Virus record (IMG/VR): IMGVR_UViG_3300032235_000653
Coordinates: 1 to 64,000 of that record
Strand: one strand, 5' to 3'
Length of the DNA: 64,000 bases
Origin: a virus
The translations under genes were made by a program, and so were the position numbers. The notes under the pieces are model-generated. The model was not told the origin of the DNA, did not search any database, and saw only the letters and a program-made list of their open reading frames with translations. How positions within the stretch are numbered: the first letter of the stretch is position 1; each line of letters starts with the position of its first letter. Below are positions 1 through 64,000 of the stretch, one piece after another.

Positions 1-1
1 T

Positions 2-1228
2 ATAGCTGATACAAAGGCTCCTGCCAAACGCACACCGCAACAAACTGACTATGCTCGACGCAGAGCACAAGAGAAAAAAACAGAGCAAGGTATGGCGGAA
101 GGCTTGCCGCAGACTCTACGCAAAGTTGTTCCTGGATATGCCAAGCGTGAAATAGATAAGAAGATGGATGCTGGAAAGTTTGGTAAGACTGATGCGGATA
201 AAGATGCCAACTTCCAACGCTATAAAAAGATTCAAGACAAGATTAAAGAAGGCGATAAAAAGCCCCATCCAAAGACTTGGCATGATGTTGATCCAAAGTT
301 AGGTAAACAAGTTGATAAAATGAGTCAGGCAGAAAAAGTTAAAAAAGGTTTAGCACATCCTGACACATTGAAGAAGAAAGGTGTGGCGGAAGGTCAAGCA
401 GACCAAGTTAAAAAGATTGTTAAGAAGAACGGTAAGCCCGTTGGCGAAATTGGCACAGATCCCGAAGCAAGTCCAGGCAATGGTAATTGGTATGTAAAAC
501 ACTATGCGTCAGGGTATGATGTAGTAGGTTTTGATAATGCAGAAGAAGCATTAGCAGAATTAAAACATTGTATGAAGCAAGGTGTGGCGGAAGGAGTTAC
601 ACGATCTTTTGATCTACAATTGATTGAAATTCTCAAACAGCGTGGCTTCAAAGGTCCAATGGCTGTAGGTCGAGCTAAAAAATGGATACCAGCCGTTAAA
701 GAGGTTGCCGCTAATGGAAATTTTTCTATCGGTGCCGATGATATTATGATGGTATCTGGCACAGACCCTGACTATGATCCATGGGTATTATATGTGCCTA
801 AAGTTGGCAAATATATCTACAATGAAGGAATGGCTTACAATCTACTTACTGCTAAACAGGTAGTAAAGTTTACAGTGCCCACAGATGATAAAGATTTTTA
901 TGAAGGTGTGGCAGAAGACGATTCAGCACTACAAGCGTTTTTAAGTAAAGGTGGAAAGATTCAACAACTGCCATATAAAAAACCTCGCAAAGCAGACAAA
1001 ACTGATTACGGCAGTAAACATATTGGCGGTAGCGGTGATAAAATGAAAGCCAGTCGTACTGGTACTGCTGCTAAAACACAGGGTAACAAGGTAGCAGGAA
1101 TGGCGGAAGAACAAGTTACTGAAACATCAGCAGGCAGTGTCGCTGGCGTAGTTAACCCTACTCCAAAGAACAAAGCCAAAGTTGGTACATTGTTTGGTGG
1201 CACATACAAACAGAAAAAATCCAAATGA
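2..1228 (+). CDS. Modular protein with repeated VAE-G junctions, 5' end cut by window
   Basis: The reading frame is open to the left edge, so the start lies outside the window and the ATG at 92 is probably internal. The protein is Lys/Gly-rich and built from blocks separated by near-identical junctions G-[VM]-A-E-[GDE], encoded near 89, 380, 580, 905 and 1100. One block (roughly 400-575) looks like a compact domain ending in a Glu/Ala helix; another (about 590-900) is a distinct globular block. The junctions resemble T4-type prohead protease sites (hydrophobic-X-Glu, cut after Glu). It overlaps the next gene by four bases (ATGA). By context it is a virion-internal or scaffold-like polyprotein; this is inference and no enzyme motif was recognised. 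Confidence 0.75.
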   Translation: MADTKAPAKRTPQQTDYARRRAQEKKTEQGMAEGLPQTLRKVVPGYAKREIDKKMDAGKFGKTDADKDANFQRYKKIQDKIKEGDKKPHPKTWHDVDPKLGKQVDKMSQAEKVKKGLAHPDTLKKKGVAEGQADQVKKIVKKNGKPVGEIGTDPEASPGNGNWYVKHYASGYDVVGFDNAEEALAELKHCMKQGVAEGVTRSFDLQLIEILKQRGFKGPMAVGRAKKWIPAVKEVAANGNFSIGADDIMMVSGTDPDYDPWVLYVPKVGKYIYNEGMAYNLLTAKQVVKFTVPTDDKDFYEGVAEDDSALQAFLSKGGKIQQLPYKKPRKADKTDYGSKHIGGSGDKMKASRTGTAAKTQGNKVAGMAEEQVTETSAGSVAGVVNPTPKNKAKVGTLFGGTYKQKKSK

Positions 1229-2607
1229 AAAGCCTGCGACAATTACTAGACAGCATCGATGGTGTATCGGAACAACGAACGGCAATGGATTCTGATCTAG
1301 CTAAGTATCGAGCGGGCTTAATATCTTTTAAAGATTTAAAAAAATCTGAAGAATTTAGACGCATGCCAATTGAAGACCGTTGGAAGCAGGGATTAATGTC
1401 AATGAACGATTTAACCCCCATGGACAAGTATCGACTGGGAATGATAAATCAGGATCAACTTGCTAGATCACAAGCTATAGAGCCAGTTTATCCGGAGTTG
1501 GCTGCGGCTGGCGCAGGCGGAGCAATAAGAGCAGGTTTAGGTTTATTAGGCAGAAAAGGTGCCGAAACTACGGCCAGACAAGCAGCTACTAAAGTAGAAC
1601 CTACATTTACTGCACCTGCAACACAAGCACCAAAACCAAGAATTGAACGCAGACCTGGCGAATCAGTATCAGATGCTATTAAAAGAGCACAAGCTGAAAA
1701 GGGGGGAGCAGTATCCACACCTCCGGCGGCCCAAGGGCCCGCCGTATGGCGTAATCCAAGAACTGGCGAAGTCGGCAGTACACCCCCCGGAGGCGGAGCT
1801 GGTGCTGGTGCTTCTTCTGGAACAAGAGTGTCGACTGCACCAAGTACACCCTCAGCACCAGCTAGACCAACAGCTCCTAGTTCTACTACCGGAGATAGAT
1901 TAAGACAAGGCCGACAAGAAAAAGTCAGTTCTGGGCGTACGGCCCAACAGGATTCAAAGGATCGTAAAAAAGCCCTCGCGGCCAGTTTGGCAGGCCATGC
2001 TGGATTGGCATACCTCTTAAGTCCCGACGATAAAGCAAAACCTGCAGGAGGAGGTGGCACAGATGGAACCGCTGGCAGTGGGCCACTGCCAGCGACAATA
2101 ATAGATGCTCCTCGAGATGGGGCTCCAGCATCAGCAGATGGACCTGGTAGGGATTCAAATATAAGATTGCCGCAAGTAAACATCGATACAAGTAACGTAC
2201 CTGCCCATCCAGAAAACGGAGGTCGGCCATCTATTAGAATTATACCGGTAGAACCAGCAGCACCAACAGCTCAGCCAGCAGCACCAACAGCTCAACCAGC
2301 AGCACCAACAGCTCAGCCAGCAGCTCAACCAGCAGCCCAACCTCCCAAAGTTGAACCTCCTAAAGCACCGGCAGCCCAACCAGTAGCACCTGCTAATGCG
2401 CCGTCTAGCGGTACAGGTGGTGGCCAAGGATCAGGCAGCGGAACTGGAACTGGAACTGGAACTGGATCAGGACAAGGCGATGATCGATTCGACCCAGTCG
2501 AATATTTAAAAAAACAAAAAGTACCAGGATATAAATTCAATGAAAGTCGCAGCACAAAAAAACTAATGCGAGAATTTAGTAGACATTTGAATAGGGTTTA
2601 TAAATGA
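1225..2607 (+). CDS. Ala/Pro/Gly-rich low-complexity phage protein with leader-like N-terminus
   Basis: 460 residues. It starts with a short amphipathic segment (MKSLRQLLDSIDGVSE) similar in style to the starts of the next two genes, followed by a charged helical region to about residue 85. A short Ala/Gly-rich hydrophobic stretch near residue 90 is followed by a long disordered region rich in Ala, Pro, Gly, Thr and Gln, including tandem PAAPTAQ and GT repeats. The C-terminal 25 residues are basic. It overlaps both neighbours by four bases, so it is translated with them. It is probably a virion-associated or internal protein; the function is unknown. Confidence 0.7.
   Translation: MKSLRQLLDSIDGVSEQRTAMDSDLAKYRAGLISFKDLKKSEEFRRMPIEDRWKQGLMSMNDLTPMDKYRLGMINQDQLARSQAIEPVYPELAAAGAGGAIRAGLGLLGRKGAETTARQAATKVEPTFTAPATQAPKPRIERRPGESVSDAIKRAQAEKGGAVSTPPAAQGPAVWRNPRTGEVGSTPPGGGAGAGASSGTRVSTAPSTPSAPARPTAPSSTTGDRLRQGRQEKVSSGRTAQQDSKDRKKALAASLAGHAGLAYLLSPDDKAKPAGGGGTDGTAGSGPLPATIIDAPRDGAPASADGPGRDSNIRLPQVNIDTSNVPAHPENGGRPSIRIIPVEPAAPTAQPAAPTAQPAAPTAQPAAQPAAQPPKVEPPKAPAAQPVAPANAPSSGTGGGQGSGSGTGTGTGTGSGQGDDRFDPVEYLKKQKVPGYKFNESRSTKKLMREFSRHLNRVYK
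2254..2340 (+). repeat. Tandem 21-bp repeat encoding PAAPTAQ
   Basis: Three near-perfect copies of a 21-base unit (2254-2274, 2275-2295, 2296-2316), then two shortened 12-base units to 2340. They keep the reading frame and code for Pro/Ala/Gln-rich linker sequence. Copy number is likely to vary between relatives. Confidence 0.9.
2441..2464 (+). repeat. Hexanucleotide repeat gaactg x4 encoding Gly-Thr
   Basis: Four perfect copies of gaactg in frame, coding for an alternating Gly-Thr tract in the flexible C-terminal half of the low-complexity protein. Confidence 0.9.
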
Positions 2608-5039
2608 GCGATATCAAAAAATTATTAGAAACAATGGATCGCATGTCTACCGTAGAGCGTAAACCCTCAGGCCCAAAATTTCCTGGCTATTGGAAAGGTA
2701 CGGATCCTGCCAGCAAAGCCAAAGATAAAATGGTGGGCGGCTGCGAAGAAAGCATAATTAAGGATTTGAATAAAATATCTAAAGAAAAAGTCACCGAATG
2801 GCAACTGCAAGAAAAATTTGATAAATTTAAAGAACAGCAAAGTTATACTGGTATAGATCCCACTGTTCGTCAACGTATGGGTATGCCGGCGGCCACAGCA
2901 GATGAGATAAGATCTTACATTGAAAAAAATCCACCGGCAATAAAAGCAGGGGACGGATATCTTACAACTAACACCGGCGTAGGACTTGACCCCAATAAAC
3001 CAGTTGTTCCTGAACCTGTTCTATCTGGTGGTCAATTGGATGTTATTCGTGCAGCAGCTAATGCTGCCGGAATAGGCCCTGACAAAAAAGTTGATTTAAC
3101 CTCTACGCCATCTGCAGTCCCAACAGCAGCAGCACCACCACCAATTAGTAGAAATGCTCCAGTAGGTAGTGCAGCTTTAGATCCTACATTAAATCCAGAC
3201 TCGGCAACTAGTATCCCCGGCGGTCAGAGCGCAGGCGGTGCAGGCGTAGTACCTACAAAATCAATATCTTCAATACCAATCAGATCGCGAAACCCTACGG
3301 CAGGCAGCTGGCAAGATATTTGGAAAAATAATCCTAACATTAAAAATCCTAATTTAATTTATCCAGGACAAGAAATTAAATTACCTAACGGAACATCCGC
3401 TATTGTCGACAAAGGTGATACTTTAAGCAGCATTGCTGATAGATATAAACAAGGCGGTTATAATACTGGAACAGAAGTCGGCCCAAGTAATACCAGTCCC
3501 GCACCTGCTACAACTAGAGCTCCGGCAACTGCACCTGCTGCTAGATCGGCACCTGCTGCATCAAGGCCGCAACCAAGAGCAGTACCGCCAACAAGTTTTG
3601 ATCCGCCCGGGCCTGACACTGACACTAGTGATCGACCAGTACCTGCGGTTAGGAATCAGCCTGCTGCTCCTGCCAATGCTGCAACACCCAGAACAGCGCA
3701 CACCCCAGGCACTCGTGTAACTACTCAAATCAGAGATCCGCAGGATCCTAATAAGCCTTTAAGTATTCAACTAAAGAAAGGCGATGATGGCAGTTGGTAC
3801 GATGATCGTGGCCGCAAACTTAATTTTAATAAACCTGGTGATTTAGAGAAATTGGAAAATTTACCAGCAGATGCTCCCACGTTTATGGATAAAATGAAAA
3901 GAGTGCTGGGAGGTGAACTACCGTCTAGGGCATTTGGACAACCTAAGCCTCAGCAAAATCAACCAGCACCGGCAACACAGCCGCCGGCCAGGCCTGCAAC
4001 TCAACCAGCAGCTCCAAGGTCTAATTCATCATCTTCAAAAACTGATCAGTCAGGCATGGCATCCTATGCAACAAAAGGTGGTAGAGTTTATGCAGCCGAC
4101 TTTAACAATCCCAGTGGGCTAGGCTGGGATGGCAAAGGAAAGTATACCAGTTATAAAACTCCCGAAGAAGGTGTTAATGCTACCAAAGATTTAGTTTCGC
4201 GATACTTAACTGATCGAACTCCATACATTAAAGGACCTGCCACTCCGGAACAAGTAGTCAGTACATGGGTAACTGGAGGCAAAACACCAGCTGATAAAAT
4301 TCAAGGCGGCAGATACCTTCAATCAGTTAAAGACGAGCTAGCGGCAGCTGGTGTTAAATTAGATGCTAAAGGAAGAATACCACATTCACAGGCTGCAACT
4401 GATGCTATTACAAGAGCCATCGTTCGTCACGAAACTTCTCCTAAGCACATGGAAAAGTTTGCACCTTTTCTAACTGCGCCAAAAGATGGAAAAGGGTCAA
4501 TTGAGGAATCAAACAAAGAAGATGAAAAAATTGCAGGGCGCTATGATCCTGATGAATTTGATCTTATGGTTAAACGATTAGGTCAAAGAGCTCGAGAACA
4601 AGATCGTAAGCATGGACCTGTTGATATTGCTGCACTGGCAAAAAGATTACGTGCAATAGAAAAACGTGAACAGACCAAAGAACAAGAAGATCCTGCTGTG
4701 AATATGCAGGATCCTGATGTACAAAGAACTAGTCAAACCAGTCCACAACAAGATCCTGCAGCAGTTAGACAACAACAGCTAGATCAAACGGTTGATCTAG
4801 CCACTGCTAAAGGCACTATGAGTGGATTAAAAACAGCATTAGGACCTGACGTAGATACAAATGCATTGGCCAGTGCTGTTACGAAAATAAGCGACGGCAA
4901 ACCTTTGACAGGCCCCGAATCGACGTCAATGAGTGCTCTTACACCTTTGATAAGTAAAGCAGCAGAGACTCCACAAACTGCCATGGCACTTAAAACAGCA
5001 TTGAGTAATGCTGGTATGTTGGCCAAGCAAGGAAAGTAA
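2604..5039 (+). CDS. Large LysM-containing protein with muramidase-like region
   Basis: 811 residues. The N-terminus (MSDIKKLLETMDRMSTVE) again looks like a capsid-targeting leader. Residues about 225-285 contain LysM-like sequence: a W-x-x-I-W-x-N-N-P-x-I segment, then YPGQEIKLPNG, then GDTLSSIADRYKQGG, as in peptidoglycan-binding LysM domains. After Pro/Ala linkers, a globular region at about 480-630 (SGMASYATKGGRVYAADFNN onward, with conserved W, Y and G positions) resembles phage structural peptidoglycan-degrading domains, though I cannot assign a fold. The C-terminus is charged, then Gln/Asp-rich. It likely acts on or binds cell wall during entry or assembly. The LysM part is fairly clear; the lytic part is a suggestion. 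Confidence 0.65.
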   Translation: MSDIKKLLETMDRMSTVERKPSGPKFPGYWKGTDPASKAKDKMVGGCEESIIKDLNKISKEKVTEWQLQEKFDKFKEQQSYTGIDPTVRQRMGMPAATADEIRSYIEKNPPAIKAGDGYLTTNTGVGLDPNKPVVPEPVLSGGQLDVIRAAANAAGIGPDKKVDLTSTPSAVPTAAAPPPISRNAPVGSAALDPTLNPDSATSIPGGQSAGGAGVVPTKSISSIPIRSRNPTAGSWQDIWKNNPNIKNPNLIYPGQEIKLPNGTSAIVDKGDTLSSIADRYKQGGYNTGTEVGPSNTSPAPATTRAPATAPAARSAPAASRPQPRAVPPTSFDPPGPDTDTSDRPVPAVRNQPAAPANAATPRTAHTPGTRVTTQIRDPQDPNKPLSIQLKKGDDGSWYDDRGRKLNFNKPGDLEKLENLPADAPTFMDKMKRVLGGELPSRAFGQPKPQQNQPAPATQPPARPATQPAAPRSNSSSSKTDQSGMASYATKGGRVYAADFNNPSGLGWDGKGKYTSYKTPEEGVNATKDLVSRYLTDRTPYIKGPATPEQVVSTWVTGGKTPADKIQGGRYLQSVKDELAAAGVKLDAKGRIPHSQAATDAITRAIVRHETSPKHMEKFAPFLTAPKDGKGSIEESNKEDEKIAGRYDPDEFDLMVKRLGQRAREQDRKHGPVDIAALAKRLRAIEKREQTKEQEDPAVNMQDPDVQRTSQTSPQQDPAAVRQQQLDQTVDLATAKGTMSGLKTALGPDVDTNALASAVTKISDGKPLTGPESTSMSALTPLISKAAETPQTAMALKTALSNAGMLAKQGK

Positions 5040-5041
5040 TT

Positions 5042-7120
5042 ATGAATTTGTTTGATATGTTTGAATCTGGAAAAAAGCAAGACATAGAAGAAGCTTGCTG
5101 GAAAGGCTACCACAAAGAGGGTATGAAGACTATGTTTGGGAAACGCTATCCCAACTGTGTTAAGAACAAAAACGAAAGTCTAGAAACCTATGTCAACAAA
5201 GGTGAGTGTCCAGGCTGTGGCGGTGCTATGGTGTCCGAAGAACAGATCAACGAAAAACAAGATGCTTGCTATCATAAAGTAAAATCAAGATATAAAGTAT
5301 GGCCCAGTGCTTATGCCAGTGGAGCACTAGTGCAGTGTCGCAAAAAAGGTGCTGCTAATTGGGGTAACAAAAATGAAAGTATTACTCAAGAAGAATACGA
5401 TCAACTGGATGAAAATTTAAAACAATGGTTCAGTGATAAGTGGGTTCGATTTGGTCCTGACGGTAAGATTCGTGGGGATTGTGCCAGAGGTGATAGCAGT
5501 GAAGGTAAACCAAAATGCTTGCCACAGAGCAAAGCACACGCTTTAGGCAAAAAAGGTCGAGCCAGTGCTGCCGCACGTAAACGTAGAGAAGATCCTAATC
5601 CAGAACGTAGTGGCAAGGCCATTAATGTTGCCACTAAGAAAAAGAGTAATGAAGGTATGGCGGAAGGCTCTTTGGCAGAAATGGACAAAAGTGCTCCACA
5701 GCCTGGTCGTGATGGTAACGTTAGCCATAAAACTTACGGCAGTCGTGACAACTACAAACTAGGTGACCCAGAAAGAACGGGAAAGCAAATATCTGCAAAA
5801 AAAGCCAAAAAAGATGCACTTGACATTTTGAAGAAGCAAGGTGTGGCGGAAGAAAGAAATAAACAAGGCTATCATACCAGAGTACAAAAAGGCAAGTTCT
5901 TGCCTAGCAAATACGGTGAAGATCAATATAACTACTTACATGACCTAATGAACTCAAGTTATGATGGCGAAGGTCCAGTTTTGGTAACCATTGATGATAA
6001 AAAGATTGCTAGAGAAATTGCTGCCATGTACGGTGGAGATGTAGAACAAACTGGACTAGGAACATATCGTATCGTTCAAAGAAAAGGCGCTGCGCCAATT
6101 GGTAACAAGACTCCTGAACTAACTGGTGTGGCGGAAGGATTTGATGATGTTGTTAAGGGCGTAAAGCGTTTGGTAAAAGGTAAACCATCTAAGGGCGATG
6201 TTGCTATGAAACACACACTCAAAGCTTTAGGAGCAGCACAAGCTGGTGATATGAAAACAGCAGGCAAAGAAGCTACAAGATGGGAAAAAGTACAGAACTT
6301 GCCTAAGAAAGATGTGGCGGAAAGCTCGAACAAAAAACAAGAAGCAACACGCAGAATACAGAAAATGTTAAATGATAAGTTCGGTGCCAATTTAGATGTC
6401 GACGGAGTATTAGGACCACTTACACTTAAATCTATCAATAAATTTATGCCCAACGCAAAAGTCGGACCAGCGGAAGATCCAAATAAAACTACTGCTGTAC
6501 AGGGCAAAAAAGTTAAAAACGAAGACACAGATCAGAATCAATTAGCAGAAAAATGGAGTCAAAAATACAAAAGCAGTATTAATTGCAGTGACCCAAAAGG
6601 GTTTAGTCAGCGTGCTCATTGTGACGGAAAAAAGAAAAATGAAGACGTGGCTGAAACAGCAGAATATAACTATAACTATAGCAATATCAATGACGATGAC
6701 TGGTATGAATTTGATTCTGAAGGCAATGTAGTAAGACAATCTGGACCAAGAAGATACGAACTTCCTTTTGGTTCTAACAAAACAATTAAGTTACCTAATG
6801 GAAATATTGCAGCCAAAGGAATGACTGCTAAACGTTTAAAATTGTTTAAAAATCTGTCAGAAAGCCGGGAATATTATAATGTTACCAGCACTGACTCTAC
6901 ATCTTTACGCCAAGATTTTAACATGTCTAAAGATCGCTTCGGATGGTATCTCAGTGAAGGATCTACTCCAAAACATAAACTAGACGCATACAGAGCATTC
7001 GGTAGTCCCAAATTAAAAGAATACGATCTATCTGCATTCAGTGGTGGTACGCAGACCAAAGGTGAAGATAACGTTATTAGTCCTGTCGGATCTCAAACTA
7101 AATCGCAATACAAAAAATGA
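5042..7120 (+). CDS. Multi-module Cys-containing polyprotein with repeated VAE junctions
   Basis: 692 residues made of short modules. These are a CWKGY...PNC module (about 19-43), a CPGCGG motif, a CYHKVKSRYKVWPSAYASG module (about 77-110), a WFSDKWVRFGPDG...CARG...KCLPQ module with a basic tail (about 128-200), an alpha/beta block, a peptidoglycan-binding-like module (about 435-480: a D-G-x-x-G-P-x-T pattern) and a second short Cys module near residue 515. Between modules sit V-A-E junctions at about 5656, 5842, 6127, 6314 and 6645 (MAEG, VAEE, VAEG, VAES, VAET). Modules of this type recur in T4-like marine phages, where their role is unknown. It starts with a leader-like segment (MNLFDMFESGKKQ) two bases after the previous stop. 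Confidence 0.7.
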   Translation: MNLFDMFESGKKQDIEEACWKGYHKEGMKTMFGKRYPNCVKNKNESLETYVNKGECPGCGGAMVSEEQINEKQDACYHKVKSRYKVWPSAYASGALVQCRKKGAANWGNKNESITQEEYDQLDENLKQWFSDKWVRFGPDGKIRGDCARGDSSEGKPKCLPQSKAHALGKKGRASAAARKRREDPNPERSGKAINVATKKKSNEGMAEGSLAEMDKSAPQPGRDGNVSHKTYGSRDNYKLGDPERTGKQISAKKAKKDALDILKKQGVAEERNKQGYHTRVQKGKFLPSKYGEDQYNYLHDLMNSSYDGEGPVLVTIDDKKIAREIAAMYGGDVEQTGLGTYRIVQRKGAAPIGNKTPELTGVAEGFDDVVKGVKRLVKGKPSKGDVAMKHTLKALGAAQAGDMKTAGKEATRWEKVQNLPKKDVAESSNKKQEATRRIQKMLNDKFGANLDVDGVLGPLTLKSINKFMPNAKVGPAEDPNKTTAVQGKKVKNEDTDQNQLAEKWSQKYKSSINCSDPKGFSQRAHCDGKKKNEDVAETAEYNYNYSNINDDDWYEFDSEGNVVRQSGPRRYELPFGSNKTIKLPNGNIAAKGMTAKRLKLFKNLSESREYYNVTSTDSTSLRQDFNMSKDRFGWYLSEGSTPKHKLDAYRAFGSPKLKEYDLSAFSGGTQTKGEDNVISPVGSQTKSQYKK

Positions 7121-7545
7121 GAAATTTAATTAATATTATGGAATCAGCTAGCAAAGGATGTCCTATTGCCACGCACGACATCGATGTTAATTTAAAAAAC
7201 AGACAGGCTGCTATAGATAACTACAATTATGGGCCAGCCAATCCTGATAAGCCCGGCGATTATTGGGATAAGTCTGCTAAAATTTTTAATGTAACTACAG
7301 CTACAGCAAAAACTATGACCTGTGGCAATTGTGCAGCATTTGATGTCAGTGATAGCATGAGACAATGTATGTCGGACGGTATTAAAGGCACAGAAAAAAA
7401 TATAGATGCAAATGCCAGTATCAATTTAGCTGATTTGGGTTACTGTAATTTTTTACATTTTAAATGTGCGGGCAGCAGAAGTTGTAAAGCTTGGGTCACT
7501 GGTGGTCCTATAACAGAAAAAGACAAAGGAAAAAAGGCAGATTAA
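7117..7545 (+). CDS. Small cysteine-rich protein, possible metal or Fe-S binder
   Basis: 142 residues with a leader-like start (MRNLINIMES) and a four-base overlap with the upstream gene. The C-terminal half has clustered cysteines: TCGNC (about 68-71), a Cys near 89, YCNFLHFKC and GSRSCKAW near 110-130. The order CxxC ... C ... C ... C ... C is typical of a small metal- or cluster-binding fold, but I do not recognise the family with certainty. It sits between the modular virion-like proteins and Dps, so it may be an internal or virion protein. Confidence 0.6.
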   Translation: MRNLINIMESASKGCPIATHDIDVNLKNRQAAIDNYNYGPANPDKPGDYWDKSAKIFNVTTATAKTMTCGNCAAFDVSDSMRQCMSDGIKGTEKNIDANASINLADLGYCNFLHFKCAGSRSCKAWVTGGPITEKDKGKKAD

Positions 7546-7546
7546 T

Positions 7547-7981
7547 ATGGATGAATTAATTAAAGCAATGAAGATAGCGTTTGCTACAGAGTTTAGTTTT
7601 TACCTAAAAGCACATTTCTATCACTGGAATGTAGAAGGACCGGACTTTCAAGAATATCACAGTTTATTCGGCGGTATCTACGAAGAAGTATATGGCAGCA
7701 TTGATGCATTTGCGGAAAACATTCGCAAGTTAGGCAGCTATACTCCAGGTAGCTATACTCGTTTTAGTATGCTATCACAGGTCAATGATGAAATTGAAGT
7801 ACAACCTGCTATGACTATGATTCAAGAATTGTTATCAGACAGCGATAAAACTGCCAAGTTATTTAAAATGGTCTACGATCTAGCAGAACGTGAAGGAAAA
7901 CATGGCATCAGTAACTTCCTAGCAGAACGCATGGACGCACATGATAAACACAGCTGGATGTTAAGAGCCAGTTTAAAATAA
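7547..7981 (+). CDS. dps: Dps-like ferritin (DNA-protecting iron-storage protein)
   Basis: 144 residues, slightly short for Dps. The ferroxidase signature is complete in spacing: H26-W-N-V-x-G, H38, D53 and E57 match the H...H...D...E pattern of Dps proteins (first His to second His 12 residues, then 15 to Asp and 4 to Glu). Dps proteins form dodecamers that oxidise and store iron and bind or shield DNA. The protein lacks a long basic N-terminal tail, so DNA binding is uncertain. It follows the Cys-rich gene by one base and precedes the desaturase. A phage copy could protect DNA from oxidative damage in the cell or be carried in the virion; that is inference. Confidence 0.9.
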   Translation: MDELIKAMKIAFATEFSFYLKAHFYHWNVEGPDFQEYHSLFGGIYEEVYGSIDAFAENIRKLGSYTPGSYTRFSMLSQVNDEIEVQPAMTMIQELLSDSDKTAKLFKMVYDLAEREGKHGISNFLAERMDAHDKHSWMLRASLK

Positions 7982-7986
7982 GCTCA

Positions 7987-8694
7987 ATGGCTGAATTTTT
8001 ATACCTTCTTATAGCAACCCATATTACCATAGTATGTGTTACTGTTTTTTTACATCGAGGACAAGCACATCGAGGATTAACTTTTAGTCCTGTGCTAAGT
8101 CATTTAATGAGATTCTGGTTATGGTTAACCACAGGCATGGTAACCAAGCAATGGGTGGCCATACATCGCAAGCATCACAAAGACACAGATGTAAAAGGCG
8201 ATCCTCATAGTCCATATATATTTGGAATTATCCCCGTGTTGTTTGGTGGAGCATTCTTATATCATCAAGCCAGTAAAGACAGTGTTATGGTAAATCAATT
8301 TGGTGTAGGAACGCCCGATGATTGGTTAGAAAAAAATGTCTATGCTAAACACAGTCGTTTAGGTGTTAGTTTGTTATTGGCTATAAATTTACTATTTTTT
8401 TCCTGGTGGGGATTGTTAATCTGGGCAATACAAATGATTTGGATACCTTTTTGGGCAGCAGGTGTTGTCAACGGACTTGGGCACTGGTGGGGTTACCGCA
8501 ACGGTAATTCCAAAGATCGCAGTACTAACATTAGTCCAATAGGGGTTATCATTGGTGGCGAAGAGCTTCACAATAATCATCATTTAGAACCTGGAAATCC
8601 TAAATTAAGTCGTCGTTGGTTTGAAGTTGACATGGGTTGGGTATGGATACAAATTTTTAAATTTACAGGTTTATTAAAAATAAGGGCACTGTAA
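7987..8694 (+). CDS. Membrane fatty-acid (delta-9 acyl) desaturase
   Basis: 235 residues with the three His boxes of acyl desaturases: HRGQAHR (23-29), HRKHH (60-64) and HNNHH near residue 198. Hydrophobic segments flank the boxes, as expected for a di-iron membrane enzyme that puts double bonds into acyl chains. The usual length is about 250-300, so this is a compact but apparently complete member. Marine T4-like phages are known to carry such genes, presumably to tune host membrane fluidity. Its stop overlaps the next start (ATG at 8694). Confidence 0.93.
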   Translation: MAEFLYLLIATHITIVCVTVFLHRGQAHRGLTFSPVLSHLMRFWLWLTTGMVTKQWVAIHRKHHKDTDVKGDPHSPYIFGIIPVLFGGAFLYHQASKDSVMVNQFGVGTPDDWLEKNVYAKHSRLGVSLLLAINLLFFSWWGLLIWAIQMIWIPFWAAGVVNGLGHWWGYRNGNSKDRSTNISPIGVIIGGEELHNNHHLEPGNPKLSRRWFEVDMGWVWIQIFKFTGLLKIRAL

Positions 8695-9260
8695 TGAGAA
8701 TCAATGAAGTAAATTCTCTTTCTTTAAAAGGCAGTCTAGGCGTCAATCTGACAGAAAGCAAATTTTGGGCATTCACTGAGCTCAGCGAGATTAAAAATAA
8801 GTTTGATACTATTTACATATTAGGCAGTTGGTACGGCAATGCCGGTTTATTGCTTAGTATGGATCCCAGATTCGAATTTGACGAAATCATTAACGTTGAA
8901 AAAAATAAAAACATGTTAAAGGTCAGTGGTCAACTTGCAAAATTACAAAAAGATTCCAGAATAAAATCCATGCATAAAGACGCTAACCGTTTAGATTATA
9001 GACGCCTAGGCCCCGATGGGTTAGTAGTTAATTTTAGTTGTACTAATATTTCTGGCGATGATTGGTTTGAACGTATTCCCTCTGATACTATGATACTTTT
9101 ATCAGGAAGAAACAACGACTCAGGTGCTGTGCATAAATTCAATAGCGTAGAAGAATTTTCTTCTACTTATCCATTAACCAAAATTTTGTTTTCTGGTCAG
9201 AGAACTTTCGAAGATCCCGAAACTGAATACGATGCGTATTTGGTAATTGGAACAAAATAG
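8694..9260 (+). CDS. Rossmann-fold, methyltransferase-like protein
   Basis: 188 residues. A central stretch (about residues 38-75) reads as beta strand, glycine-containing turn (ILGSWYGNAG), helix, then an acidic strand end (INVEKNK), the layout of motif I and II in class I SAM methyltransferases. A later VVNFSCTNISGDDWFE segment would be motif IV. The start MRINEV is like other short leaders in this window. The glycine motif is not canonical (GSWYGNAG), so catalytic activity is uncertain. The function and target are unknown. Confidence 0.5.
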   Translation: MRINEVNSLSLKGSLGVNLTESKFWAFTELSEIKNKFDTIYILGSWYGNAGLLLSMDPRFEFDEIINVEKNKNMLKVSGQLAKLQKDSRIKSMHKDANRLDYRRLGPDGLVVNFSCTNISGDDWFERIPSDTMILLSGRNNDSGAVHKFNSVEEFSSTYPLTKILFSGQRTFEDPETEYDAYLVIGTK

Positions 9261-9301
9261 ACCTGTGCCTTAGGACCGGGTGGGCGGGAACCCTAGCCCT
9301 T

Positions 9302-9326
9302 ATAAACAAATTCGCTACTTGTTTAT
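9302..9326. terminator. Hairpin between convergent genes
   Basis: Perfect 8-bp inverted repeat ataaacaa / ttgtttat with a 9-base loop. It lies just after the plus-strand methyltransferase-like gene and overlaps the stop of the minus-strand endonuclease. It is A/T-rich and has no long T-tract on either side, so it would be a weak bidirectional terminator. Confidence 0.4.
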
Positions 9327-9920
9327 GTTAATAGGGTTCATTTTACATTTCTCACCATGCCATTGTAAGATATTAGATATTGAACATTCTTTATGACAGT
9401 GAATACAGCACATTCTTCTTTTAGGAACACCTAATTGCCATTTTGAGTGTTTCTTTTTATTTTCGAAATTCCATTTCCAACCACCTTTCTGCTTTTTCGG
9501 CGTCTGCTTTTTCGGGGTATTTTTGTCTTTTATTTTATAACCCTTTGCGGCATACGTTCGTTTAACCGATTCCGAAAGCTTTGCCTTATGGTCAGATGTC
9601 ATTGGTTTTAATTTTATACCCTTAACTCCTCCGCCCCAAAGACCGTCTTCTATTTTTAAATTTGCCCATTCATCCGACTCGACTATATTGTTTTCTATAG
9701 AGAATTTAGTTGCAAATTCTACTAATTCTTCTTTATCGTGAAATAACTGACACCACACAGTAGTGACATCATTGCCGTATTTGTTTAAATGTCTTGACCA
9801 TAGCTTACCTGATCCTTTATAATTAAGCACATTTGTTTTAACAGTCTTCCCGAAGTATTTTAACCCAGTGATATTGTGTTGTTTAATATAAAGGTAGGTT
9901 GATTTAAAATAAATACTCAT
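9315..9920 (-). CDS. GIY-YIG family homing endonuclease
   Basis: 201 residues. The N-terminal YLYIK ... KYFGKT pattern (9-26) corresponds to the GIY and YIG elements, followed by YKGSGKLWSRHLNKYG (34-49) with the candidate catalytic Arg in the helix and a later FSIENNI with the candidate Glu. This is a recurrent phage GIY-YIG subfamily. The middle is basic (Lys/Pro-rich repeats KKQTPKKQK) and would bind DNA. A C-terminal CxxC ... C pattern (CCIHCHKEC, then HGEKC) looks like a zinc finger. It is the only minus-strand gene in the first 44 kb, as expected for a self-inserting mobile gene. Confidence 0.85.
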   Translation of the reverse strand: MSIYFKSTYLYIKQHNITGLKYFGKTVKTNVLNYKGSGKLWSRHLNKYGNDVTTVWCQLFHDKEELVEFATKFSIENNIVESDEWANLKIEDGLWGGGVKGIKLKPMTSDHKAKLSESVKRTYAAKGYKIKDKNTPKKQTPKKQKGGWKWNFENKKKHSKWQLGVPKRRMCCIHCHKECSISNILQWHGEKCKMNPININK

Positions 9921-9996
9921 GCTGATTGCTCCTTATAGCATTAGAGTAGTTGGGAATCGCCATTCCGCGAACTACACCTTTATTTATTCAACTATT

Positions 9997-11091
9997 ATGA
10001 TAATTTGGTTCAATTGTAAAATTACAGATCAACGACTTAACCCCCAAAGTATAATTAGATATAATCTTAGAGACGACAACAGGTTTGATATCGCAAAGTA
10101 TAGTTTTGCCAGCTTTGCACCCTTAGAGCCTCTGACCAGCAAGTTTATTTTTAACCTCGAGCTGGCAGATAGCCACAGTGGCCGAGAATCGGAAATGGAA
10201 GCATGGCTTAAAGGAATTTTTCCTGCTGACAAATTAAGTATCCATTGGTATAGAGCAAACAACATTGCTCAATGGCAGGAAATTAAAGAAGAAATCGATC
10301 AAATTGATGACGATTTAATTTTCCCTGCAGGAAATGAAGATCATATTTTCTTAGACAGTAACATCGAAGTATTCAAACGTGGATTAGAACTTATTAAACA
10401 AGATCCCTATCCTTATGCTACATTGATGACCAGTCATTATCCAGAAAGCATCAGGGCTGCACATTATTTCAAAGGCACCCCCAGCAGTTGTGGCAACTAT
10501 GTCAGTTACGAAATGGTTAACAACGATGCTATTCGGGTTATAAAGAAGGAATATTTTGAATGGTATCTAGATACTGCAAAAAATTCTGATGCATTGCTTT
10601 TCAGATCTGAGCAGTGGAACAACATTGGTATTTTATCCAATAAGCTATATATTCCCACTAAAGAACAGTTTAGACACTTTGACGGATATGCACATGTGCA
10701 GGTAGGCGCAGATACTTGCCCCCCATTGGAGATTCCCGCAGGATTTTTTGATGGTATGACTATTCGTTATGGCTACAGCGACAGGCAGTCAGATGCAGTT
10801 AATATTAACCCAATGTCCGAACAACTTTATACAGTTGATCACGAAAAAGGTGCCGATTATCGATATACTCTGGATGAGTTACCTCTATTCTGGAAACAGT
10901 ATATTAAACAAACAGATATTTCCGCCGATGTTGACCAATCGAAAATGAATCAAGCCTACGATACCCATCTACTACAAATGACTAGAGTAAATGTAAATTG
11001 GTTTCACGTAGGCGCTCGGTTTGATGAATCTAATTATCCTCCGGCAAACTGGATCAACAATCACACAAAAGAATACTTGTTCTACGAGTAA
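9997..11091 (+). CDS. Putative glycosyltransferase-like protein
   Basis: I prefer the ATG at 9997 (364 residues). The upstream in-frame ATG at 9919 overlaps the start of the opposite-strand endonuclease and adds 26 unlikely residues. The sequence has alternating strand/helix content and a D-D-D-L-I-F-P segment followed by NEDHIFLDSN near residue 95, which could be the acidic nucleotide-sugar site of a GT-A fold. No family-level match is certain. It may act with the other glycan genes scattered in the window. No strong ribosome site is visible. Confidence 0.5.
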   Translation: MIIWFNCKITDQRLNPQSIIRYNLRDDNRFDIAKYSFASFAPLEPLTSKFIFNLELADSHSGRESEMEAWLKGIFPADKLSIHWYRANNIAQWQEIKEEIDQIDDDLIFPAGNEDHIFLDSNIEVFKRGLELIKQDPYPYATLMTSHYPESIRAAHYFKGTPSSCGNYVSYEMVNNDAIRVIKKEYFEWYLDTAKNSDALLFRSEQWNNIGILSNKLYIPTKEQFRHFDGYAHVQVGADTCPPLEIPAGFFDGMTIRYGYSDRQSDAVNINPMSEQLYTVDHEKGADYRYTLDELPLFWKQYIKQTDISADVDQSKMNQAYDTHLLQMTRVNVNWFHVGARFDESNYPPANWINNHTKEYLFYE

Positions 11092-11105
11092 ATTTAATAT
11101 ATAAT
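11077..11105 (+). promoter_or_regulatory. Sigma70-like promoter
   Basis: TTGTTC, 17-base spacer, TATAAT. It is followed by a clear ribosome site (aggag at 11114-11118) and the ATG at 11124. The -10 is perfect; the -35 is a partial match. Confidence 0.55.
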
Positions 11106-11123
11106 ACATTTTTAGGAGCATAT

Positions 11124-11390
11124 ATGAGCGATTACAATCGAAGTTTTAATGGCGACGCAAAAATCAAGTTGACCCAACTTATTAACGAGGGTATGACTGT
11201 TCTTCAAGAAATCGAAGACTTGAATACTGGTCTGAACGAAACTATCAAAGCCATTGCAGAAGAACTAGAGATTAAACCTGCTACATTAAAAAAAGCCGTT
11301 AAAATTGCACACAAAGCCAAACTAGGCGAAACTAATCGAGATCACGACGAACTTAACACTATTCTCGAAACAGTGGGCAAGACTCTTTGA
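11124..11390 (+). CDS. Small DNA-binding protein, DsbA-like (T4 type)
   Basis: 88 residues, all helical in appearance and charged. Size (T4 DsbA is 89), helix pattern and position beside the replication genes fit the small double-strand DNA-binding protein family of T4-like phages linked to late transcription. Identity is by overall resemblance only; there is no diagnostic motif. It has its own promoter and a good ribosome site, and the following TTG-start membrane gene overlaps its stop. Confidence 0.5.
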   Translation: MSDYNRSFNGDAKIKLTQLINEGMTVLQEIEDLNTGLNETIKAIAEELEIKPATLKKAVKIAHKAKLGETNRDHDELNTILETVGKTL

Positions 11391-11674
11391 ACGATTTATT
11401 GTATCATACCTTTGCATGGATTAAAGATGATTGGAAGTCTAATCCTTTACGCTTTGTTGTCGAGTTGCTTGCTTGGGGGATTAGTATTGGCTGTAGTATC
11501 ACTATGGCAGTCACCGTCCCCAATCCACCGCTTATTATTCTTTATCCAATTTGGATTAGCGGTTGTGCTATGTATGCTTGGGCTGCTTGGACTCGCAGGT
11601 CGTTTGGGATGCTAGCTAACTACATACTTTTAACCGTCATCGACACTGTTGGACTAGTAAGGATGGTAATGTAA
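11387..11674 (+). CDS. Small conserved membrane protein
   Basis: 95 residues with a TTG start overlapping the previous stop. Two hydrophobic segments (about 23-45 and 48-68) and a third weaker one at the C-terminus indicate an inner-membrane protein. The segment from FVVELLAWGISIG to AVTVPNPPL is of a type seen next to the DNA polymerase in marine T4-like phages. The function is unknown. The last base overlaps the polymerase start (TAATG). Confidence 0.75.
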   Translation: MNDLLYHTFAWIKDDWKSNPLRFVVELLAWGISIGCSITMAVTVPNPPLIILYPIWISGCAMYAWAAWTRRSFGMLANYILLTVIDTVGLVRMVM

Positions 11675-14340
11675 TGTCATATGTGGACGCACTATTCGAT
11701 AAACAAAAAGATCGTATTCACGTGGTAGAGCGTGTCAATGGCTCTCGCGAATATAAGGAATATCCAGTCAACTATATATTTTATTATGATGACCCTAAGG
11801 GAAAACATAGGACTATATACGGCACTCCTGTAACCAGATTTGCCACCCGTAACGGTAAAGAATTTCAAAAAGAATTACGGATGCAGAATGGTAAAAGACT
11901 ATGGGAAAGCGATTTTAAACCTGTATTTAGATGCCTTGAAGAAAACTATCTCGGTGCTGAACCACCTAGGTTGCAAACGGCGTTCTTCGACATTGAAGTT
12001 GACTTTGATCCGCAGCGAGGATTTAGTCCAGTCTCAGATCCATTTAACAAAATCACTGCTATCAGTATCTATTTAGATTGGCTAGATAAATTAGTAACAT
12101 TGGCCATCCCTCCAAAGTCAATGAGCTGGGAGACCGCCGAAGAAATTTGTGCTAAATTCAGTGACTGTTACATTTTCGACAGAGAAGAAGATATGTTAGA
12201 TACATTTCTTAATCTCATCGATGACGCAGACATCTTAAGTGGGTGGAACAGCGAAGGATATGATATTCCCTATACTGTTGGCCGTATTACTCGAGTATTA
12301 AGCAAAGACGATACTCGACGACTTTGTTTATGGGGACAATTTCCTAAACAGCGAGAATTTGATCGATTCGGCGCCACTAATATTACTTTTGATTTAATTG
12401 GCAGAGTTCATTTGGACTACATGCAATTGTATCGTAAGTACACTTATGAAGAACGTCACAGCTATAGTCTGGACGCAATTGGCGAATATGAACTAGATGA
12501 AAGAAAAACTGCCTACGAAGGCACATTGGACCAATTATATAATAAAGACTTTGAAAAGTTTTTAGAGTATAACAGGCAAGACACTCGCTTGCTTGCTAAA
12601 CTAGACAAGAAGCTACGTTTCTTGGATTTGGCGAATACCATTGCTCACGATAACACGGTGTTATTGCAGACAACAATGGGCGCAGTTGCAACCACAGAAC
12701 AGGCAATTATCAATGAAGCACACAGTCAAGGATTGGTCGTTCCTAATAGGAAGGGCAGAGAAGAAGATGGAGACACCCAAGCGGCAGGTGCCTATGTTGC
12801 TTATCCCAAAGTCGGGATGCACAAATACATCGGAGCAATTGACATCAACAGTCTCTATCCCTCGGCCATCCGATCGCTTAACATGGGACCAGAAACAATT
12901 GTAGGACAGTTGCGTCCTGTAATGACAGATCGTTACATCAAAGAAAAAATAGATGGGGGAGATAGCTTTGCGGCCGCATGGGAAGGATTGTTTGGTAGCT
13001 TAGAATACGAAGCAGTAATGCGTGGAGATCCCGGAGTAGAAATTACCATCGACTGGGAAGCAGATGGCACCAGTGATGTATGCAGTGCTGCCGATGTATG
13101 GCGTATTATATTTGACAGTAATAAGCCTTGGATTTTAAGTGCCAACGGCACTATTTTTACCAGCGAGCATAAAGGTATTATCCCAGGCCTACTAGAAAGA
13201 TGGTATGCTGAACGTAAACAGATGCAGGCCAAACTTAAAGAATCCGCCACGCCTGAAGATCAAGAGTATTGGGACAAGCGACAGCTAGTTAAGAAAATTA
13301 ATCTTAATAGCTTGTATGGTGCTATCTTAAATCCAGGATGCAGATTTTTCGACAACAGAATCGGTCAAAGCACTACACTAACTGGACGAGCTATTGCTAA
13401 ACACATGGACAGTTTTGTCAACGAATGTATATTCGGCAAATATGATCATATAGGAGATTCTATTATTTACGGTGACACTGATTCTGTTTACTTCAGTGCG
13501 TGGCCGGCCGTGCAAGCAGATGTCGAAGCTGGTCGCATGGAATGGAACAAAGACATTGCTGTTCAACTATACGACAGTATTGGAGAACAAGTTAATCAAA
13601 GCTTTCCGGGTTTCATGGAACGAGCATTTCATTGCCCCCGACAAAATGGATCTATTATTAAAGGTGGTCGAGAGCTTGTAGCCATTTCTGGTTTGTTTAT
13701 TAAGAAAAAGCGATATGCGGTTCTTATCTACGACAAAGAAGGCAAACGCCTAGATGTCAAAGGCGCAGAGGGCAAAGTAAAAGCCATGGGCCTAGACTTA
13801 AAAAGAAGCGATACTCCGAAAGTGGTACAAGACTTTTTAAGTGAAATTTTGTTGGACGTACTTACTGGTGCTGAACGTGAATCGATTATCGAAAAAGTAA
13901 AAGAATTTAAAATTAAATTTCAAGAGCGTCCAGCATGGGAAAAAGGAACTCCCAAACGAGTTAATAACTTAACCAAGTACACTGCCGATGAAGCCCGACA
14001 AGGTAAAGCAAACATGCCCGGTCATGTACGAGCGGCTATGAACTGGAACAATCTGCGTCGTATGCACAGTGACAACTATAGTATGCAAATCGTAGATGGT
14101 ATGAAAGTTATTGTTTGCAAACTGAAAAACAATCCTCTGGGATATACCAGCGTAGCTTATCCCACAGACGAAACACATATCCCTCAATGGTTTAAAGATT
14201 TGCCTTTTGACGACAACCTGATGGAAGAAGGCATTGTGGACCAAAAAGTAGAAAATTTATTAGGTGTATTGAAATGGGAAATTTCAGAAAATACAGATAT
14301 CAATAGTACATTTGATACTTTGTTTAACTTTTCAGATTGA
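11674..14340 (+). CDS. gp43: Family B DNA polymerase (T4 gp43-like)
   Basis: 888 residues, close to T4 gp43 (898). The 3'-5' exonuclease motif I is FFDIEVDFD (D106, E108); exo II is DILSGWNSEGYD near 185-197. Polymerase motif A is DINSLYPSAIR near 390, motif B is KKINLNSLYG near 542 and motif C is YGDTDSVYF near 600, with both catalytic Asp present. It replicates the phage genome together with the sliding clamp encoded 1 kb downstream. All motifs are intact in one frame, with no intein or split. Confidence 0.98.
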   Translation: MSYVDALFDKQKDRIHVVERVNGSREYKEYPVNYIFYYDDPKGKHRTIYGTPVTRFATRNGKEFQKELRMQNGKRLWESDFKPVFRCLEENYLGAEPPRLQTAFFDIEVDFDPQRGFSPVSDPFNKITAISIYLDWLDKLVTLAIPPKSMSWETAEEICAKFSDCYIFDREEDMLDTFLNLIDDADILSGWNSEGYDIPYTVGRITRVLSKDDTRRLCLWGQFPKQREFDRFGATNITFDLIGRVHLDYMQLYRKYTYEERHSYSLDAIGEYELDERKTAYEGTLDQLYNKDFEKFLEYNRQDTRLLAKLDKKLRFLDLANTIAHDNTVLLQTTMGAVATTEQAIINEAHSQGLVVPNRKGREEDGDTQAAGAYVAYPKVGMHKYIGAIDINSLYPSAIRSLNMGPETIVGQLRPVMTDRYIKEKIDGGDSFAAAWEGLFGSLEYEAVMRGDPGVEITIDWEADGTSDVCSAADVWRIIFDSNKPWILSANGTIFTSEHKGIIPGLLERWYAERKQMQAKLKESATPEDQEYWDKRQLVKKINLNSLYGAILNPGCRFFDNRIGQSTTLTGRAIAKHMDSFVNECIFGKYDHIGDSIIYGDTDSVYFSAWPAVQADVEAGRMEWNKDIAVQLYDSIGEQVNQSFPGFMERAFHCPRQNGSIIKGGRELVAISGLFIKKKRYAVLIYDKEGKRLDVKGAEGKVKAMGLDLKRSDTPKVVQDFLSEILLDVLTGAERESIIEKVKEFKIKFQERPAWEKGTPKRVNNLTKYTADEARQGKANMPGHVRAAMNWNNLRRMHSDNYSMQIVDGMKVIVCKLKNNPLGYTSVAYPTDETHIPQWFKDLPFDDNLMEEGIVDQKVENLLGVLKWEISENTDINSTFDTLFNFSD

Positions 14341-14358
14341 ATTTTAAATTTATTAAAA

Positions 14359-15318
14359 ATGAAAATAAGCGAACTAGTAAGAATAAAAGAACAATTGTTG
14401 AAGTTTAAATCTCCGACTTTTTCAACTTTTATCGAATCTAAATTTAGAGAAACATCAATATATGTAGATAATATGCTGAGTTCTTTTGTGTTTGGAGACA
14501 TAAAAAACAATCTTGCCAATCAATTGATTCGATTGAATTCACATATAAAGCAAACAGACGAACTAATAGACAACTTAATTCAATATGTTGAAAAGTTAAT
14601 AGAAGAACAAGTTAAAGAGTTTTATAAAAGCGGTTATTTAATAAACGGTGTCGAATTTACCAGTGACACCGATGTTCAGAATGAACGACAATATAGAACT
14701 GCAATTTGTGACGAAAGCGTTAAACAAATCGTAACAGCAGATATAAGAAATCACACAAACTCTAAATATCCAGCTTTAGAAATTGGGCCCGGCGACGGAC
14801 AATGGACTGAATTTATGGTAGCAGGGGATCCTTTATATATCGTTGATATTCACCCAGAGTTCATTGAATCTACAAAATCTAAGTTTCCCATAGAATATCA
14901 AAGAAGATTACGATCATATCTATTAGGGTGGAACGGTAATCCTAAAGACGATTTAAGTATACTTCCACAAAATCAATTTGGGTTTATATTTGCTTGGCAA
15001 GTATTTGATTTTTTTCCGTTGGATAAAACTACATTATATTTAGAACAATGTTTTAATTTATTGCGCCCGGGCGGCGTAATGATGTTTAGCTATAATAATT
15101 GTGAATTTAGTAATGCCACTGTTTCGGCTGAAACTGGTTTTAAGAGTTGGATGACTAAAACATTGTTAATTCAGACTTGCGAAGGGATAGGATTTGAAAT
15201 AATGGAAACCAGAGATTCACTGTCAGGATTTCACTGGATTAAAATTAAAAAATCTGGCGAACTTAGAACGGTAAAAGTCGGGCAAGCCATGGGAGAGATT
15301 ATTCACCGCAAGACTTGA
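14359..15318 (+). CDS. Class I SAM-dependent methyltransferase with coiled N-terminus
   Basis: 319 residues. Residues 1-100 are helical and charged, possibly coiled coil, and begin with the leader-like MKISELVRIKEQLL. The C-terminal half is a methyltransferase: motif I ALEIGPGDGQW (about 142-152), acidic motif II YIVDIHPEF, motif IV FGFIFAWQVFDFF, and an LLRPGGVMMF strand as in motif VI. The substrate is unknown. It lies between polymerase and clamp but has a different character, so it may be an inserted accessory gene or a packaged effector. Confidence 0.82.
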   Translation: MKISELVRIKEQLLKFKSPTFSTFIESKFRETSIYVDNMLSSFVFGDIKNNLANQLIRLNSHIKQTDELIDNLIQYVEKLIEEQVKEFYKSGYLINGVEFTSDTDVQNERQYRTAICDESVKQIVTADIRNHTNSKYPALEIGPGDGQWTEFMVAGDPLYIVDIHPEFIESTKSKFPIEYQRRLRSYLLGWNGNPKDDLSILPQNQFGFIFAWQVFDFFPLDKTTLYLEQCFNLLRPGGVMMFSYNNCEFSNATVSAETGFKSWMTKTLLIQTCEGIGFEIMETRDSLSGFHWIKIKKSGELRTVKVGQAMGEIIHRKT

Positions 15319-15363
15319 TTTTTCTAAATAACTTGTATACACTAACACATTATCGGAGAACAT

Positions 15364-16095
15364 ATGAAAGACCACCTATTAGACATCGTGCAACATACCC
15401 ATGGACTAGGAGTTATTGACCTAGTTAAGATTGTTGGCACAGAAAACGAAACTATATTAGAAGCAATTGCAGAAAATCGCAGTGTTATTCTGCAAGCTAA
15501 ATTTAAAGGGCCAATTGCAGAATTTGTTGGCACATTTGGTATGCCGAATTTGGGCAAGTTAAACACTGTTCTTAATATTCCAGAATATAAAGAAAATGCG
15601 GTCATCACTGTCAGCACCCAAACCAAGAATGAAGAAACAGTTCCAGTAGGAGTTCATTTCGAAAACAAAACTGGCGATTTTAAAAACGATTATCGTTTTA
15701 TGAGCGCCGAGATTGTCAATGACAAACTTAAAACTGTGCGTATGAAACAGGTTGCATGGAACATAGATATTACTCCTAGCGCAGCCAGTATTCAACGTCT
15801 CAAATTTCAAGCCAGTGCAAACAGTGAAGAAAACAATTTCATTGCTAAAACAGAAAACAACGATTTAAAGTTTTACTTTGGTGATCACAGTAGTCATGCA
15901 GGTAACTTTGTTTTCCATTCTGGCGTTAGTGGTAAACTATCCAAAGCATGGGCGTGGCCGGTAGCGGTGGTTATTAGCATCCTTAGCCTGCCTGGTGACA
16001 AAACTTTTAAAATCAGTGACGAAGGTGCGGCAATGATTACTGTGGACAGCGGTATTGCAGAATACAACTATATTCTACCAGCACAGACCAAATAA
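15364..16095 (+). CDS. gp45: Sliding clamp (T4 gp45-like DNA polymerase processivity factor)
   Basis: 243 residues, similar to T4 gp45 (228). The strand-rich sequence has the duplicated clamp-like pattern and the typical C-terminal segment KTFKISDEGAAMITVDSGIA. Trimeric clamps of this type tether gp43 to DNA and activate late transcription. A ribosome site (cggag) precedes the ATG. Identity rests on overall pattern, size and location beside the polymerase. Confidence 0.8.
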   Translation: MKDHLLDIVQHTHGLGVIDLVKIVGTENETILEAIAENRSVILQAKFKGPIAEFVGTFGMPNLGKLNTVLNIPEYKENAVITVSTQTKNEETVPVGVHFENKTGDFKNDYRFMSAEIVNDKLKTVRMKQVAWNIDITPSAASIQRLKFQASANSEENNFIAKTENNDLKFYFGDHSSHAGNFVFHSGVSGKLSKAWAWPVAVVISILSLPGDKTFKISDEGAAMITVDSGIAEYNYILPAQTK

Positions 16096-16991
16096 TGTTA
16101 TACGAAGTCAACAACTTAGACATTGTAATTACCAGAAACTGCCAGTTAGATTGTTCGGGTTGTTTGACTTTTAGTAATCATAATAAAGCAAAAGAACACT
16201 TAAACTTAGAAGACAACTTAAAATATCTAGACTTTTGGTCTGATAAGCTTGATGTGAATACCATTCATATTTTTGGGGGCGAACCTTTTATGCACCCAAA
16301 TCTCTTTGATTGGGTATATGCTGTACGAGATTCTTTTAGAAAAAAACAAACTAGTAAAAGTAAAGCCATTAACATACAGACAAATGGTATAAAAATTTCA
16401 TCATACGACATAGATAAATTGCAGATTTTAGTTAATGACTGTAGACTGAGTATCAATATTACCATTCACAGTAAAGAACAATGGTATCTTGAAAAAATTA
16501 ATGAGGCCATTGCTGTCATTGAAAAAATTTACGGAACTGGTCATTGGGAAAAAATTAATCAGACTGATAAACGTTACGTAAATGAAAAGCGTATATGGGT
16601 GAGTGTAAGTGATCAGACTGAAAAAACATGGATTAATCATTATTTAGGTCATGGGAAAACACTAAGACCTAGCTTCGAATTTGACCTTTCACATTACGTT
16701 GCAAATCATTCACATTGTGAAGCCAAAGAGTACGTTCAACTTTATAAAGGTAATTTATACAAATGTCCGCCGATGGCAGTACTAGGTGAAACCTTAAAAC
16801 TTTATGATTATCCCAATCAATCTCAGTGGCAACCTTGGTTGGAATATCAACCACTATTTGCAAATTCCACTGACGAAGAAATAAAAAGTTGGTTAGATAA
16901 GCAAAAAGTACCTGAAAAATATTGCAATATGTGTTTTGGTTCGGAAGAGAAAAACATACTACACAGAATTAAAGTAAAAAAATATGAATAA
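16095..16991 (+). CDS. Radical SAM enzyme next to dpdA
   Basis: 298 residues. The Fe-S/SAM site is C16-x3-C20-x2-C23 in TRNCQLDCSGC, followed by the GGEP motif (FGGEPFMHP, near 60). C-terminal cysteines (HCEAKEY, KCPP, CNMCFG) suggest an auxiliary cluster of SPASM/twitch type, here after the core, unlike the seven minus-strand enzymes. It starts on the last base of the clamp stop and overlaps dpdA by 8 bases, so the two are translationally coupled. I infer a role linked to base modification, perhaps maturing a 7-deazaguanine, but a separate role is possible. Confidence 0.88.
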   Translation: MLYEVNNLDIVITRNCQLDCSGCLTFSNHNKAKEHLNLEDNLKYLDFWSDKLDVNTIHIFGGEPFMHPNLFDWVYAVRDSFRKKQTSKSKAINIQTNGIKISSYDIDKLQILVNDCRLSINITIHSKEQWYLEKINEAIAVIEKIYGTGHWEKINQTDKRYVNEKRIWVSVSDQTEKTWINHYLGHGKTLRPSFEFDLSHYVANHSHCEAKEYVQLYKGNLYKCPPMAVLGETLKLYDYPNQSQWQPWLEYQPLFANSTDEEIKSWLDKQKVPEKYCNMCFGSEEKNILHRIKVKKYE

Positions 16992-18552
16992 AAACACCAT
17001 AGATGATCTGACTAGTAAGCAGAATGACTATGCAGTCTTTTTGCCTGCACTGAGTAGCTTCTATGCAACTTATGTAGGCAAGCAACGTCACGATCCTACT
17101 TACATTGATGCACAGCGTTTGCCTGCAGATTTTGAAAACGGGGTCGAAGGACTAAATTGGCTTAATAATAAACAGGGTTATTTTCATTATAAGTGGGCAT
17201 TGTACAGTGCAGGTCATGCTAACTTGGACACTAACAAATCTGATCCAAAAGAGGATATGGTTCGTAACCGTGATCCTAACACATTCGTCCTAGGCGACAG
17301 TGGTGGATTTCAAATTGGTAAAGGTGTATGGGAAGGTAATTGGAAAGATCCAGCTTGTCCCAAAGCACAAAAGAAACGCGAGCAAGTGCTTGCGTGGATG
17401 GATGCTTACATGGATCGGGGAATGATCCTTGACATTCCTGCATGGGTTGCCCGTAGTCCTGCAGGACAAAAAGCCACAGGTATTAGCACCTATGCCGAAG
17501 CAGTTCAAGGCACATATATAAACAACGATTATTTTATGGCCAATCGAACAGGTCGTTGTAAATTCTTAAATGTTCTCCAAGGCGAAAATCATACAGAAGC
17601 AGATGACTGGTATGATCGTATGAAAAAATACTGCGATCCTAAACAGTATAGTCAACCATTTAACGGGTGGGCTATGGGTGGCCAAAATATGTGTGATGTT
17701 CATTTGCTATTACGTAGACTTGTAGCATTGCGTTTTGATGGTCTTTTAGAACCAGGCTTGCATGATTGGATGCACTTTTTAGGCACTAGTAAATTAGAGT
17801 GGGCTACATTGCTGACAGATGTCCAACGTGCAGTACGCAAGTATCATAATGAAAACTTTACAATATCGTTTGATTGTGCTAGTCCATTTTTAGCTACTGC
17901 AAATGGTCAAATTTACTATGATGTGGTTACTCCAGACCGATCCAAGTGGAGTTATCAAATGCAACCTAGTGTAGATAATAAAAAATATGCTACAGATACG
18001 CGGGCCTTCCGTGATGCAGTATTACAAGATAACATCTTTGATACATTTTTGCAAAGTCCTATCAGCGAACGATTGAAAATTAACGATGTATGTTATTACA
18101 AGCCTGGAGACTTAAATAAAATTGGTAAGGAAGGTCGTACTAGTTGGGACAGTTTTAGTTACACTTTGCAAATGGGTCATAATGTGTGGACGCATATACA
18201 TGCGGTTCAGGAAGCTAATCGTCAATACGATTCAGGCAAGTATCCTGAAATGTTAGTGTCTAGCACTGCTGACAAAAAGAGTTTTAGACAGTATGATCGC
18301 AACTTTTTTAGAGATATTGTTAATGATATTTTTGCTACCAGTGATCGGGGTCGAGCAGAAAACCTTATCGAACACTATAGTAAATATTGGATGAGTATTG
18401 TAGGAACTCGTGGCGCGGTGGGCAAAAAAACTGTTAATGCAGGAACTATGTTCAACAATTTATTTGAAATAAAAGATGAAGATTTATATCATCGTGATGA
18501 CAGCGGATTGGACGAATCTAAATTAGATATTTTGGAGATAGACAATGTATAA
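16984..18552 (+). CDS. dpdA: DpdA-like 7-deazaguanine DNA transglycosylase
   Basis: 522 residues, a relative of tRNA-guanine transglycosylase. Visible motifs are the DSGGFQ loop near 104, NVLQGE near 196, GWAMGGQN near 228, and FDCASPFLATANG near 296-308 with the candidate nucleophile Asp in F-D-C, as in TGT. The zinc-binding CxCxxC...H of tRNA enzymes is not seen. DpdA exchanges guanine in DNA for a 7-deazaguanine, shielding phage DNA from restriction. FolE, QueD and QueE in the same window would supply the precursor, which supports the DNA role over tRNA queuosine. Confidence 0.9.
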   Translation: MNKNTIDDLTSKQNDYAVFLPALSSFYATYVGKQRHDPTYIDAQRLPADFENGVEGLNWLNNKQGYFHYKWALYSAGHANLDTNKSDPKEDMVRNRDPNTFVLGDSGGFQIGKGVWEGNWKDPACPKAQKKREQVLAWMDAYMDRGMILDIPAWVARSPAGQKATGISTYAEAVQGTYINNDYFMANRTGRCKFLNVLQGENHTEADDWYDRMKKYCDPKQYSQPFNGWAMGGQNMCDVHLLLRRLVALRFDGLLEPGLHDWMHFLGTSKLEWATLLTDVQRAVRKYHNENFTISFDCASPFLATANGQIYYDVVTPDRSKWSYQMQPSVDNKKYATDTRAFRDAVLQDNIFDTFLQSPISERLKINDVCYYKPGDLNKIGKEGRTSWDSFSYTLQMGHNVWTHIHAVQEANRQYDSGKYPEMLVSSTADKKSFRQYDRNFFRDIVNDIFATSDRGRAENLIEHYSKYWMSIVGTRGAVGKKTVNAGTMFNNLFEIKDEDLYHRDDSGLDESKLDILEIDNV

Positions 18553-18757
18553 AGGACGTATTAGACATTTGAAAGAAAGTCATCGTGTATTAGATGAGCG
18601 TATTATTGCACACGAGCGCGATCATCCTAATACTGAAAATCAATTAGTGCAGGAATGGAAAAAACAACAACTTGCACTCGAAAACGAAATCCGACGACTA
18701 GAACGGTTACAGTGGGAACATGATCATGACACTGTTGACTTTGACGATGATCGATAA
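18545..18757 (+). CDS. Small YdcH/DUF465-like coiled protein
   Basis: 70 residues, almost entirely charged helix. The LKESHRVLDERIIAHE start and the following heptad-like LxxEIRRLER are typical of the short YdcH/DUF465 group. The molecular role is unknown. It overlaps the dpdA stop by 8 bases. Confidence 0.7.
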   Translation: MYKGRIRHLKESHRVLDERIIAHERDHPNTENQLVQEWKKQQLALENEIRRLERLQWEHDHDTVDFDDDR

Positions 18758-18769
18758 TTCTGTTATAAT
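18741..18769 (+). promoter_or_regulatory. Sigma70 promoter giving a probable leaderless mRNA
   Basis: TTGACG, 17-base spacer, perfect TATAAT. The -35 lies inside the end of the previous gene. The -10 ends six bases before the ATG at 18776, so the expected +1 is at the start codon itself. Confidence 0.7.
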
Positions 18770-18775
18770 CCAAGA

Positions 18776-19642
18776 ATGAAAAGTTTAATCATAGGAATGG
18801 GCATCGGTCAACTATATGAGTCGGTGCTAAAGGAACTTGGCCACACTGTCGTCACAGTTGATTTAGATCTATCTAAAGCACAACACAAAGATGTCGATAG
18901 TGCTCTTCGAATTCATGGTCAATTTGATACCGTACACATTTGTACTCCAAATTTTACACACGTTAGTATTGCTAGAAAAATTGCAGCTTGCAGTAAAATT
19001 GTATTCATTGAAAAACCCGGAGTTGCCACTGAAGAATCCTGGAAACAATTAGTCAAAGACTATCCCAAAACACGTTTTATGATGGTTAAGAATAATATGT
19101 GGCGTGACAACTTAAGTGAGATGCGAGCTCACTATGTTAGTTCTAAAAATATTAATTTAAATTGGATTAATAAAAATCGTGTGCCTAAACCGGGTAGCTG
19201 GTTTACTACCAAATCGTTGGCCTATGGCGGCGTAAGCAGAGACTTGCTGCCTCATCTATTGAGTTTATTCATTGCGTTAGAGCCTAACTATAAAAACACC
19301 AGTTGGGTTTATAAACAAGTATGGCAAAAGTGGACATTAGATGATCTCAGAGACAGTGATTACGGCGATGTTGATATGAACGGCACATATGATGTGGACG
19401 ACAGGGTCGAGATCGAAGGTCATGTCAGCGATCATAAATGGGTCATTCGAGCAAACTGGCGCAATAACAGTCACGACGATATTGCAATTTATTTCGATGA
19501 TTATGTTGTGCCTTTGGGTTTGTGTCCCGAAAGTGCTTATAAAAATATGATTTCAGATGCTGTTAATAATCTAAATAATGATAACTTTTGGAGAGATCAA
19601 TTTGAAATCGATTGCTGGATACACAAAAAAATTAATCTATGA
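18776..19642 (+). CDS. Gfo/Idh/MocA-type NAD(P)-dependent oxidoreductase
   Basis: 288 residues. The N-terminus has a GMGIGQ nucleotide-binding turn after a beta strand, then VHICTPNFTHVSIARK and FIEKPG, the hallmark of the Gfo/Idh/MocA family (C-T-P-N-x-x-H and E-K-P). These enzymes oxidise or reduce sugars or sugar nucleotides. The C-terminal domain is divergent. It overlaps the alcohol-dehydrogenase-like gene by four bases, so the two may act in sequence on a sugar or polyol. Confidence 0.85.
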   Translation: MKSLIIGMGIGQLYESVLKELGHTVVTVDLDLSKAQHKDVDSALRIHGQFDTVHICTPNFTHVSIARKIAACSKIVFIEKPGVATEESWKQLVKDYPKTRFMMVKNNMWRDNLSEMRAHYVSSKNINLNWINKNRVPKPGSWFTTKSLAYGGVSRDLLPHLLSLFIALEPNYKNTSWVYKQVWQKWTLDDLRDSDYGDVDMNGTYDVDDRVEIEGHVSDHKWVIRANWRNNSHDDIAIYFDDYVVPLGLCPESAYKNMISDAVNNLNNDNFWRDQFEIDCWIHKKINL

Positions 19643-20544
19643 ATCGTATACTACAAACTGTCAGTAACGGTGAATTTACCGAAACTGCATATGACATCCC
19701 ATCATTGACATCTGACGAAATTCGTGTGCGTAGTGTTATGACAGGTGTATGCCGCAGCGATATTGATATGATGAACGGTGACTTCGGTCCGCTGCCTTTG
19801 CATATGCAAGGGCACGAAGGTCTGGGCTGTGTCATTGAGATTGGTGCTAATATCACAGACGTAAATGTCGGAGACTATGTTGCTACACGGGGAGAACCTG
19901 CATATGCAGATTATTATAATGTACGACATCGCGAATATGTTCCTGTGCCCGAAGCACACCCACGCTATATATTAGAGCCTGTGGCTTGTGGAATTAACAT
20001 TGTTCATCAGCCCTTACGGGAGATTGCTGAACGAGCAGGACCAGGACGAAGATTGTTAATAATTGGATCTGGGTTTCTTGCTTGGGTTGCTTACAACACT
20101 ATTAAGTTAAATCATTTAGATTTCGAAATTACAGTAGTAGGCAAGTCGAACAAAGAACTTTGGCAGGATAAATTAAGCAACGACTATTCTGGTACATATG
20201 ATGTTGTTATAGATTTGAGTAGCACCACGTATGTATTTGACTGTCCTATAGTAAACAATGAAGCATTGGTAGTATTTGGTTCTCAGAAACAAGTATCAAC
20301 GGATTTTGGTACACTTCTTTGGAAAGCCTGTACTATGATGTTTCCCAGTCCAAGAACAAACAAATTCTATGACTGTATGAAACAGGCCGAATATTGGATA
20401 ACTAACGGTGATATCAATATTGACAGTTTCTGGACAAAAGGTTATAATAGAAACACTGAATGGCAACAAGCGTTCAGCGACAGCAACAACCGGCCTGCTG
20501 GATATAGCAGAGGCTACATTTATTGGAAAAACGATGGCTCTTAA
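19639..20544 (+). CDS. Zinc-type alcohol dehydrogenase-like (MDR) oxidoreductase
   Basis: 301 residues, shorter than the usual 340-380. The GroES-like N-terminal half has GVCRSDIDMMNGDFG, then QGHEGLGCVIEIG and VGDYVATRG, all MDR signatures including the Cys and His-Glu of the catalytic zinc site. The Rossmann half keeps LLIIGSGFLAW but is reduced. It probably uses NAD(P) to oxidise or reduce a sugar alcohol or aldehyde. It is coupled to the Gfo/Idh-type gene. Confidence 0.85.
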   Translation: MNRILQTVSNGEFTETAYDIPSLTSDEIRVRSVMTGVCRSDIDMMNGDFGPLPLHMQGHEGLGCVIEIGANITDVNVGDYVATRGEPAYADYYNVRHREYVPVPEAHPRYILEPVACGINIVHQPLREIAERAGPGRRLLIIGSGFLAWVAYNTIKLNHLDFEITVVGKSNKELWQDKLSNDYSGTYDVVIDLSSTTYVFDCPIVNNEALVVFGSQKQVSTDFGTLLWKACTMMFPSPRTNKFYDCMKQAEYWITNGDINIDSFWTKGYNRNTEWQQAFSDSNNRPAGYSRGYIYWKNDGS

Positions 20545-21064
20545 TACAGATGCAAGACAACAAGTAGATTATTTTATTGGTGTTGAAGTAGAAAATACTA
20601 TTATGAAGGGTGAAAAGACCTTGTTTGTAGTAGGTATTAAACCCGCAGACGAAATTATCAAACTAGCAGAAGAACACAATATTCAACACATTTATTTTGG
20701 CACTAGTCAAAGTTTTCATCCCCAAAATCCATATGATTGGGCATCGTGGAATGAAATGATTAAACCCTTGCTAATTAAAGACTATTTTGTTACACTAGAC
20801 TTTGACGTACAATATTGTAAGGAAATTCACGAAGAATCGTGGTGTGAATACAAAACTTTCATTCCCATGATCAGTGTTAAGATTCCTTACATTAAGTTAT
20901 ATAATTATCATGCCACAGTTAAAATTGACGATAACACGTGGGGCGATACAAATTCCGGAGTATGGTGTCACCCACTCAATGAGTTATTAACACGTCAGGT
21001 ATATACTGACTGGAAAGACTATGTAGGCGATACTCCTGTTTTTCCTAAAGAGTCCGAGGAATAA
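20534..21064 (+). CDS. Conserved phage protein of unknown function
   Basis: I choose the ATG at 20534 (176 residues), which overlaps the upstream stop by 11 bases; the longer frame from 20408 runs deep inside the previous gene. The sequence is an alpha/beta mix with a FVVGIKPADEIIKLAEEHNI strand-helix unit and an IPYIKLYNYHATVKIDD strand region. There are no catalytic motifs I can name. Confidence 0.65.
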   Translation: MALNTDARQQVDYFIGVEVENTIMKGEKTLFVVGIKPADEIIKLAEEHNIQHIYFGTSQSFHPQNPYDWASWNEMIKPLLIKDYFVTLDFDVQYCKEIHEESWCEYKTFIPMISVKIPYIKLYNYHATVKIDDNTWGDTNSGVWCHPLNELLTRQVYTDWKDYVGDTPVFPKESEE

Positions 21065-21068
21065 GATA

Positions 21069-21512
21069 ATGAATCAAGAAAATCGCGAACAAGCAAATTC
21101 TATTATGAGTCACGCAGAAAGAAAAATTTGGGTAACTTTTCGTAAAGAAGGAATTCATTGTTATCCGGCAGCAGCAACTGATCCCATGCTAGCAACTGGA
21201 GACGAATATGATGTAAGCTTTCTAGGCTCTCCCCATCGACATATATTTCATTTCAAAGTTTGGATTGATGTGCTACATAATGATCGAGACATAGAATTCA
21301 TTCAATTTAAACGATGGTTAGAAAATCTTTACAAAGACGGAACTCTTAAACTTGATTACAAGTCATGTGAAATGATGTCCGATGATCTTTATATTCAAAT
21401 TACTGCAAAATATCCAGGACGAGCAGTCTGGATTGAAGTCTCCGAAGACGGTGAAAACGGAGCCCTCATTAAATACGAAACTCACCAACCCATTCAACGT
21501 ATTAAAATTTAA
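21069..21512 (+). CDS. Conserved phage protein of unknown function
   Basis: 147 residues. Short helix at the N-terminus, then strand-rich sequence (HIFHFKVWIDVLHNDRDIEF, LYIQITAKYPGRAVWIEVSEDGE). Compact soluble protein; no motif recognised. Four bases separate it from the upstream gene, so it is co-transcribed. Confidence 0.65.
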   Translation: MNQENREQANSIMSHAERKIWVTFRKEGIHCYPAAATDPMLATGDEYDVSFLGSPHRHIFHFKVWIDVLHNDRDIEFIQFKRWLENLYKDGTLKLDYKSCEMMSDDLYIQITAKYPGRAVWIEVSEDGENGALIKYETHQPIQRIKI

Positions 21513-21523
21513 GGAAAATTATA

Positions 21524-21733
21524 ATGGCGCAGCCTAAATATATCGAAAAATATCTTCGTATGAAACCAGAAGTTGATAGAATTTTTGCTGATCTCGACGG
21601 TTATCGAGATTATTGTAGGTTTAATATGTTAAAATTTGACGAGAGGGATTTGTATAAATCTGAACAATATCGCAAATTTGAAAAACATCGCAACTGGCAA
21701 AACAGACAGCTCGACAGACAACTTGATGCTTAA
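21524..21733 (+). CDS. Small conserved phage protein, unknown function
   Basis: 69 residues, highly charged helices with a Tyr/Arg/Asp-rich middle (IEKYLRMKPEVDRIFADLDG). It has a ribosome site (aagga) and sits two bases before the glycosyltransferase gene. Proteins of this look occur in cyanophage-like genomes without known function. Confidence 0.65.
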   Translation: MAQPKYIEKYLRMKPEVDRIFADLDGYRDYCRFNMLKFDERDLYKSEQYRKFEKHRNWQNRQLDRQLDA

Positions 21734-21735
21734 CA

Positions 21736-22830
21736 ATGTCAAACGTATTTCTAATAGACTTAGAATCGGTTGAAACCAGGTACACTGCTCAATGGAAAAA
21801 GCATGTACCTGCTCTTTTACGAAAGGCAGGACACAATGTTCAAGTTATTAGTGGTCCTACGGATATTCCTAGTGCTACCACTCCAGGCGCTTTTCTTAAC
21901 TTTGGCGGGACTAATATCTATAAGTCTAGTCAAGTTGAACAGATTAGCAGATTATTTTGCCAGGGATCCATTAATGCTGGCGACCACTTTATTTTTACTG
22001 ATGCCTGGCATCCGGGTATTGTAAATCTAAAATACATGAGCGAACTATTGAATATTCCAGTAGTTACTCATGGCCTGTGGCATGCTGGCAGTTATGACCC
22101 ACAAGATTTCTTAGGACGTCTTGTAGGTAAAAAGAGATGGGTTAGACATGCTGAGAAAAGCTTCTATCATGCATTTGATCACAACTACTTTGCCACAGAG
22201 TTTCATGTAAAGTTGTTCTTTGATGAACTTCTTGAAGATGGCTACCCGTCGGAGAATCCTTGGTACGAAGAAGATTGGGCCGAACGCTATGACGGCGGTA
22301 AGATTGTACGCACAGGTTGGCCTATGGAGTATATGGTTGACGTTCTAGAAAACTATAATACTAATCCCAAGCGTGATCTTATTTTGTTCCCGCACCGAAT
22401 TGCGCCCGAGAAGCAAGTTGAAATCTTCCGTGACTTGGCTAAACAATTACCTCAATATGAGTTTGTGGTCTGTCAGGATCAGCAATTAAGCAAACATGAA
22501 TATCACAAGTTGTTAGGCCGTGCTAAGATTGTGTTTAGTTGTAGTCTCCAAGAAACACTGGGTATAGGTTGCTATGAAGGTGCGCTAGTAGACGCCATCC
22601 CCATGGTACCTGATCGGTTAAGCTACAAAGAAATGTATTCTGATATTTTTAAATATCCGTCAGAATGGACTGAAAATTGGGATCAATATATTACTAATCG
22701 GTCTAATCTGTGTTTTGCTATCATGCAACACATGGATCATTATGAAAATCGACTACCACAATTAAAAGTCTTGTCAAAGCATTTAACTGATAATTTTTTT
22801 AGTGCAAATGAACTCCTTAAACGCATTTGA
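21736..22830 (+). CDS. GT-B type glycosyltransferase (GT4-like)
   Basis: 364 residues. Two Rossmann-like halves; the C-terminal half has FPHRIAPEKQVEIF (the family R-x-x-x-E-K element), a VCQDQQLSKHEYHKLLGRAK segment and the SCSLQETLGIGCYEGALV region that carries the donor-phosphate Glu pair. It transfers a sugar from a nucleotide donor to an unknown acceptor, perhaps phage DNA, a protein or a surface glycan. It overlaps the following aminotransferase-like gene. Confidence 0.85.
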   Translation: MSNVFLIDLESVETRYTAQWKKHVPALLRKAGHNVQVISGPTDIPSATTPGAFLNFGGTNIYKSSQVEQISRLFCQGSINAGDHFIFTDAWHPGIVNLKYMSELLNIPVVTHGLWHAGSYDPQDFLGRLVGKKRWVRHAEKSFYHAFDHNYFATEFHVKLFFDELLEDGYPSENPWYEEDWAERYDGGKIVRTGWPMEYMVDVLENYNTNPKRDLILFPHRIAPEKQVEIFRDLAKQLPQYEFVVCQDQQLSKHEYHKLLGRAKIVFSCSLQETLGIGCYEGALVDAIPMVPDRLSYKEMYSDIFKYPSEWTENWDQYITNRSNLCFAIMQHMDHYENRLPQLKVLSKHLTDNFFSANELLKRI

Positions 22831-23419
22831 TAGAATCTATCAATTTGAACAAGAATTGGCAGAGTTCACAGGAGCTCCGTATGCTATCATGACTGATTGC
22901 TGTACCCATGCCATTGAGCTATGTTTACGGTATGATAAAGTAAAGACAGTTAGTTTTACACCCTATACCTACATTAGTATACCTATGCTGATGCATAAAC
23001 TTGGCATTAATTACACATACTTAAACCACGAATGGCAGCGGTGGGTCGGAGAATATCCTTTCATTAATACTAGGGTATGGGATAGTGCCAGACGTCTCGA
23101 AGAAGCAATGTACAGACCCGGGGCCATGCAGTGTTTAAGCTTTGGTCACGACAAACCGTTGCATATTGGCCGCGGCGGAGCTATTCTATTAGATGACAAA
23201 AATGCCTATGATTCAATTATTTTAATGCGTTATGATGGCAGGGACCTAAATAATAGACCATGGACTACTCAAAAAAAGTTCAAAGTCGGCTATCACTACA
23301 AGCCAACTCCTGAAGAAGCAGAATGGGGGTTGGCATTAATGAAGGGAATAAGAGTTGACAAACCCGCCCCTAAACATGTAGAATATGCTGATCTAAGGCA
23401 ATTTATTATCACGGATTAA
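22808..23419 (+). CDS. Short DegT/DnrJ-like aminotransferase
   Basis: 203 residues from the ATG at 22808 (a GTG two codons earlier is possible). It resembles the PLP domain of sugar aminotransferases: GAPYAIMTDCCTHAIELCL corresponds to the cofactor-phosphate region, and LSFGHDKPLHIGRGGAILLDD holds the Lys that would bind PLP. It lacks the C-terminal small domain (normal length about 370), so it is either a minimal form or a degenerate one. It is overlapped by the glycosyltransferase and followed by folE. Confidence 0.75.
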   Translation: MNSLNAFDRIYQFEQELAEFTGAPYAIMTDCCTHAIELCLRYDKVKTVSFTPYTYISIPMLMHKLGINYTYLNHEWQRWVGEYPFINTRVWDSARRLEEAMYRPGAMQCLSFGHDKPLHIGRGGAILLDDKNAYDSIILMRYDGRDLNNRPWTTQKKFKVGYHYKPTPEEAEWGLALMKGIRVDKPAPKHVEYADLRQFIITD

Positions 23420-23420
23420 T

Positions 23421-24167
23421 ATGACAAACAAAAAAGAAACAGGACTGGACGCTATGTATGGCGACAGTGGATACTCAGAAGGCTACCTAGGTGGCGTTAT
23501 TCGTGCCAGAATGAAACGTGAAGGTAAACGTTTCTGGGCAGGTGACAACATCAGCGAATACATTAATGAATCTGAAAAAGAAGTGTTAATTAACGAAGCA
23601 ACAGAAGCATTTGAACTAGTGCTTGACCGTTTGCTTATTGATCGCAAAAACGATCCTAACAGTAAAGGTACAGCAAGGCGACTTGCAAAAATGTACTTTA
23701 ATGAAATAATGGCAGGCAGATATGATTCGCCTCCAGATTGTACAGCATTTCCAAATGACAGTGAGGATAGATATGAAGGCATGTTGGTTGTTCGTAGTGA
23801 GTTGCGTAGTATGTGTAGTCATCATCACCAACCCGTTGCTGGCGTTGCTTATATTGGTATTATTGCCGCTGAGAAACTTATTGGCTTATCGAAGTATACA
23901 CGTATCGCGCAGTGGTGTGCAAGAAGAGGCACTCTCCAGGAGGAATTGGCTAATGATATCGCTAGGGAAATACAAAAGGCCACCGGCGCGAAAGATGTAG
24001 GAGTTTACATTCAAGCGGTGCACGGATGTTGCGAAAATCGAGGAATTATGGCACATAGTAGTTTAACACAGACCACAGTGTTAAAAGGTGCTTTTAAAGA
24101 CGATGCAGGCACTAAGAAAGAGTTTTTCGACAATATTAAATTACAACAGGACTTTGCACCACGATGA
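23421..24167 (+). CDS. folE: GTP cyclohydrolase I
   Basis: 248 residues. Core motifs are all present: MCSHHHQPVAGVAYIGI (zinc Cys and His), LIGLSKYTRIAQ, LQEELANDI and AVHGCCENRGI (second zinc Cys). The enzyme converts GTP to dihydroneopterin triphosphate, the first step to both folate and 7-deazaguanines. With queD, queE and dpdA here, the second fate is likely. The C-terminus ends in KLQQDFAPR, which the next protein shares. It overlaps that gene by four bases. Confidence 0.97.
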   Translation: MTNKKETGLDAMYGDSGYSEGYLGGVIRARMKREGKRFWAGDNISEYINESEKEVLINEATEAFELVLDRLLIDRKNDPNSKGTARRLAKMYFNEIMAGRYDSPPDCTAFPNDSEDRYEGMLVVRSELRSMCSHHHQPVAGVAYIGIIAAEKLIGLSKYTRIAQWCARRGTLQEELANDIAREIQKATGAKDVGVYIQAVHGCCENRGIMAHSSLTQTTVLKGAFKDDAGTKKEFFDNIKLQQDFAPR

Positions 24168-24640
24168 GACCGTTAGCACACTTAGGTATAGGACCCGATT
24201 CTGTAGATTACGAATTATATTCTACAAACGAAACTTTGTATGATCTGCTGTCTGATCGCGGAGAACAACTTATAGAAGATGCTAAAAAAGCATACATGGG
24301 GCACTACTATAATAATCCTCCAAAGAAAACTCTTAAAGAGTTGCAAGAAGGTTGCGACAACTGGTTAAACCAAAAGAAAAAATTAGAGGAATTGAACGCT
24401 CCTAAATCTCTATTAGACGTGGCCGAAGAAAATATAATTGAATTATATCAAGATATTCAAAATAAAAATTATGGATCCGAGTCTGATCCTGTTTATAAAC
24501 AATATCTAGAAGCATACCGTAAAAAAGAAAACGACTGGCATGATTCAAACGAAAAAGAAACAGCATTGAATGAAATTTATGCTTACAATGAAGCAGAGTA
24601 TAACAAATTCAAACTACAACAGGACTTTGCACCTCGGTAA
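24164..24640 (+). CDS. Unknown acidic helical protein sharing the FolE C-terminal tail
   Basis: 158 residues, helical, rich in Glu, Lys, Asn and Tyr. The body shows no known domain. Its last nine residues, KLQQDFAPR, are identical to the FolE tail. Coupled to folE by an ATGA overlap, it may interact with it or share a targeting tail; this is inference. Confidence 0.65.
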   Translation: MRPLAHLGIGPDSVDYELYSTNETLYDLLSDRGEQLIEDAKKAYMGHYYNNPPKKTLKELQEGCDNWLNQKKKLEELNAPKSLLDVAEENIIELYQDIQNKNYGSESDPVYKQYLEAYRKKENDWHDSNEKETALNEIYAYNEAEYNKFKLQQDFAPR

Positions 24641-24657
24641 TTTTTAATAGTAAACAA

Positions 24658-24665
24658 GATAAATA
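24658..24665 (+). promoter_or_regulatory. T4-like late promoter candidate (GATAAATA)
   Basis: GATAAATA fits the NATAAATA late-promoter element of cyanophage-type T4-like phages. It sits in a short intergenic gap 21 bases before the ATG at 24687, with a ribosome site (aagga) between. Confidence 0.5.
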
Positions 24666-24686
24666 TCAGATATAAAGGAAATTGAT

Positions 24687-25028
24687 ATGCAATTTGAATG
24701 GAAAGTATTAAGTGATGTCAGAGTAGAAAACGGAATTGTACTATCTGCTTTGTACGGGTGTTTTTGCCGAAATGGGCAGTTTATGAAAGAATCATTGAAT
24801 ACTATGACTTTTTCGCATGATCCAAATAACTCAATCCCCTACGATCAAGTAACCAAAGAAATAATCTTAGAGTGGGTTTTGTCTAAATTAGGACCAGCAG
24901 AAGTTAATCGTATACAAAATTATGTATCAGATCTTGTTACTGCCGAACAGACATTATATGCAGAACAACTGGCAGCTCAACAAGCAGCAGAGTCAGTGAC
25001 TGACGACGATCAAAATATCGAAGAATAA
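24687..25028 (+). CDS. Conserved phage protein, unknown function
   Basis: 113 residues. Strand-rich first half (FEWKVLSDVRVENGIVLSALYG) and a helical, Ala/Gln-rich then acidic tail. It is preceded by a late-type promoter and followed by a terminator hairpin, so it may be a single-gene unit. No known motif. Confidence 0.65.
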   Translation: MQFEWKVLSDVRVENGIVLSALYGCFCRNGQFMKESLNTMTFSHDPNNSIPYDQVTKEIILEWVLSKLGPAEVNRIQNYVSDLVTAEQTLYAEQLAAQQAAESVTDDDQNIEE

Positions 25029-25063
25029 AGTTACATCAACTTTAACATCTGTCTTATCAAAAC

Positions 25064-25092
25064 TTGAGGCTATCTAGCCTCAATTGAATTTT
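25064..25092 (+). terminator. Intrinsic terminator-like hairpin
   Basis: Perfect 8-bp stem ttgaggct / agcctcaa with a 4-base loop (25064-25083), followed by the T-rich ttgaatttt. It lies 35 bases after the previous stop. Confidence 0.7.
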
Positions 25093-25110
25093 AATCAAAG
25101 GAAATCAATC

Positions 25111-25320
25111 ATGGTAACAAAAGCAGTAAGTAAACTCGGCGATAAATTAACAAAGATAAACGAATCATTTACAATTAATATGTATGACAATGGATTCATG
25201 GTAGAAGCTAGTGGTCGCAATAAAAAAGGCGACTATGTTAGTGCTAAGATTTTGTGTAACACATTAGATGAAATGCTGGCATTGGTCAAAGAAGCCGGTG
25301 AAATGGATAGGGATAGTTAA
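25111..25320 (+). CDS. Small conserved phage protein, unknown function
   Basis: 69 residues from the ATG at 25111, chosen because an aaagg ribosome site lies just upstream; an upstream TTG at 25084 overlaps the terminator. Compact alpha/beta sequence (FTINMYDNGFMVEASGR, then a helix). It contains no motif I recognise. Confidence 0.65.
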   Translation: MVTKAVSKLGDKLTKINESFTINMYDNGFMVEASGRNKKGDYVSAKILCNTLDEMLALVKEAGEMDRDS

Positions 25321-25322
25321 TA

Positions 25323-25607
25323 ATGACTAACTGGCTAAGACAAAAATTTAAGAATTTTTTATACCCCGAAGATGAAGTTGAATTAGTTTCTTCCAATAGA
25401 CTGTCGGTAACTAGTAGTGATGACTACAACGAAGACAATACGCTGAAATTTTCGGTTACTCCTGCAAGGGGAGGAATTATTGTGTCTGTTCGAAACTACA
25501 ATAGAAAAAAAGATATTTCTGAGAATACGGTTCATGTTATTCACGATGATGAAGATGTGGCGCAACGAGTCTCCGAAATCGTTAGCATGAGTTTGTTACG
25601 TAATTGA
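25323..25607 (+). CDS. Small conserved phage protein, unknown function
   Basis: 94 residues. Strand-rich middle (LKFSVTPARGGIIVSVRNYN) and an acidic helix at the C-terminus. Its layout resembles the preceding 69-residue protein (strands around a G-x-x-V core, then one helix), so the two could be distant paralogs. It starts two bases after that gene. Confidence 0.6.
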   Translation: MTNWLRQKFKNFLYPEDEVELVSSNRLSVTSSDDYNEDNTLKFSVTPARGGIIVSVRNYNRKKDISENTVHVIHDDEDVAQRVSEIVSMSLLRN

Positions 25608-25632
25608 CATTAATCAAAATATTCAGTAAAAT
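25604..25632 (+). promoter_or_regulatory. Sigma70 promoter
   Basis: Perfect TTGACA, 17-base spacer, TAAAAT. It begins at the previous stop codon and precedes the cupin-like gene (ATG 25664), which has a gaagga ribosome site. Confidence 0.7.
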
Positions 25633-25663
25633 ATCACAGTAATGTTTTATTGAAGGATGCATC

Positions 25664-26113
25664 ATGCTACTTAAATTACTCGAACGTCTTGACCGAAAAC
25701 GTATCGTAATGGATCGCGTTAACGATGAACCATATCTAGAACGATATTATTTGTTTCTTAAAGACCGAAAGCGTTTTCCTTTCAATGTATTTTTACATAA
25801 ATTTCTAAAGTCAGACCCCGACGATTTACACGATCATCCCTGGCCTTATTTTACGTTAATCCTTCGCGGCGGGTACTGGGAATGGATTCCTCAGTTTAAT
25901 TCAAAAGGCGAGAAATTCGGAGAAATTTCTGTATGGCGAGGACCAGGTCATTTTAGATTTTCTAAAGCATCTAGCTATCATAGAATCGAACTGGATCCAA
26001 CTGTAACTTGCTGGACTTTGTTTTGCCCGGGCCCACAACAAAAAGATTGGGGCTTTATGAGCAAAGGTCAATGGGTACAGTGGGAACAATACTTGGCCAG
26101 CAGAACTAAATGA
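25664..26113 (+). CDS. Cupin-like protein
   Basis: 149 residues. HDHPWPYFTLILRGGYWEW looks like cupin motif 1 (H-x-H, then Glu after the G), and SSYHRIELD like motif 2 (His). These would bind a metal in a beta-barrel. Such small cupins occur in phages without assigned substrate; a sugar or 2-oxoacid is possible. It overlaps the next gene by four bases. Confidence 0.65.
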   Translation: MLLKLLERLDRKRIVMDRVNDEPYLERYYLFLKDRKRFPFNVFLHKFLKSDPDDLHDHPWPYFTLILRGGYWEWIPQFNSKGEKFGEISVWRGPGHFRFSKASSYHRIELDPTVTCWTLFCPGPQQKDWGFMSKGQWVQWEQYLASRTK

Positions 26114-26448
26114 TAGCACTACCCCCAGGCTGTACTGTGGTTTATCCTATATGGATAGACATCGATAAATTAACCAAAGATATAATCGATTGGTACGAAC
26201 AAATAGATGGTCGTCAAAAAATCGACACTTACTGGACTCATCGCGGTCGCAAACAGTCTGATGTTTATGTAGCATATGGCCGCGGTAAATGGTGTCATCA
26301 TCATCAAAATGGCGAAGGTGGTACTAGGTTGCATTTTAATGGGGAAGATGCTAGTATTGCATCTATGTTTATTATAAAATTTTTAGATAAAATAACCAAT
26401 CACAATCTTAAAGAACACATGGAGAGAAAAGAAAATGAATGTTACTAA
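26110..26448 (+). CDS. Conserved phage protein, unknown function
   Basis: 112 residues. Trp/His-rich centre (YWTHRGRKQSDVYVAYGRGK, WCHHHQNGEG), then a helical tail. The His cluster might bind metal. It overlaps the phosphoribosyltransferase gene by 14 bases. Confidence 0.6.
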   Translation: MIALPPGCTVVYPIWIDIDKLTKDIIDWYEQIDGRQKIDTYWTHRGRKQSDVYVAYGRGKWCHHHQNGEGGTRLHFNGEDASIASMFIIKFLDKITNHNLKEHMERKENECY

Positions 26449-26956
26449 CAAAGAATATCACGGTCTTGTTGCAAAAATTTGCAGGGATATTGCTAATAGT
26501 GGATGGCGACCAGACTACGTTGTAGGCATTGTTCAAGGCGGTCTTGTGCCAGCTGTAATGATCGGTAATTACTTTAATATTCCAGTGAATACTTTAAGCA
26601 AAGAAGAAAGTAACTTGTGGATGGCCGAGGATGCATTTGGGTATGTAACATCATCTACCACACCGCGTCCCGCTGGAGAAGTTACAACTGATCCTAGTAC
26701 ACGTAAAAATATTCTAATTGTCAATGACATCAACAACACTGGTAACACTATTAATAATCTCATGGAAGATTGGCGTTCCGGATGTTTACCCAACGATCCA
26801 ACTTGGAAAGACATTTGGAATAATAACGTTAAGTTTGCTGTAGTATACGACAATGTTAGCAGCAAATCAAAAGTTACTGTAGACTTCTGCGGAGAAGAAA
26901 TCGCTAAGAGTAAAAAAGAACGCATAGTATTTCCTTACGAAAATTGGTGGGTATAA
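26435..26956 (+). CDS. Type I phosphoribosyltransferase
   Basis: 173 residues. The PRPP-binding loop is ILIVNDINNTGNTI (about 88-101), a variant of the usual V-D-D-x-x-x-T-G-x-T with Asn for the first Asp. GIVQGGLVPAVMIGNYFNIP near 29-48 is the typical upstream strand-loop. It probably acts in purine salvage (guanine/xanthine-type), attaching a base to PRPP. It could feed nucleotide pools or process a 7-deazaguanine; the base is unknown. Confidence 0.85.
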   Translation: MNVTNKEYHGLVAKICRDIANSGWRPDYVVGIVQGGLVPAVMIGNYFNIPVNTLSKEESNLWMAEDAFGYVTSSTTPRPAGEVTTDPSTRKNILIVNDINNTGNTINNLMEDWRSGCLPNDPTWKDIWNNNVKFAVVYDNVSSKSKVTVDFCGEEIAKSKKERIVFPYENWWV

Positions 26957-26959
26957 ATA
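26952..26959 (+). promoter_or_regulatory. T4-like late promoter candidate (TATAAATA)
   Basis: Exact T4 late consensus TATAAATA, overlapping the stop of the phosphoribosyltransferase gene. The next gene (queD) starts about 90 bases downstream with no ORF between, which leaves an untranslated leader. Confidence 0.45.
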
Positions 26960-27047
26960 CTTGCTCAAGAGGACTTTAATGGCATTCATCCCTCTATAAA
27001 AATTCTGCATGTCATCAAACTTGCTACTTACACAAAGGAGACTAGAG

Positions 27048-27602
27048 ATGGCAAAATCCTCAACAGCTGATTTAATCAGACACTTAGAAAATAACCTTCC
27101 TTACATAGGCCCAGTCAGTTACAAATATACTAGCACTAAAGAGTATCATGATGCCTTTCCCTGTGCCTATCGTCAGTGGCGAGCAGACAGCCATTGTAAC
27201 TTAATCCACGGGTACAGCTTCTCAATGAAGTTCTATTTTGGTACAGACAACCTCGATGTTCGAAACTGGGCGGCTGACTACGGTGGACTCAAAGAACTTA
27301 AAAAAATCTTAGAAGATCAATTTGATCATACCTTGATCGTAGCACAAGATGATCCAGAACTGGAAACATTCAAGATGCTACAAGAAAAGAAAATGGCCAA
27401 GATTGTAGTGCTACCACGCCTGGGCTGTGAAGGACTTGCGGATCAACTCTACAAGTTTGTCAACGGTGTTTACATTCCGGAATATTGGGGCCCGGGTGAG
27501 GCAGAGCGTTTATGGTGCTACCGTGTAGAAGTTCGCGAGACACAGGCCAATATGGCTTTCCGCGAAGGTCATCGTGAATGGAACGAAGATTTATTTGAAT
27601 GA
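27048..27602 (+). CDS. queD: 6-carboxy-tetrahydropterin synthase (QueD-like)
   Basis: 184 residues from the ATG at 27048, which has a strong aaggag ribosome site; an ATG at 27009 lacks one. SHCNLIHGYSFSMKF carries the catalytic Cys and zinc-binding His, DYGGLKELKKILEDQFDHTLI is the usual second half of the site and CEGLAD the C-terminal Glu motif. QueD turns dihydroneopterin triphosphate (the FolE product) into CPH4 for QueE. It is longer than the typical 120-140 residues, with an N-terminal extension. It overlaps the SDR gene by four bases. Confidence 0.92.
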   Translation: MAKSSTADLIRHLENNLPYIGPVSYKYTSTKEYHDAFPCAYRQWRADSHCNLIHGYSFSMKFYFGTDNLDVRNWAADYGGLKELKKILEDQFDHTLIVAQDDPELETFKMLQEKKMAKIVVLPRLGCEGLADQLYKFVNGVYIPEYWGPGEAERLWCYRVEVRETQANMAFREGHREWNEDLFE

Positions 27603-28204
27603 AAAAAGTAGCCATAACTGGAACTACTCGGGGAATTGGTCTGAGTCTAAAACAAAAAATGATTAGACAATTTAATGTTTTAGACTTAAATCGGCCCATG
27701 TTTGATTTAGGCATCCCTTCCACAATAAACAATATCGACTTGTCAACTGTTGATGTATTGGTATTAAATGCTGGTCTAGCTAATAAGAATCTTATTCCCA
27801 ATAACTTTCGTGATCAAGACATAGACTATTGGCGCAACATTATATCTACACAGGTCATTGGTAATTTTATGCTAATGCAAAATTACCTGAAGGTGCGTGA
27901 TAACGGTGTGATTGTTGTGCTGAGTAGTATTGTCGTAGAACAAAGTAGGTTCAGCGGTAGAGCAGTTTACACAGCAGCTAAAACAGCGTTAAGCACTATG
28001 ATCGACGAATTGTCACACGAAATTAAAAGAACAAAACAAAATATTCGTCTAATAGAAATCAGACCAGGTTTAACTAGAGATCCTGGAGAAACGCCAGCAG
28101 ATGGTGAAGATCGGATTCCGACTACTTACGATCAAGTAGCCGATGCAATTATGTTTGCCATAGATCATCCAACTATGACAAAAGTCACTTTTAACAATTT
28201 ATAA
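27599..28204 (+). CDS. Short-chain dehydrogenase/reductase
   Basis: 201 residues. The TGTTRGIG cofactor turn (8-15), the VLVLNAG strand (NAG), and catalytic Ser (VVLSSIV) plus YTAAK (Tyr and Lys) are all present; the RPG strand end follows. It is therefore probably an active NAD(P)-dependent reductase despite its short length. It sits between queD and queE, but a role in deazaguanine synthesis is not known for this family; a sugar or small carbonyl substrate is equally possible. Confidence 0.88.
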   Translation: MKKVAITGTTRGIGLSLKQKMIRQFNVLDLNRPMFDLGIPSTINNIDLSTVDVLVLNAGLANKNLIPNNFRDQDIDYWRNIISTQVIGNFMLMQNYLKVRDNGVIVVLSSIVVEQSRFSGRAVYTAAKTALSTMIDELSHEIKRTKQNIRLIEIRPGLTRDPGETPADGEDRIPTTYDQVADAIMFAIDHPTMTKVTFNNL

Positions 28205-28218
28205 CAAATTAGTCATTG

Positions 28219-28404
28219 ATGAGACATCTATTGTTGATACCACTAATTAAATTTTGGCGATTATGGGCAAAAGCACTTGGTGAAAAAGCAGGCACTACTG
28301 ATACTGAAGCAGACCGTATTGCTTGCATTCGCACTGCGATTGTGCTATCATATATTATAACCAACTGCTTTATTATAGCAGGTGTAATTCGACATTGGAA
28401 CTAG
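28219..28404 (+). CDS. Small single-span membrane protein
   Basis: 61 residues from the ATG at 28219. A basic, aromatic N-terminus (FWRLWAKALGEKAG) is followed by a hydrophobic segment near 38-56 (TAIVLSYIITNCFIIAGVI). The function is unknown. Confidence 0.6.
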   Translation: MRHLLLIPLIKFWRLWAKALGEKAGTTDTEADRIACIRTAIVLSYIITNCFIIAGVIRHWN

Positions 28405-28405
28405 T

Positions 28406-28702
28406 ATGTTTAAATTAAATCCGGGTAGCCACGAAGAAGCATTAGGTATTCTTCAAGAAGAATGTGCTGAAGTAATAGTTGAAGTCAGCAAGATTAGAAG
28501 ATTTGGTATTGGCTCAGTTCATTATAAAACTGGTTACAAGCATTCTGAAATGTTAGAAATGGAAATTGGTGATGTATTGGCCATGGTTGATATTTTATTA
28601 GAACAACAAATTATCAATTGGGAAAATTTAGAACTAGCCAAACATGCCAAAAAAGAAAAACTTAAGAAATGGTCTAATATATATGAAACTCAAAGTCAGT
28701 GA
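28406..28702 (+). CDS. MazG-like nucleotide pyrophosphohydrolase
   Basis: 98 residues, a single MazG-type helical unit. The metal motif is seen as ILQEECAEVIVEVSK (E-E-x-x-E) and EMEIGDVLAM (E-x-x-D). Phage MazG proteins hydrolyse (d)NTPs or, as proposed, lower ppGpp. It overlaps the queE start by 20 bases. Confidence 0.8.
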   Translation: MFKLNPGSHEEALGILQEECAEVIVEVSKIRRFGIGSVHYKTGYKHSEMLEMEIGDVLAMVDILLEQQIINWENLELAKHAKKEKLKKWSNIYETQSQ

Positions 28703-29570
28703 ACTTTTCTATTCAGCACAAGGTGAAGGACGTTTTGTCGGAGTCCCTAGTGTATTTTTACGAACCTTCGGGTGCAACTTCACTTGCAGTGGATTTGGTT
28801 GTGCTCCGGGAGTTAAAAGCAATGAAGCAGATGAGGTTGCAAAAAATGTCCATTTGTACAAAGATTTTAACAGTCTTCCCTTAGTTAATACTGGGTGTGA
28901 TAGTTACGCAAGCTGGCACCCAGCTTTTAAAGAACTAAGTCCAACGGTCGACACTGGTCAATTAGTAGACAATATGTTAAAACTTACACCCAACAACAAA
29001 TGGATACAAGATAATGGGAACGATGTACATCTTGTTATCACCGGGGGAGAACCATTGTTGGGTTGGCAGCGAGCCTATGAAGAATTATTAAGCAATACTA
29101 ACATGTTAGATTTGCAAAATTTAACCTTCGAAACAAACGGTACTCAAAAACTACTGCCTTCATTTAGACAATACTTACTTAACTGGACATTAAATTCTAA
29201 ATTAAATTCTAAGAGTGAGCGCAGAACCTATAACAATCTCACCTTTAGTGTCAGTGCTAAATTAAGTGCCAGCGGAGAACGTTGGGAAGATGCTATTTGT
29301 CCCGATATTGTGGCTAGCTATCAAGACATAGGTCACACATATCTTAAATTTGTTGTTGAAACAGATGAACATTTTAAAGAAGTGGATAGGGCAGTAAAAG
29401 AATTTAGAGCTGGCGGATTTAAAGGTTCTGTATATGTGATGCCTCAAGGCGGTGTTGTCACTCCCTACGAAAAAAATCGTGTCAGAGTTGCTGATTGGGC
29501 CTGCAGTAAGGGATACTATTACAGCCCAAGACTACATGTCGATCTGTGGGGTAATGGGTGGAGCAAGTGA
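28683..29570 (+). CDS. queE: 7-carboxy-7-deazaguanine synthase (radical SAM, QueE-like)
   Basis: 295 residues from the ATG at 28683, longer than most QueE proteins (about 210-245). ELFYSAQGEGRFVGVPSVFLR is the diagnostic N-terminus. The cluster region reads CNFTCSGFGC rather than CxxxCxxC. A further Cys lies in NTGCDSYASW after a 40-residue insert, so the third ligand may be that Cys or the one in GFGC. TGGEPLLGWQ is the GGE motif. It converts CPH4 to CDG, the base or base precursor for DpdA. Confidence 0.92.
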   Translation: MKLKVSELFYSAQGEGRFVGVPSVFLRTFGCNFTCSGFGCAPGVKSNEADEVAKNVHLYKDFNSLPLVNTGCDSYASWHPAFKELSPTVDTGQLVDNMLKLTPNNKWIQDNGNDVHLVITGGEPLLGWQRAYEELLSNTNMLDLQNLTFETNGTQKLLPSFRQYLLNWTLNSKLNSKSERRTYNNLTFSVSAKLSASGERWEDAICPDIVASYQDIGHTYLKFVVETDEHFKEVDRAVKEFRAGGFKGSVYVMPQGGVVTPYEKNRVRVADWACSKGYYYSPRLHVDLWGNGWSK

Positions 29571-29800
29571 TGGGTGTGGCTACTAGCGATGAAACGCCAC
29601 CATCGTACGATCCGTTCGATGATCGTGCGGTATTTAAATATAAGTATAGTTTCATACCCCGTCGTTGCTATACAACCAATCGTTGGATTTGGGGATTATC
29701 AATGCGTGGTCGTAGAGTAATCACAGGCCCGGGCGACCCATTAATCCAGGATCGTTGGTATCATCGCGATGAAGCAATTATTAAGATGTTAAAAGGATAA
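29570..29800 (+). CDS. Small basic/aromatic phage protein, unknown function
   Basis: 76 residues from the ATG at 29570 (ATGA overlap with queE). Arg/Tyr/Trp-rich (YSFIPRRCYTTNRWIWGLSM), with a C-terminal WYHRDEAIIKMLKG helix. No domain recognised. Confidence 0.6.
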   Translation: MGVATSDETPPSYDPFDDRAVFKYKYSFIPRRCYTTNRWIWGLSMRGRRVITGPGDPLIQDRWYHRDEAIIKMLKG

Positions 29801-29803
29801 TAT

Positions 29804-30226
29804 ATGGGAATATTCAATAAACTGTTTAATAAGGAACAGCCTGTTAAAGAAGAAACAACGTTGCCTGTACCTGAACCAGCACCTAAGGCACCTCGGGTTA
29901 AAAAAACTACACAACCTAAGAAAACACCCAAGCAAATTGCCACAGAAAAAGGCGAACCATGGGTTAATATTACCAGCGTGGAATTGGATCCTGACAATAT
30001 CGGAAACGGTGCATTTGAACTAGATTGGAATGATTTTTTTGTGGCCAAACTAGTTCGGTCTGGTTATAAAGGTAAAGATGATTCTCAGATTGTGGATCAA
30101 TGGTTCCAAGATGTTTGTCGTAATGTCGTTATGGAAACATTTGAACAATATGAAGCTAACAACCCCCGACCAGTTACTGGCGTAAAACGCAGAGATTTAG
30201 GGGACGGGCGTAGTGAGGTAAGTTAA
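29804..30226 (+). CDS. Conserved phage protein with Pro/Lys-rich N-terminus
   Basis: 140 residues. N-terminal MGIFNKLFNKE amphipathic stretch, then a disordered Pro/Lys/Thr region to about 50. A folded C-terminal part begins at GEPWVNITSVELDPDNIGNG and runs through FELDWNDFFVAKLVRSGYKG. This type recurs in marine T4-like phages with unknown role. Confidence 0.65.
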   Translation: MGIFNKLFNKEQPVKEETTLPVPEPAPKAPRVKKTTQPKKTPKQIATEKGEPWVNITSVELDPDNIGNGAFELDWNDFFVAKLVRSGYKGKDDSQIVDQWFQDVCRNVVMETFEQYEANNPRPVTGVKRRDLGDGRSEVS

Positions 30227-30240
30227 TTATCTTAAAGAAG

Positions 30241-30269
30241 TTGACAAATATCGAATAAACTGCTATTAT
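30241..30269 (+). promoter_or_regulatory. Sigma70 promoter close to the exonuclease start
   Basis: TTGACA, 17-base spacer, TATTAT. The -10 ends nine bases before the ATG at 30279, and no ribosome site fits between, so the transcript would be leaderless or nearly so. Confidence 0.7.
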
Positions 30270-30278
30270 TACTGTACT

Positions 30279-31250
30279 ATGCGATATCTTATTGTTGACA
30301 CAGCTAATACATTCTTCCGTGCAAGACACAGTGCCCATCGTCAAAGTGACACATGGGATAAACTAGGTTTTGCTATTCACGTAACTCTTGCCAGCGTAAA
30401 CAAAGCATGGCGAGATCAAAAAGCAGACCACGTAGTGTTCTGTTTAGAGGGGCGCTCATGGCGAAAGGATTTCTATGAGCCCTACAAGAAAAACCGCGCA
30501 GTCGCAAGAGCTGCACTCACAGAAAAAGAAGCAGAAGAAGACAAGTTGTTCTGGGAAGCTTTTGACGACCTTAAAACTTTCTTATCCGAACGCACCAATT
30601 GCACTGTTCTCCAGCACGAGCAATTGGAAGCAGATGACTTGGTGGCAGGATGGATTCAAGCACACCCGCAGGATCACCATACCATTGTAAGCAGCGACAC
30701 TGATTTTCATCAGTTACTGGCCGACAATGTCAATCAGTACAACGGCGTAGCAGATGAGTTGCATACACTGCAAGGTATCTTTGACAAAAAAGGCAAGGTG
30801 GTTATCGATAAAAAAACCAAAGAGCCTAAGATTATTCCTGATCCCGAATGGATCTTGTTTGAAAAATGTATGCGAGGCGACCCCACTGACAATGTGTTCA
30901 GTGCCTTTCCCGGTGTTCGTAAAACTAAACTAGAAGAAGCATACAAAGATCGTGCCAACCGGGGGTTTGCATGGAACAATCTTATGCTGCAATCTTGGAC
31001 TGACCATAACGGTGTAGATCATAAAGTACTCAACGACTATAACAGGAATCGTGTTCTGGTAGACTTGGCTGCTCAGCCCGACGATATTAAAATTAAGATT
31101 GCTGAAACCATTGCTAACGGCAGTGTGCGATTAAATCGACCAATGGTTGGGGCACAGTTCTTAAAGTTTTGTGGCAAGTATGAACTTAATCGTTTAAGTG
31201 AAAATGCCACAGCAATCAGCGATGTGTTGAGTGCCAGCTACCCAGAATGA
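30279..31250 (+). CDS. RNase H / 5'-3' exonuclease (T4 Rnh-like)
   Basis: 323 residues. FEN-type metal motifs are present: VDTANTFFRAR (first Asp), an Arg/Lys-rich SWRKDFYEPYKKNR arch, LEADDLVAGWI, SSDTDFHQLL and GDPTDNVFSAFPGVR (helix-hairpin region). Its role is removal of RNA primers from Okazaki fragments with the gp43 polymerase. T4 Rnh is 305 residues, so this is full length. It overlaps the next gene by four bases. Confidence 0.93.
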   Translation: MRYLIVDTANTFFRARHSAHRQSDTWDKLGFAIHVTLASVNKAWRDQKADHVVFCLEGRSWRKDFYEPYKKNRAVARAALTEKEAEEDKLFWEAFDDLKTFLSERTNCTVLQHEQLEADDLVAGWIQAHPQDHHTIVSSDTDFHQLLADNVNQYNGVADELHTLQGIFDKKGKVVIDKKTKEPKIIPDPEWILFEKCMRGDPTDNVFSAFPGVRKTKLEEAYKDRANRGFAWNNLMLQSWTDHNGVDHKVLNDYNRNRVLVDLAAQPDDIKIKIAETIANGSVRLNRPMVGAQFLKFCGKYELNRLSENATAISDVLSASYPE

Positions 31251-31462
31251 TTAATATACAAGAATTATTAGATCAAGAAGCCGACTTGGCCAATGAAGGC
31301 TACGCAGACAGCGAACAAAGAAAAAAGATTCATACACTAATAAGGCTTGCAAGAAATGACGAAGATCGTCCTCATTGTTTTGGTGACGATGACTGTTCTA
31401 CTAGAATTTTATCCATGTGCCCGTGGCGAATGGATTGCGGAGAAAATCAAAATTATGAATAA
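31247..31462 (+). CDS. Small Cys-containing phage protein
   Basis: 71 residues. Charged helix at the start (INIQELLDQEADLANEG), then a Cys cluster HCFGDDDC ... MCPWRMDC near 48-66 that could bind zinc or a cluster. Coupled to the exonuclease gene by ATGA. Confidence 0.65.
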   Translation: MINIQELLDQEADLANEGYADSEQRKKIHTLIRLARNDEDRPHCFGDDDCSTRILSMCPWRMDCGENQNYE

Positions 31463-31691
31463 AGAACTTTTAAAAAATCTACAGTTACAAGCGGGCGGTA
31501 GTCACTATCCCAGTATCAACCCAGACATGCAATTAACGTTTGCTCGGCTAGTTGTAAACGAATGTATCGAAGCTGTTCGCAAAACAGATACAACTCATGC
31601 TTACACTACATTTGACAAATCATTAATAGATGCTACAATTGAAAGATCTATTAAGTCAATTAAAGAGAAATTCAATTATAATGTCGTTTAA
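31455..31691 (+). CDS. Small conserved phage protein, unknown function
   Basis: 78 residues from the ATG at 31455, which overlaps the upstream stop by 8 bases. The pattern QAGGSHYPSINPDMQLTFARLVVNECI, followed by a Lys-rich helix, is seen in other marine phage proteins of unknown role. Confidence 0.6.
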   Translation: MNKELLKNLQLQAGGSHYPSINPDMQLTFARLVVNECIEAVRKTDTTHAYTTFDKSLIDATIERSIKSIKEKFNYNVV

Positions 31692-31917
31692 AATTCATCA
31701 GAGTCGATTTCGTACTTTACGATCAAAAGATCCCAATTTCACGCTGACAGACGGACTACTAGTTACGCCAAGGGCTGGATTTGAAATCTCGTCTGGTTGC
31801 CCTTACAATTATCGAGAAATCATTCAGGAATGTGTTCGTCATGGTTGGCTTAAACCCGTGGCAAATGTATATGATCACGAATTAACTTTTGACGTATTAA
31901 AGGGAGTGACACAATGA
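31681..31917 (+). CDS. Small phage protein, unknown function
   Basis: 78 residues from the ATG at 31681, overlapping the upstream gene. LTDGLLVTPRAGFEIS and CPYNYREIIQECVRHGWLKP suggest a compact strand-helix fold. No motif identified. Confidence 0.6.
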   Translation: MSFKIHQSRFRTLRSKDPNFTLTDGLLVTPRAGFEISSGCPYNYREIIQECVRHGWLKPVANVYDHELTFDVLKGVTQ

Positions 31918-32300
31918 AACTTATCGATGTAATTTTAGCCGCAGAAGGACGAGTCAGTGGGGGCAGCGAATATTGCTGGCACTGCTGGGGGCACAATGCA
32001 AGGTTCATGGAATTTGCCGACATCAATGGACAAGAATTTTGTACTGCGGTATTTGACTGTAAGACCTACGATGTCTACGACATTCAAATTTTTGTCCCGG
32101 GCCATGATCAATGTTTTATTTGGTGGAATCCTGAATTTAAAGAAGCTCATCACCATGAATCTAAGGTTCGCAATATCGACCCTCTAAGGGCCTATGATAA
32201 TATATTTTTTACCGAAGTAGACGAAAAAACTATTATAGAATATCTTAAAGATGTAACTGCTACAGTCTACGACCATTTGCCTATATTAGAAACTGTATGA
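31914..32300 (+). CDS. Conserved phage protein, unknown function
   Basis: 128 residues. Cys/His/Trp-rich N-terminal region (YCWHCWGHNARF) and a strand core (CTAVFDCKTYDVYDIQIFVP), with a His-rich KEAHHHES segment. Metal binding is possible. Overlaps both neighbours by four bases. Confidence 0.6.
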   Translation: MKLIDVILAAEGRVSGGSEYCWHCWGHNARFMEFADINGQEFCTAVFDCKTYDVYDIQIFVPGHDQCFIWWNPEFKEAHHHESKVRNIDPLRAYDNIFFTEVDEKTIIEYLKDVTATVYDHLPILETV

Positions 32301-32455
32301 AGTCATTCAGAGATTGGCTTAAAGATTTATGGTATGAAAATCGCGAAGAACGTGCTTCCTGGGGCAACCCGACTCTGAGTCTTCAAGAATATTTTCAACA
32401 ATATAAATGGTGGCTTCGCCGAGAGTATAGATTTCAACAAAGGAATAACAAATGA
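32297..32455 (+). CDS. 52-residue Trp/Arg-rich phage protein
   Basis: Short ORF from the ATG at 32297 to the TGA at 32455, with four-base overlaps at both ends that support it as real. It starts MKSFRDWLKDLWYENREERASW and ends WWLRREYRFQQRNNK. It fills what would otherwise be the only gap in this run of genes. The function is unknown. Confidence 0.65.
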   Translation: MKSFRDWLKDLWYENREERASWGNPTLSLQEYFQQYKWWLRREYRFQQRNNK

Positions 32456-32820
32456 TTGAAACTTTTATTTTTATTCTTGTTTTGCTACAAATCAAACACT
32501 GGTACATTGATTTTGTAAATCAAAACGATGAAGAAGTAAAACACAAAGGCATTTATCTCGACTGGCTAGGAGTCAGGCACAGTCTTAAACACGGCATTGG
32601 GACTTTTGCTTGTTTATGGGCAGTAACCGGTTGGGGAACTATCGAGTTTGCATTTTTTATCGGCATGCTAGATTTTATCTTGCATTATCATATCGACTGG
32701 GCAAAGATGACCTATGGTAATCGAGATATTACCACTCCTCAGTTTTGGAATCATTTAGGACTAGATCAAATGGCACATCAACTTTGCTACATCGCATTCG
32801 CAGGACTTACAGTATTATGA
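32452..32820 (+). CDS. Membrane protein, DUF3307-like
   Basis: 122 residues with hydrophobic segments near 2-16, 48-80 and 108-122. His residues HYHIDWAK and the C-terminal LGLDQMAHQLCYI segment are typical of DUF3307 membrane proteins. The biochemical role is unknown. Confidence 0.7.
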   Translation: MIETFIFILVLLQIKHWYIDFVNQNDEEVKHKGIYLDWLGVRHSLKHGIGTFACLWAVTGWGTIEFAFFIGMLDFILHYHIDWAKMTYGNRDITTPQFWNHLGLDQMAHQLCYIAFAGLTVL

Positions 32821-33287
32821 ATGAATTAATTGCTCGACCTATTGTTAAAAACAAATATTGGATTGTGGAGTCAGAAGGCAATAAAGTTGCCACTATACAA
32901 GCTGTTGAAGACGGTGGTTTTGTCTACGTCTACGACAACGCACGTGAACGTTTTACTACAATTAAACTACTAAGCAAAGCTCACAACGTGGTCTTTGACA
33001 GTGTTGTAAAAAAAGAAAAACTTACACCAGAATATCATGAAGTATACGGTTACCCTGTAAGTAATAAACCATGGAATCTGCTTTGGGACGTTAAGCATCA
33101 GTTTCCCATTTATACAAAAACCAACAAAAGTAAAAGTTATTATTGCGCTGGTTATTATATTATCAAATTTAATAATGGGTGGGTCAAAAGTTATTGTCCA
33201 AAATTTATTACATTAAATCGCTACGATTTCCAGGGTCCGTTTAAAACTAAAACAGAAATGCAGGATGCACTAAAGGCGATAAAATAA
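32817..33287 (+). CDS. Conserved phage protein, unknown function
   Basis: 156 residues from the ATG at 32817 (ATGA overlap). Strand-rich and Lys/Tyr-rich. The middle HEVYGYPVSNKPWNLLWDVK and the second-half YYCAGYYIIKFNNGWVKSYC segment recur in cyanophage-type genomes. No catalytic motif visible. Confidence 0.65.
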   Translation: MNELIARPIVKNKYWIVESEGNKVATIQAVEDGGFVYVYDNARERFTTIKLLSKAHNVVFDSVVKKEKLTPEYHEVYGYPVSNKPWNLLWDVKHQFPIYTKTNKSKSYYCAGYYIIKFNNGWVKSYCPKFITLNRYDFQGPFKTKTEMQDALKAIK

Positions 33288-33517
33288 TGAATGAAGCTAA
33301 TCTAAGTCTGCATTTAAAAAATTTCAACGACAAAGTTAAATTGATGAATCAAACCGGTGGGAAAAATCTTATTTTGACTGCCAATGAAGCAAGAAGCCTT
33401 CATTCCGATTTGTTTGATTTGCTAAATCATTGTTCCACATTAAGCAAACAGCTTGCAGCAGCAAAATCAGGGGATTCAGTGATCAGTATTGCTGTAAATG
33501 GGGGTGGATTTAAATAA
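33287..33517 (+). CDS. Small helical phage protein
   Basis: 76 residues, mostly helix with a short Gly-rich tail (SIAVNGGGFK). The LTANEARSLHSDLFDLLNHC segment looks like a coiled-coil dimer element. Starts one base after the end of the previous gene (TAATG). The function is unknown. Confidence 0.6.
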   Translation: MNEANLSLHLKNFNDKVKLMNQTGGKNLILTANEARSLHSDLFDLLNHCSTLSKQLAAAKSGDSVISIAVNGGGFK

Positions 33518-33533
33518 TCTGCGTACATTAAGA

Positions 33534-33541
33534 GATAAATA
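33534..33541 (+). promoter_or_regulatory. T4-like late promoter candidate (GATAAATA)
   Basis: GATAAATA followed by T, 18 bases before the ATG at 33560, in a short intergenic gap. Same element as at 24658. Confidence 0.5.
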
Positions 33542-33559
33542 TTATTAGTTGATAAATCT

Positions 33560-33847
33560 ATGAGCAGACCTAAACCAAATGTACTAATCGAATATGTAAA
33601 TAAATCTACCTACAAGAGTGAGCAAATTCTCAGTAGCGAAGGCATTTGGGCAGTATTTTATGATAATCAACCAATCAATTTGAAAAGCGGTAATATGCTA
33701 GTCAATTATCCAGGTCCTAAATATAAAAAGACTTCGTTCTCAAATAAAGGACATGCCATTAATCTTTGCAAAAAACTAAACACTTTATTCAAAACAGATT
33801 TATTCTCTGTAGTATTAATGAAAAGTGGTAACAAAATCTACCCTTAA
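33560..33847 (+). CDS. Conserved phage protein, unknown function
   Basis: 95 residues, basic. Strand-rich with SEGIWAVFYDNQPINLKSGN and PGPKYKKTSFSNKGHAINLC segments. It follows a late-type promoter. No domain recognised. Confidence 0.6.
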   Translation: MSRPKPNVLIEYVNKSTYKSEQILSSEGIWAVFYDNQPINLKSGNMLVNYPGPKYKKTSFSNKGHAINLCKKLNTLFKTDLFSVVLMKSGNKIYP

Positions 33848-34202
33848 ACGATTTACACAAACTCAGCTGACTCAGATGTTTGCTGAAATGTCAAAGCAAC
33901 ATCCCAGTAAGTTAAGTTACATTATTTGGAATAATCCCAAAGACCCTAATAGTCTAAGATTAAGCCTTGCTGGATATAAATTTCTTTCCACAGATCTCAA
34001 ATTAAAATCCTATAAATTTGAATTCGATCAACCATTGGCCAATAAACATTTACTTCAACTTGAGAGATTCTTTCAAGGCATGTATTACCTTATCGGTGCC
34101 CATAAGATCGTAGTATTCGATGAGCAAGAAGCTGCTATGTTAAGTCTCATGGACGGCGATCTCAAAAAATACCTAGCTAATCTAGAAAATAATACTAATT
34201 AG
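33825..34202 (+). CDS. Conserved phage protein, unknown function
   Basis: 125 residues with a GTG start overlapping the previous gene by 23 bases; later in-frame ATGs (33879 region) are alternative starts. Mixed alpha/beta, Lys-rich. It ends 8 bases before a terminator hairpin, closing this transcription unit. Confidence 0.55.
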   Translation: MVTKSTLKRFTQTQLTQMFAEMSKQHPSKLSYIIWNNPKDPNSLRLSLAGYKFLSTDLKLKSYKFEFDQPLANKHLLQLERFFQGMYYLIGAHKIVVFDEQEAAMLSLMDGDLKKYLANLENNTN

Positions 34203-34209
34203 TACTATA

Positions 34210-34237
34210 TTTGTTGTAAAAATACAACAAAAATTTT
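34210..34237 (+). terminator. Intrinsic terminator hairpin
   Basis: Perfect 9-bp stem tttgttgta / tacaacaaa with an AAAA loop (34210-34231) followed by aatttt. It lies directly between the stop at 34202 and the promoter at 34240. Confidence 0.65.
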
Positions 34238-34239
34238 GG

Positions 34240-34268
34240 TTGCTCGAAAATCTCAATTTTGCTATAAT
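34240..34268 (+). promoter_or_regulatory. Sigma70 promoter, copy 1 of a repeated cassette
   Basis: TTGCTC, 17-base spacer, perfect TATAAT. The stretch 34236-34268 matches 34598-34630 at 29 of 33 positions, including spacer bases, so the two promoters are duplicates. Confidence 0.65.
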
Positions 34269-34298
34269 ATTGATATTGTAGTTAACAAGGAGTTCAAG

Positions 34299-34583
34299 TT
34301 GAACCAATTGATTCAAATTCAGCAAGTTAATCAAGCTATCATGTTTGGTAACTTTACCGACACCGAACTGACTAGCATTCTTAGTGCCGTACAATTTGCC
34401 AAGTCTCAACTTCGCAAAGATAAAATCCGCTCTATCAAGTTGGGCGATAATGTTCGTTTTACTAGTACTAAACGCGGTATGACTATCACTGGCACTGTAG
34501 ACAAGATTGCTATTAAATTTGTAACAGTTCGTTCTCCGCAGGGCCTGTGGAAAGTGCCTGCTAACATGCTGGAAGTTGTGTAA
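34299..34583 (+). CDS. Small protein with KOW-like strand core
   Basis: 94 residues using a TTG start at 34299, placed correctly after an aaggag ribosome site and after the promoter; an upstream ATG at 34236 is inside the promoter. N-terminal Gln/Ile-rich helices, then IKLGDNVRFTSTKRGMTITGTVDKIAIKFVTVRS, a small beta-barrel-like segment (gap-free G-D-x-V ... G-x-V) that may bind nucleic acid. The function is unknown. Confidence 0.65.
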   Translation: MNQLIQIQQVNQAIMFGNFTDTELTSILSAVQFAKSQLRKDKIRSIKLGDNVRFTSTKRGMTITGTVDKIAIKFVTVRSPQGLWKVPANMLEVV

Positions 34584-34599
34584 AAACAACACATTTTTT
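34575..34599 (+). terminator. Intrinsic terminator overlapping the stop codon
   Basis: Stem gttgt / acaac with a short A-rich loop, then acatttttt. The hairpin includes the TAA of the preceding gene and is followed at once by the next promoter. Confidence 0.5.
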
Positions 34600-34601
34600 G
34601 G

Positions 34602-34630
34602 TTGTCCGAAAATCCCATTTTTGCTATAAT
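34602..34630 (+). promoter_or_regulatory. Sigma70 promoter, copy 2 of a repeated cassette
   Basis: TTGTCC, 17-base spacer, perfect TATAAT; near-identical to the promoter at 34240. It drives the gene at 34664, which has a cggag ribosome site. Confidence 0.65.
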
Positions 34631-34663
34631 AATGGCATACAGTAACAAAACGGAGTAAACGAA

Positions 34664-35089
34664 ATGGCTTATGTCTCTCAGGAACGTAAACAATCCCTAG
34701 CCCCAGCTATCAAGGCTGTACTTAAAAAGTATGGCGTTAAAGGCTCTTTGTCAATTCGGACTCATTCATCTTTGGTTCTGACTATCAAGTCGGGACAGAT
34801 TGATTTCATCGAAAATTTCATTAACACTGATGCGGACAAACCCTACGCTAAACATATGTCTGTGGATGAAATTGAACATCTTCGTAAGAATAAATGTGTG
34901 GATGTAAACCCTTATTGGTATCATGAGCACTTTTCAGGTAAGGCTAAAGAATTCCTGAAAGAGGTATTAACTGCCATGAACAAGGGTAATCACAATAATT
35001 CAGACGCTATGACTGACTACTTCGATGTGGGTTGGTACGTGGACGTGAACATCGGTCGTTGGAATCAGCCCTATGTCTATGTTGCATAA
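34664..35089 (+). CDS. LPD29-like small protein
   Basis: 141 residues. LAPAIKAVLKKYGVKGSLSI, SSLVLTIKSGQIDFI, then a helical part and the end DYFDVGWYVDVNIGRWNQPY follow the pattern of the large-polyvalent-protein-associated domain 29 found in phages and plasmids. Its role is unknown. It has its own promoter and is followed by another promoter. Confidence 0.65.
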   Translation: MAYVSQERKQSLAPAIKAVLKKYGVKGSLSIRTHSSLVLTIKSGQIDFIENFINTDADKPYAKHMSVDEIEHLRKNKCVDVNPYWYHEHFSGKAKEFLKEVLTAMNKGNHNNSDAMTDYFDVGWYVDVNIGRWNQPYVYVA

Positions 35090-35095
35090 TAACAA

Positions 35096-35124
35096 CAGAC
35101 AATAATTCAAGTTTCAGATATAAT
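35096..35124 (+). promoter_or_regulatory. Sigma70-like promoter
   Basis: CAGACA, 17-base spacer, perfect TATAAT. The -35 is imperfect. It precedes the MoxR gene, which has an aaaggag ribosome site. Confidence 0.55.
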
Positions 35125-35153
35125 ATACTTTTACATCACAAAGGAGTTTTTAA

Positions 35154-36263
35154 ATGGCTAAAGAGACTGTAACCGAAAGCCGAACTGTTACCAGCGATGG
35201 TGCTCGTCGTGCTATTCTTAAATGTTTCAAGAAAAAGCGTCCAGCTTTTCTTTGGGGCCCTCCAGGCATTGGCAAGTCTGAGGTAATCGAAGGTATCGCT
35301 CGAGACTTGGGCGGTGCGTACATCGACCTGCGTCTTGCACAGATGGAGCCCACCGACCTGCGCGGTATTCCATACTTCAACAAAGAGTTGGGCAAAATGG
35401 ATTGGGCACCCCCCATCGATTTGCCTGACGAAGAGTTCGCTAAACAGTATCCCTACGTGGTCCTGTTTATGGACGAAATGAACAGTGCCGCTCCTAGCAT
35501 TCAGGCAGCAGCCTATCAGCTGATTCTTAATCGCCGAATCGGCAAATACATTTTGCCCGACAATGTTGTTATGGTTGCCGCTGGTAACCGTGAAAGCGAC
35601 AAGGGTGTTACCTTCCGCATGCCTGCTCCGTTGGCAAATCGTTTCATGCATTTTGAAATGCGTGTCGACCATGGCTCGTGGGAGACTTGGGCAGTTAACA
35701 ACAAAATCCACAAAGACGTGGTGGGTTACATCGGTTTTGCTAAACAAGACCTGTACGACTTTGATCCTCGTTCTAGCTCGCGTTCGTTCGCTACTCCACG
35801 TAGCTGGACCTTCGTCAGTGAAATTCTTGAAGATGAAGACACTTCAGATTCTGAATTGATCGATTTGGTTGCAGGTGCAGTTGGCGAAGGTGTTGCAGTT
35901 AAGTTTATGGCCCATCGCAAAGTTGCAGGGCAACTGCCTAAGCCTGCAGACATTTTGGCTGGCAAAGTCACTGAACTCAAAGTGAAAGAGATCAGTGCCA
36001 TGTATTCGCTGACTATTGCTATGTGCTATGAGCTCCAAGATGTTGCCAAGAAAGAAGGCGGCAAACCTTCCGCAGAATGGCATTCAATGAGCGACAACTT
36101 CTTTAAGTTCATGATGGATAATTTTACCACTGAGCTTACTGTTATGGGTGCTCGTGTTGCGTTGACTACTTACAACCTGCCCTTTGTTCCTGGCAAGTTG
36201 AAGAACTTCGACGAGTTCCATAAGCGTTTTGGTAAGTATATCGTGGCAGCTAGCCAGAAGTAA
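35154..36263 (+). CDS. MoxR-family AAA+ ATPase
   Basis: 369 residues. Walker A GPPGIGKS (35-42), Walker B VVLFMDEMN near 102-110, sensor 1 in VVMVAAGNRES and an Arg-containing APLANRFMHFEM (arginine-finger region). MoxR ATPases work as chaperones together with VWA proteins, inserting metals or remodelling complexes. The VWA/metallopeptidase-like gene lies 400 bases downstream, so they form a pair. The codon usage and longer words here look less AT-rich than neighbouring genes. It is probably hexameric and cytoplasmic. Confidence 0.92.
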   Translation: MAKETVTESRTVTSDGARRAILKCFKKKRPAFLWGPPGIGKSEVIEGIARDLGGAYIDLRLAQMEPTDLRGIPYFNKELGKMDWAPPIDLPDEEFAKQYPYVVLFMDEMNSAAPSIQAAAYQLILNRRIGKYILPDNVVMVAAGNRESDKGVTFRMPAPLANRFMHFEMRVDHGSWETWAVNNKIHKDVVGYIGFAKQDLYDFDPRSSSRSFATPRSWTFVSEILEDEDTSDSELIDLVAGAVGEGVAVKFMAHRKVAGQLPKPADILAGKVTELKVKEISAMYSLTIAMCYELQDVAKKEGGKPSAEWHSMSDNFFKFMMDNFTTELTVMGARVALTTYNLPFVPGKLKNFDEFHKRFGKYIVAASQK

Positions 36264-36315
36264 GTTTAGGGGCAGAGATTTCAAACTCCTTTGACTCGTA
36301 AGTCCCCAATTTATT

Positions 36316-36609
36316 ATGAAATTTAAAATCGAAAAGTTAGATGGAAGACATAAAGGCAATAGTTCCTTTACTCATCGAGCTGTGGTTTTAGGATTAACTG
36401 CGGACAGGTTTATCGACTTTTTAACTCTCAGAGAGTGGTGCTGGAATACTTGGGGACCTAGCTGTGAACGCGAAATTTATCTAAATTCTCATTATAATAA
36501 AGTTAGAAATAATCCTTGGGTGTGGCACTATAATGGTGATTATAGCGAGTGTTGTATCTACCTGACAGGATCCAAAGAATTAGAATTGTTTACCTTGAAA
36601 TGGTTGTAA
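36316..36609 (+). CDS. Small Trp-rich protein ending F-x-L-K-W
   Basis: 97 residues between the MoxR and VWA genes. Trp/Cys-rich centre (WCWNTWGPSC, WVWHYNGDYSECCIYLTG) and C-terminus LFTLKWL. The same ending occurs in the proteins at 37957 and 42406. It looks like a small substrate- or DNA-binding beta/alpha fold; the role is unknown. Confidence 0.65.
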   Translation: MKFKIEKLDGRHKGNSSFTHRAVVLGLTADRFIDFLTLREWCWNTWGPSCEREIYLNSHYNKVRNNPWVWHYNGDYSECCIYLTGSKELELFTLKWL

Positions 36610-36618
36610 AAATTGTTT

Positions 36619-36647
36619 TTGACAATAAATCCAATTTCAAATATAAT
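36619..36647 (+). promoter_or_regulatory. Consensus sigma70 promoter
   Basis: Perfect TTGACA, 17-base spacer, perfect TATAAT, the best promoter in the window. It is followed by aaggag and the ATG at 36672. A fully consensus promoter suggests strong early expression by unmodified host RNA polymerase. Confidence 0.85.
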
Positions 36648-36671
36648 ATACGAATAAACAAGGAGTACTAA

Positions 36672-37970
36672 ATGGCTACTACATCAAGCGAAAAGAAAAG
36701 CGAACATAAACTTGCAGGTCAATTGACCGAGAATACAGACCCTCGCCTAGACGCCACAGTGCGTGAAAAACTTGTTACAGCCCGAATCGGTCTCCTTCTT
36801 CGTGCGCCCTTTTTCGGCAATCTTGCTACTCGCCTAAAATTGGTTAATGCAGATAGTTGGCTGGGCACTGCGGCCACCGATGGTCGTAACTTTTATTACA
36901 ATACTGAATTTGTAAACAAACTCAAACCCAAGGAAGTCGAGTTCCTTTTTGGACACGAAGTCCTACATAACGTATATGACCATATCGGCCGTACTGGCGA
37001 TTTCCGTGACCGTCGCCTGTTTAACTGCGCCGCAGATTTTTGCGTAAACAGTGACCTTATCGAACAAAAGATTGGTGATAAGATTACTCCTTGCCTGTAC
37101 GATCCAAAATACAAAGGTTGGAGTGCTGAAGAAGTCTACGACGACCTTTACGAAAAAGCAGAAAAAATCGACATCAGTGACCTTCTTCAGCAAGTGTTGG
37201 ACGAGCACATGGACGGAGACGAACAGTCCGACGGAGACGGTGAAGGCGAAGACGGCGATAAAAAAGGCAAAGGTCGTCCTCGCTTGAGCGAAGAAGAAAA
37301 GCGTCAGATCAAAGACGAAATTCGTGAAGCACTGTTGCAGGCTGCTCAGGCTGTGGGCACAGGAAACTTGCCAGGTGGTGTTAAGCGTCTTATTAAAGAT
37401 CTCACTAAACCCGTGGTGAACTGGCGTGAACTGTTGCAACAACAAATTCAAAGCACTGTAAAAGATGACTTTAGCTGGATGCGTCCTAACCGTCGTGGCT
37501 GGCACATGGATGCTGTCATGCCAGGCATGAAGCCAGGTACTCAAATTGATGTCTGTGTTGCCATTGACACTTCGGGTTCTATCAGCGAAAAAGACCTTAA
37601 AGACTTCTTGAGTGAAGTTAAAGGTATCATGGAGTCCTACGACGAGTATAAGATTCGTGTTATTACATGGGATACTTCAGTATATAACCCTGAAGAATTT
37701 ACCAGTGACAATATGTCAGATATTACCAGCTATACTCCCGGTGGCGGTGGTGGTACTGATCCACATTGTGTTTGGGAATGGCTCAAAGACAACGACATCG
37801 AGCCTAAGAAGTTGATTATGTTTACTGACTTCTGCTTCTTCGGCTGGGATCCTGCTAGTGTTCAAGACTACTGTGACACTGTTTGGGTTATCAAAGGCAA
37901 CAGAGATGCAGAACCTGAGTTTGGTGTTTGGGCTCATTACGAAGAGGCAAAAAAACATGCTCATGCATAA
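36672..37970 (+). CDS. VWA-like / metallopeptidase-like partner of MoxR
   Basis: 432 residues. The N-terminal domain has HEVLH (about 95-99) in FLFGHEVLHNVYDH, a zinc-metallopeptidase-type motif (DUF2201 arrangement). An acidic linker (about 180-205) follows. The C-terminal VWA domain has the MIDAS DTSGSIS near 299-305 and further metal residues in FTDF. MoxR and VWA proteins form ATPase-adaptor pairs. Here they may remodel a phage or host complex at early times, judging by the consensus promoter. Confidence 0.88.
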   Translation: MATTSSEKKSEHKLAGQLTENTDPRLDATVREKLVTARIGLLLRAPFFGNLATRLKLVNADSWLGTAATDGRNFYYNTEFVNKLKPKEVEFLFGHEVLHNVYDHIGRTGDFRDRRLFNCAADFCVNSDLIEQKIGDKITPCLYDPKYKGWSAEEVYDDLYEKAEKIDISDLLQQVLDEHMDGDEQSDGDGEGEDGDKKGKGRPRLSEEEKRQIKDEIREALLQAAQAVGTGNLPGGVKRLIKDLTKPVVNWRELLQQQIQSTVKDDFSWMRPNRRGWHMDAVMPGMKPGTQIDVCVAIDTSGSISEKDLKDFLSEVKGIMESYDEYKIRVITWDTSVYNPEEFTSDNMSDITSYTPGGGGGTDPHCVWEWLKDNDIEPKKLIMFTDFCFFGWDPASVQDYCDTVWVIKGNRDAEPEFGVWAHYEEAKKHAHA

Positions 37971-38247
37971 AGATGTTACTACTGTCCACAAAGATATTGT
38001 TGAAAACATTTTAGATAAACTGGCAGATGATCTAGGAAAAGAAATTGACTTCAACATTATGGCAGAAGAGTTGTCCAGGTGCGGTTGGTCTAATGTAGAT
38101 CTTCCGCCATTTGATAATCGATACAATCTCAATGACATCTTAGATTGGGCATATCATCATTGTCAGGGCGGATTTGAAACTTGTGGTGTGCGTTATATTT
38201 TTGAAGATCAAAAGGATGCTACAATGTTTGCGTTAAAATGGTTGTGA
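37957..38247 (+). CDS. Small protein ending F-x-L-K-W (paralog-like)
   Basis: 96 residues from the ATG at 37957, inside the last codons of the VWA gene, with a gaagagg ribosome site. An ATG two codons on is an alternative. Helical N-half, then DILDWAYHHCQGGFETCGVR and the C-terminus MFALKWL, similar to the protein at 36316. The function is unknown. Confidence 0.65.
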   Translation: MLMHKDVTTVHKDIVENILDKLADDLGKEIDFNIMAEELSRCGWSNVDLPPFDNRYNLNDILDWAYHHCQGGFETCGVRYIFEDQKDATMFALKWL

Positions 38248-38292
38248 CATCTTACGTAAGACTTAAATATTTTTAGCTCATCAAAGGTATAT

Positions 38293-38589
38293 ATGAGTCA
38301 CGAACAAGACAAACTTAAGAACAGTAAACGCAGATTTGAAGATGAGAATGCCGTAAAGAAACAGACTAAGATTGCTAAAGAGCACGGTGCTCCTGTAAAA
38401 GAACCGCATCGGTTGCATAAAAAACATGCCATGGATTGTGGAAATCCAGAATGCTATCTCTGCGGCAATCCCAGAAAAACACATAAAGATAAGTTAACTA
38501 TTCAAGAAAAAAGATTCTATCAGGACACAGATAAAGTCACTGACAGGCATAGTAACGGAATTTCTTCAAATGAAACGAATGAAAATTGA
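38293..38589 (+). CDS. Small basic protein with zinc-knuckle-like Cys motif
   Basis: 98 residues, Lys/His-rich. MDCGNPECYLCGNPRKTHK (near 47-66) contains CxxxxCxxC, resembling a small zinc-binding element. It has an aaagg ribosome site. It may bind nucleic acid. Similar small proteins occur in T4-like marine phages. Confidence 0.65.
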   Translation: MSHEQDKLKNSKRRFEDENAVKKQTKIAKEHGAPVKEPHRLHKKHAMDCGNPECYLCGNPRKTHKDKLTIQEKRFYQDTDKVTDRHSNGISSNETNEN

Positions 38590-38749
38590 TCTTCGAGACG
38601 TGATGGACGAAGATGAGTTTTACAGTAAAAATCATCGTGAAACAGACGACGACTTTTATAAGAAGTCAGATAAAAATTTAAACAATAAGAAATCGACTAA
38701 AAATCGACATGCTCAATATCGAGACGAAGACGACAAAGAGTTTCTATAA
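38570..38749 (+). CDS. 59-residue highly charged protein
   Basis: Short ORF with ATG at 38570 (a second ATG at 38579), overlapping the upstream gene by 20 bases, stop at 38747-38749. Very rich in Asp, Glu, Lys and Arg (start MKRMKIDLRDVMDEDEF, end RDEDDKEFL). Probably unstructured. The frame fits the local pattern of overlapping small genes; the function is unknown. Confidence 0.5.
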   Translation: MKRMKIDLRDVMDEDEFYSKNHRETDDDFYKKSDKNLNNKKSTKNRHAQYRDEDDKEFL

Positions 38750-38769
38750 AATAACTTAGTGAGTAAACT

Positions 38770-38997
38770 ATGAGCAAAAGAGTTGGACCTATTACCCTTG
38801 ACAGTGACGCTGCGGATCGTATTACTTTGTTGAACTTAAAAGAGTATCGCGGCTTTCTTAAAAAAGAACTTAGAGATTGGAGGAAAAATCCTCTAACAGA
38901 TGATAATCCCATGGGACGTTGGTTGCACCCCGAAGATGTCGCACTTAACATCCGTGTAATTGACGCACTAACTACAGTTATTAAGCAATTCGAATGA
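38770..38997 (+). CDS. Small helical phage protein, unknown function
   Basis: 75 residues, helical. It begins MSKRVGPITLDSDAADRITL, has LKEYRGFLKKELRDWRKNP in the middle and ends in a hydrophobic helix. Conserved-looking, no motif. Overlaps the next gene by four bases. Confidence 0.65.
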   Translation: MSKRVGPITLDSDAADRITLLNLKEYRGFLKKELRDWRKNPLTDDNPMGRWLHPEDVALNIRVIDALTTVIKQFE

Positions 38998-39461
38998 AGA
39001 AAATCTTTTACGAAAAGCAGGGTCGAAAATACGTTCCTGTATACGAGTATGATCAAAATCTACTAGATGCCTTTCCCAAGGGCACACACATTGTTATGTG
39101 TTATCCAGGTGGGCAAAGTCGCAGATACAACATCGACCCCAACTATGCTGCATTAATTGCTGCCGGGCGTGTGGCAGAAGAGGCCATGACGAAAGCTATT
39201 CGCGAAGCCAGTGAGATGCGGCCCCAACGAGCAATGCTGACTGAAGGTCAGCACAAGGCATGGAAAAAATTGGCAAAAGAATTTGGGGACGATTTGGCCA
39301 CACTGAGCATTAAAAGCGCACATGATATTGCCGAAGCTGGATTGGCTGCTCTCAATGAAGAAGCCGATAAACTGATGAAAAACGCAAGTGTGCGCGAAGC
39401 TTATAATCAGTTCATTATGATGTGTGAACTTTGTAAAGAACACGATGCTGAAGTACGGTGA
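38994..39461 (+). CDS. Conserved helical phage protein, unknown function
   Basis: 155 residues. Strands at the start (KKIFYEKQGRKYVPVYEYD), the segment GTHIVMCYPGGQSRRYNIDP, and then helices to the end. Of a type common in marine T4-like phages. The function is unknown. The next gene starts within its last codons. Confidence 0.65.
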   Translation: MKKIFYEKQGRKYVPVYEYDQNLLDAFPKGTHIVMCYPGGQSRRYNIDPNYAALIAAGRVAEEAMTKAIREASEMRPQRAMLTEGQHKAWKKLAKEFGDDLATLSIKSAHDIAEAGLAALNEEADKLMKNASVREAYNQFIMMCELCKEHDAEVR

Positions 39462-39717
39462 AATTAATCCTTTGAATGTGTTCGGACTCCGACGGATGGA
39501 CCATTGTCCCCCACATTTCGAAAAAGTACATTTCGATTTACGCACCAGTGAAAAACATATCACTGATTGGATTTATGAGCACCTAATTGGAAGATTTTGG
39601 TTTGGTGATTTTTACGACGATAAAAATACTTTGTGTAAATGTGCTGCTTTTGAAACCAAAAGCGAAGCCAGTTATTTTATGCTGATGATAGACTCTTTTA
39701 ATGTTTATCAACAATAA
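39445..39717 (+). CDS. Small Trp/Phe-rich phage protein
   Basis: 90 residues from the ATG at 39445 (a GTG at 39424 is possible). DWIYEHLIGRFWFGDFYDDK and a Cys pair CKCAAFETKSEASYFML near the end. The C-terminal helix resembles that of the F-x-L-K-W proteins, so it may be a distant relative. Confidence 0.55.
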   Translation: MLKYGEINPLNVFGLRRMDHCPPHFEKVHFDLRTSEKHITDWIYEHLIGRFWFGDFYDDKNTLCKCAAFETKSEASYFMLMIDSFNVYQQ

Positions 39718-39746
39718 ACATATTCATACTTAGATCTAAAAATTTT

Positions 39747-39788
39747 CTCCGGTGATGTAACAGGTTAAATAACTTTATATCACCGGAG
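39747..39788 (+). promoter_or_regulatory. Hairpin that sequesters the ribosome site of the next gene
   Basis: Perfect 10-bp stem ctccggtgat (39747-39756) / atcaccggag (39779-39788), extendable by four pairs with one G-U. The 3' arm contains ggag, the ribosome site for the ATG at 39794. When folded, it would block translation; it could also act as an RNA-stabilising 5' structure or a leaky terminator. Confidence 0.6.
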
Positions 39789-39793
39789 TAATA

Positions 39794-40000
39794 ATGACCA
39801 CTGAATCTAAACAAGTTCAAGTTCCTTCTAAAGAACTTCTTACAATCTTATCTAGTATGCAATTGGCCAGCAGCCGTGGTGCATTCAGGCCTGAAGAATT
39901 TACAGAAATCGGATCTGCATATCAGGCATTATATGCTTTTTTAGTTGATCTGAATGTTATCGCGCCAGCGCCAGCCGCTACAGAAACACCCAATCAATAA
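39794..40000 (+). CDS. Small phage protein under hairpin control
   Basis: 68 residues. The middle ELLTILSSMQLASSRGAFRPEEFTEIGSAY recalls small helical proteins of marine T4-like phages; the tail is Ala/Pro-rich. The ribosome site lies in the hairpin 39747-39788, which suggests regulated translation. The function is unknown. Confidence 0.65.
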   Translation: MTTESKQVQVPSKELLTILSSMQLASSRGAFRPEEFTEIGSAYQALYAFLVDLNVIAPAPAATETPNQ

Positions 40001-40009
40001 GGATTTATT

Positions 40010-40696
40010 ATGATTAAACATGTAGGCAAACACAGTAACAAAAAATGTGTTATTTTATTTAAAACAGTACCAGGAGAAGAGCATATGTGTTTGGTCATAT
40101 ACCCTGATACATTACCCCGCCACATTCATGACGATGTAATGACTGCTCTAGAAAGCGAATCCGGGCAGCAAGCCAAAGAGTTCAGTGATTATCTATTTAG
40201 ATATACACTAAAAGATGGCAACAATGCATTAGAAACTTTACACAAAGAAGGCATGATTAAAAAAGTGCCAACTAATCAGGTTATTGTTACACCTAATGCC
40301 AAAAGCACTGTACGTTTAGATGAACTTAATTCAATTTTATCAAAGTTGGCGCAAGGAGAAGATGCAGTTAAGGCATTAGCTGAATTAGACAAAAACTCAG
40401 GCATGGTAAACCAACGTCGAGTTCGCGAAGGATTGGAACCTGGCGAAGTGCGGGCACCGCGTGAATCTCGCAGTACTCCTGCTCAGATTACAAACAACAT
40501 AAGTATTAATGATGTGCTGTCAGACGAAGACCTTGCCACACAACGTCTAGCCCAAGCACAGAAGCTGCAATCGGACGCCAAAGCATTGTTAGCAGAAGCA
40601 GCTCGTTTGCAAGAAGAAGCATTAAAACTTAACGGTCCCGCAGCAAAAAATGGCACAACAAAATCCAAAAAAACAGTCAAAGCCAAAGAAGCTTAA
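40010..40696 (+). CDS. Conserved phage protein with basic coiled C-terminus
   Basis: 228 residues. The N-terminal 75 residues form an alpha/beta unit (KKCVILFKTVPGEEHMCLVI, then a helix). The C-terminal half is Ala/Gln/Lys-rich coiled coil ending in a Lys-rich tail. No family assigned. It overlaps the following gene by 47 bases, which is unusually long. Confidence 0.65.
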   Translation: MIKHVGKHSNKKCVILFKTVPGEEHMCLVIYPDTLPRHIHDDVMTALESESGQQAKEFSDYLFRYTLKDGNNALETLHKEGMIKKVPTNQVIVTPNAKSTVRLDELNSILSKLAQGEDAVKALAELDKNSGMVNQRRVREGLEPGEVRAPRESRSTPAQITNNISINDVLSDEDLATQRLAQAQKLQSDAKALLAEAARLQEEALKLNGPAAKNGTTKSKKTVKAKEA

Positions 40697-40988
40697 TTTA
40701 AATTCAAAATCTATTTGGAAAAACATTCTTAAAGAAGTTGAAAAGAGGGAAGTACCTATACATGTTTTAGAAAAACTTATGGTACATCTTAAAGACGGTA
40801 CTATGGTCACAGTTGATATTAAAAAACTGTTGGCCGAAGGTGCAGATCCCGACGAAATAGAACAACATGTTTCTAGTAGACTCGATGAATTAGATTTATA
40901 TATAGACAACGTAGATTTTTTTGTAGACATCGATTTAGTAGAAAAAACAGTACAACCAGAAACAGACAGGCTATTATCTAAACTATGA
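40650..40988 (+). CDS. Conserved phage protein, unknown function
   Basis: 112 residues. Basic N-terminal tail, then alpha/beta (VLEKLMVHLKDGTMVTVDIKKLLAEGADP) and an acidic C-terminus (LDELDLYIDNVDFFVDID). It starts within the C-terminal codons of the previous gene and overlaps the DHFR start by four bases. Confidence 0.6.
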   Translation: MAQQNPKKQSKPKKLNLNSKSIWKNILKEVEKREVPIHVLEKLMVHLKDGTMVTVDIKKLLAEGADPDEIEQHVSSRLDELDLYIDNVDFFVDIDLVEKTVQPETDRLLSKL

Positions 40989-41488
40989 TCAAGGCAATTT
41001 TTGCTGTAGATCACTGGGGAGGAATGGGGTTTAACGGTTCATTGCCGTGGCCTCATCATCCCGAAGATTTACAATATTTCAAAGAACAAACCATGGGAGA
41101 CATTGTCGTCATGGGAAGAAAAACATGGGATGATCCCAAAATGCCAAAACCGTTGCCTGGACGTATAAATTACGTAGCAACAAATAAACCCATTTTTGGT
41201 TATGGCATTACTACTATCCGCGGAGATCTGCAGGAAAATATTCGTAAAATTCAAAATGTATATCCAAAAAAAACAATTTGGATTATCGGCGGGCCTGACA
41301 TTTTGATGGAAACTCGAGATTTAGTAGATCAAGTTCATATTACTCATTTCAAAGGTCAGTTCAGAACTGACCGGCAAATTGACTTAAAAAAATATTTAAG
41401 TTTATTCAGAGCTACCAGTGCTGCAACTAGTTTAGACAAAAAATGTTCCTGGATGACTTATAAAAATATTGACATATTCCGTCAATAA
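40985..41488 (+). CDS. Dihydrofolate reductase
   Basis: 167 residues. IKAIFAVDHWGGMGFNGSLPW matches the DHFR N-terminus including the W/P substrate loop. VMGRKTWDDP is the NADPH element and IIGGPDIL the GG motif. It regenerates tetrahydrofolate after the ThyA reaction and is directly upstream of thyA. The usual D/E active-site residue falls near HPEDLQYF. Confidence 0.93.
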   Translation: MIKAIFAVDHWGGMGFNGSLPWPHHPEDLQYFKEQTMGDIVVMGRKTWDDPKMPKPLPGRINYVATNKPIFGYGITTIRGDLQENIRKIQNVYPKKTIWIIGGPDILMETRDLVDQVHITHFKGQFRTDRQIDLKKYLSLFRATSAATSLDKKCSWMTYKNIDIFRQ

Positions 41489-41497
41489 AATTATACT
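41469..41497 (+). promoter_or_regulatory. Sigma70 promoter giving a probable leaderless thyA mRNA
   Basis: TTGACA, 17-base spacer, TATACT. The -10 ends six bases before the ATG at 41504, and no ribosome site precedes that ATG. The -35 lies in the last codons of DHFR. Confidence 0.7.
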
Positions 41498-41503
41498 TGA
41501 TGC

Positions 41504-42409
41504 ATGGAACAACAATACTTAGATGCATTAAAATATGTGCTAGAAAATGGCACTAACAAATCCGATCGCACTGGCACTGGCACCATTAGCGTGTTTGGTA
41601 TGCAACAACGCTACAACTTACAACACGGATTCCCTGCCGTAACAACTAAGAAGCTCGCATGGAAATCTGTTGTGTCCGAATTGCTGTGGTTCATTGAAGG
41701 TTCGGGGGACGAAAAGCGGTTACGCGAGATATTACATGGTAGCACCGAGTCTAGCAAGACAACCATCTGGTCTGCCAATGCCACAGCACCTTATTGGACT
41801 AATAGATATAAAAAATTCCCCCCACGTGGTCCACAATTTGAAGGCGACCTCGGTCGTGTATATGGTGTACAGTGGCGACATTGGCGCACCAGTGAGAAAA
41901 AATTAAATGATAATAACAACGATATTGTCAATGTTGAAGTAGATCAACTCTTAGAATTAATTAAGGGAATAAAAGCAGACCCTCACGGACGAAGACATAT
42001 ATTATCTGCATGGAATCCAGGTGAATTACAAGACATGGCCCTGCCACCGTGCCACTGCTTTGCTCAATTTTATGTAGCAGATGGTAAACTAAGTTGCCAG
42101 ATGTATCAAAGAAGTTGTGACATGTTTTTAGGTGTTCCCTTTAACATCGCGAGCTACAGTTTGTTAACACACCTAGTGGCTCAAGTGTGCAATTTGGATG
42201 TTGGAGAGTTCGTTCACGTGCTGGGAGATGCACACATATATCTAAATCATGTAGAGCAGGTAAAAGAACAATTATCACGTGAACCATTGCCTGCCCCACA
42301 ATTGTGGTTAAACCCAGACATCAATGATATCGATAAATTTACCATGGCCGATATTCAATTAGACAACTATCAAAGTCATGGTACTATCAAAGCAGACATG
42401 GCTGTATGA
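41504..42409 (+). CDS. thyA: Thymidylate synthase
   Basis: 301 residues. LPPCHCFAQFYV contains the catalytic Cys, YQRSCDMFLGVPFNIASYSL the phosphate/substrate segment and HVLGDAHIYLNHV the C-terminal motif. All residues needed for dUMP methylation with methylene-tetrahydrofolate are visible. With DHFR, dCMP deaminase and MazG it supplies dTTP for phage DNA synthesis. Confidence 0.98.
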   Translation: MEQQYLDALKYVLENGTNKSDRTGTGTISVFGMQQRYNLQHGFPAVTTKKLAWKSVVSELLWFIEGSGDEKRLREILHGSTESSKTTIWSANATAPYWTNRYKKFPPRGPQFEGDLGRVYGVQWRHWRTSEKKLNDNNNDIVNVEVDQLLELIKGIKADPHGRRHILSAWNPGELQDMALPPCHCFAQFYVADGKLSCQMYQRSCDMFLGVPFNIASYSLLTHLVAQVCNLDVGEFVHVLGDAHIYLNHVEQVKEQLSREPLPAPQLWLNPDINDIDKFTMADIQLDNYQSHGTIKADMAV

Positions 42410-42648
42410 AAGTAAAAGTACACGAGTTTACTATGAGTGATGTAGACGACTTTGCAATTTACGTCGCTGAACCTTTATATAATTGGGAAAAGAGCGAGCA
42501 AGGCCAGTGGGTTATGAATAATGCTGTCGGAGCACCTTCATGGCATTCGGGCTGGGATGCCAATACTTTTCAAAATAAGGTAACCATTATAGCAGACTTG
42601 CAAGAAAAAGATCTAACATATTTTACATTGAAATGGGGCATTAGATGA
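42406..42648 (+). CDS. Small protein ending F-x-L-K-W
   Basis: 80 residues. It starts MKVKVHEFTMSDVDDFAIYV, has Trp-rich YNWEKSEQGQWVMN and WHSGWDANTF, and ends YFTLKWGIR. It belongs with the small proteins at 36316 and 37957 by C-terminal motif and composition. ATGA overlaps at both ends link it to thyA and the epimerase. Confidence 0.65.
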   Translation: MKVKVHEFTMSDVDDFAIYVAEPLYNWEKSEQGQWVMNNAVGAPSWHSGWDANTFQNKVTIIADLQEKDLTYFTLKWGIR

Positions 42649-43613
42649 GATTCATAGTAACAGGCGGTGTAGGATTTATCGGACATAATGTAGTAAGACA
42701 GTTAGAACAGTTAGGTCATGAATGTTTTATAATCGACTGCGTCACTGATTATGGTTTTGTATCAAAAGACGAATTAGCTTATTTGGTTAAAGCTCGTAAA
42801 AATAGAATTCGTAGTTCCGTACATCATATCGATATTAGAGATCATTCTAACTTAGAAACATTTTTTAAAACTTTTGGACATACCTGCGATGCTGTCATTC
42901 ATTTAGCAAGTTTTCCTAGACAAAAAGTAGTCAATCAAAACCCAATTTGGGGCAGTGAAGTAATGAGTACTTCTTTGGTAAAACTATTAGAACTAACAAA
43001 AATTAGCCGAATCCCCAAATTTGTTTATATCAGCAGCAGTATGGTGTATGGAGACTTCACTGATCAAGTAACAGAGGACTTCAACTGTAAACCCCAAGGG
43101 CAGTACGGTATTATGAAATTAATGGGCGAATGGTTAGTTAAAGATTATTCGCGAAGAAAATGTTTTGATCATGTTATTATTCGACCCAGTGCTGTATACG
43201 GCGAGTATGATGTCGAGGATCGTGTGGTGTCTAAATTTATGTTATCCGCAATGAGAGGACAAACACTTAAAGTCAATGGCGCTGGCGAAACATTAGATTT
43301 TACATATGTCGAAGATGCCGCAATGGGTATAGTACAGGCTGCATCGAGTAGTAATGCTATTAATAAGACATACAATATCACAAAAAGTCATAGTCATAGT
43401 CTACTAGATGCTGCAAATTTAGCAGTAAAAATTGCAGGCCGCGGGTCGATCGAATGTAAAGACAAAGATGCCGACTTTCCCTCAAGGGGTGCATTAAACA
43501 TAGATGCAGCTCGCAATGATTTTGGCTTTGATCCCAAAGTAGATGTCGAAGAAGGATTTCGTCGATATCATAATTGGTTTTCTGAAAGTAAATTTTGGAA
43601 GTCAAAACTATAA
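42645..43613 (+). CDS. NAD-dependent sugar epimerase/dehydratase (extended SDR)
   Basis: 322 residues. TGGVGFIGHN near 6-15 is the cofactor turn. VIHLASFPRQ, SSSMVYG (Ser) and QYGIMK (Tyr-x-x-x-Lys) are active-site elements, and IIRPSAVYG is the typical C-terminal strand. It modifies nucleotide sugars and overlaps a DegT aminotransferase gene, so the pair likely makes an amino or deoxy sugar. Confidence 0.93.
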   Translation: MRFIVTGGVGFIGHNVVRQLEQLGHECFIIDCVTDYGFVSKDELAYLVKARKNRIRSSVHHIDIRDHSNLETFFKTFGHTCDAVIHLASFPRQKVVNQNPIWGSEVMSTSLVKLLELTKISRIPKFVYISSSMVYGDFTDQVTEDFNCKPQGQYGIMKLMGEWLVKDYSRRKCFDHVIIRPSAVYGEYDVEDRVVSKFMLSAMRGQTLKVNGAGETLDFTYVEDAAMGIVQAASSSNAINKTYNITKSHSHSLLDAANLAVKIAGRGSIECKDKDADFPSRGALNIDAARNDFGFDPKVDVEEGFRRYHNWFSESKFWKSKL

Positions 43614-44704
43614 TTCCATTTTTTGGAGTAAAAAGGCAATACGCCAATTTACGAAAAGAAATACTGGATGTAGTGGACACTGTCTATAGTACAGGTCAAG
43701 TCTTAGACGGACATTACACTAAAGAGTTTGAAAAGCAAATTGCGAAAAGATGTCATCGCCGATATGCTGTTGCAGTTAATAGTTGCAGTCAAGGTTTGCT
43801 GTTTGCTCAACAAGTTTTGTTCTTAGAGAATACAAAAATTCTCATTCCCACTATTAGCTTTGTTTCTACTATTAACAGTGTATTGCTAAATGGCAATGAA
43901 CCAGTGTTGTGTGACACGGATGATCAAGCGTTAATAAATTTAGAAAGCTTAGACTACGCTATTAAAGGGGCAGGGGTACAAGGTATTATGTATGTTAACC
44001 TGTTTGGCAATACAGTTGACTGGGACCGGTTTAAGATGACCACAGAATTCTTTAATCAAGATTTGAAAATCATCGAAGATGCGGCGCAGAGTTTTGGCGC
44101 TAGCTATAAAGGAATGCCCAGCGGAGCATTAGGTGATATCAGTGTATTAAGTTTTGACCCTACAAAAAATTTACCCAATTACGGTAGTGGCGGTATGATA
44201 CTGACAGATGATTTAGAAATAGCCGCTTCTCTGAGAGATCTACGAGATAATGGCAAAACCAGAGGACACGAAAACCCGGGCACTAACAGTAAAATGAGCG
44301 AAGCAGACTGTGCTCAGATGTTAGTTAAGCTTGAATATTTTAATGCCTGGCAATCTCGTCGAACACAAATTGCAGAATATTATAACGCCGAACTAAACGA
44401 TTGCGTTGACACACCTAAGACCACAGAAGGCACTGTTCATGCTTGGCACAAGTATGTAATTAAGCTGAATGATCGAAACGGATTAAAACATCATTTAGCA
44501 ATTAAAGGAGTAGAAACTAAAGTACACTACGAAGCTCCGCTATACGAGCATCCAGTGGGATATCCTTACATTAACTATGCGTCAGAACTATATAGAGAAG
44601 CCAGCGCATTTTGCCAAGAGTGTTTAAGTTTGCCTATCTATCCTGAATTAACAGATTCTGAAGTTGAATCTATTGTAGAATCTGTTAAAGAATTTAATTC
44701 TTAA
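43595..44704 (+). CDS. DegT/DnrJ/EryC1 sugar aminotransferase
   Basis: 369 residues, full length for the family, with a TTG start overlapping the epimerase. AVNSCSQGLLFAQQ binds PLP phosphate, IEDAAQSFGASYKG is the usual Asp motif, LSFDPTKNLPNYGSGGMI carries the Lys. It makes an amino sugar from a keto sugar, probably the epimerase product. Its stop overlaps the stop of the minus-strand gene, ending the plus-strand block. Confidence 0.93.
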   Translation: MEVKTIIPFFGVKRQYANLRKEILDVVDTVYSTGQVLDGHYTKEFEKQIAKRCHRRYAVAVNSCSQGLLFAQQVLFLENTKILIPTISFVSTINSVLLNGNEPVLCDTDDQALINLESLDYAIKGAGVQGIMYVNLFGNTVDWDRFKMTTEFFNQDLKIIEDAAQSFGASYKGMPSGALGDISVLSFDPTKNLPNYGSGGMILTDDLEIAASLRDLRDNGKTRGHENPGTNSKMSEADCAQMLVKLEYFNAWQSRRTQIAEYYNAELNDCVDTPKTTEGTVHAWHKYVIKLNDRNGLKHHLAIKGVETKVHYEAPLYEHPVGYPYINYASELYREASAFCQECLSLPIYPELTDSEVESIVESVKEFNS

Positions 44705-46425
44705 GTTTGATCTTCTTTAAATGCACTTCTTATTCTACTGAATAAGCTAGGTTTCATTTTAGGTTCTTCTGGTTTAAGTGCTACCGGTTTTCTAATTGAT
44801 TTATTTAATCCAGTCCACATACCTTTGCCCATATCTGTTTGCATAGCACTGGGCTGTATATCATTGCCCAATGTATCATTGGCATATTGATACATTAATT
44901 TAGCAAGCCCTTTGCCTCGATGTCTCGGAGAAACAAATACGTATGCAGCTTCTAAATATTTTTCACCATCTTCATGACGTTTTTTAACTAAAAAGTCTGT
45001 CCAGGCAAGTTCTTCGCGCTCTGGCGTATTGGTTAATACTCGTATATGTAAGACATTTACGTCAGTGTTATAAACTTTCCTGTCTTCTCCTTCAGCAGTG
45101 AGTAATAAATCCCCCACAACTTGTTGATCTCTAAATCCTGTCTTAACAGTTTCAGCATTTACATATTCGGTTATGCTGTCAGATTTCCATTTATCAGCTA
45201 AAAGCTCCACTAATTTTTTTACAGTAGATACATTGTTTCGACGCATGTAATTAATGATTTTAACTGCATTAGCTCTATCGGCGCCGGCACTGGGTTTTCT
45301 AGCATTGCTTAAATCTGTATTCAATCCTTGAGCAGCATTTTCTTTATCGTAAGTATAATTTAAACTGTATCGCAGATCGTCGGCTTTTTTACTTAACTGA
45401 CTTTTATTTTTGGCACTAATTAATTCTATCCACGGAAGCAAGTATTCTCGTTCAGGATAACTACGATAACTTGTATGTTCCGGACCTGTCAACAAACTGA
45501 CATCTCCTGGATTTCTTTGATCAAAATTTCGCCAAGCTTTAGGGTCGGTATAAAAATATGTATCAATGCCCAGACGTTTAGCTGCTATTAGTGCTTGTCT
45601 GGCTCTAGCACGAACTTCAGGATCAGATTTGGGATCAATATAAATGTGTACGGCCACAATTCCATCAATGGGTATAGTAGGTTCTCGACTGAACACTCGA
45701 TCTTCAGCTTCATGTTTTCGATGATGTGCCAAAGATGGGTTACGATTTTCCCAATAGTCCACTGGACGAGAAATATAATGATTGTTGAACCAGTTACCAT
45801 CTAATACAAACAACACAGCCTGATTACCAATATAGTCATGATACCCACCTTGTCTCGTGCGTGTAGTGCTTAAAAAGTAAAGGTGATCTTTAGGTGCGTA
45901 ACTTTGTTCGATACTACCCAACACACTGCTTAATTCAAACTGCCCAGAACTTAAAATTTTTAAAGCTGAATGAATATTAGTATAATGATATACTATACGA
46001 CTCAGACTTTCGTCTAATTTTTCTGGTTCCCAGAACATATTCTTAGAACCCTTTGTAGTAGGTTTAAATCCATGTCCTTTATAGAACTTAGTTAGTTTGG
46101 CTTGACTTACTTGCCCTTTGTCCCAAGGGTACAATGTTAATGCAATATTATCTTCTTTAGCCAAACGTTGAAGCTCAGCCATTGCTCGAGAACCCACGCC
46201 TTGACGTAGAGGATACGCTTGAAACCATTTAACTTCTACCGCATCGTGTTTAGACAAGCTAGGCACTAGTTCGAACATGGCAAACTGTTGTTCGTCACCT
46301 TCTCCCCATGTCATGACATGATTGTTTTGCCATACTTGTGGATATTTAGAATAAACTTTTTCTATCCATTCTTTTGCACGGCTACGATCTATATTAGATA
46401 ATTTGATAACTTCGTCAATACGCAT
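44701..46425 (-). CDS. GNAT - ADP-ribosyltransferase-like - GNAT protein
   Basis: 574 residues. The N-terminal part (about 10-130) has the GNAT acetyl-CoA loop YPLRQGVGSRAMAELQRLA. The middle (about 140-270) starts with IVYHYTNIHSALKILSSGQF, then LYFLSTTRTR, then HEAEDRVF, an H ... S-T-T ... E order that recalls ADP-ribosyltransferase folds. The C-terminal part (about 425-545) has a second acetyl-CoA loop, VSPRHRGKGLAKLMYQYA. The start MRIDEVIKLSN resembles other leader-like starts here. T4 packages ADP-ribosyltransferase Alt in its head, so a packaged effector is plausible. The GNAT parts are clear; the middle is a proposal. Confidence 0.65.
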   Translation of the reverse strand: MRIDEVIKLSNIDRSRAKEWIEKVYSKYPQVWQNNHVMTWGEGDEQQFAMFELVPSLSKHDAVEVKWFQAYPLRQGVGSRAMAELQRLAKEDNIALTLYPWDKGQVSQAKLTKFYKGHGFKPTTKGSKNMFWEPEKLDESLSRIVYHYTNIHSALKILSSGQFELSSVLGSIEQSYAPKDHLYFLSTTRTRQGGYHDYIGNQAVLFVLDGNWFNNHYISRPVDYWENRNPSLAHHRKHEAEDRVFSREPTIPIDGIVAVHIYIDPKSDPEVRARARQALIAAKRLGIDTYFYTDPKAWRNFDQRNPGDVSLLTGPEHTSYRSYPEREYLLPWIELISAKNKSQLSKKADDLRYSLNYTYDKENAAQGLNTDLSNARKPSAGADRANAVKIINYMRRNNVSTVKKLVELLADKWKSDSITEYVNAETVKTGFRDQQVVGDLLLTAEGEDRKVYNTDVNVLHIRVLTNTPEREELAWTDFLVKKRHEDGEKYLEAAYVFVSPRHRGKGLAKLMYQYANDTLGNDIQPSAMQTDMGKGMWTGLNKSIRKPVALKPEEPKMKPSLFSRIRSAFKEDQT

Positions 46426-48096
46426 TCAGTATTTAGCGTCATAGTACTGTTTGAGCCAAGCCCACTCGTAGGATAACATTAGCTTGTCGTAGTCGCCTTT
46501 AACAGATTCATAGTAATTGATAGCATCCTGGGCTCCAAGAATACTCCATTCACCGTACTGCCCGTTGCCCACTGTTAACCATTTTTTAAGTCTGAATTCA
46601 GTTTCAACACTGGGCTGTTCGATACTAAAATGTTTTAACTTAATAACTTCGCGAAATGCTGTACGCCATGTGGTCCAAGAGTCTTGATCATAATGTGCAG
46701 TGCCACTTAAAATGGGCACTACGTCGTGAGCTTTACTTAAAGTAAAATCTAGTCCACTGTTCACAGTTTCCAGTACCAAACGTTTATTGTAAGCAATCAT
46801 TGCCTGATGTCCGTAGACCAATCCATTTACTGGATTTCGAGCATGAAAAATGTAGTGTTTTGGTTCTTGAAAGTAGTCAGGTTGCCATGACCAATTAAAA
46901 TTAACGTCAACTTCTAATTTAGCAAACACAGCAAAGAACCACGGTGTTTCGCTTTTTTCAGCGGCAGTTTTGTATGCGGCCATACGACCGTCGACATTTT
47001 GGACACGTTTGATTGCATTACTGAACTTTAGTACAGGAAATCCAGGGTCTTCTTGATCCAAAACTTCACACAAATGATTATACCACTGTTCTGCTTCTGG
47101 TTCGCCGTTACTGATATAGACTATGTCTAAACAGTCTTCTGTGTGTATAGATTTGCCCCTTTTTTCAACGTTTACGTAAGGATAATCGTAGATTTGTGTG
47201 CGTAAATGTGTCTTAACGTCTCGGGGCACTACACAAATACTGTTGCTTTCTGTAAAACTTTCCACAGTCCTGTCTTTTTCAGTCCATAAGCAAATTTCAC
47301 TGTTAAGTAAAATACTGGGCCTATTCGAAAATGCAGCATAGGGGAATTTGAAATCGTGTTTACGAATTTCATCTACTAGATTGTCATGATCATAATGAAC
47401 TCTGGGACACATATATCGATATACTCTTTGATCTTCACAATAGTTAATAACATTAAACCAATCCAATAATTCCAAATCGACCATTTGCTTTTTGAATGAT
47501 TCTACATGAATATAAAATGTATCTCCACGTTTTTGATTATTGCTGGAAAAACAATGAATCATTTCTTCTTGCCACTGAGCAGGATGCCAAGTAAAGTCAA
47601 AATCTCGGTAATCGCAGACACTGCTAATCACCCACACATATTCTGTGGTAGCTAAATTTACTATACGTTTTAGTACGTTTAAATGATCCGACACATATCT
47701 GGTAGATTTAATCAAAGGATATCTTTCTTTAAGAGCAACAAGTTGTACTTGACTCTCTGGGTTCATAAAATCCATATAGAAAATATCAGTACTACCGGTA
47801 CGAGGAACACAATAATCATTTACAGGACAATGCCAGTGCCATTGATGCTCTTTTGTATTTTTTGGTATCAGATAAGTGCCACCATTTTGTTGCCATTGGC
47901 TGGGCCAAACATGTGTATACTCTGCTTCATAACTAATGGGTTTCCAATGAAAGTCAAAATCACTATAGTCATTGTGCCCGTCTACGTACCAAAAATATGC
48001 CGTACGACAAAGTGTATCAGCCTCTACTAGAGAGGCTGCCGGTTGTTCAAAGGCAAACAGGTTAGGCTTTGGTCCTTTGTAAAATATATCAAACAT
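46426..48096 (-). CDS. Three-repeat glycosyltransferase-like protein
   Basis: 556 residues. Three related units start near 32, 150 and 382, each with [DN]-F-[DN]-F-x-W-x-P (FDFHWKP, FDFTWHP, FNWSWQP) followed by a strand. The C-terminal region (322 to end) matches the 308-residue protein at 61930 in several places: AAYKTAAEKSET, HARNPVNGLVYGH, WRTAFREVIKL, GQYGEWSILGA. That protein has a DGDN motif of GT-A type; here the same position reads AKLEVDVN, so activity may be altered. It overlaps its neighbours on both sides. Confidence 0.65.
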   Translation of the reverse strand: MFDIFYKGPKPNLFAFEQPAASLVEADTLCRTAYFWYVDGHNDYSDFDFHWKPISYEAEYTHVWPSQWQQNGGTYLIPKNTKEHQWHWHCPVNDYCVPRTGSTDIFYMDFMNPESQVQLVALKERYPLIKSTRYVSDHLNVLKRIVNLATTEYVWVISSVCDYRDFDFTWHPAQWQEEMIHCFSSNNQKRGDTFYIHVESFKKQMVDLELLDWFNVINYCEDQRVYRYMCPRVHYDHDNLVDEIRKHDFKFPYAAFSNRPSILLNSEICLWTEKDRTVESFTESNSICVVPRDVKTHLRTQIYDYPYVNVEKRGKSIHTEDCLDIVYISNGEPEAEQWYNHLCEVLDQEDPGFPVLKFSNAIKRVQNVDGRMAAYKTAAEKSETPWFFAVFAKLEVDVNFNWSWQPDYFQEPKHYIFHARNPVNGLVYGHQAMIAYNKRLVLETVNSGLDFTLSKAHDVVPILSGTAHYDQDSWTTWRTAFREVIKLKHFSIEQPSVETEFRLKKWLTVGNGQYGEWSILGAQDAINYYESVKGDYDKLMLSYEWAWLKQYYDAKY

Positions 48097-48523
48097 CGAT
48101 TTGTTCTACTGTAACTTTACACTTGTTTAAAAATTCAACACCGGACGTATCACGATAAGCTTGCCCAAAATACACATGAGATATGCCTGCTCCGTAAATA
48201 CTTTTAGCACACTCTAAACAAGGAGCATGGGTAATGAACATAGTAGATCCTAGCCCGCCCTCATTGCCTTTTGCTAACTTGTCTAGAGCATTTCGCTCTG
48301 CGTGGAGCACTTCTGGTTTTGTTTTTAATTCGTAATCGCCTGTTTCATCCCAAACTTTGGTTTCACAGTTGTTATCCCACCCGGCAGGCATGCCGTTATA
48401 ACCAATACTGATAATTCTATCATCTTTAACCACAATGGCGCCAACATGCAGTCGCCGAGCATGACTGAGTTCAGCAAATATTTTTGCAGTCTGCATATAT
48501 GCTTGAATTAATTTTTTCTTCAT
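48089..48523 (-). CDS. Deoxycytidylate (dCMP) deaminase
   Basis: 144 residues from the ATG at 48523 (ATGA overlap; a TTG four codons earlier is possible). Zinc motif HAERNAL (His, catalytic Glu) and PCLECAK (two Cys). VGAIVVKDDRIISIGYNGMP is the substrate-binding N-half. It makes dUMP for ThyA. An upstream insertion (NNCETKVWDETGDYELKT) is typical of phage/bacterial dCMP deaminases. It is separated from thyA by 6 kb and on the other strand. Confidence 0.95.
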   Translation of the reverse strand: MKKKLIQAYMQTAKIFAELSHARRLHVGAIVVKDDRIISIGYNGMPAGWDNNCETKVWDETGDYELKTKPEVLHAERNALDKLAKGNEGGLGSTMFITHAPCLECAKSIYGAGISHVYFGQAYRDTSGVEFLNKCKVTVEQIDV

Positions 48524-49215
48524 TTTCTTAACCAAGAAATATTATCCCAGGCATCACCACTGGGATTAAATTTTTGAACAACTCTATTGTATAAATCAAT
48601 GTCAGGTAACAAATATTCCATTATTTTTTCATTGGGGGAAGACTTAAACTTTTCTTTTATATTTGCTTCGAGTTTCTTTTTTGACCCAGATGAAATATTT
48701 GACTTTCCGTCAGTTGCCCAATAACTATCTATATAAATTTTATATTTTTCTAAGAGTTTTGCAATCGCCCATTTAACCCCGTCGTGATTTTTTACAGATT
48801 CCATTGGAATCCAATCAATTTGATCACAGAAATTTTCGTAATAGTTATAAACATACCCGTATGAATGTATGTCTATTATAGGAGTACTCAAAACAAAGTT
48901 TTGCAATTCAACATTTTTATAATATTCAGATACTAGATTCTTTTGAAATAACCATTCTGCTATTGCTTTATAACGCCTAGTTAAAGGATCCGTCATCAAA
49001 GTAAAAACATGACTCTTATCCCAATTGATTTCTGAAAACGGTATTTTCCTCCATCGACAGTTTTGATTAAAAGTGGTCGTCAAAAAACTGGAGCCGCATT
49101 TTAAAGTTGCAATACAGGTCAATACTTCGCAGGTATACACTGCTGCTGTGGCCCCAGGACTTCTTTCAAATTTATTAAATTCTTCAACTTCTGAAAAATA
49201 GGGTAACAGATTCAT
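48520..49215 (-). CDS. Sulfotransferase-like protein
   Basis: 231 residues from the ATG at 49215; the ATG at 49221 lies too close to the -10. TLKCGSSFLTTTF near 40-52 resembles the 5'-phosphosulfate loop of PAPS-dependent sulfotransferases (a Lys or Arg, then G-[ST]-S-x-[LT]). HVFTLMTDPLTRRYKAIAEW near 70-89 resembles the 3'-phosphate motif (R-D-P-x-x-R), with Thr-Asp-Pro in place of Arg-Asp-Pro. Substrate unknown. An APS-kinase-like gene lies just upstream, which supports the call. Confidence 0.6.
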   Translation of the reverse strand: MNLLPYFSEVEEFNKFERSPGATAAVYTCEVLTCIATLKCGSSFLTTTFNQNCRWRKIPFSEINWDKSHVFTLMTDPLTRRYKAIAEWLFQKNLVSEYYKNVELQNFVLSTPIIDIHSYGYVYNYYENFCDQIDWIPMESVKNHDGVKWAIAKLLEKYKIYIDSYWATDGKSNISSGSKKKLEANIKEKFKSSPNEKIMEYLLPDIDLYNRVVQKFNPSGDAWDNISWLRK

Positions 49216-49223
49216 TGACATGA

Positions 49224-49252
49224 ATTATAAATGTATAAATGATATAAGTCAA
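49224..49252 (-). promoter_or_regulatory. Sigma70 promoter at the sulfotransferase-like start
   Basis: On the minus strand: TTGACT (49252-49247), 17-base spacer, perfect TATAAT (49229-49224). It lies eight bases before the ATG at 49215, so a leaderless or near-leaderless message is expected. It is an internal promoter in the long minus-strand block. Confidence 0.6.
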
Positions 49253-49473
49253 TCTTTGTCAGTTACTATAACTGCAACTTGGTCCACCCAAATCATTCTG
49301 CCATGGCAAGCAATATTCCATTTTGTTTCACCATGCTCGTGTGTGCATTCAGTAAAAGTTTCTCCGATAAGTCGAACATCTTTAGCTAAATGTTCTACTC
49401 CGTTTTCGAATACACGCCAGACTAATTCACTGCCGTTGTGTTTAGTATTAAATCTGACGTGATACTTGTTCAC
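49249..49473 (-). CDS. Small conserved phage protein, unknown function
   Basis: 74 residues: MNKYHVRFNTKHNGSELVWR then VFENGVEHLAKDVRLIG and a strand-rich end WNIACHGRMIWVDQVAVIV. Such proteins are frequent in T4-like marine phages. It overlaps the kinase-fusion gene by four bases. Confidence 0.7.
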   Translation of the reverse strand: MNKYHVRFNTKHNGSELVWRVFENGVEHLAKDVRLIGETFTECTHEHGETKWNIACHGRMIWVDQVAVIVTDKD

Positions 49474-50261
49474 TTTAGTCCTAGTTCTTTTCTAATTTTA
49501 GTGGCAGAAATATCGGTAATTGACTCATTAAATGTTTCTTCACCAGCAGAATATCCCACGCCACGACCCCAACCTATATGCACAATATTTGGAACTACTT
49601 GTATGTCGTACTGTCCTTGGTATAGTGGATCTAAGTCTCGACGGATAAATGATTTAACCTTTTCTACTTCGAAAGGATTGGACCCTTGCCAGCCCTGCAC
49701 ATCACGAACTTGAATAATAACTTGACCTGTACGTTGTAACAGTCTTTCAAATAATGCTCTATGACCATCGTGCCACGGTTGCCAACGCCCTAACATTTGG
49801 ACTGTTTCTTTTTTCCAATCAAAGACAGGTCGTCTACGATGGTCAATAATATGGTCAGCAATAAAATCTGCCCATTTTTCTGCATTTTGTTCCGTGACCC
49901 TAAAATCATAAACTTCGGGTTCAACAAACATTTTATTTGTATCAGCGTAACGACCTTCGCGTATAGTATCTACCCATACAGTCCAATCTGCTTTAAAATT
50001 ATTACGCATTTCTACTAATGGTGCAACGAAATCACATAGTGCATAATCTGTGTTGCACGACATTGATAATTCAAACATACGTTTACTTTGGCGAATCCTA
50101 CCAGCTTCGCTGAAATCCCAATCGTCGAATTGTTTTCTTACTTCATCTGCGTTAAACCAAGTAACTGTTTTGCCATTGGCTTCTAATAACTTCTTTAATT
50201 CTGTTGCCAAGAAGGTTTTTCCTGCTCCGGGCAGGCCCATAATCAAAATTCGTTGTGTCAT
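49470..50261 (-). CDS. APS kinase-like / nucleotidyltransferase fusion
   Basis: 263 residues. The N-terminal half matches adenylylsulfate kinase: GLPGAGKT P-loop (9-16), WFNADEVRKQ and DFVAPLVEMR, then VWVDTIREGRYADTNK and a P-E-V-Y-D-F end. The C-terminal half (from about 150) is a HIGH-type nucleotidyltransferase: GRWQPWHDGHRALFER and ISATKIRKELG. If the second half makes APS and the first makes PAPS, this is a PAPS synthase feeding the sulfotransferase-like protein. The GRWQPWHDGH form is closer to NMN adenylyltransferases than to ATP sulfurylase, so the exact reaction is open. Confidence 0.82.
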   Translation of the reverse strand: MTQRILIMGLPGAGKTFLATELKKLLEANGKTVTWFNADEVRKQFDDWDFSEAGRIRQSKRMFELSMSCNTDYALCDFVAPLVEMRNNFKADWTVWVDTIREGRYADTNKMFVEPEVYDFRVTEQNAEKWADFIADHIIDHRRRPVFDWKKETVQMLGRWQPWHDGHRALFERLLQRTGQVIIQVRDVQGWQGSNPFEVEKVKSFIRRDLDPLYQGQYDIQVVPNIVHIGWGRGVGYSAGEETFNESITDISATKIRKELGLK

Positions 50262-51733
50262 GATAGTACTTTTACTCCGTATAATTGTTCAAATCTGTTA
50301 GCGTCCTTACGGTCATTGACCATAGGCTCGCCTCGAATGTTTAGACTAGTATTTAATAGCATAGGGCACCCCGTCATAATAAACCATTTTTCTAAAAGTT
50401 GTCTGATTCCTGATCCATCCGGCGGCACAGTCTGAACACGACTAGTTCCGTCATAATGCACAACAGCAGGAAATAAGTCAGGATTCCTGCACTGACTGAT
50501 GACTTGCATATACCTACTGTTATTCCAATTACAAGGGATGTCGAAATAATTATCAGACAGTTCCTCCAAAATAACCGGCGCAAAGGGTCTGAATTTTTCT
50601 CTTTGTTTAATTTCATTTACTCGATCCTTGATATCACTGCCCCGTGGGTCAGCTAATAAACTCCTATTTCCCAATGCTCGGGGGCCAAATTCTGCTCTGC
50701 CAGATGCCACTCCTACAATACGATTAGATAATAGTTCATCTAATAGAGCATTAACAGGATAAGGCCCAGGTATGTTATGACCTAAATAAGCATTTTTCCA
50801 ATTTATCTTTTTTCCATATGCCAAAGCTGCGGCACCCAGACTGGAGCCAGCATCACCAGGATTAGGCATGACCCAAATGTTTTTAAAATATTCACCCAAT
50901 CTATCATTGACTTTACAATTTAAAGCAACACCGCCCATATAAACTAAATTGCTGCTCCAATTAAAATCTTTGGCGCGGCGCATTACATTTAGTATCAATT
51001 CTTCTGTTAAGTCTTGTGCGCTGGCTGCAATGTCCATATCCCCGACGTAGGACAAATACTTTTGTTCTATGCCAGCGTGAAGATTTTCTTTAAATTTAAT
51101 TTGCCATTCGTCGGATAAAAATTTAGATTTAAATAAATCAGTGAACACAGGTGCACCATATGCAGCCATGCCCATCATAATGTATTCTTCTTCATTGGGT
51201 TTTAGTCCTACCCGTTCTGTCATTGCACTATAAAATAATCCAATGCTGTGTGGATATTTTTGGCGCCATAATCTTTTATAAACGGCTTTTCCTTGATTGT
51301 ATTCTGCTGCCCAAATACTTATTGTGTCCCATTCCCCTATAGCGTCAATTACAACCACTGTGGCTTTAATAAAAGAGCTTGTTTGAAATCCTGCAGCCGC
51401 ATGGCATAGGTGATGATTGAAGTTGTACACACGCTCTGGATCGAGCTGGCCACCTAACTGCTGAGTTAATATTTGTCGAGTGGTAAGTTTGTTCCACTCA
51501 ATACCCTGTCCTGCATACCACTGACGCAGTTGTTTTGACCAAGGGCGCTCATAATATGCAATTACTCCTGGACCATAATCCGACACATCATCTAATAACC
51601 CTTGACAAAAGTTGGGATCGTTTTTCTTTTTCGAATAGCGTTCCGAATGCCCAGCAAACAATATCTCGCCGTCTGGTGAAACTACTGCGGCGGCTGCATC
51701 ATGAAATCCTGCAGATATTCCTAAAATATTCAT
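50258..51733 (-). CDS. Carbamoyltransferase (NodU/CmcH/TobZ type)
   Basis: 491 residues. MNILGISAGFHDAAAAVVSP is the typical start (His and Asp of the ATP/metal site); FNHHLCHAAAGF carries the His pair; GGVALNCKVN, MPNPGDAGSSLGAAA and AEFGPRALGNRSLLADPR are family motifs. The enzyme activates carbamoyl phosphate with ATP and carbamoylates a hydroxyl, often on a sugar. Slightly shorter than NodU (about 560). Cyanophages are known to carry such genes. Its position right behind the radical SAM genes suggests the same product is carbamoylated. Confidence 0.95.
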   Translation of the reverse strand: MNILGISAGFHDAAAAVVSPDGEILFAGHSERYSKKKNDPNFCQGLLDDVSDYGPGVIAYYERPWSKQLRQWYAGQGIEWNKLTTRQILTQQLGGQLDPERVYNFNHHLCHAAAGFQTSSFIKATVVVIDAIGEWDTISIWAAEYNQGKAVYKRLWRQKYPHSIGLFYSAMTERVGLKPNEEEYIMMGMAAYGAPVFTDLFKSKFLSDEWQIKFKENLHAGIEQKYLSYVGDMDIAASAQDLTEELILNVMRRAKDFNWSSNLVYMGGVALNCKVNDRLGEYFKNIWVMPNPGDAGSSLGAAALAYGKKINWKNAYLGHNIPGPYPVNALLDELLSNRIVGVASGRAEFGPRALGNRSLLADPRGSDIKDRVNEIKQREKFRPFAPVILEELSDNYFDIPCNWNNSRYMQVISQCRNPDLFPAVVHYDGTSRVQTVPPDGSGIRQLLEKWFIMTGCPMLLNTSLNIRGEPMVNDRKDANRFEQLYGVKVLS

Positions 51734-51831
51734 TTATAGATAAAAGGATCTCGCTTGCGTAATTCTTTAAGTTTTTTTCTATATCGAATTTCAAGCACTA
51801 TTCGGTAGTATAAATTTTTAATCCATTTCAT
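51730..51831 (-). CDS. 33-residue basic protein
   Basis: ATG at 51831-51829 with an agagga ribosome site, TGA at 51732-51730 overlapping the carbamoyltransferase ATG. Sequence starts MKWIKNLYYRIVLEIRYRKK and ends KRDPFIYK: a short amphipathic basic helix. The context (correct ribosome site, late-type promoter upstream, ATGA coupling) supports a real gene. It may be a membrane-associated or regulatory peptide. Confidence 0.6.
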   Translation of the reverse strand: MKWIKNLYYRIVLEIRYRKKLKELRKRDPFIYK

Positions 51832-51846
51832 AGTTGAATCCTCTTA

Positions 51847-52947
51847 CTATTTATTGATCAAACTACTACTATAATCATAGCCAGGTTTTAATCGTTCAAT
51901 TTGTTGCTGGTAATAATCTTTGTCTGTCCATGTATAAGGATACACAGATTGCAAAATATTTTCCGACCCATCGTCGCATTGTATAGCATAAATGTCCAGA
52001 TATTTTGACAATATAGGCCACACTTCGCTATAGTTGGTTGTGCCAAAGCTTGTTTGTAGATCAACTTTACCAACTGGATGATATCCAAAATTATATTCAG
52101 GATTTTCTGGGTCAAAACCGTTTCTGACTAGCCATGGACGAAAGCCAGACATTACGTTATCGTACCATGGCGCCATACCGTTGTAGCAAATATCTTGTGC
52201 CCATTCGATATCAAATTCACCACTATAATAACGTAAATGGGTTATAGCTTCACAGACTGCTTTATCGATGTCTATGCCATTTTCATCTTTGAATACTTCG
52301 AATAGAGTTTTACCAATTTGAGACCAATGCAAATAAACTTCTCCAAATTTTCTATCATATCTTTTTTCATCGAAAGTTGTTTTGTATTCTGCAGGAAATT
52401 CATATCTTTGTGCATTTAAAAATGTGGTAATTTGACTGGGTCTAACCCACTCGGGTGCGGTTATTTTTTTACGCTGACTGAGCACCAGACTTTCTGCTTC
52501 GTGACACAGATTATTCAATTGTCTGATTGCAAACTTTGTTGTATAATCAGCTCTTTTATAATAGTCACTGAGTCCCCAAACCGTGCCTTGCAATATTTCA
52601 AAATGATTATGAAGTTTATTCATCAAATCATGATCGAGTTTTAAGGTATGGGAATCTCTGAGTGTGTCTGGCAGAAATACTTCTTTAATCTGATATTCTT
52701 CGCCGAAGAAACTGTTTATTTTGTTTACTGCCCACGCCAGCTCAGAACAAATAAATTGCAAATTTCGTTGACTGTCCGGAAATCCTAAAAAACAAAAATT
52801 CTTTTCTAGATACTTGTTTTGTCTTAATAAGTCTTGCAAGGCCACAAACCATTTCTGTGCCATGTTATGGTCATATACGTCGATTATATAATCTAGTGTA
52901 TCTGATTTAATCAACGGGTTACGCAGTGTTACTATTACTTTATTCAA
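51847..52947 (-). CDS. Unknown protein directly downstream of the radical SAM array
   Basis: 366 residues, soluble, helical, with aromatic-rich regions. No cysteine motif or known domain is visible. Segments such as KFGEVYLHWSQIGKTLFEVF and ICYNGMAPWYDNVMSGFRPW near 205-275 look conserved in style (Trp/Tyr/Asn-rich), with an N-terminal MNKVIVTLRNPLIKSD strand. It overlaps the first radical SAM gene by eight bases, so it may be the partner or substrate of these enzymes; this is inference. Confidence 0.6.
   Translation of the reverse strand: MNKVIVTLRNPLIKSDTLDYIIDVYDHNMAQKWFVALQDLLRQNKYLEKNFCFLGFPDSQRNLQFICSELAWAVNKINSFFGEEYQIKEVFLPDTLRDSHTLKLDHDLMNKLHNHFEILQGTVWGLSDYYKRADYTTKFAIRQLNNLCHEAESLVLSQRKKITAPEWVRPSQITTFLNAQRYEFPAEYKTTFDEKRYDRKFGEVYLHWSQIGKTLFEVFKDENGIDIDKAVCEAITHLRYYSGEFDIEWAQDICYNGMAPWYDNVMSGFRPWLVRNGFDPENPEYNFGYHPVGKVDLQTSFGTTNYSEVWPILSKYLDIYAIQCDDGSENILQSVYPYTWTDKDYYQQQIERLKPGYDYSSSLINK
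51848..51855 (-). promoter_or_regulatory. T4-like late promoter candidate (AATAAATA)
   Basis: Minus-strand AATAAATA overlapping the end of the 366-residue gene and 16 bases before the ATG of the 33-residue gene. It could drive the small gene and the carbamoyltransferase late in infection. Confidence 0.4.
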
Positions 52948-54229
52948 TCGAATTCCACCATTCTAATACTTCAGGTTTTGTTGAAAGTATATCACGCATA
53001 GTATAACTATCATTTCGAATTTGTTCAAGTCTTTCGATTCTTGCTTTTCCTTTACGCAAGCCAATTTGATAGTCATCGGGCCACTGTTCTGCAAATGTAG
53101 GTCTAGTTTTTAGCTGGGCAAGGATATCCTTTAAGGCGCCGCCTACTACGGGTACGAGTTCATCTATCCATGGATCTAATAGATTCCTGGGCAGTGATAA
53201 AGGTGACATAACTATGTCCGGACTAAAACTAAAAATTACTTTCGCGAGAATATCGACTTTTTCTTCTTCTGCAAGTCGCTGGATATTAATAACTTCGAAC
53301 ATGCCGGGCAAAGTGAGCGTAAAGTCAATTCGCATTTGACGTCGGTGACTAGCGATTTTAGTTCCTTGGCGGAAGTTCTCAAGCCATTCATTGTAGTTGA
53401 GACCTGTTCTAATGTATTCGCCAATCGGGCCTGTGCCGTCGATGCTTGCACAAATCTGCCAATCACGAAGCCTGTTGAGAATATCACTATAAAGATTAAT
53501 GCCTTTATAATTAATTCTTGATAAATTAGTGTTATACCTAGCATAGACATTTGGGCCATCTCCTAACTCTATTATTCTTTTCATGTAGCGCCAATGTTGT
53601 TCGTACATTAAAGGTTCGCCACCAACCCAATATACTTCTTCAACTCGATGCTCTTCGACAGCTTGGCTAAATTCTGCTTCGACTTGATTATCTTGAAATT
53701 GTTCAATTTGTTTTTTGATGTCAGGTTGCATCCAATTATTCTTTGGATCTGACCAATTGATCATGTTGTGCTGACGTTGTTCACTTTCCCATGAACTACT
53801 TAACATGTCTCCACACATTCGACATTTAAAATTACAAAGATTACTAAATCTGTAATCCCAACTCACAGGCTTCATATCTGTTGAGCCGTCGGGCTGTGTC
53901 TTTTCCATTGCCTCATTGTACTTATGGCCAAATAACTGATTAAAATAGCTACGGTAAACGCTGGTGTTTAGTAATTTGTCATTGCATACTTCACACTCAG
54001 GCAAAGTTTCCCCTGCCATCATGCGACGACGAACAGACTTCATATGCTCGCCATTCCAGTGCTCGTCTAAAGTGACAGGTATATACTTTCCTGTACCTGC
54101 ACTAGTATCAATATACTGTTGAAAATTTTGTGCAGGTTCTCGACTCGCGCAACACATCCTGCGTTCTGTTTGCGGACTTAGATATGTATGTGTCCATGGA
54201 GCCATGCACAGTGTCGCAGGTTTAGTCAT
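52940..54229 (-). CDS. Radical SAM enzyme with N-terminal twitch-like Cys region (array member 1)
   Basis: 429 residues. The N-terminal region has CMAPWTHTYLSP (C8), MCCASRE (C26, C27) and PECEVCNDK (C79, C82), the pattern of a twitch auxiliary-cluster domain placed before the core. The core site is NLCNFKCRMCG (C132, C136, C139), with VGGEPLMYEQHW as the GGE motif. Closest in layout to the proteins at 55373 and 56575 (double-Cys type). Probably binds two Fe-S clusters and uses SAM to generate a radical. The substrate is unknown. Confidence 0.92.
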   Translation of the reverse strand: MTKPATLCMAPWTHTYLSPQTERRMCCASREPAQNFQQYIDTSAGTGKYIPVTLDEHWNGEHMKSVRRRMMAGETLPECEVCNDKLLNTSVYRSYFNQLFGHKYNEAMEKTQPDGSTDMKPVSWDYRFSNLCNFKCRMCGDMLSSSWESEQRQHNMINWSDPKNNWMQPDIKKQIEQFQDNQVEAEFSQAVEEHRVEEVYWVGGEPLMYEQHWRYMKRIIELGDGPNVYARYNTNLSRINYKGINLYSDILNRLRDWQICASIDGTGPIGEYIRTGLNYNEWLENFRQGTKIASHRRQMRIDFTLTLPGMFEVINIQRLAEEEKVDILAKVIFSFSPDIVMSPLSLPRNLLDPWIDELVPVVGGALKDILAQLKTRPTFAEQWPDDYQIGLRKGKARIERLEQIRNDSYTMRDILSTKPEVLEWWNSIE

Positions 54230-55358
54230 TTAAATCATTGACCCAGTAATTTTTAATTATGATATCATCTTCTAGTATTTCAGGCTGTCTTAATACGTCT
54301 AAGAATTCTTTATATTGTGGATGATTCTTATCGCTAACATTTCTTTCTTGAAATTCTTGTTGCGACCATGTATCCCAGTTCCACATTTTTCCTATTCTAA
54401 TAATATCAAACCCAAGCTGCTTGGATATCTGTACATAATCGGAAATTTCTTTGTAGTTATTTAACTGAGCAACAAAGTCTGCAGACACTTGAGTTTTAAA
54501 ATTATATTTTTTAATTAAATCAATTACCCAAGCGCAATTTTCTAATAGAGTTTGCCAGTTTCCGTTTACCCTGTTTTTCTCATATGTTTGTGCTGTTCCA
54601 GCATCAAAACTAATTCTTAATTCAGTTATGTACGGCAAAAACTCTATTAACAAATCTTCTTTCTTTTTTAAATAACTACCATTGGTCTGAATAATATTCT
54701 TAATAAATTTGTTTTTCGACTTGGCAATATATTCCCACAGCTCAACATATGCTTTGCTAATAAAGGGCTCGCCGCCTGCCCATCTAATTTGTGTGGGTGT
54801 CGAAATATTATCTATTAACAGCGTTTTAATTTTTTCGACTATTTTCTTATTAGTACTTGCCATCGGTCCTGTATTATTATTAACAAGATCGGTACGACAA
54901 GAAGGACATACAAAATTACAAGTATAGTCAAAATCAAAAATAATTTCTTTGGGTATTTTTTTTACTTTTGCTTTCTCTGTAAAGCTAACAGAATCCAGTA
55001 ACACAAACTCCGTAGTGTCAGACGCAGAATTAAATTCTGTCTTATCTAACTGATTAAAAAACATCCCGCATATATTTGAATTACAATACGAATATCGGTT
55101 ATTTAAAATTTCAGTTCTAATAGACATTGCCTCATGAGAATTCAACAAATCGTAAACATTATCATAATCTAAGATACTGCCAATGGACTTTGGTAACCAT
55201 GCAGGACTCAAACAAATATAACTTTCTCCAAATTGATTTACTACTAATGTTTCCCAAGGATAATTACATCTTCTAATAGATTTAACTTTTTTATCAAATA
55301 AAATTTGATTATTATTTTTTCTTTGATAATAGTCGGAAAACAAAATTACTCGTTCCAT
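54222..55358 (-). CDS. Radical SAM enzyme, divergent array member 2
   Basis: 378 residues. Cysteines C31 (RRCNYPWETLVV), C49 (YICLSP), C92 and C97 (YCNSNIC) occupy the N-terminal twitch positions but with altered spacing and only a single Cys at the second site. The core site is YTCNFVCPSCR (C147, C151, C154); the GGE motif is WAGGEPFISK. More AT-rich and more Asn/Lys-rich than its neighbours, so it may have a separate history. It overlaps member 1 by eight bases. Confidence 0.9.
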   Translation of the reverse strand: MERVILFSDYYQRKNNNQILFDKKVKSIRRCNYPWETLVVNQFGESYICLSPAWLPKSIGSILDYDNVYDLLNSHEAMSIRTEILNNRYSYCNSNICGMFFNQLDKTEFNSASDTTEFVLLDSVSFTEKAKVKKIPKEIIFDFDYTCNFVCPSCRTDLVNNNTGPMASTNKKIVEKIKTLLIDNISTPTQIRWAGGEPFISKAYVELWEYIAKSKNKFIKNIIQTNGSYLKKKEDLLIEFLPYITELRISFDAGTAQTYEKNRVNGNWQTLLENCAWVIDLIKKYNFKTQVSADFVAQLNNYKEISDYVQISKQLGFDIIRIGKMWNWDTWSQQEFQERNVSDKNHPQYKEFLDVLRQPEILEDDIIIKNYWVNDLND

Positions 55359-55372
55359 CGATACTCCATAAA

Positions 55373-56578
55373 TTAATTGTAACCCATTGCTTTGGCTATT
55401 TCTGGATGAGTATCCATAAAGTTTTGTTTTCGATATGTATCTGTGCGCTTCATATTGTTTAAAAATACTTGCCCATCGCTGCCTGCACCATTTTCAATAA
55501 ATTTAATTACATTCTCAATTTCTTGATGATGTTCCTTTGTATTCCAAAAAGTTGTTTTGAGTTTATTTAAAACTAATTCTCTGGCTGCGGGCGTTAATTG
55601 CTGAATACTCATATGATCAGGGCTGTGCAACATATTAAAATAAATGCTGTCAAAAGGTTTAGTGCTTGCCCATGCCAGTAATTCATCTAAGTAATATACA
55701 TTTTGAATATTAATAGTGAAACAAAGTTGAGTAGTAATGTTAGGCGTGTCAACATCCCGTGCAAAATGAACTCCGTCGATTATTTCATTGGCTTTATCCC
55801 AGTCTGCACCGTATCGTTCATATTCAAATCTTACGCCAACATTGTCGATACTGAATGCAATATCTACACGGCCAAAATGATTCCATAAAGCTGATTTTTG
55901 TATGCCCAACCCGTTAATAGTTGCATTGGTGTTATAATGAATATCAATGTGTTTACTATGACCTGTAGCTACTGCATATCGCAGTAGCTCCCAATGTTCT
56001 TCGATTAACCAAGGCTCACCTCCGGTAAATTCAAAATACTTAATATTGGGCAGCAATGATTTTAAATTCTCCCAAAAATCAGGACTTTCCTCTGGCCATT
56101 TACCTTGTTTAAGCCAAGTATATGCAACATGTTTTTTCTTATCATATCCTTGCGGCAAATACTCCAATTCTTCTGCCGCCCACTTACTACTGCTCCAGCT
56201 GCCGCATATCCTGCACTTTAAATTACAAATGTTGCCCAGCTTTAAATCAATGAACCACAATTGATCAGGTACATCGTTTTGCCAATCAACCAATGGGTAT
56301 AACTCTTTGAGTCTGACTTGACTGTGAATACGTTTACTAGTCCTGTTTGCTGCTTCTTCATCCCAGCATAATTTACAGGTATTTGGTTTTTCGCCGCGGC
56401 GGAATTGTCTACGTAAGTTTTGCATATACTCGCTGGTATATGCATCTTGTAATGTATGTCTTCTAAGATCAATACTGGTAATATCTTCTCTTGCAAGACA
56501 ACAAGGTCTTGCGGTGCCCATTGGACTGGCTTCTATACTAATCCATGGCAACATACAAATACTATTAGGTAGTGTCAT
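55373..56578 (-). CDS. Radical SAM enzyme with N-terminal twitch region (array member 3)
   Basis: 401 residues. N-terminal region ICMLPWISIEASPMGTARPC (C8 to C26, then C27) and NTCKLCWDEEA (C68, C71); core NICNLKCRICGSWSSSKW (C118, C122, C125); GGE motif in FTGGEPWLIEEHW. It lies in the double-Cys subgroup. A 14-base gap separates it from member 2. The C-terminus carries no SPASM-like Cys cluster, so the auxiliary cluster must be at the N-terminus. Confidence 0.92.
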   Translation of the reverse strand: MTLPNSICMLPWISIEASPMGTARPCCLAREDITSIDLRRHTLQDAYTSEYMQNLRRQFRRGEKPNTCKLCWDEEAANRTSKRIHSQVRLKELYPLVDWQNDVPDQLWFIDLKLGNICNLKCRICGSWSSSKWAAEELEYLPQGYDKKKHVAYTWLKQGKWPEESPDFWENLKSLLPNIKYFEFTGGEPWLIEEHWELLRYAVATGHSKHIDIHYNTNATINGLGIQKSALWNHFGRVDIAFSIDNVGVRFEYERYGADWDKANEIIDGVHFARDVDTPNITTQLCFTINIQNVYYLDELLAWASTKPFDSIYFNMLHSPDHMSIQQLTPAARELVLNKLKTTFWNTKEHHQEIENVIKFIENGAGSDGQVFLNNMKRTDTYRKQNFMDTHPEIAKAMGYN

Positions 56579-57912
56579 TTATTTTTTAACTCGCTTAATT
56601 CAGGAAATGTATTCCAAAAGTTTTCTCCCCTAAGATTATCAATTAAATTAATTTCTTGTTTAAATTTATCCCAGTGCTGTGAGCCGTCAGTGGACATTAG
56701 GAAATTAATGACGCTCTTGAATCCGGTGGTTGCTCGTTTCAATGAGTCTTGAGGTTCTAACCATTCTATGTGTTGTTCATACGCAGGCTTAATTACACGT
56801 TCTTTAAATTCTTGTGGGAATATATCAATCCTATACCACTCAGGACTTTGGCAAATATTCACATTAAAATCCTTGGGTTTAATAAACCCCATGTCGACCC
56901 ATTCTTTATGAAAATCTAAGACGTGTAATACATTCATGGAACTAATAGTGCTGGCGATATAAAAATCTACATGCGGCACTTCTTCTAACATACGTTCACG
57001 ATTACGAACTGTTTGTTTCCAGTCTGTGCCTTTTCTCATTAATTCTGCTCTAGTACCGCTGGCATCCAGGCTGGCGCCTACCCCCACTGTTCTAAAATGT
57101 TTCCAATACTCGAATACGTGTTTATCTTTGAATGCTAATTCGCTAAAGTTTGTATTGTACTGAATGCATACGTCTGTTCGGCCTGCTTCAATAAGTTTTT
57201 CTAATAGATAATAGTGTTCCTTCATAATCAAAGGTTCACCGCCTGCAAAATAAACTTGTTCCAAGTAGGGAATATGTTCTTCCATTTGTGCAATCATATA
57301 ATCTTCGTCGCCGGCAGCATATTCAATTCTGGCCAAATCTTTGCCATTTACGTCAGGTACTCTATTGAATAATTTGACATGATCATTATACCAGTTACTG
57401 CTAAAAACAGGACCGCACGTTCTGCAACGAAAATTACACAGATTACTAAATCTAACGTCCCAATATCTAATCTTAAATTCTGGATGTGTTCCGTCTGGCA
57501 GTGTTTTATCTACGTCTGCAATGTTATGTCCGTAACTACGATTAGCATCATAGCGCATACTAAAGAATCCGTTTTCTTCCTGTTCGTAACATTTGGTACA
57601 TTGTTTGACTGGCTGATCTGCCATCATCAATCGTCTAATTTCTTTATAGCCTTCTTGATTCCACACTTCTTGCATTGAGTTCTTTTTTAAATTCCCAATT
57701 GGATGAAAATATTCTGCAAGGCAACAAGGATATACCCTGCCGTCCGGATAAGCATGTTGGTGAACCCATGGCAACATACAAAAAGATTTACTGTTCGTTA
57801 ATCTGTTGATTTGAGTTTCTGTTAGTGTTTCAGAATCTGCAAATAATGGTTTCCTACTATTGTAATCGTAACCACGTTTATAAAATCTATCAGTTTTTTT
57901 ATCTTCGCTCAT
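56575..57912 (-). CDS. Radical SAM enzyme with N-terminal twitch region (array member 4)
   Basis: 445 residues with a 40-residue charged N-terminal extension. FCMLPWVHQHAYPDGRVYPC (C45 to C63, then C64), QCTKCYEQEENG (C105, C108), core SNLCNFRCRTCGPVFSSNW (C159, C163, C166), GGE in FAGGEPLIMKEHY. The best match in the array to the usual C-x-x-P-W-x-H ... P-C-C form. It overlaps members 3 and 5 by four bases each, a strong sign of one operon. Confidence 0.93.
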   Translation of the reverse strand: MSEDKKTDRFYKRGYDYNSRKPLFADSETLTETQINRLTNSKSFCMLPWVHQHAYPDGRVYPCCLAEYFHPIGNLKKNSMQEVWNQEGYKEIRRLMMADQPVKQCTKCYEQEENGFFSMRYDANRSYGHNIADVDKTLPDGTHPEFKIRYWDVRFSNLCNFRCRTCGPVFSSNWYNDHVKLFNRVPDVNGKDLARIEYAAGDEDYMIAQMEEHIPYLEQVYFAGGEPLIMKEHYYLLEKLIEAGRTDVCIQYNTNFSELAFKDKHVFEYWKHFRTVGVGASLDASGTRAELMRKGTDWKQTVRNRERMLEEVPHVDFYIASTISSMNVLHVLDFHKEWVDMGFIKPKDFNVNICQSPEWYRIDIFPQEFKERVIKPAYEQHIEWLEPQDSLKRATTGFKSVINFLMSTDGSQHWDKFKQEINLIDNLRGENFWNTFPELSELKNK

Positions 57913-59258
57913 AGTGTACTATACCAATCTGCTAAAGCAGGAAATGTTTTACAGAAGTCTTTACCTCTGCGCTGATCGTACTGTGTATAAAATTGTTTGA
58001 AATCACTGCGTAATTTAGATAGTTCAAATGCATCGCTGTGTGGAGTTTTTACAACATCCAAGTAATCTACTAATCGTTGTAAATGATTTATTTCATGTTC
58101 GTGTAAATAGTTATTCCCTTTATGTCGAACAAGAAAATTAACTAATTGATCTTTATATTTTGATTTAATGTCATCAGGCAGCACTAATGGGCTTTGAAAA
58201 CTAGGAAAACGTAAAATATTTAAAGTAAAATTAGGATAATCTCGGCCGAATTCTTTCTTTAAGTCTACTAAAGTATCTAAGAAATCAGGCAATGTGTCCA
58301 GACATAATGCATTAATTGTACACATCACATGCAGTCCGCGAAACTTTTTACTTTTTGCAAGCTTTATAACATTTTCTAACCACAAAGTATAATTTAACCC
58401 ATCTCGTATATATTCTGCTTGAACATGATCGCTTTCGTTGCTGGTATATAAATCCATTTCTAAACCATCTATGCTATCAATCAATCTGTCGATATCAACT
58501 TGATAACCTAAATTACTATTAATGGCTAAACGGGTTTGGCTTTTGCCTTTGTTAGATTTAAACCAATCAATTAGCTTCCAAGTCTCTGCACTCATTAATG
58601 GTTCCCCGCCAGTGATTCGCAATTCTTTAAGAGTTCTATGTAAGTCGCTTTCCCACCATTTGTGAAATGCTTCTGCATACGGATTAGTTTCGCCAAATTT
58701 ATATAATTGACTGCTGTCGTGCGTATGAGTAAAATGATTTCTGCCGTCACTGACAAGATTGGTATAAGGCCCGTTACGCTTTATATCATTTACCCAGGTA
58801 CTACTGAACGCAGGATTGCAGTAACTACAAGCAAACTGACAAGTACGATCAAACGCAATTTCGAGAGTTTTGAGATCAAAATCTTCTCGGGCAGGTGTTC
58901 TGTATGCATATGCCAAGTCTTCATCATTGTAAATTACAGTTTTGTATACACGATCACTTACTGCATCTCGGCCCATGTCTTCGATCTTCCAGCAATACTC
59001 ACAACCAGATGGACGCTCACCTTTTTGCATTTGTTCGCGTTCCATCTTTTTCTTTTGAGTATTGTGTAATGCCTTGGGATTTCGTTCGACATCATCGATA
59101 TCTACTTTGTGCGGCAAAGGATGGTGGCAACTAGTAGTCATTCCGCTACCTAACCATATAGTAGCATTATACCACTTAGCTCCGCAAAAAGATTTCGATT
59201 TAATATCGATTACTCTGCGTTTGTAATCTAAATCTGTTTCATTGTTTATTCTTGGCAT
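57909..59258 (-). CDS. Radical SAM enzyme, S-C-x-H-P subtype (array member 5)
   Basis: 449 residues. The N-terminal Cys region differs from the double-Cys group: SFCGAKWYNATIWLGSG (C25), TSCHHPLPHKVD (C44 with a following His-Pro), then ALHNTQKKK and GCEYCW (C86, C89). Core: RTCQFACSYCNPAFSSTW (C140, C144, C147). GGE is RITGGEPLMSAETW. The same SC-x-HP, HK-x-D and ALHNT elements are found in member 7, so these two are close paralogs. Confidence 0.92.
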   Translation of the reverse strand: MPRINNETDLDYKRRVIDIKSKSFCGAKWYNATIWLGSGMTTSCHHPLPHKVDIDDVERNPKALHNTQKKKMEREQMQKGERPSGCEYCWKIEDMGRDAVSDRVYKTVIYNDEDLAYAYRTPAREDFDLKTLEIAFDRTCQFACSYCNPAFSSTWVNDIKRNGPYTNLVSDGRNHFTHTHDSSQLYKFGETNPYAEAFHKWWESDLHRTLKELRITGGEPLMSAETWKLIDWFKSNKGKSQTRLAINSNLGYQVDIDRLIDSIDGLEMDLYTSNESDHVQAEYIRDGLNYTLWLENVIKLAKSKKFRGLHVMCTINALCLDTLPDFLDTLVDLKKEFGRDYPNFTLNILRFPSFQSPLVLPDDIKSKYKDQLVNFLVRHKGNNYLHEHEINHLQRLVDYLDVVKTPHSDAFELSKLRSDFKQFYTQYDQRRGKDFCKTFPALADWYSTL

Positions 59259-59319
59259 AGTTGTTAAATTTAGTTATAAAATCATTTATTAGTTGTTTAT
59301 GGGCGGGTGTGAATGTCAT
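59239..59319 (-). CDS. Candidate 26-residue ORF between radical SAM genes
   Basis: ATG at 59319-59317 overlapping the stop of the next-listed 35-residue ORF (ATGA), stop at 59241-59239 inside the start of array member 5 in another frame. Codes for MTFTPAHKQLINDFITKFNN plus six residues. The tight coupling is suggestive, but it is very short and could be chance. Confidence 0.3.
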   Translation of the reverse strand: MTFTPAHKQLINDFITKFNNYAKNKQ

Positions 59320-59423
59320 TGCATTCTCACTATATCATGCTCTATTATTTCGAAATAATCAGGATACCAATTAAAGAATTCTAAATCATTGTCTTTTAAC
59401 GAGTTAATTTTAATCTTTTGCAT
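59316..59423 (-). CDS. Candidate 35-residue ORF between radical SAM genes
   Basis: ATG at 59423-59421 within the last codons of array member 6, TGA at 59318-59316. Codes for MQKIKINSLKDNDLEFFNWY and 15 more acidic/aromatic residues. This is the only gap in the array, and it is filled by two chained tiny frames. No leader motif of a known peptide family was recognised, and no strong ribosome site is visible. Confidence 0.35.
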   Translation of the reverse strand: MQKIKINSLKDNDLEFFNWYPDYFEIIEHDIVRMQ

Positions 59424-60555
59424 TTAAAAGATCCTTAACTTTGTCAGGAAGAGTTATATTTTTTCTATCTTCCCATTGTTTTAAAAAGTGTAAAAATTCT
59501 GAAAATAAAGTTTTATTAAATTTGGTTGAAGACAATATACTTAACACCACATCAACATTCTTTATATTCTTATTATCTAACAAAGTTAATAATACAGTCT
59601 CTGCTTGTTTTTTAATATTGTCCGGAGTTGCTTCAATACTTTGAATTCTTGGATATTGACAATAAGATAATGCCCAAAGAAAATTATCTTTGTATTTTTC
59701 TATTCGAGGCATTATTACACTAGATAAAAAGTTTTCAATATCGCAGAGAGTTATATTAGTCATCAGACTTAATATATTAATTTTGATATTTCCTTCACTG
59801 TTTTCTAATAGATAGTCCAAATTTTTCAAAAATAAATCATAATCGATTCCGTATCTAACAAATTCTGATATTTCTTTACAAGAATCCAGACTGACATTTA
59901 TCACAATGTATTTGAATTTATTTCTATAGGTTAGCAATTTATCAATTGATTTTTTATCAACCATTAGATTTGAAACCAGAGTTAAAACGCCTTTATGATC
60001 TATTGTATCTAAGATATTAAAAAATTTTTTATTTATTAATGGTTCGCCTCCTATTATCCTTAAAGTTTCAAATTGCAGAGTATTCAACAATTCTAAATTT
60101 TCATCCACTAACTGTTTATTTTTAACATCCACACTGTAAATATGTCGGTCTGTAAATAATTGATATTTTCGATCTTGTACGTCTTTTTCCCATTGACTAC
60201 TAAATTTTGGATTGCAATACATGCACTGCATATTACAAGCATTGCCGACATTAATTTCAACTAATTTGGGAATTTTGTTATTTTTATATTCATTAAATGT
60301 CGATATTTCAAATTTTTTTAATAATTGAGTTCTGAGACTGGCCCCGTTTGTTTTCTCAGAATTCCAACAGTACGAACAACTGGGATCTTGTACGTTGTTT
60401 AATAAATTTTGTTTTTGATAATTAATAATTTCGGTATAATCGTTGACAAATTTTTCTGGTCTTGCTTTACAACAACCATATACATAATTATAACTAGTAT
60501 TAATAACTAGCTCGTCCCATTTAGCTGGACAAAACGTGTCAGGTAGTTGTTGCAT
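59410..60555 (-). CDS. Radical SAM enzyme with N-terminal twitch region (array member 6)
   Basis: 381 residues. TFCPAKWDELVINTSYNYVY then GCCKARPE (C9, C28, C29), SCSYCWNSEKTNG (C60, C63), core NACNMQCMYCNPKFSSQW (C107, C111, C114), GGE in IIGGEPLINKKF. It combines a double Cys at the second site, as in the members-1/3/4 group, with the YCNP-x-FSS core of member 5. Lys/Asn/Ile-rich composition. It overlaps member 7 by 17 bases. Confidence 0.92.
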   Translation of the reverse strand: MQQLPDTFCPAKWDELVINTSYNYVYGCCKARPEKFVNDYTEIINYQKQNLLNNVQDPSCSYCWNSEKTNGASLRTQLLKKFEISTFNEYKNNKIPKLVEINVGNACNMQCMYCNPKFSSQWEKDVQDRKYQLFTDRHIYSVDVKNKQLVDENLELLNTLQFETLRIIGGEPLINKKFFNILDTIDHKGVLTLVSNLMVDKKSIDKLLTYRNKFKYIVINVSLDSCKEISEFVRYGIDYDLFLKNLDYLLENSEGNIKINILSLMTNITLCDIENFLSSVIMPRIEKYKDNFLWALSYCQYPRIQSIEATPDNIKKQAETVLLTLLDNKNIKNVDVVLSILSSTKFNKTLFSEFLHFLKQWEDRKNITLPDKVKDLLNAKD

Positions 60556-61936
60556 AGTATTTGCATTCCTTCCAAAAATCTACCATTTCTGGAAATGCCA
60601 AAATAAAGTTAGTGCCGCGGCGGCGATCATGTTCATTGAAAAATTTATAAAAATTTGCTTTTTGCATTTTAACATATTCAGGATCTAATTTGCTACCTTC
60701 TCTCATCCAATCAATGACTCTTTGTAAACGGTGAACTTCGTAATCTTTGAAACCGTGAAATGGAGTTTCAGGTTGTTCCATTTTTGTAATCATAAAACTC
60801 CACGATGTTTCTAAACTGTCTATATAACTTTCTGGTAATAGTTGTAAACTTTGCCATTCTGGTTTACGAAGAATTGGAGTATCAAACCAAACACGTTGAT
60901 ATGTTTTGCTGTGTATTTGCCTAAGTCCCAGTATACAGCCCAATAAATTTTGAAGGCCGGCCACATTTAAATTATTCATAGTAATTATAAATGTCAAGCT
61001 ACTACGATTGGGCACTTCATATAAAAATCTGTTGATGTTATCCCAAAATCTTTCAAAATTTAATCCGTGTCTGATATATTCGGCCTGCATAAAAGTGGCA
61101 TCTATACTAACATACTGCATGAAATGCTCAATTTTTTTATCTTCATTGCTGCATAGTCGTTTTACATAATCCAAATACTTGTCAAACAATGCAGGCTCAA
61201 CACTGAAATTAGAAGTCACATTTAAGTGTAAGTTGGGACTAGGATTTTCTAATACATAATCAAATACACGATATGTATTCTTATCCATGAGAGGCTCTCC
61301 GCCAGTCATTCTAAAATGTTCCAATTCTGGATATAGCGTGGGCCACCAAGACCAGAACGCATCAACATAGGGATTATCTTCCCTGGCAGGAATAATTTTT
61401 CTTTCTCCGATAAAATGACTGGGATCGTTGTGCAATGGACTTGTAGGAAAAGCGCCATTGCGCTCTACGTCACTGGCCCAACTACTGGAGTACTGAGGGC
61501 TGCAATAACTACAAGACAAGTTGCAGGCATTATTGAAATTGACTTCTACATAAGAAGGAAGAACGTCTTCGTCCCCAGTTGAATTAACTATTGTTTCAAA
61601 ATCTTTTGCAGCCCACGGCTCACCACTGCGATAATGTCGATCGCTTAAGTTGCCTAAATCTTCTTGAGTCCAGCAATAACTACATTCTTGTGGGCGCTCA
61701 TTACGCAGCATAATCTTACGCTGCTCTTTTTTATAAGGTGTGTTGTGCAATGCACCAGGATTATCTTTTAACAGCGTCGAGTCAATTTTATGCAACGGTG
61801 GATGGTAGCAACTGTTATTAAGGCCTGTGGGCAAATGTAAGCTAACTTGTTTCCATTTAGCTAAACAAAGTGAGGGACCTAATTTAGATTTTGCTTCTTC
61901 TGCGGAATTTAAAAATACGCTTTTAGTCATTACCAA
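60539..61936 (-). CDS. Radical SAM enzyme, S-C-x-H-P subtype (array member 7)
   Basis: 465 residues. SLCLAKWKQVSLHLPTG (C24), NSCYHPPLHKID (C43), ALHNTPYKKEQRK, ECSYCWTQEDLG (C85, C88), core NACNLSCSYCSPQYSSSW (C138, C142, C145), GGE in MTGGEPLMDKNTY. It aligns with member 5 across the whole N-terminal region and in the C-terminal D-x-R-R-G-x-[DN]-F end (HDRRRGTNF, YDQRRGKDF). It is the first-transcribed member after the glycosyltransferase-like gene, with a seven-base overlap. Confidence 0.93.
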   Translation of the reverse strand: MVMTKSVFLNSAEEAKSKLGPSLCLAKWKQVSLHLPTGLNNSCYHPPLHKIDSTLLKDNPGALHNTPYKKEQRKIMLRNERPQECSYCWTQEDLGNLSDRHYRSGEPWAAKDFETIVNSTGDEDVLPSYVEVNFNNACNLSCSYCSPQYSSSWASDVERNGAFPTSPLHNDPSHFIGERKIIPAREDNPYVDAFWSWWPTLYPELEHFRMTGGEPLMDKNTYRVFDYVLENPSPNLHLNVTSNFSVEPALFDKYLDYVKRLCSNEDKKIEHFMQYVSIDATFMQAEYIRHGLNFERFWDNINRFLYEVPNRSSLTFIITMNNLNVAGLQNLLGCILGLRQIHSKTYQRVWFDTPILRKPEWQSLQLLPESYIDSLETSWSFMITKMEQPETPFHGFKDYEVHRLQRVIDWMREGSKLDPEYVKMQKANFYKFFNEHDRRRGTNFILAFPEMVDFWKECKYYATTT

Positions 61937-62856
61937 CCTTCAACTCGTCTAATAACATCTAATTCTGTCATTGTTGTTCCCATATTACGATGCACTGCTT
62001 TATAGTGATGTTTAAAGAATGCACTTTGATCTGCGTTCATATCAACTATAGGCAATCCCAATCGTGTACGCAATGTTTGTCCGATATTTTCACAAGCAGA
62101 TTCTTCGTCTTTACCAAAGCTATTCCAAAGATATGCAAGGTGATCAAAATCTTGTACTTGTCGATAATCCCACTCTCTTAACATGGTCATATAAGTGCCT
62201 AACCGAGCACCGTATATAGCCCACTGACCATTTTCTACATCTTGCCCGACACTTTGCCAAATACATAAATGGTCGTAGTTCCGAGCATGAACTTTTTGTT
62301 CAAACTCTTGCAAGCTGGGTTTCTTCCCGCGATCCAAACACATTTTAACACCTTCACGGAATCCTGCACGCCAAGCTTGAAAAGGAGTTGCATTAGGAAA
62401 TGTAGTACTATAGCAGTCATGCATAGGGATGTATTTTGGATCAAAACAAAACTCTATAACAGTTTCATCTCTACCGTCAGTGGCTTCGTGCGTTCGCATT
62501 TGATTTACAAAGTCTTTGGTCCAACAACTTATTCCGCCATTACCGTACATCAGTCCGTTAATGTGATTACGAGCCTTCCATCTGAACACACAGTCATGAT
62601 TGTTGTCGTCCAGCTTAAGCTGAAGATTAAAAAATTCAGCGTCTGGTATATTGTCCCCATCTATTAGCACGAACCTATCAGTGTCACTGGCTGCTGCTGC
62701 TGCTTTGTGTGCAGCATCACTGCCTTTTATTCCATCAACACGTTTAGCCCATGGTATTAAATTTTGAATCTTAATCCAAAACTCTTCTTTTTTTGGTTCG
62801 TCGTAGGTTAAAAATATGCAATCAAGATCTGCAATATCAACGATTTTTGTAGTCAT
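61930..62856 (-). CDS. GT-A type glycosyltransferase-like protein
   Basis: 308 residues. LDCIFLTYDEPKKEEFW at the start, KGSDAAHKAAAAASDTDRF and the VLIDGDNIPDAEFF acidic motif (D-x-D-N) fit a GT-A nucleotide-sugar site. Later elements ARNHINGLMYGN, AWRAGFREGVKM and GQWAIYGARLG also occur in the 556-residue protein at 46426, so the two are homologous. It lies at the head of the radical SAM array and may add the sugar that the array then modifies (inference). Confidence 0.75.
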   Translation of the reverse strand: MTTKIVDIADLDCIFLTYDEPKKEEFWIKIQNLIPWAKRVDGIKGSDAAHKAAAAASDTDRFVLIDGDNIPDAEFFNLQLKLDDNNHDCVFRWKARNHINGLMYGNGGISCWTKDFVNQMRTHEATDGRDETVIEFCFDPKYIPMHDCYSTTFPNATPFQAWRAGFREGVKMCLDRGKKPSLQEFEQKVHARNYDHLCIWQSVGQDVENGQWAIYGARLGTYMTMLREWDYRQVQDFDHLAYLWNSFGKDEESACENIGQTLRTRLGLPIVDMNADQSAFFKHHYKAVHRNMGTTMTELDVIRRVEGW

Positions 62857-63262
62857 AGTGTTCTACATCTTTATAAGTTTCGCCGTCTTCTAAAATTATA
62901 CCAGGAAGATTTTTTACTGTTTTGAACCCTGTTTGACTTTTTTCAAGTTGAGGTGTTTGCGTAGCATTGTTGTTTTTAATTGTGATTTTATTATTATGTA
63001 CAATATACTTGTGTACTTCTGCAAATACACTTTTATAAGTATTTTCATCTACTATGATATAATCGCCGGTAAACCCATACATCTCTGCATCTTTTACAGT
63101 AGGGGATGTAGCTGTGATATTTCCTAAATTGTCGTAGTAGATTCGATATTCGTATTCAATTGCTGAAGGTTTATCTATTAGACCCAACTCGTCTAATTGT
63201 CTAATTATTTCTTCTAGTGTGGTATCTTCGTTAACTGTTATGGTAGGTTCGTTCATATTCAT
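62837..63262 (-). CDS. Unknown acidic protein
   Basis: 141 residues. The first helix (TTLEEIIRQLDELGLID) is followed by EYEYRIYYDNLGNITATSP and DYIIVDENTYKSVF strands, then a disordered Asn/Thr/Lys stretch. No domain is recognised. It overlaps both neighbours (20 and 32 bases). Confidence 0.6.
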   Translation of the reverse strand: MNMNEPTITVNEDTTLEEIIRQLDELGLIDKPSAIEYEYRIYYDNLGNITATSPTVKDAEMYGFTGDYIIVDENTYKSVFAEVHKYIVHNNKITIKNNNATQTPQLEKSQTGFKTVKNLPGIILEDGETYKDVEHYDYKNR

Positions 63263-64000
63263 TTATTAATTCCCCTGTTACATAAGATTTATCATAGTAA
63301 TGCACTGGACTATATTGATTTAAGTTATGAATGTTAATCATATGATTATCTCTATAATGCATTACTATGTCCTGCCAGGATTGATCTGTATTGCCCCACC
63401 CGTTGATACCAGGTTTCAAATGTACAAAATTAATGAAATCCATGGTTGGTATGGTACACAATTCAACCCCTATAGTTTTTGCTGTTAACGCATACAGTAC
63501 ATCAGTGCTAGGCGTGTCTTCTCGACAATTTTTTAGAACATTATCTCTAAAATATTCCCAATTTCTTAAAATTCGTTGAGCTGTTAAAAAGAAATCATTG
63601 GCTACTTTGCTATATCTAAAATACATTAAACCGTTGTAAATGTCCGGTAACTCGTTGTCATCAAAAAATTTTCTATAAAGTCTAGTTGTAGCTAGTTCTT
63701 GCCTATATGTTTTACATCCTGTACTTAATACAACGTCCCGCAGTCTAAACGCATTCCACCAATGGTCTATATTTCTAGTGAATAACAAATCGCTTTCTAA
63801 TTTAATAGTTTCTTTAAAAGGACTCAGTGAAAAAACTTGGTATTCATTGGATAGTTTCCATGTACTGTCTTTATCATTTTCGTCATAGGGTATTTCGATT
63901 ATATGATCAAATACTTTTTTATGTTTATCCGTGATTTGCTCGATAGTATTTTTATCGCAGATCACTGCATACTTGGCGGTTGGATGCAGGCTTTTTACAT
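63231..64000 (-). CDS. Glycosyltransferase-like protein, 5' end cut by window
   Basis: The frame stays open to the right edge, so the start is outside; a GTG at 63965 is internal and preceded by in-frame HPTAKYAV. The visible 256 residues contain YQVFSLSPFKETIKLESDLL with the L-E-S-D-L-L acidic motif and IDHWWNAFRLRDVVLSTG, reminiscent of GT8-like or similar GT-A donors sites, and YNGLMYFRYS. Assigned on these features only. It heads the minus-strand block seen here. Confidence 0.6.
   Translation of the reverse strand, partial: VKSLHPTAKYAVICDKNTIEQITDKHKKVFDHIIEIPYDENDKDSTWKLSNEYQVFSLSPFKETIKLESDLLFTRNIDHWWNAFRLRDVVLSTGCKTYRQELATTRLYRKFFDDNELPDIYNGLMYFRYSKVANDFFLTAQRILRNWEYFRDNVLKNCREDTPSTDVLYALTAKTIGVELCTIPTMDFINFVHLKPGINGWGNTDQSWQDIVMHYRDNHMINIHNLNQYSPVHYYDKSYVTGELINEYERTYHNS

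Follow-up and report, generated by a model that had tools for sequence, protein, structure and literature searches.

INTRODUCTION

The internal head proteins of bacteriophage T4 form a repertoire that varies between related phages and includes ART enzymes (PMC9026906). IPI, IPII, IPIII and Alt carry an N-terminal peptide of ~10 residues ending in hydrophobic-x-E, and the proteins described here resemble them in this peptide and in the class of their putative cleavage sites, as well as in having a repertoire of this kind with ART enzymes. There are two differences. In T4 there is one cut for each of the separate internal-protein genes, whereas a single chain of the present kind joins many modules by as many as eight G[VM]AE sequences; and here the DNA of the putative cut site is also a conserved cassette boundary.

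Polyvalent proteins are multidomain effectors delivered by the virion, with ART and GNAT domains among them (PMC5512222), and in this they too may be similar to the proteins of this study. Iyer et al. (2017) have likened them to polyproteins (PMC5512222). However, polyvalent proteins contain embedded peptidases or are left uncut. They lack a shared junction word, in contrast to the repeated prohead-protease-like site and conserved DNA word that separate the modules here. Neither the embedded peptidase nor the restriction-linked signature domains of polyvalent proteins were found in the polyproteins that we scanned with Pfam. In the giant phages phiKZ and SPN3US cleavage also occurs after Glu (at S/A-X-E motifs) and many proteins are packaged and ejected, but the available parts of that account describe the removal of propeptides from single proteins, and no shuffled multi-cassette chains (PMC5694885).

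A partial parallel is provided by Agrobacterium phage Atu_ph07, where the tandem proteins gp53–gp63 mostly start M[KR]W[EHQD]QL[TN]E. According to the available part of the source, 29 proteins encoded by CDS 31–76 are found in virions by mass spectrometry, a count for the whole of a range that spans gp53–gp63 (PMC6102473). This effector cluster comprises separate genes with no VAE chains, and differs in that respect from the chains described below. Short repeated DNA between exchangeable segments, as is seen here, is also a property of integron cassette arrays and the R64 shufflon. In the present case, by contrast, no integrase or invertase was found among the neighbouring genes scanned, and the segments are in-frame parts of one ORF flanked by direct repeats.

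In large phages related to T4, many small proteins that are probably packaged in the head seem to be joined in one long chain. We think it likely that these are head-internal polyproteins cut by the prohead protease, in which the DNA of the cleavage site doubles as a point of exchange for effector cassettes. The system is a variation on T4 internal proteins and polyvalent proteins, and is new; we found no description of arrays of this kind in the open-licence literature.

TWO POLYPROTEINS WITH REPEATED JUNCTIONS

The window analysed here covers the initial 64 kb of an IMG/VR record that is linear and 99,766 bp in length. Its relevant features are as follows, all on the + strand, with an arrow marking the putative point of cleavage.

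2–1228, +: polyprotein A (408 aa; 5′ end cut by the contig edge, N-terminus absent), with five G[VM]AE, five bounded or partly bounded modules and a C-terminal tail
92–100, +: junction M-A-E↓G, polyprotein A
378–594, +: cassette with both junctions, 217 bp, with alignment edges at both junctions
383–391, +: junction V-A-E↓G, polyprotein A; exact DNA word GGTGTGGCGGAAGG at 380–393
584–592, +: junction V-A-E↓G, polyprotein A; exact DNA word GGTGTGGCGGAAGG at 581–594
908–916, +: junction V-A-E↓D, polyprotein A
1100–1108, +: junction M-A-E↓E, polyprotein A
1225–2607, +: neighbour ORF without VAE sites; its N-terminus, MKSLRQLLDSIDGVSE↓Q, is a possible targeting peptide
2604–5039, +: neighbour ORF without VAE sites; two LysM stretches, possibly a lytic enzyme
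5042–7120, +: polyprotein B (692 aa, complete), with five [VM]AE, a DUF5872 stretch and a weak peptidoglycan-binding-like stretch
5657–5665, +: junction M-A-E↓G, polyprotein B
5843–5851, +: junction V-A-E↓E, polyprotein B
6128–6136, +: junction V-A-E↓G, polyprotein B; exact DNA word at 6125–6138
6314–6322, +: junction V-A-E↓S, polyprotein B; similarity to relatives L003 (88%) and L005 (95%) begins here, and all upstream differs
6647–6655, +: junction V-A-E↓T, polyprotein B; an ‘empty site’ relative to L005
7117–7545, +: small ORF with a targeting-peptide-like N-terminus, MRNLINIME↓SAS; kept beside polyprotein B in L003–L005

The ten [VM]AE junctions are divided equally between the two proteins, at residues 31, 128, 195, 303 and 367 of polyprotein A, where G precedes all five, and at residues 206, 268, 363, 425 and 536 of polyprotein B. 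None of 20,000 shuffled versions of either protein reaches five (means 0.21 and 0.25), and the claim of a preliminary description of this DNA that there are at least ten such junctions is upheld. That description had also noted conserved DNA around them, and this is confirmed. GGTGTGGCGGAAG is present in four copies and GGTATGGCGGAAG in two on the + strand of the contig, exclusively inside polyproteins A and B, and both are absent from the opposite strand. There is no G[VM]AE elsewhere among the 106 ORFs of the 99,766-bp contig, and the two ORFs lying between the polyproteins contain no VAE sites. A stronger point had been overlooked, however; on the sequence evidence presented below, the junction is conserved as DNA, and marks the exchange of cassettes between phages.

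MODULES IN RELATED PHAGES

Protein-based scans of IMG/VR led to 54 loci, and a scan for the exact 17-mer CAAGGTGTGGCGGAAGG provided a second source. The protein scans and the 17-mer matches listed gave 167 non-redundant polyproteins from 143 loci, of which 66 have at least three G[VM]AE, with a maximum of eight. Cutting these polyproteins at their junctions generates 684 pieces. There are 350 with junctions on both sides, with a median length of 76 aa, and these internal modules fall into 233 families, 182 of which are singletons. Hundreds of small candidate effectors are thus predicted, each precisely bounded, and a large unknown protein space is made directly testable by the exact bounds of the modules. 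The same module is found beside different neighbours in different phages, and the order of modules varies among the IMG/VR relatives.

In the majority of modules no known domain is recognised. The domains that do occur in the polyproteins are GNAT, dCMP deaminase, NT5C, DUF5872, DUF6321 and DUF6934, and no peptidase domain was found in those scanned with Pfam. For the most part the modules of the window have no Pfam match other than that to DUF5872, and PADLOC gave no match. Polyprotein A has no match among isolated phages. Polyprotein B matches cyanophages solely in N-terminal conserved stretches, and VAE chains are absent from the cyanophage proteins examined.

CONSERVATION OF THE JUNCTION AS DNA

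Modules that are otherwise unrelated have the junction DNA word CAAGGTGTGGCGGAAGG in common. At the junctions of loci picked by protein similarity alone, valine is encoded by GTG in 93% of cases and alanine by GCG in 87%; in the remainder of these ORFs the figures are 18% and 7%. Taking the two residues together, V-A is encoded by GTGGCG in 78 of the 93 polyprotein GVAE sequences of the protein-selected loci, against 9 of 76 VAE sequences in other ORFs. The conserved stretch extends from approximately CAA through GG(C), and outside this it falls to background level. Codon identity at conserved residues is 0.67–0.76 in homologous modules, but 0.96–0.98 at their junction. A second repeated motif, LNEFAP, shows no comparable conservation of DNA, and therefore the DNA effect is specific to VAE. 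Judged from these comparisons, the conservation of the junction DNA far exceeds the needs of a protease site.

The word is also constant in reading frame, the longest open frame being that of QGVAEG in all 187 of 187 distinct 17-mer contexts among the matches listed. Cellular genomes were considered as a source of the junction and rejected; in contrast to its frequency in IMG/VR, a 19-base form of the word turned up just 10 times, always in isolation, in 257 Gb of genome sequence from bacteria and archaea, and none of these sites lies in a multi-site ORF.

EXCHANGE, GAIN AND LOSS OF CASSETTES

Between protein-selected loci, 84 of the 220 left edges of DNA similarity coincide with a junction in both sequences, and so do 87 of the 216 on the right, where the baseline for random position pairs is about 0.13%. 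In 58 cases a shared segment has a junction at either end in each of the two phages, counting related pairs of one family separately, and of these segments 22 are at least 90% identical and only five at least 95%. Cassettes that are 93–100% identical between otherwise diverged phages stop exactly at the junction word. One example is the cassette at 378–594 of the window, which is 100% identical to a stretch in L020 and L021. In the DNA polymerase region these phages show 67% and 70% identity to the window, respectively. Two close relatives, L003 and L005, match the window from the junction at 6314 onward and differ upstream, and at the junction at 6647 L005 has ~80 extra codons placed exactly after the E and before the T, with flanks that are ~95% identical.

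Single cassettes are present or absent in phages that are otherwise nearly identical. L017 lacks 537 nt that are found in L007, L013 and L014 (flanks 99%, junction overlap 20 bp), and L025 differs from L027 and L029 by 294 nt (overlap 16 bp), with flanks of 95.8% and 99.9% identity, the latter extending over 9.2 kb. L037 and L055 differ by 348 and 252 nt (overlaps 17–20 bp), and L145 and L182 by 318 nt (overlap 17–20 bp). All such single-cassette length differences between near-identical phages are multiples of three. There is a tandem cassette duplicate in L174, for which L026 has a single copy. As far as can be read from the alignments, the presence and absence of cassettes together with the tandem copy is the pattern expected of recombination between short direct repeats. 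In the case of the L004/L005 insertion no overlapping 17-mer is shared, and short homology thus does not account for all of the changes. On the contig an SMC/RecF-type ATPase adjoins a calcineurin-like phosphoesterase, and from their position and length we take these to be gp46 and gp47. No recombinase was seen among the scanned neighbours in the window.

Might the 17–20 bp word instead be the dedicated site of a site-specific enzyme, such as a recombinase or homing-type nuclease, with the coding of V-A-E being secondary? In favour of this, conservation at synonymous positions goes far beyond what codon usage would give, the edges of similarity are sharp, and there are GIY-YIG endonuclease genes (SegE-type) on the contig. 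Yet no candidate enzyme is tied to the polyprotein locus, and the word is non-palindromic and tolerates variants (GGTATGGCGGAAG, GTAGCG). Moreover the 16–20 bp overlaps are the residue of recombination between short direct repeats, and the word is always in one frame, neither of which favours an enzyme acting at a dedicated site. We therefore consider such a site unlikely.

DISTRIBUTION OF THE JUNCTION WORD

On the basis of its DNA polymerase the window groups with 13 other records at 57–78% identity, a clade that includes two jumbo-sized records (400 and 352 kb) and one of 262 kb. The polymerases of three records, G005, G006 and G007, are 61–65% identical to that of the window. Three T4-like metagenomic records and two cyanophages, at about 30%, serve as outgroups. 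Three further records carry the junction word and have no polymerase match, so that placement by polymerase is impossible for these. Every one of the 16 records other than the outgroups contains GGTGTGGCGGAAGG, whereas the five outgroups all lack it, and a reversed control is found in none of the records. In most of them the word lies ~4–12 kb upstream of the polymerase gene. The closest isolates by polymerase are Sinorhizobium phage Phosso (52%) and Atu_ph07 (47%), and in both the regions near the polymerase encode fibre-like proteins instead.

PROBABLE HEAD TARGETING AND CLEAVAGE

The sequences of T4 IPII and IPIII start MKTYQEFIAE↓A and are cut at FIAE↓A. In IPIII residues 4 and 7 govern targeting, while residues 8 and 10 govern processing. 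Sequences of this kind are frequent in the polyprotein-bearing contigs, where the pattern M[KR]x(2-3)[DE]F[ILV]x(1-2)E is present close to the N-terminus in 81 of 1,891 ORFs, against an expectation of 0.14; of 10,354 Met residues lying further inside, only one begins such a match. The consensus of the peptide is MRA(T/K/S)EFI(T)E, with no preference after the Glu. A looser targeting pattern is found in 47 of the 117 polyproteins with a complete N-terminus, against 2.2 when shuffled. A T4-type, targeting-like N-terminus ending in hydrophobic-x-E is therefore present in the group, and also in polyprotein B, the start of which (MNLFDMFE↓SG) resembles a capsid-targeting peptide. Used together, the N-terminal MRAxEFIxE and inter-module QGVAEG signature lists candidate head-packaged proteins in uncultivated phages.

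T4 gp21 cleaves after L/I-X-E (PMC9026906). A gp21-type protease is encoded by six related metagenomic records, three of which are in the clade of the window, and G005, G006 and G007 have both this protease and a Gp23-type major capsid protein (MCP). In the N-terminal region of the MCP there is YLAE↓TASAG in G005, LLAE↓SSAG in G006 and HLAE↓SATAG in G007, where T4 has FLTE↓AEIG; the alignment is gapped near the T4 cleavage position, and these would be the probable points of cleavage in the three proteins. The P2–P1 residues of the junctions (A-E) are equal to those of this clade MCP site. At P3 the junctions carry V or M, not the L or I of T4 gp21 sites.

The preliminary description had read the junctions as prohead-protease sites, to be checked against the protease and MCP of the phage. 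For the window itself this is prevented by the location of the MCP, portal and protease genes off the contig, but both proteins could be compared in G005–G007. A capsid cleavage site of a different type would speak against the reading, and what is found is LAE↓S/T. The clade protease, the MCP site and the targeting-like N-termini all fit the reading, and V or M at P3 is the point at which it departs from T4. Taken together, we regard it as well supported by inference from these comparisons.

The VAE repeats might alternatively be ordinary linkers within an intact multidomain virion or effector protein of the polyvalent kind, packaged without cutting and then ejected, with the identity of the DNA arising from domain shuffling only. 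Between 2 and 15 domains are combined in polyvalent proteins, and some of these proteins, for example N4 vRNAP, are packaged without being processed (PMC5512222). An ART-PolyVal Pfam match in a CTS-bearing neighbour gene, which starts MRAREFIAE, also points in this direction. But a linker has no need to match a protease site. The junction nevertheless conforms to the T4 class of cleavage, and its A-E corresponds to P2–P1 of the clade MCP. Furthermore the targeting-like N-termini end in hydrophobic-x-E with nothing conserved thereafter, just as in the T4 internal proteins. On these grounds we think it quite improbable that the chains remain uncut.

ASSEMBLY AND TRANSLATION

All the clade loci are metagenome assemblies, and it is possible that some of the junction breakpoints are joins made in assembly. 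Chimeric contigs that mimic exchange might result where a sample contains identical cassettes, and several loci do end at a cassette (L021 starts at a junction), as where assemblers break. But the junction word and modules recur in many independent samples among the matches listed, the single-cassette insertions and deletions are flanked on both sides by long near-identical DNA, and artefacts would not yield in-frame codon conservation. The 9.2-kb flank of 99.9% identity and the recurrence across samples in particular argue against assembly joins, and we consider an artefactual origin very improbable. It is scarcely credible that separate proteins arise without proteolysis, by translation that starts internally at the word or by some other RNA signal within it; although its GGAAGG is purine-rich and resembles a ribosome-binding site, in-frame ATG, GTG or TTG at codons 2–6 after the junction number 35, 22, 12, 13 and 9 of 402 compared with 5.2% per codon, which is near background with only the first counted codon slightly raised, and internal starts were rejected.

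A PROPOSED SCHEME FOR MATURATION AND EXCHANGE

We propose that the small proteins joined in polyproteins A and B belong to a T4-superfamily myovirus, and are probably internal to its head and ejected from it. By analogy with T4, the chain would be brought into the prohead by a short peptide at its N-terminus. There a gp21-type prohead protease would cut after the Glu of each V/M-A-E to free the modules, and these would be packaged together with the DNA, to be ejected into the host and act upon it. We infer cleavage, packaging, ejection and effector function from the features described above. In a further step the junction DNA would pair between phages or copies, moving cassettes in frame. The outcome of this step is seen in the sequences; the probable route is one in which the 17–20 bp encoding the cut site provide the homology for recombination between phages.

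Since all modules have the same cut site, in frame, at their bounds, they would be independent. Because of this independence, and because the DNA of the cut site provides homology, they could be gained, lost, duplicated or swapped in frame without harm to their neighbours. Cutting and exchange would thus reinforce each other, since a module that is released separately is one that can be exchanged harmlessly. A constant cut site and DNA with swapped contents offers a possible route by which large phages renew their injected early proteins.

A further suggestion can be made tentatively. The junction may be under selection as DNA and have a dual purpose, as a clade-wide and possibly site-specific point of exchange, and as the maturation cut that frees effectors in the capsid. 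We think this possible, but on the whole doubtful. If true, the whole clade would draw its effector cassettes from a common pool, using a phage-borne system of cassette exchange unlike integrons or shufflons.

PREDICTED STRUCTURE OF A MODULE

Structure prediction for the whole of polyprotein B was uninformative (pLDDT 34.5), and a search of the PDB with the predicted fold of one module, the cassette at 392–592 of the window, gave no match. This cassette is predicted to form a small domain of four strands and a helix (pLDDT 77.5), in which the last, disordered residues would be those of the junction.

A second repeated motif in the polyproteins

The polyproteins of many loci carry a second repeated motif, GSLNEFAPG, for example at L007 8449-13743 and L020 5029-9525. 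It often immediately follows the VAE junction, reading VAE|GSLNE|FAPG (bars marking candidate cuts after Glu), where a second cut may possibly fall after GSLNE. Its DNA is less conserved than that of the VAE junction.

Separate genes with putative targeting peptides

L038 15601-20393 and L194 3366-11173: gene runs, each gene with a T4-like N-terminal targeting peptide
L189 5755-6141: neighbouring gene, ART-PolyVal ADP-ribosyltransferase
L209 24485-35593: gp53-gp63, tandem genes of Agrobacterium phage Atu_ph07

The gene runs look like an enlarged stock of candidate head-packaged effectors, in addition to the polyproteins. The same kind of run, of separate genes each opening with such a peptide, was seen in L167, L176, L177 and L010; in all six loci the N-termini are MRAxEFIxE and variants.

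The products of Atu_ph07 gp53-gp63, which sit within a virion-protein cluster, are mostly about 255 aa in size and share near-identical N-termini, M[KR]W[EHQD]QL[TN]E. Downstream, most have a YRGM/YRGI motif that by eye looks ADP-ribosyltransferase-like; a Pfam scan of two of the proteins gave no match.

Other genes of the contig

Window 7547-8694: ferritin-like (Dps-type) and fatty-acid desaturase genes, adjoining polyprotein B
Window 52940-62856, minus strand: several neighbouring ORFs that open with CMAPW/CMLPW/CPAKW-type motifs
Contig 96480-98237 (L002 15480-17234): ORF with radical SAM domain and short-chain-dehydrogenase match
Contig 98275-98709 (L002 17275-17706): SegE-type GIY-YIG homing endonuclease gene

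The minus-strand ORFs may represent a phage-borne tandem array encoding radical-SAM-like proteins. The ORF at contig 96480-98237, directly following an SMC-like ATPase gene, has its radical SAM domain on the N-terminal side and the dehydrogenase match on the C-terminal side.
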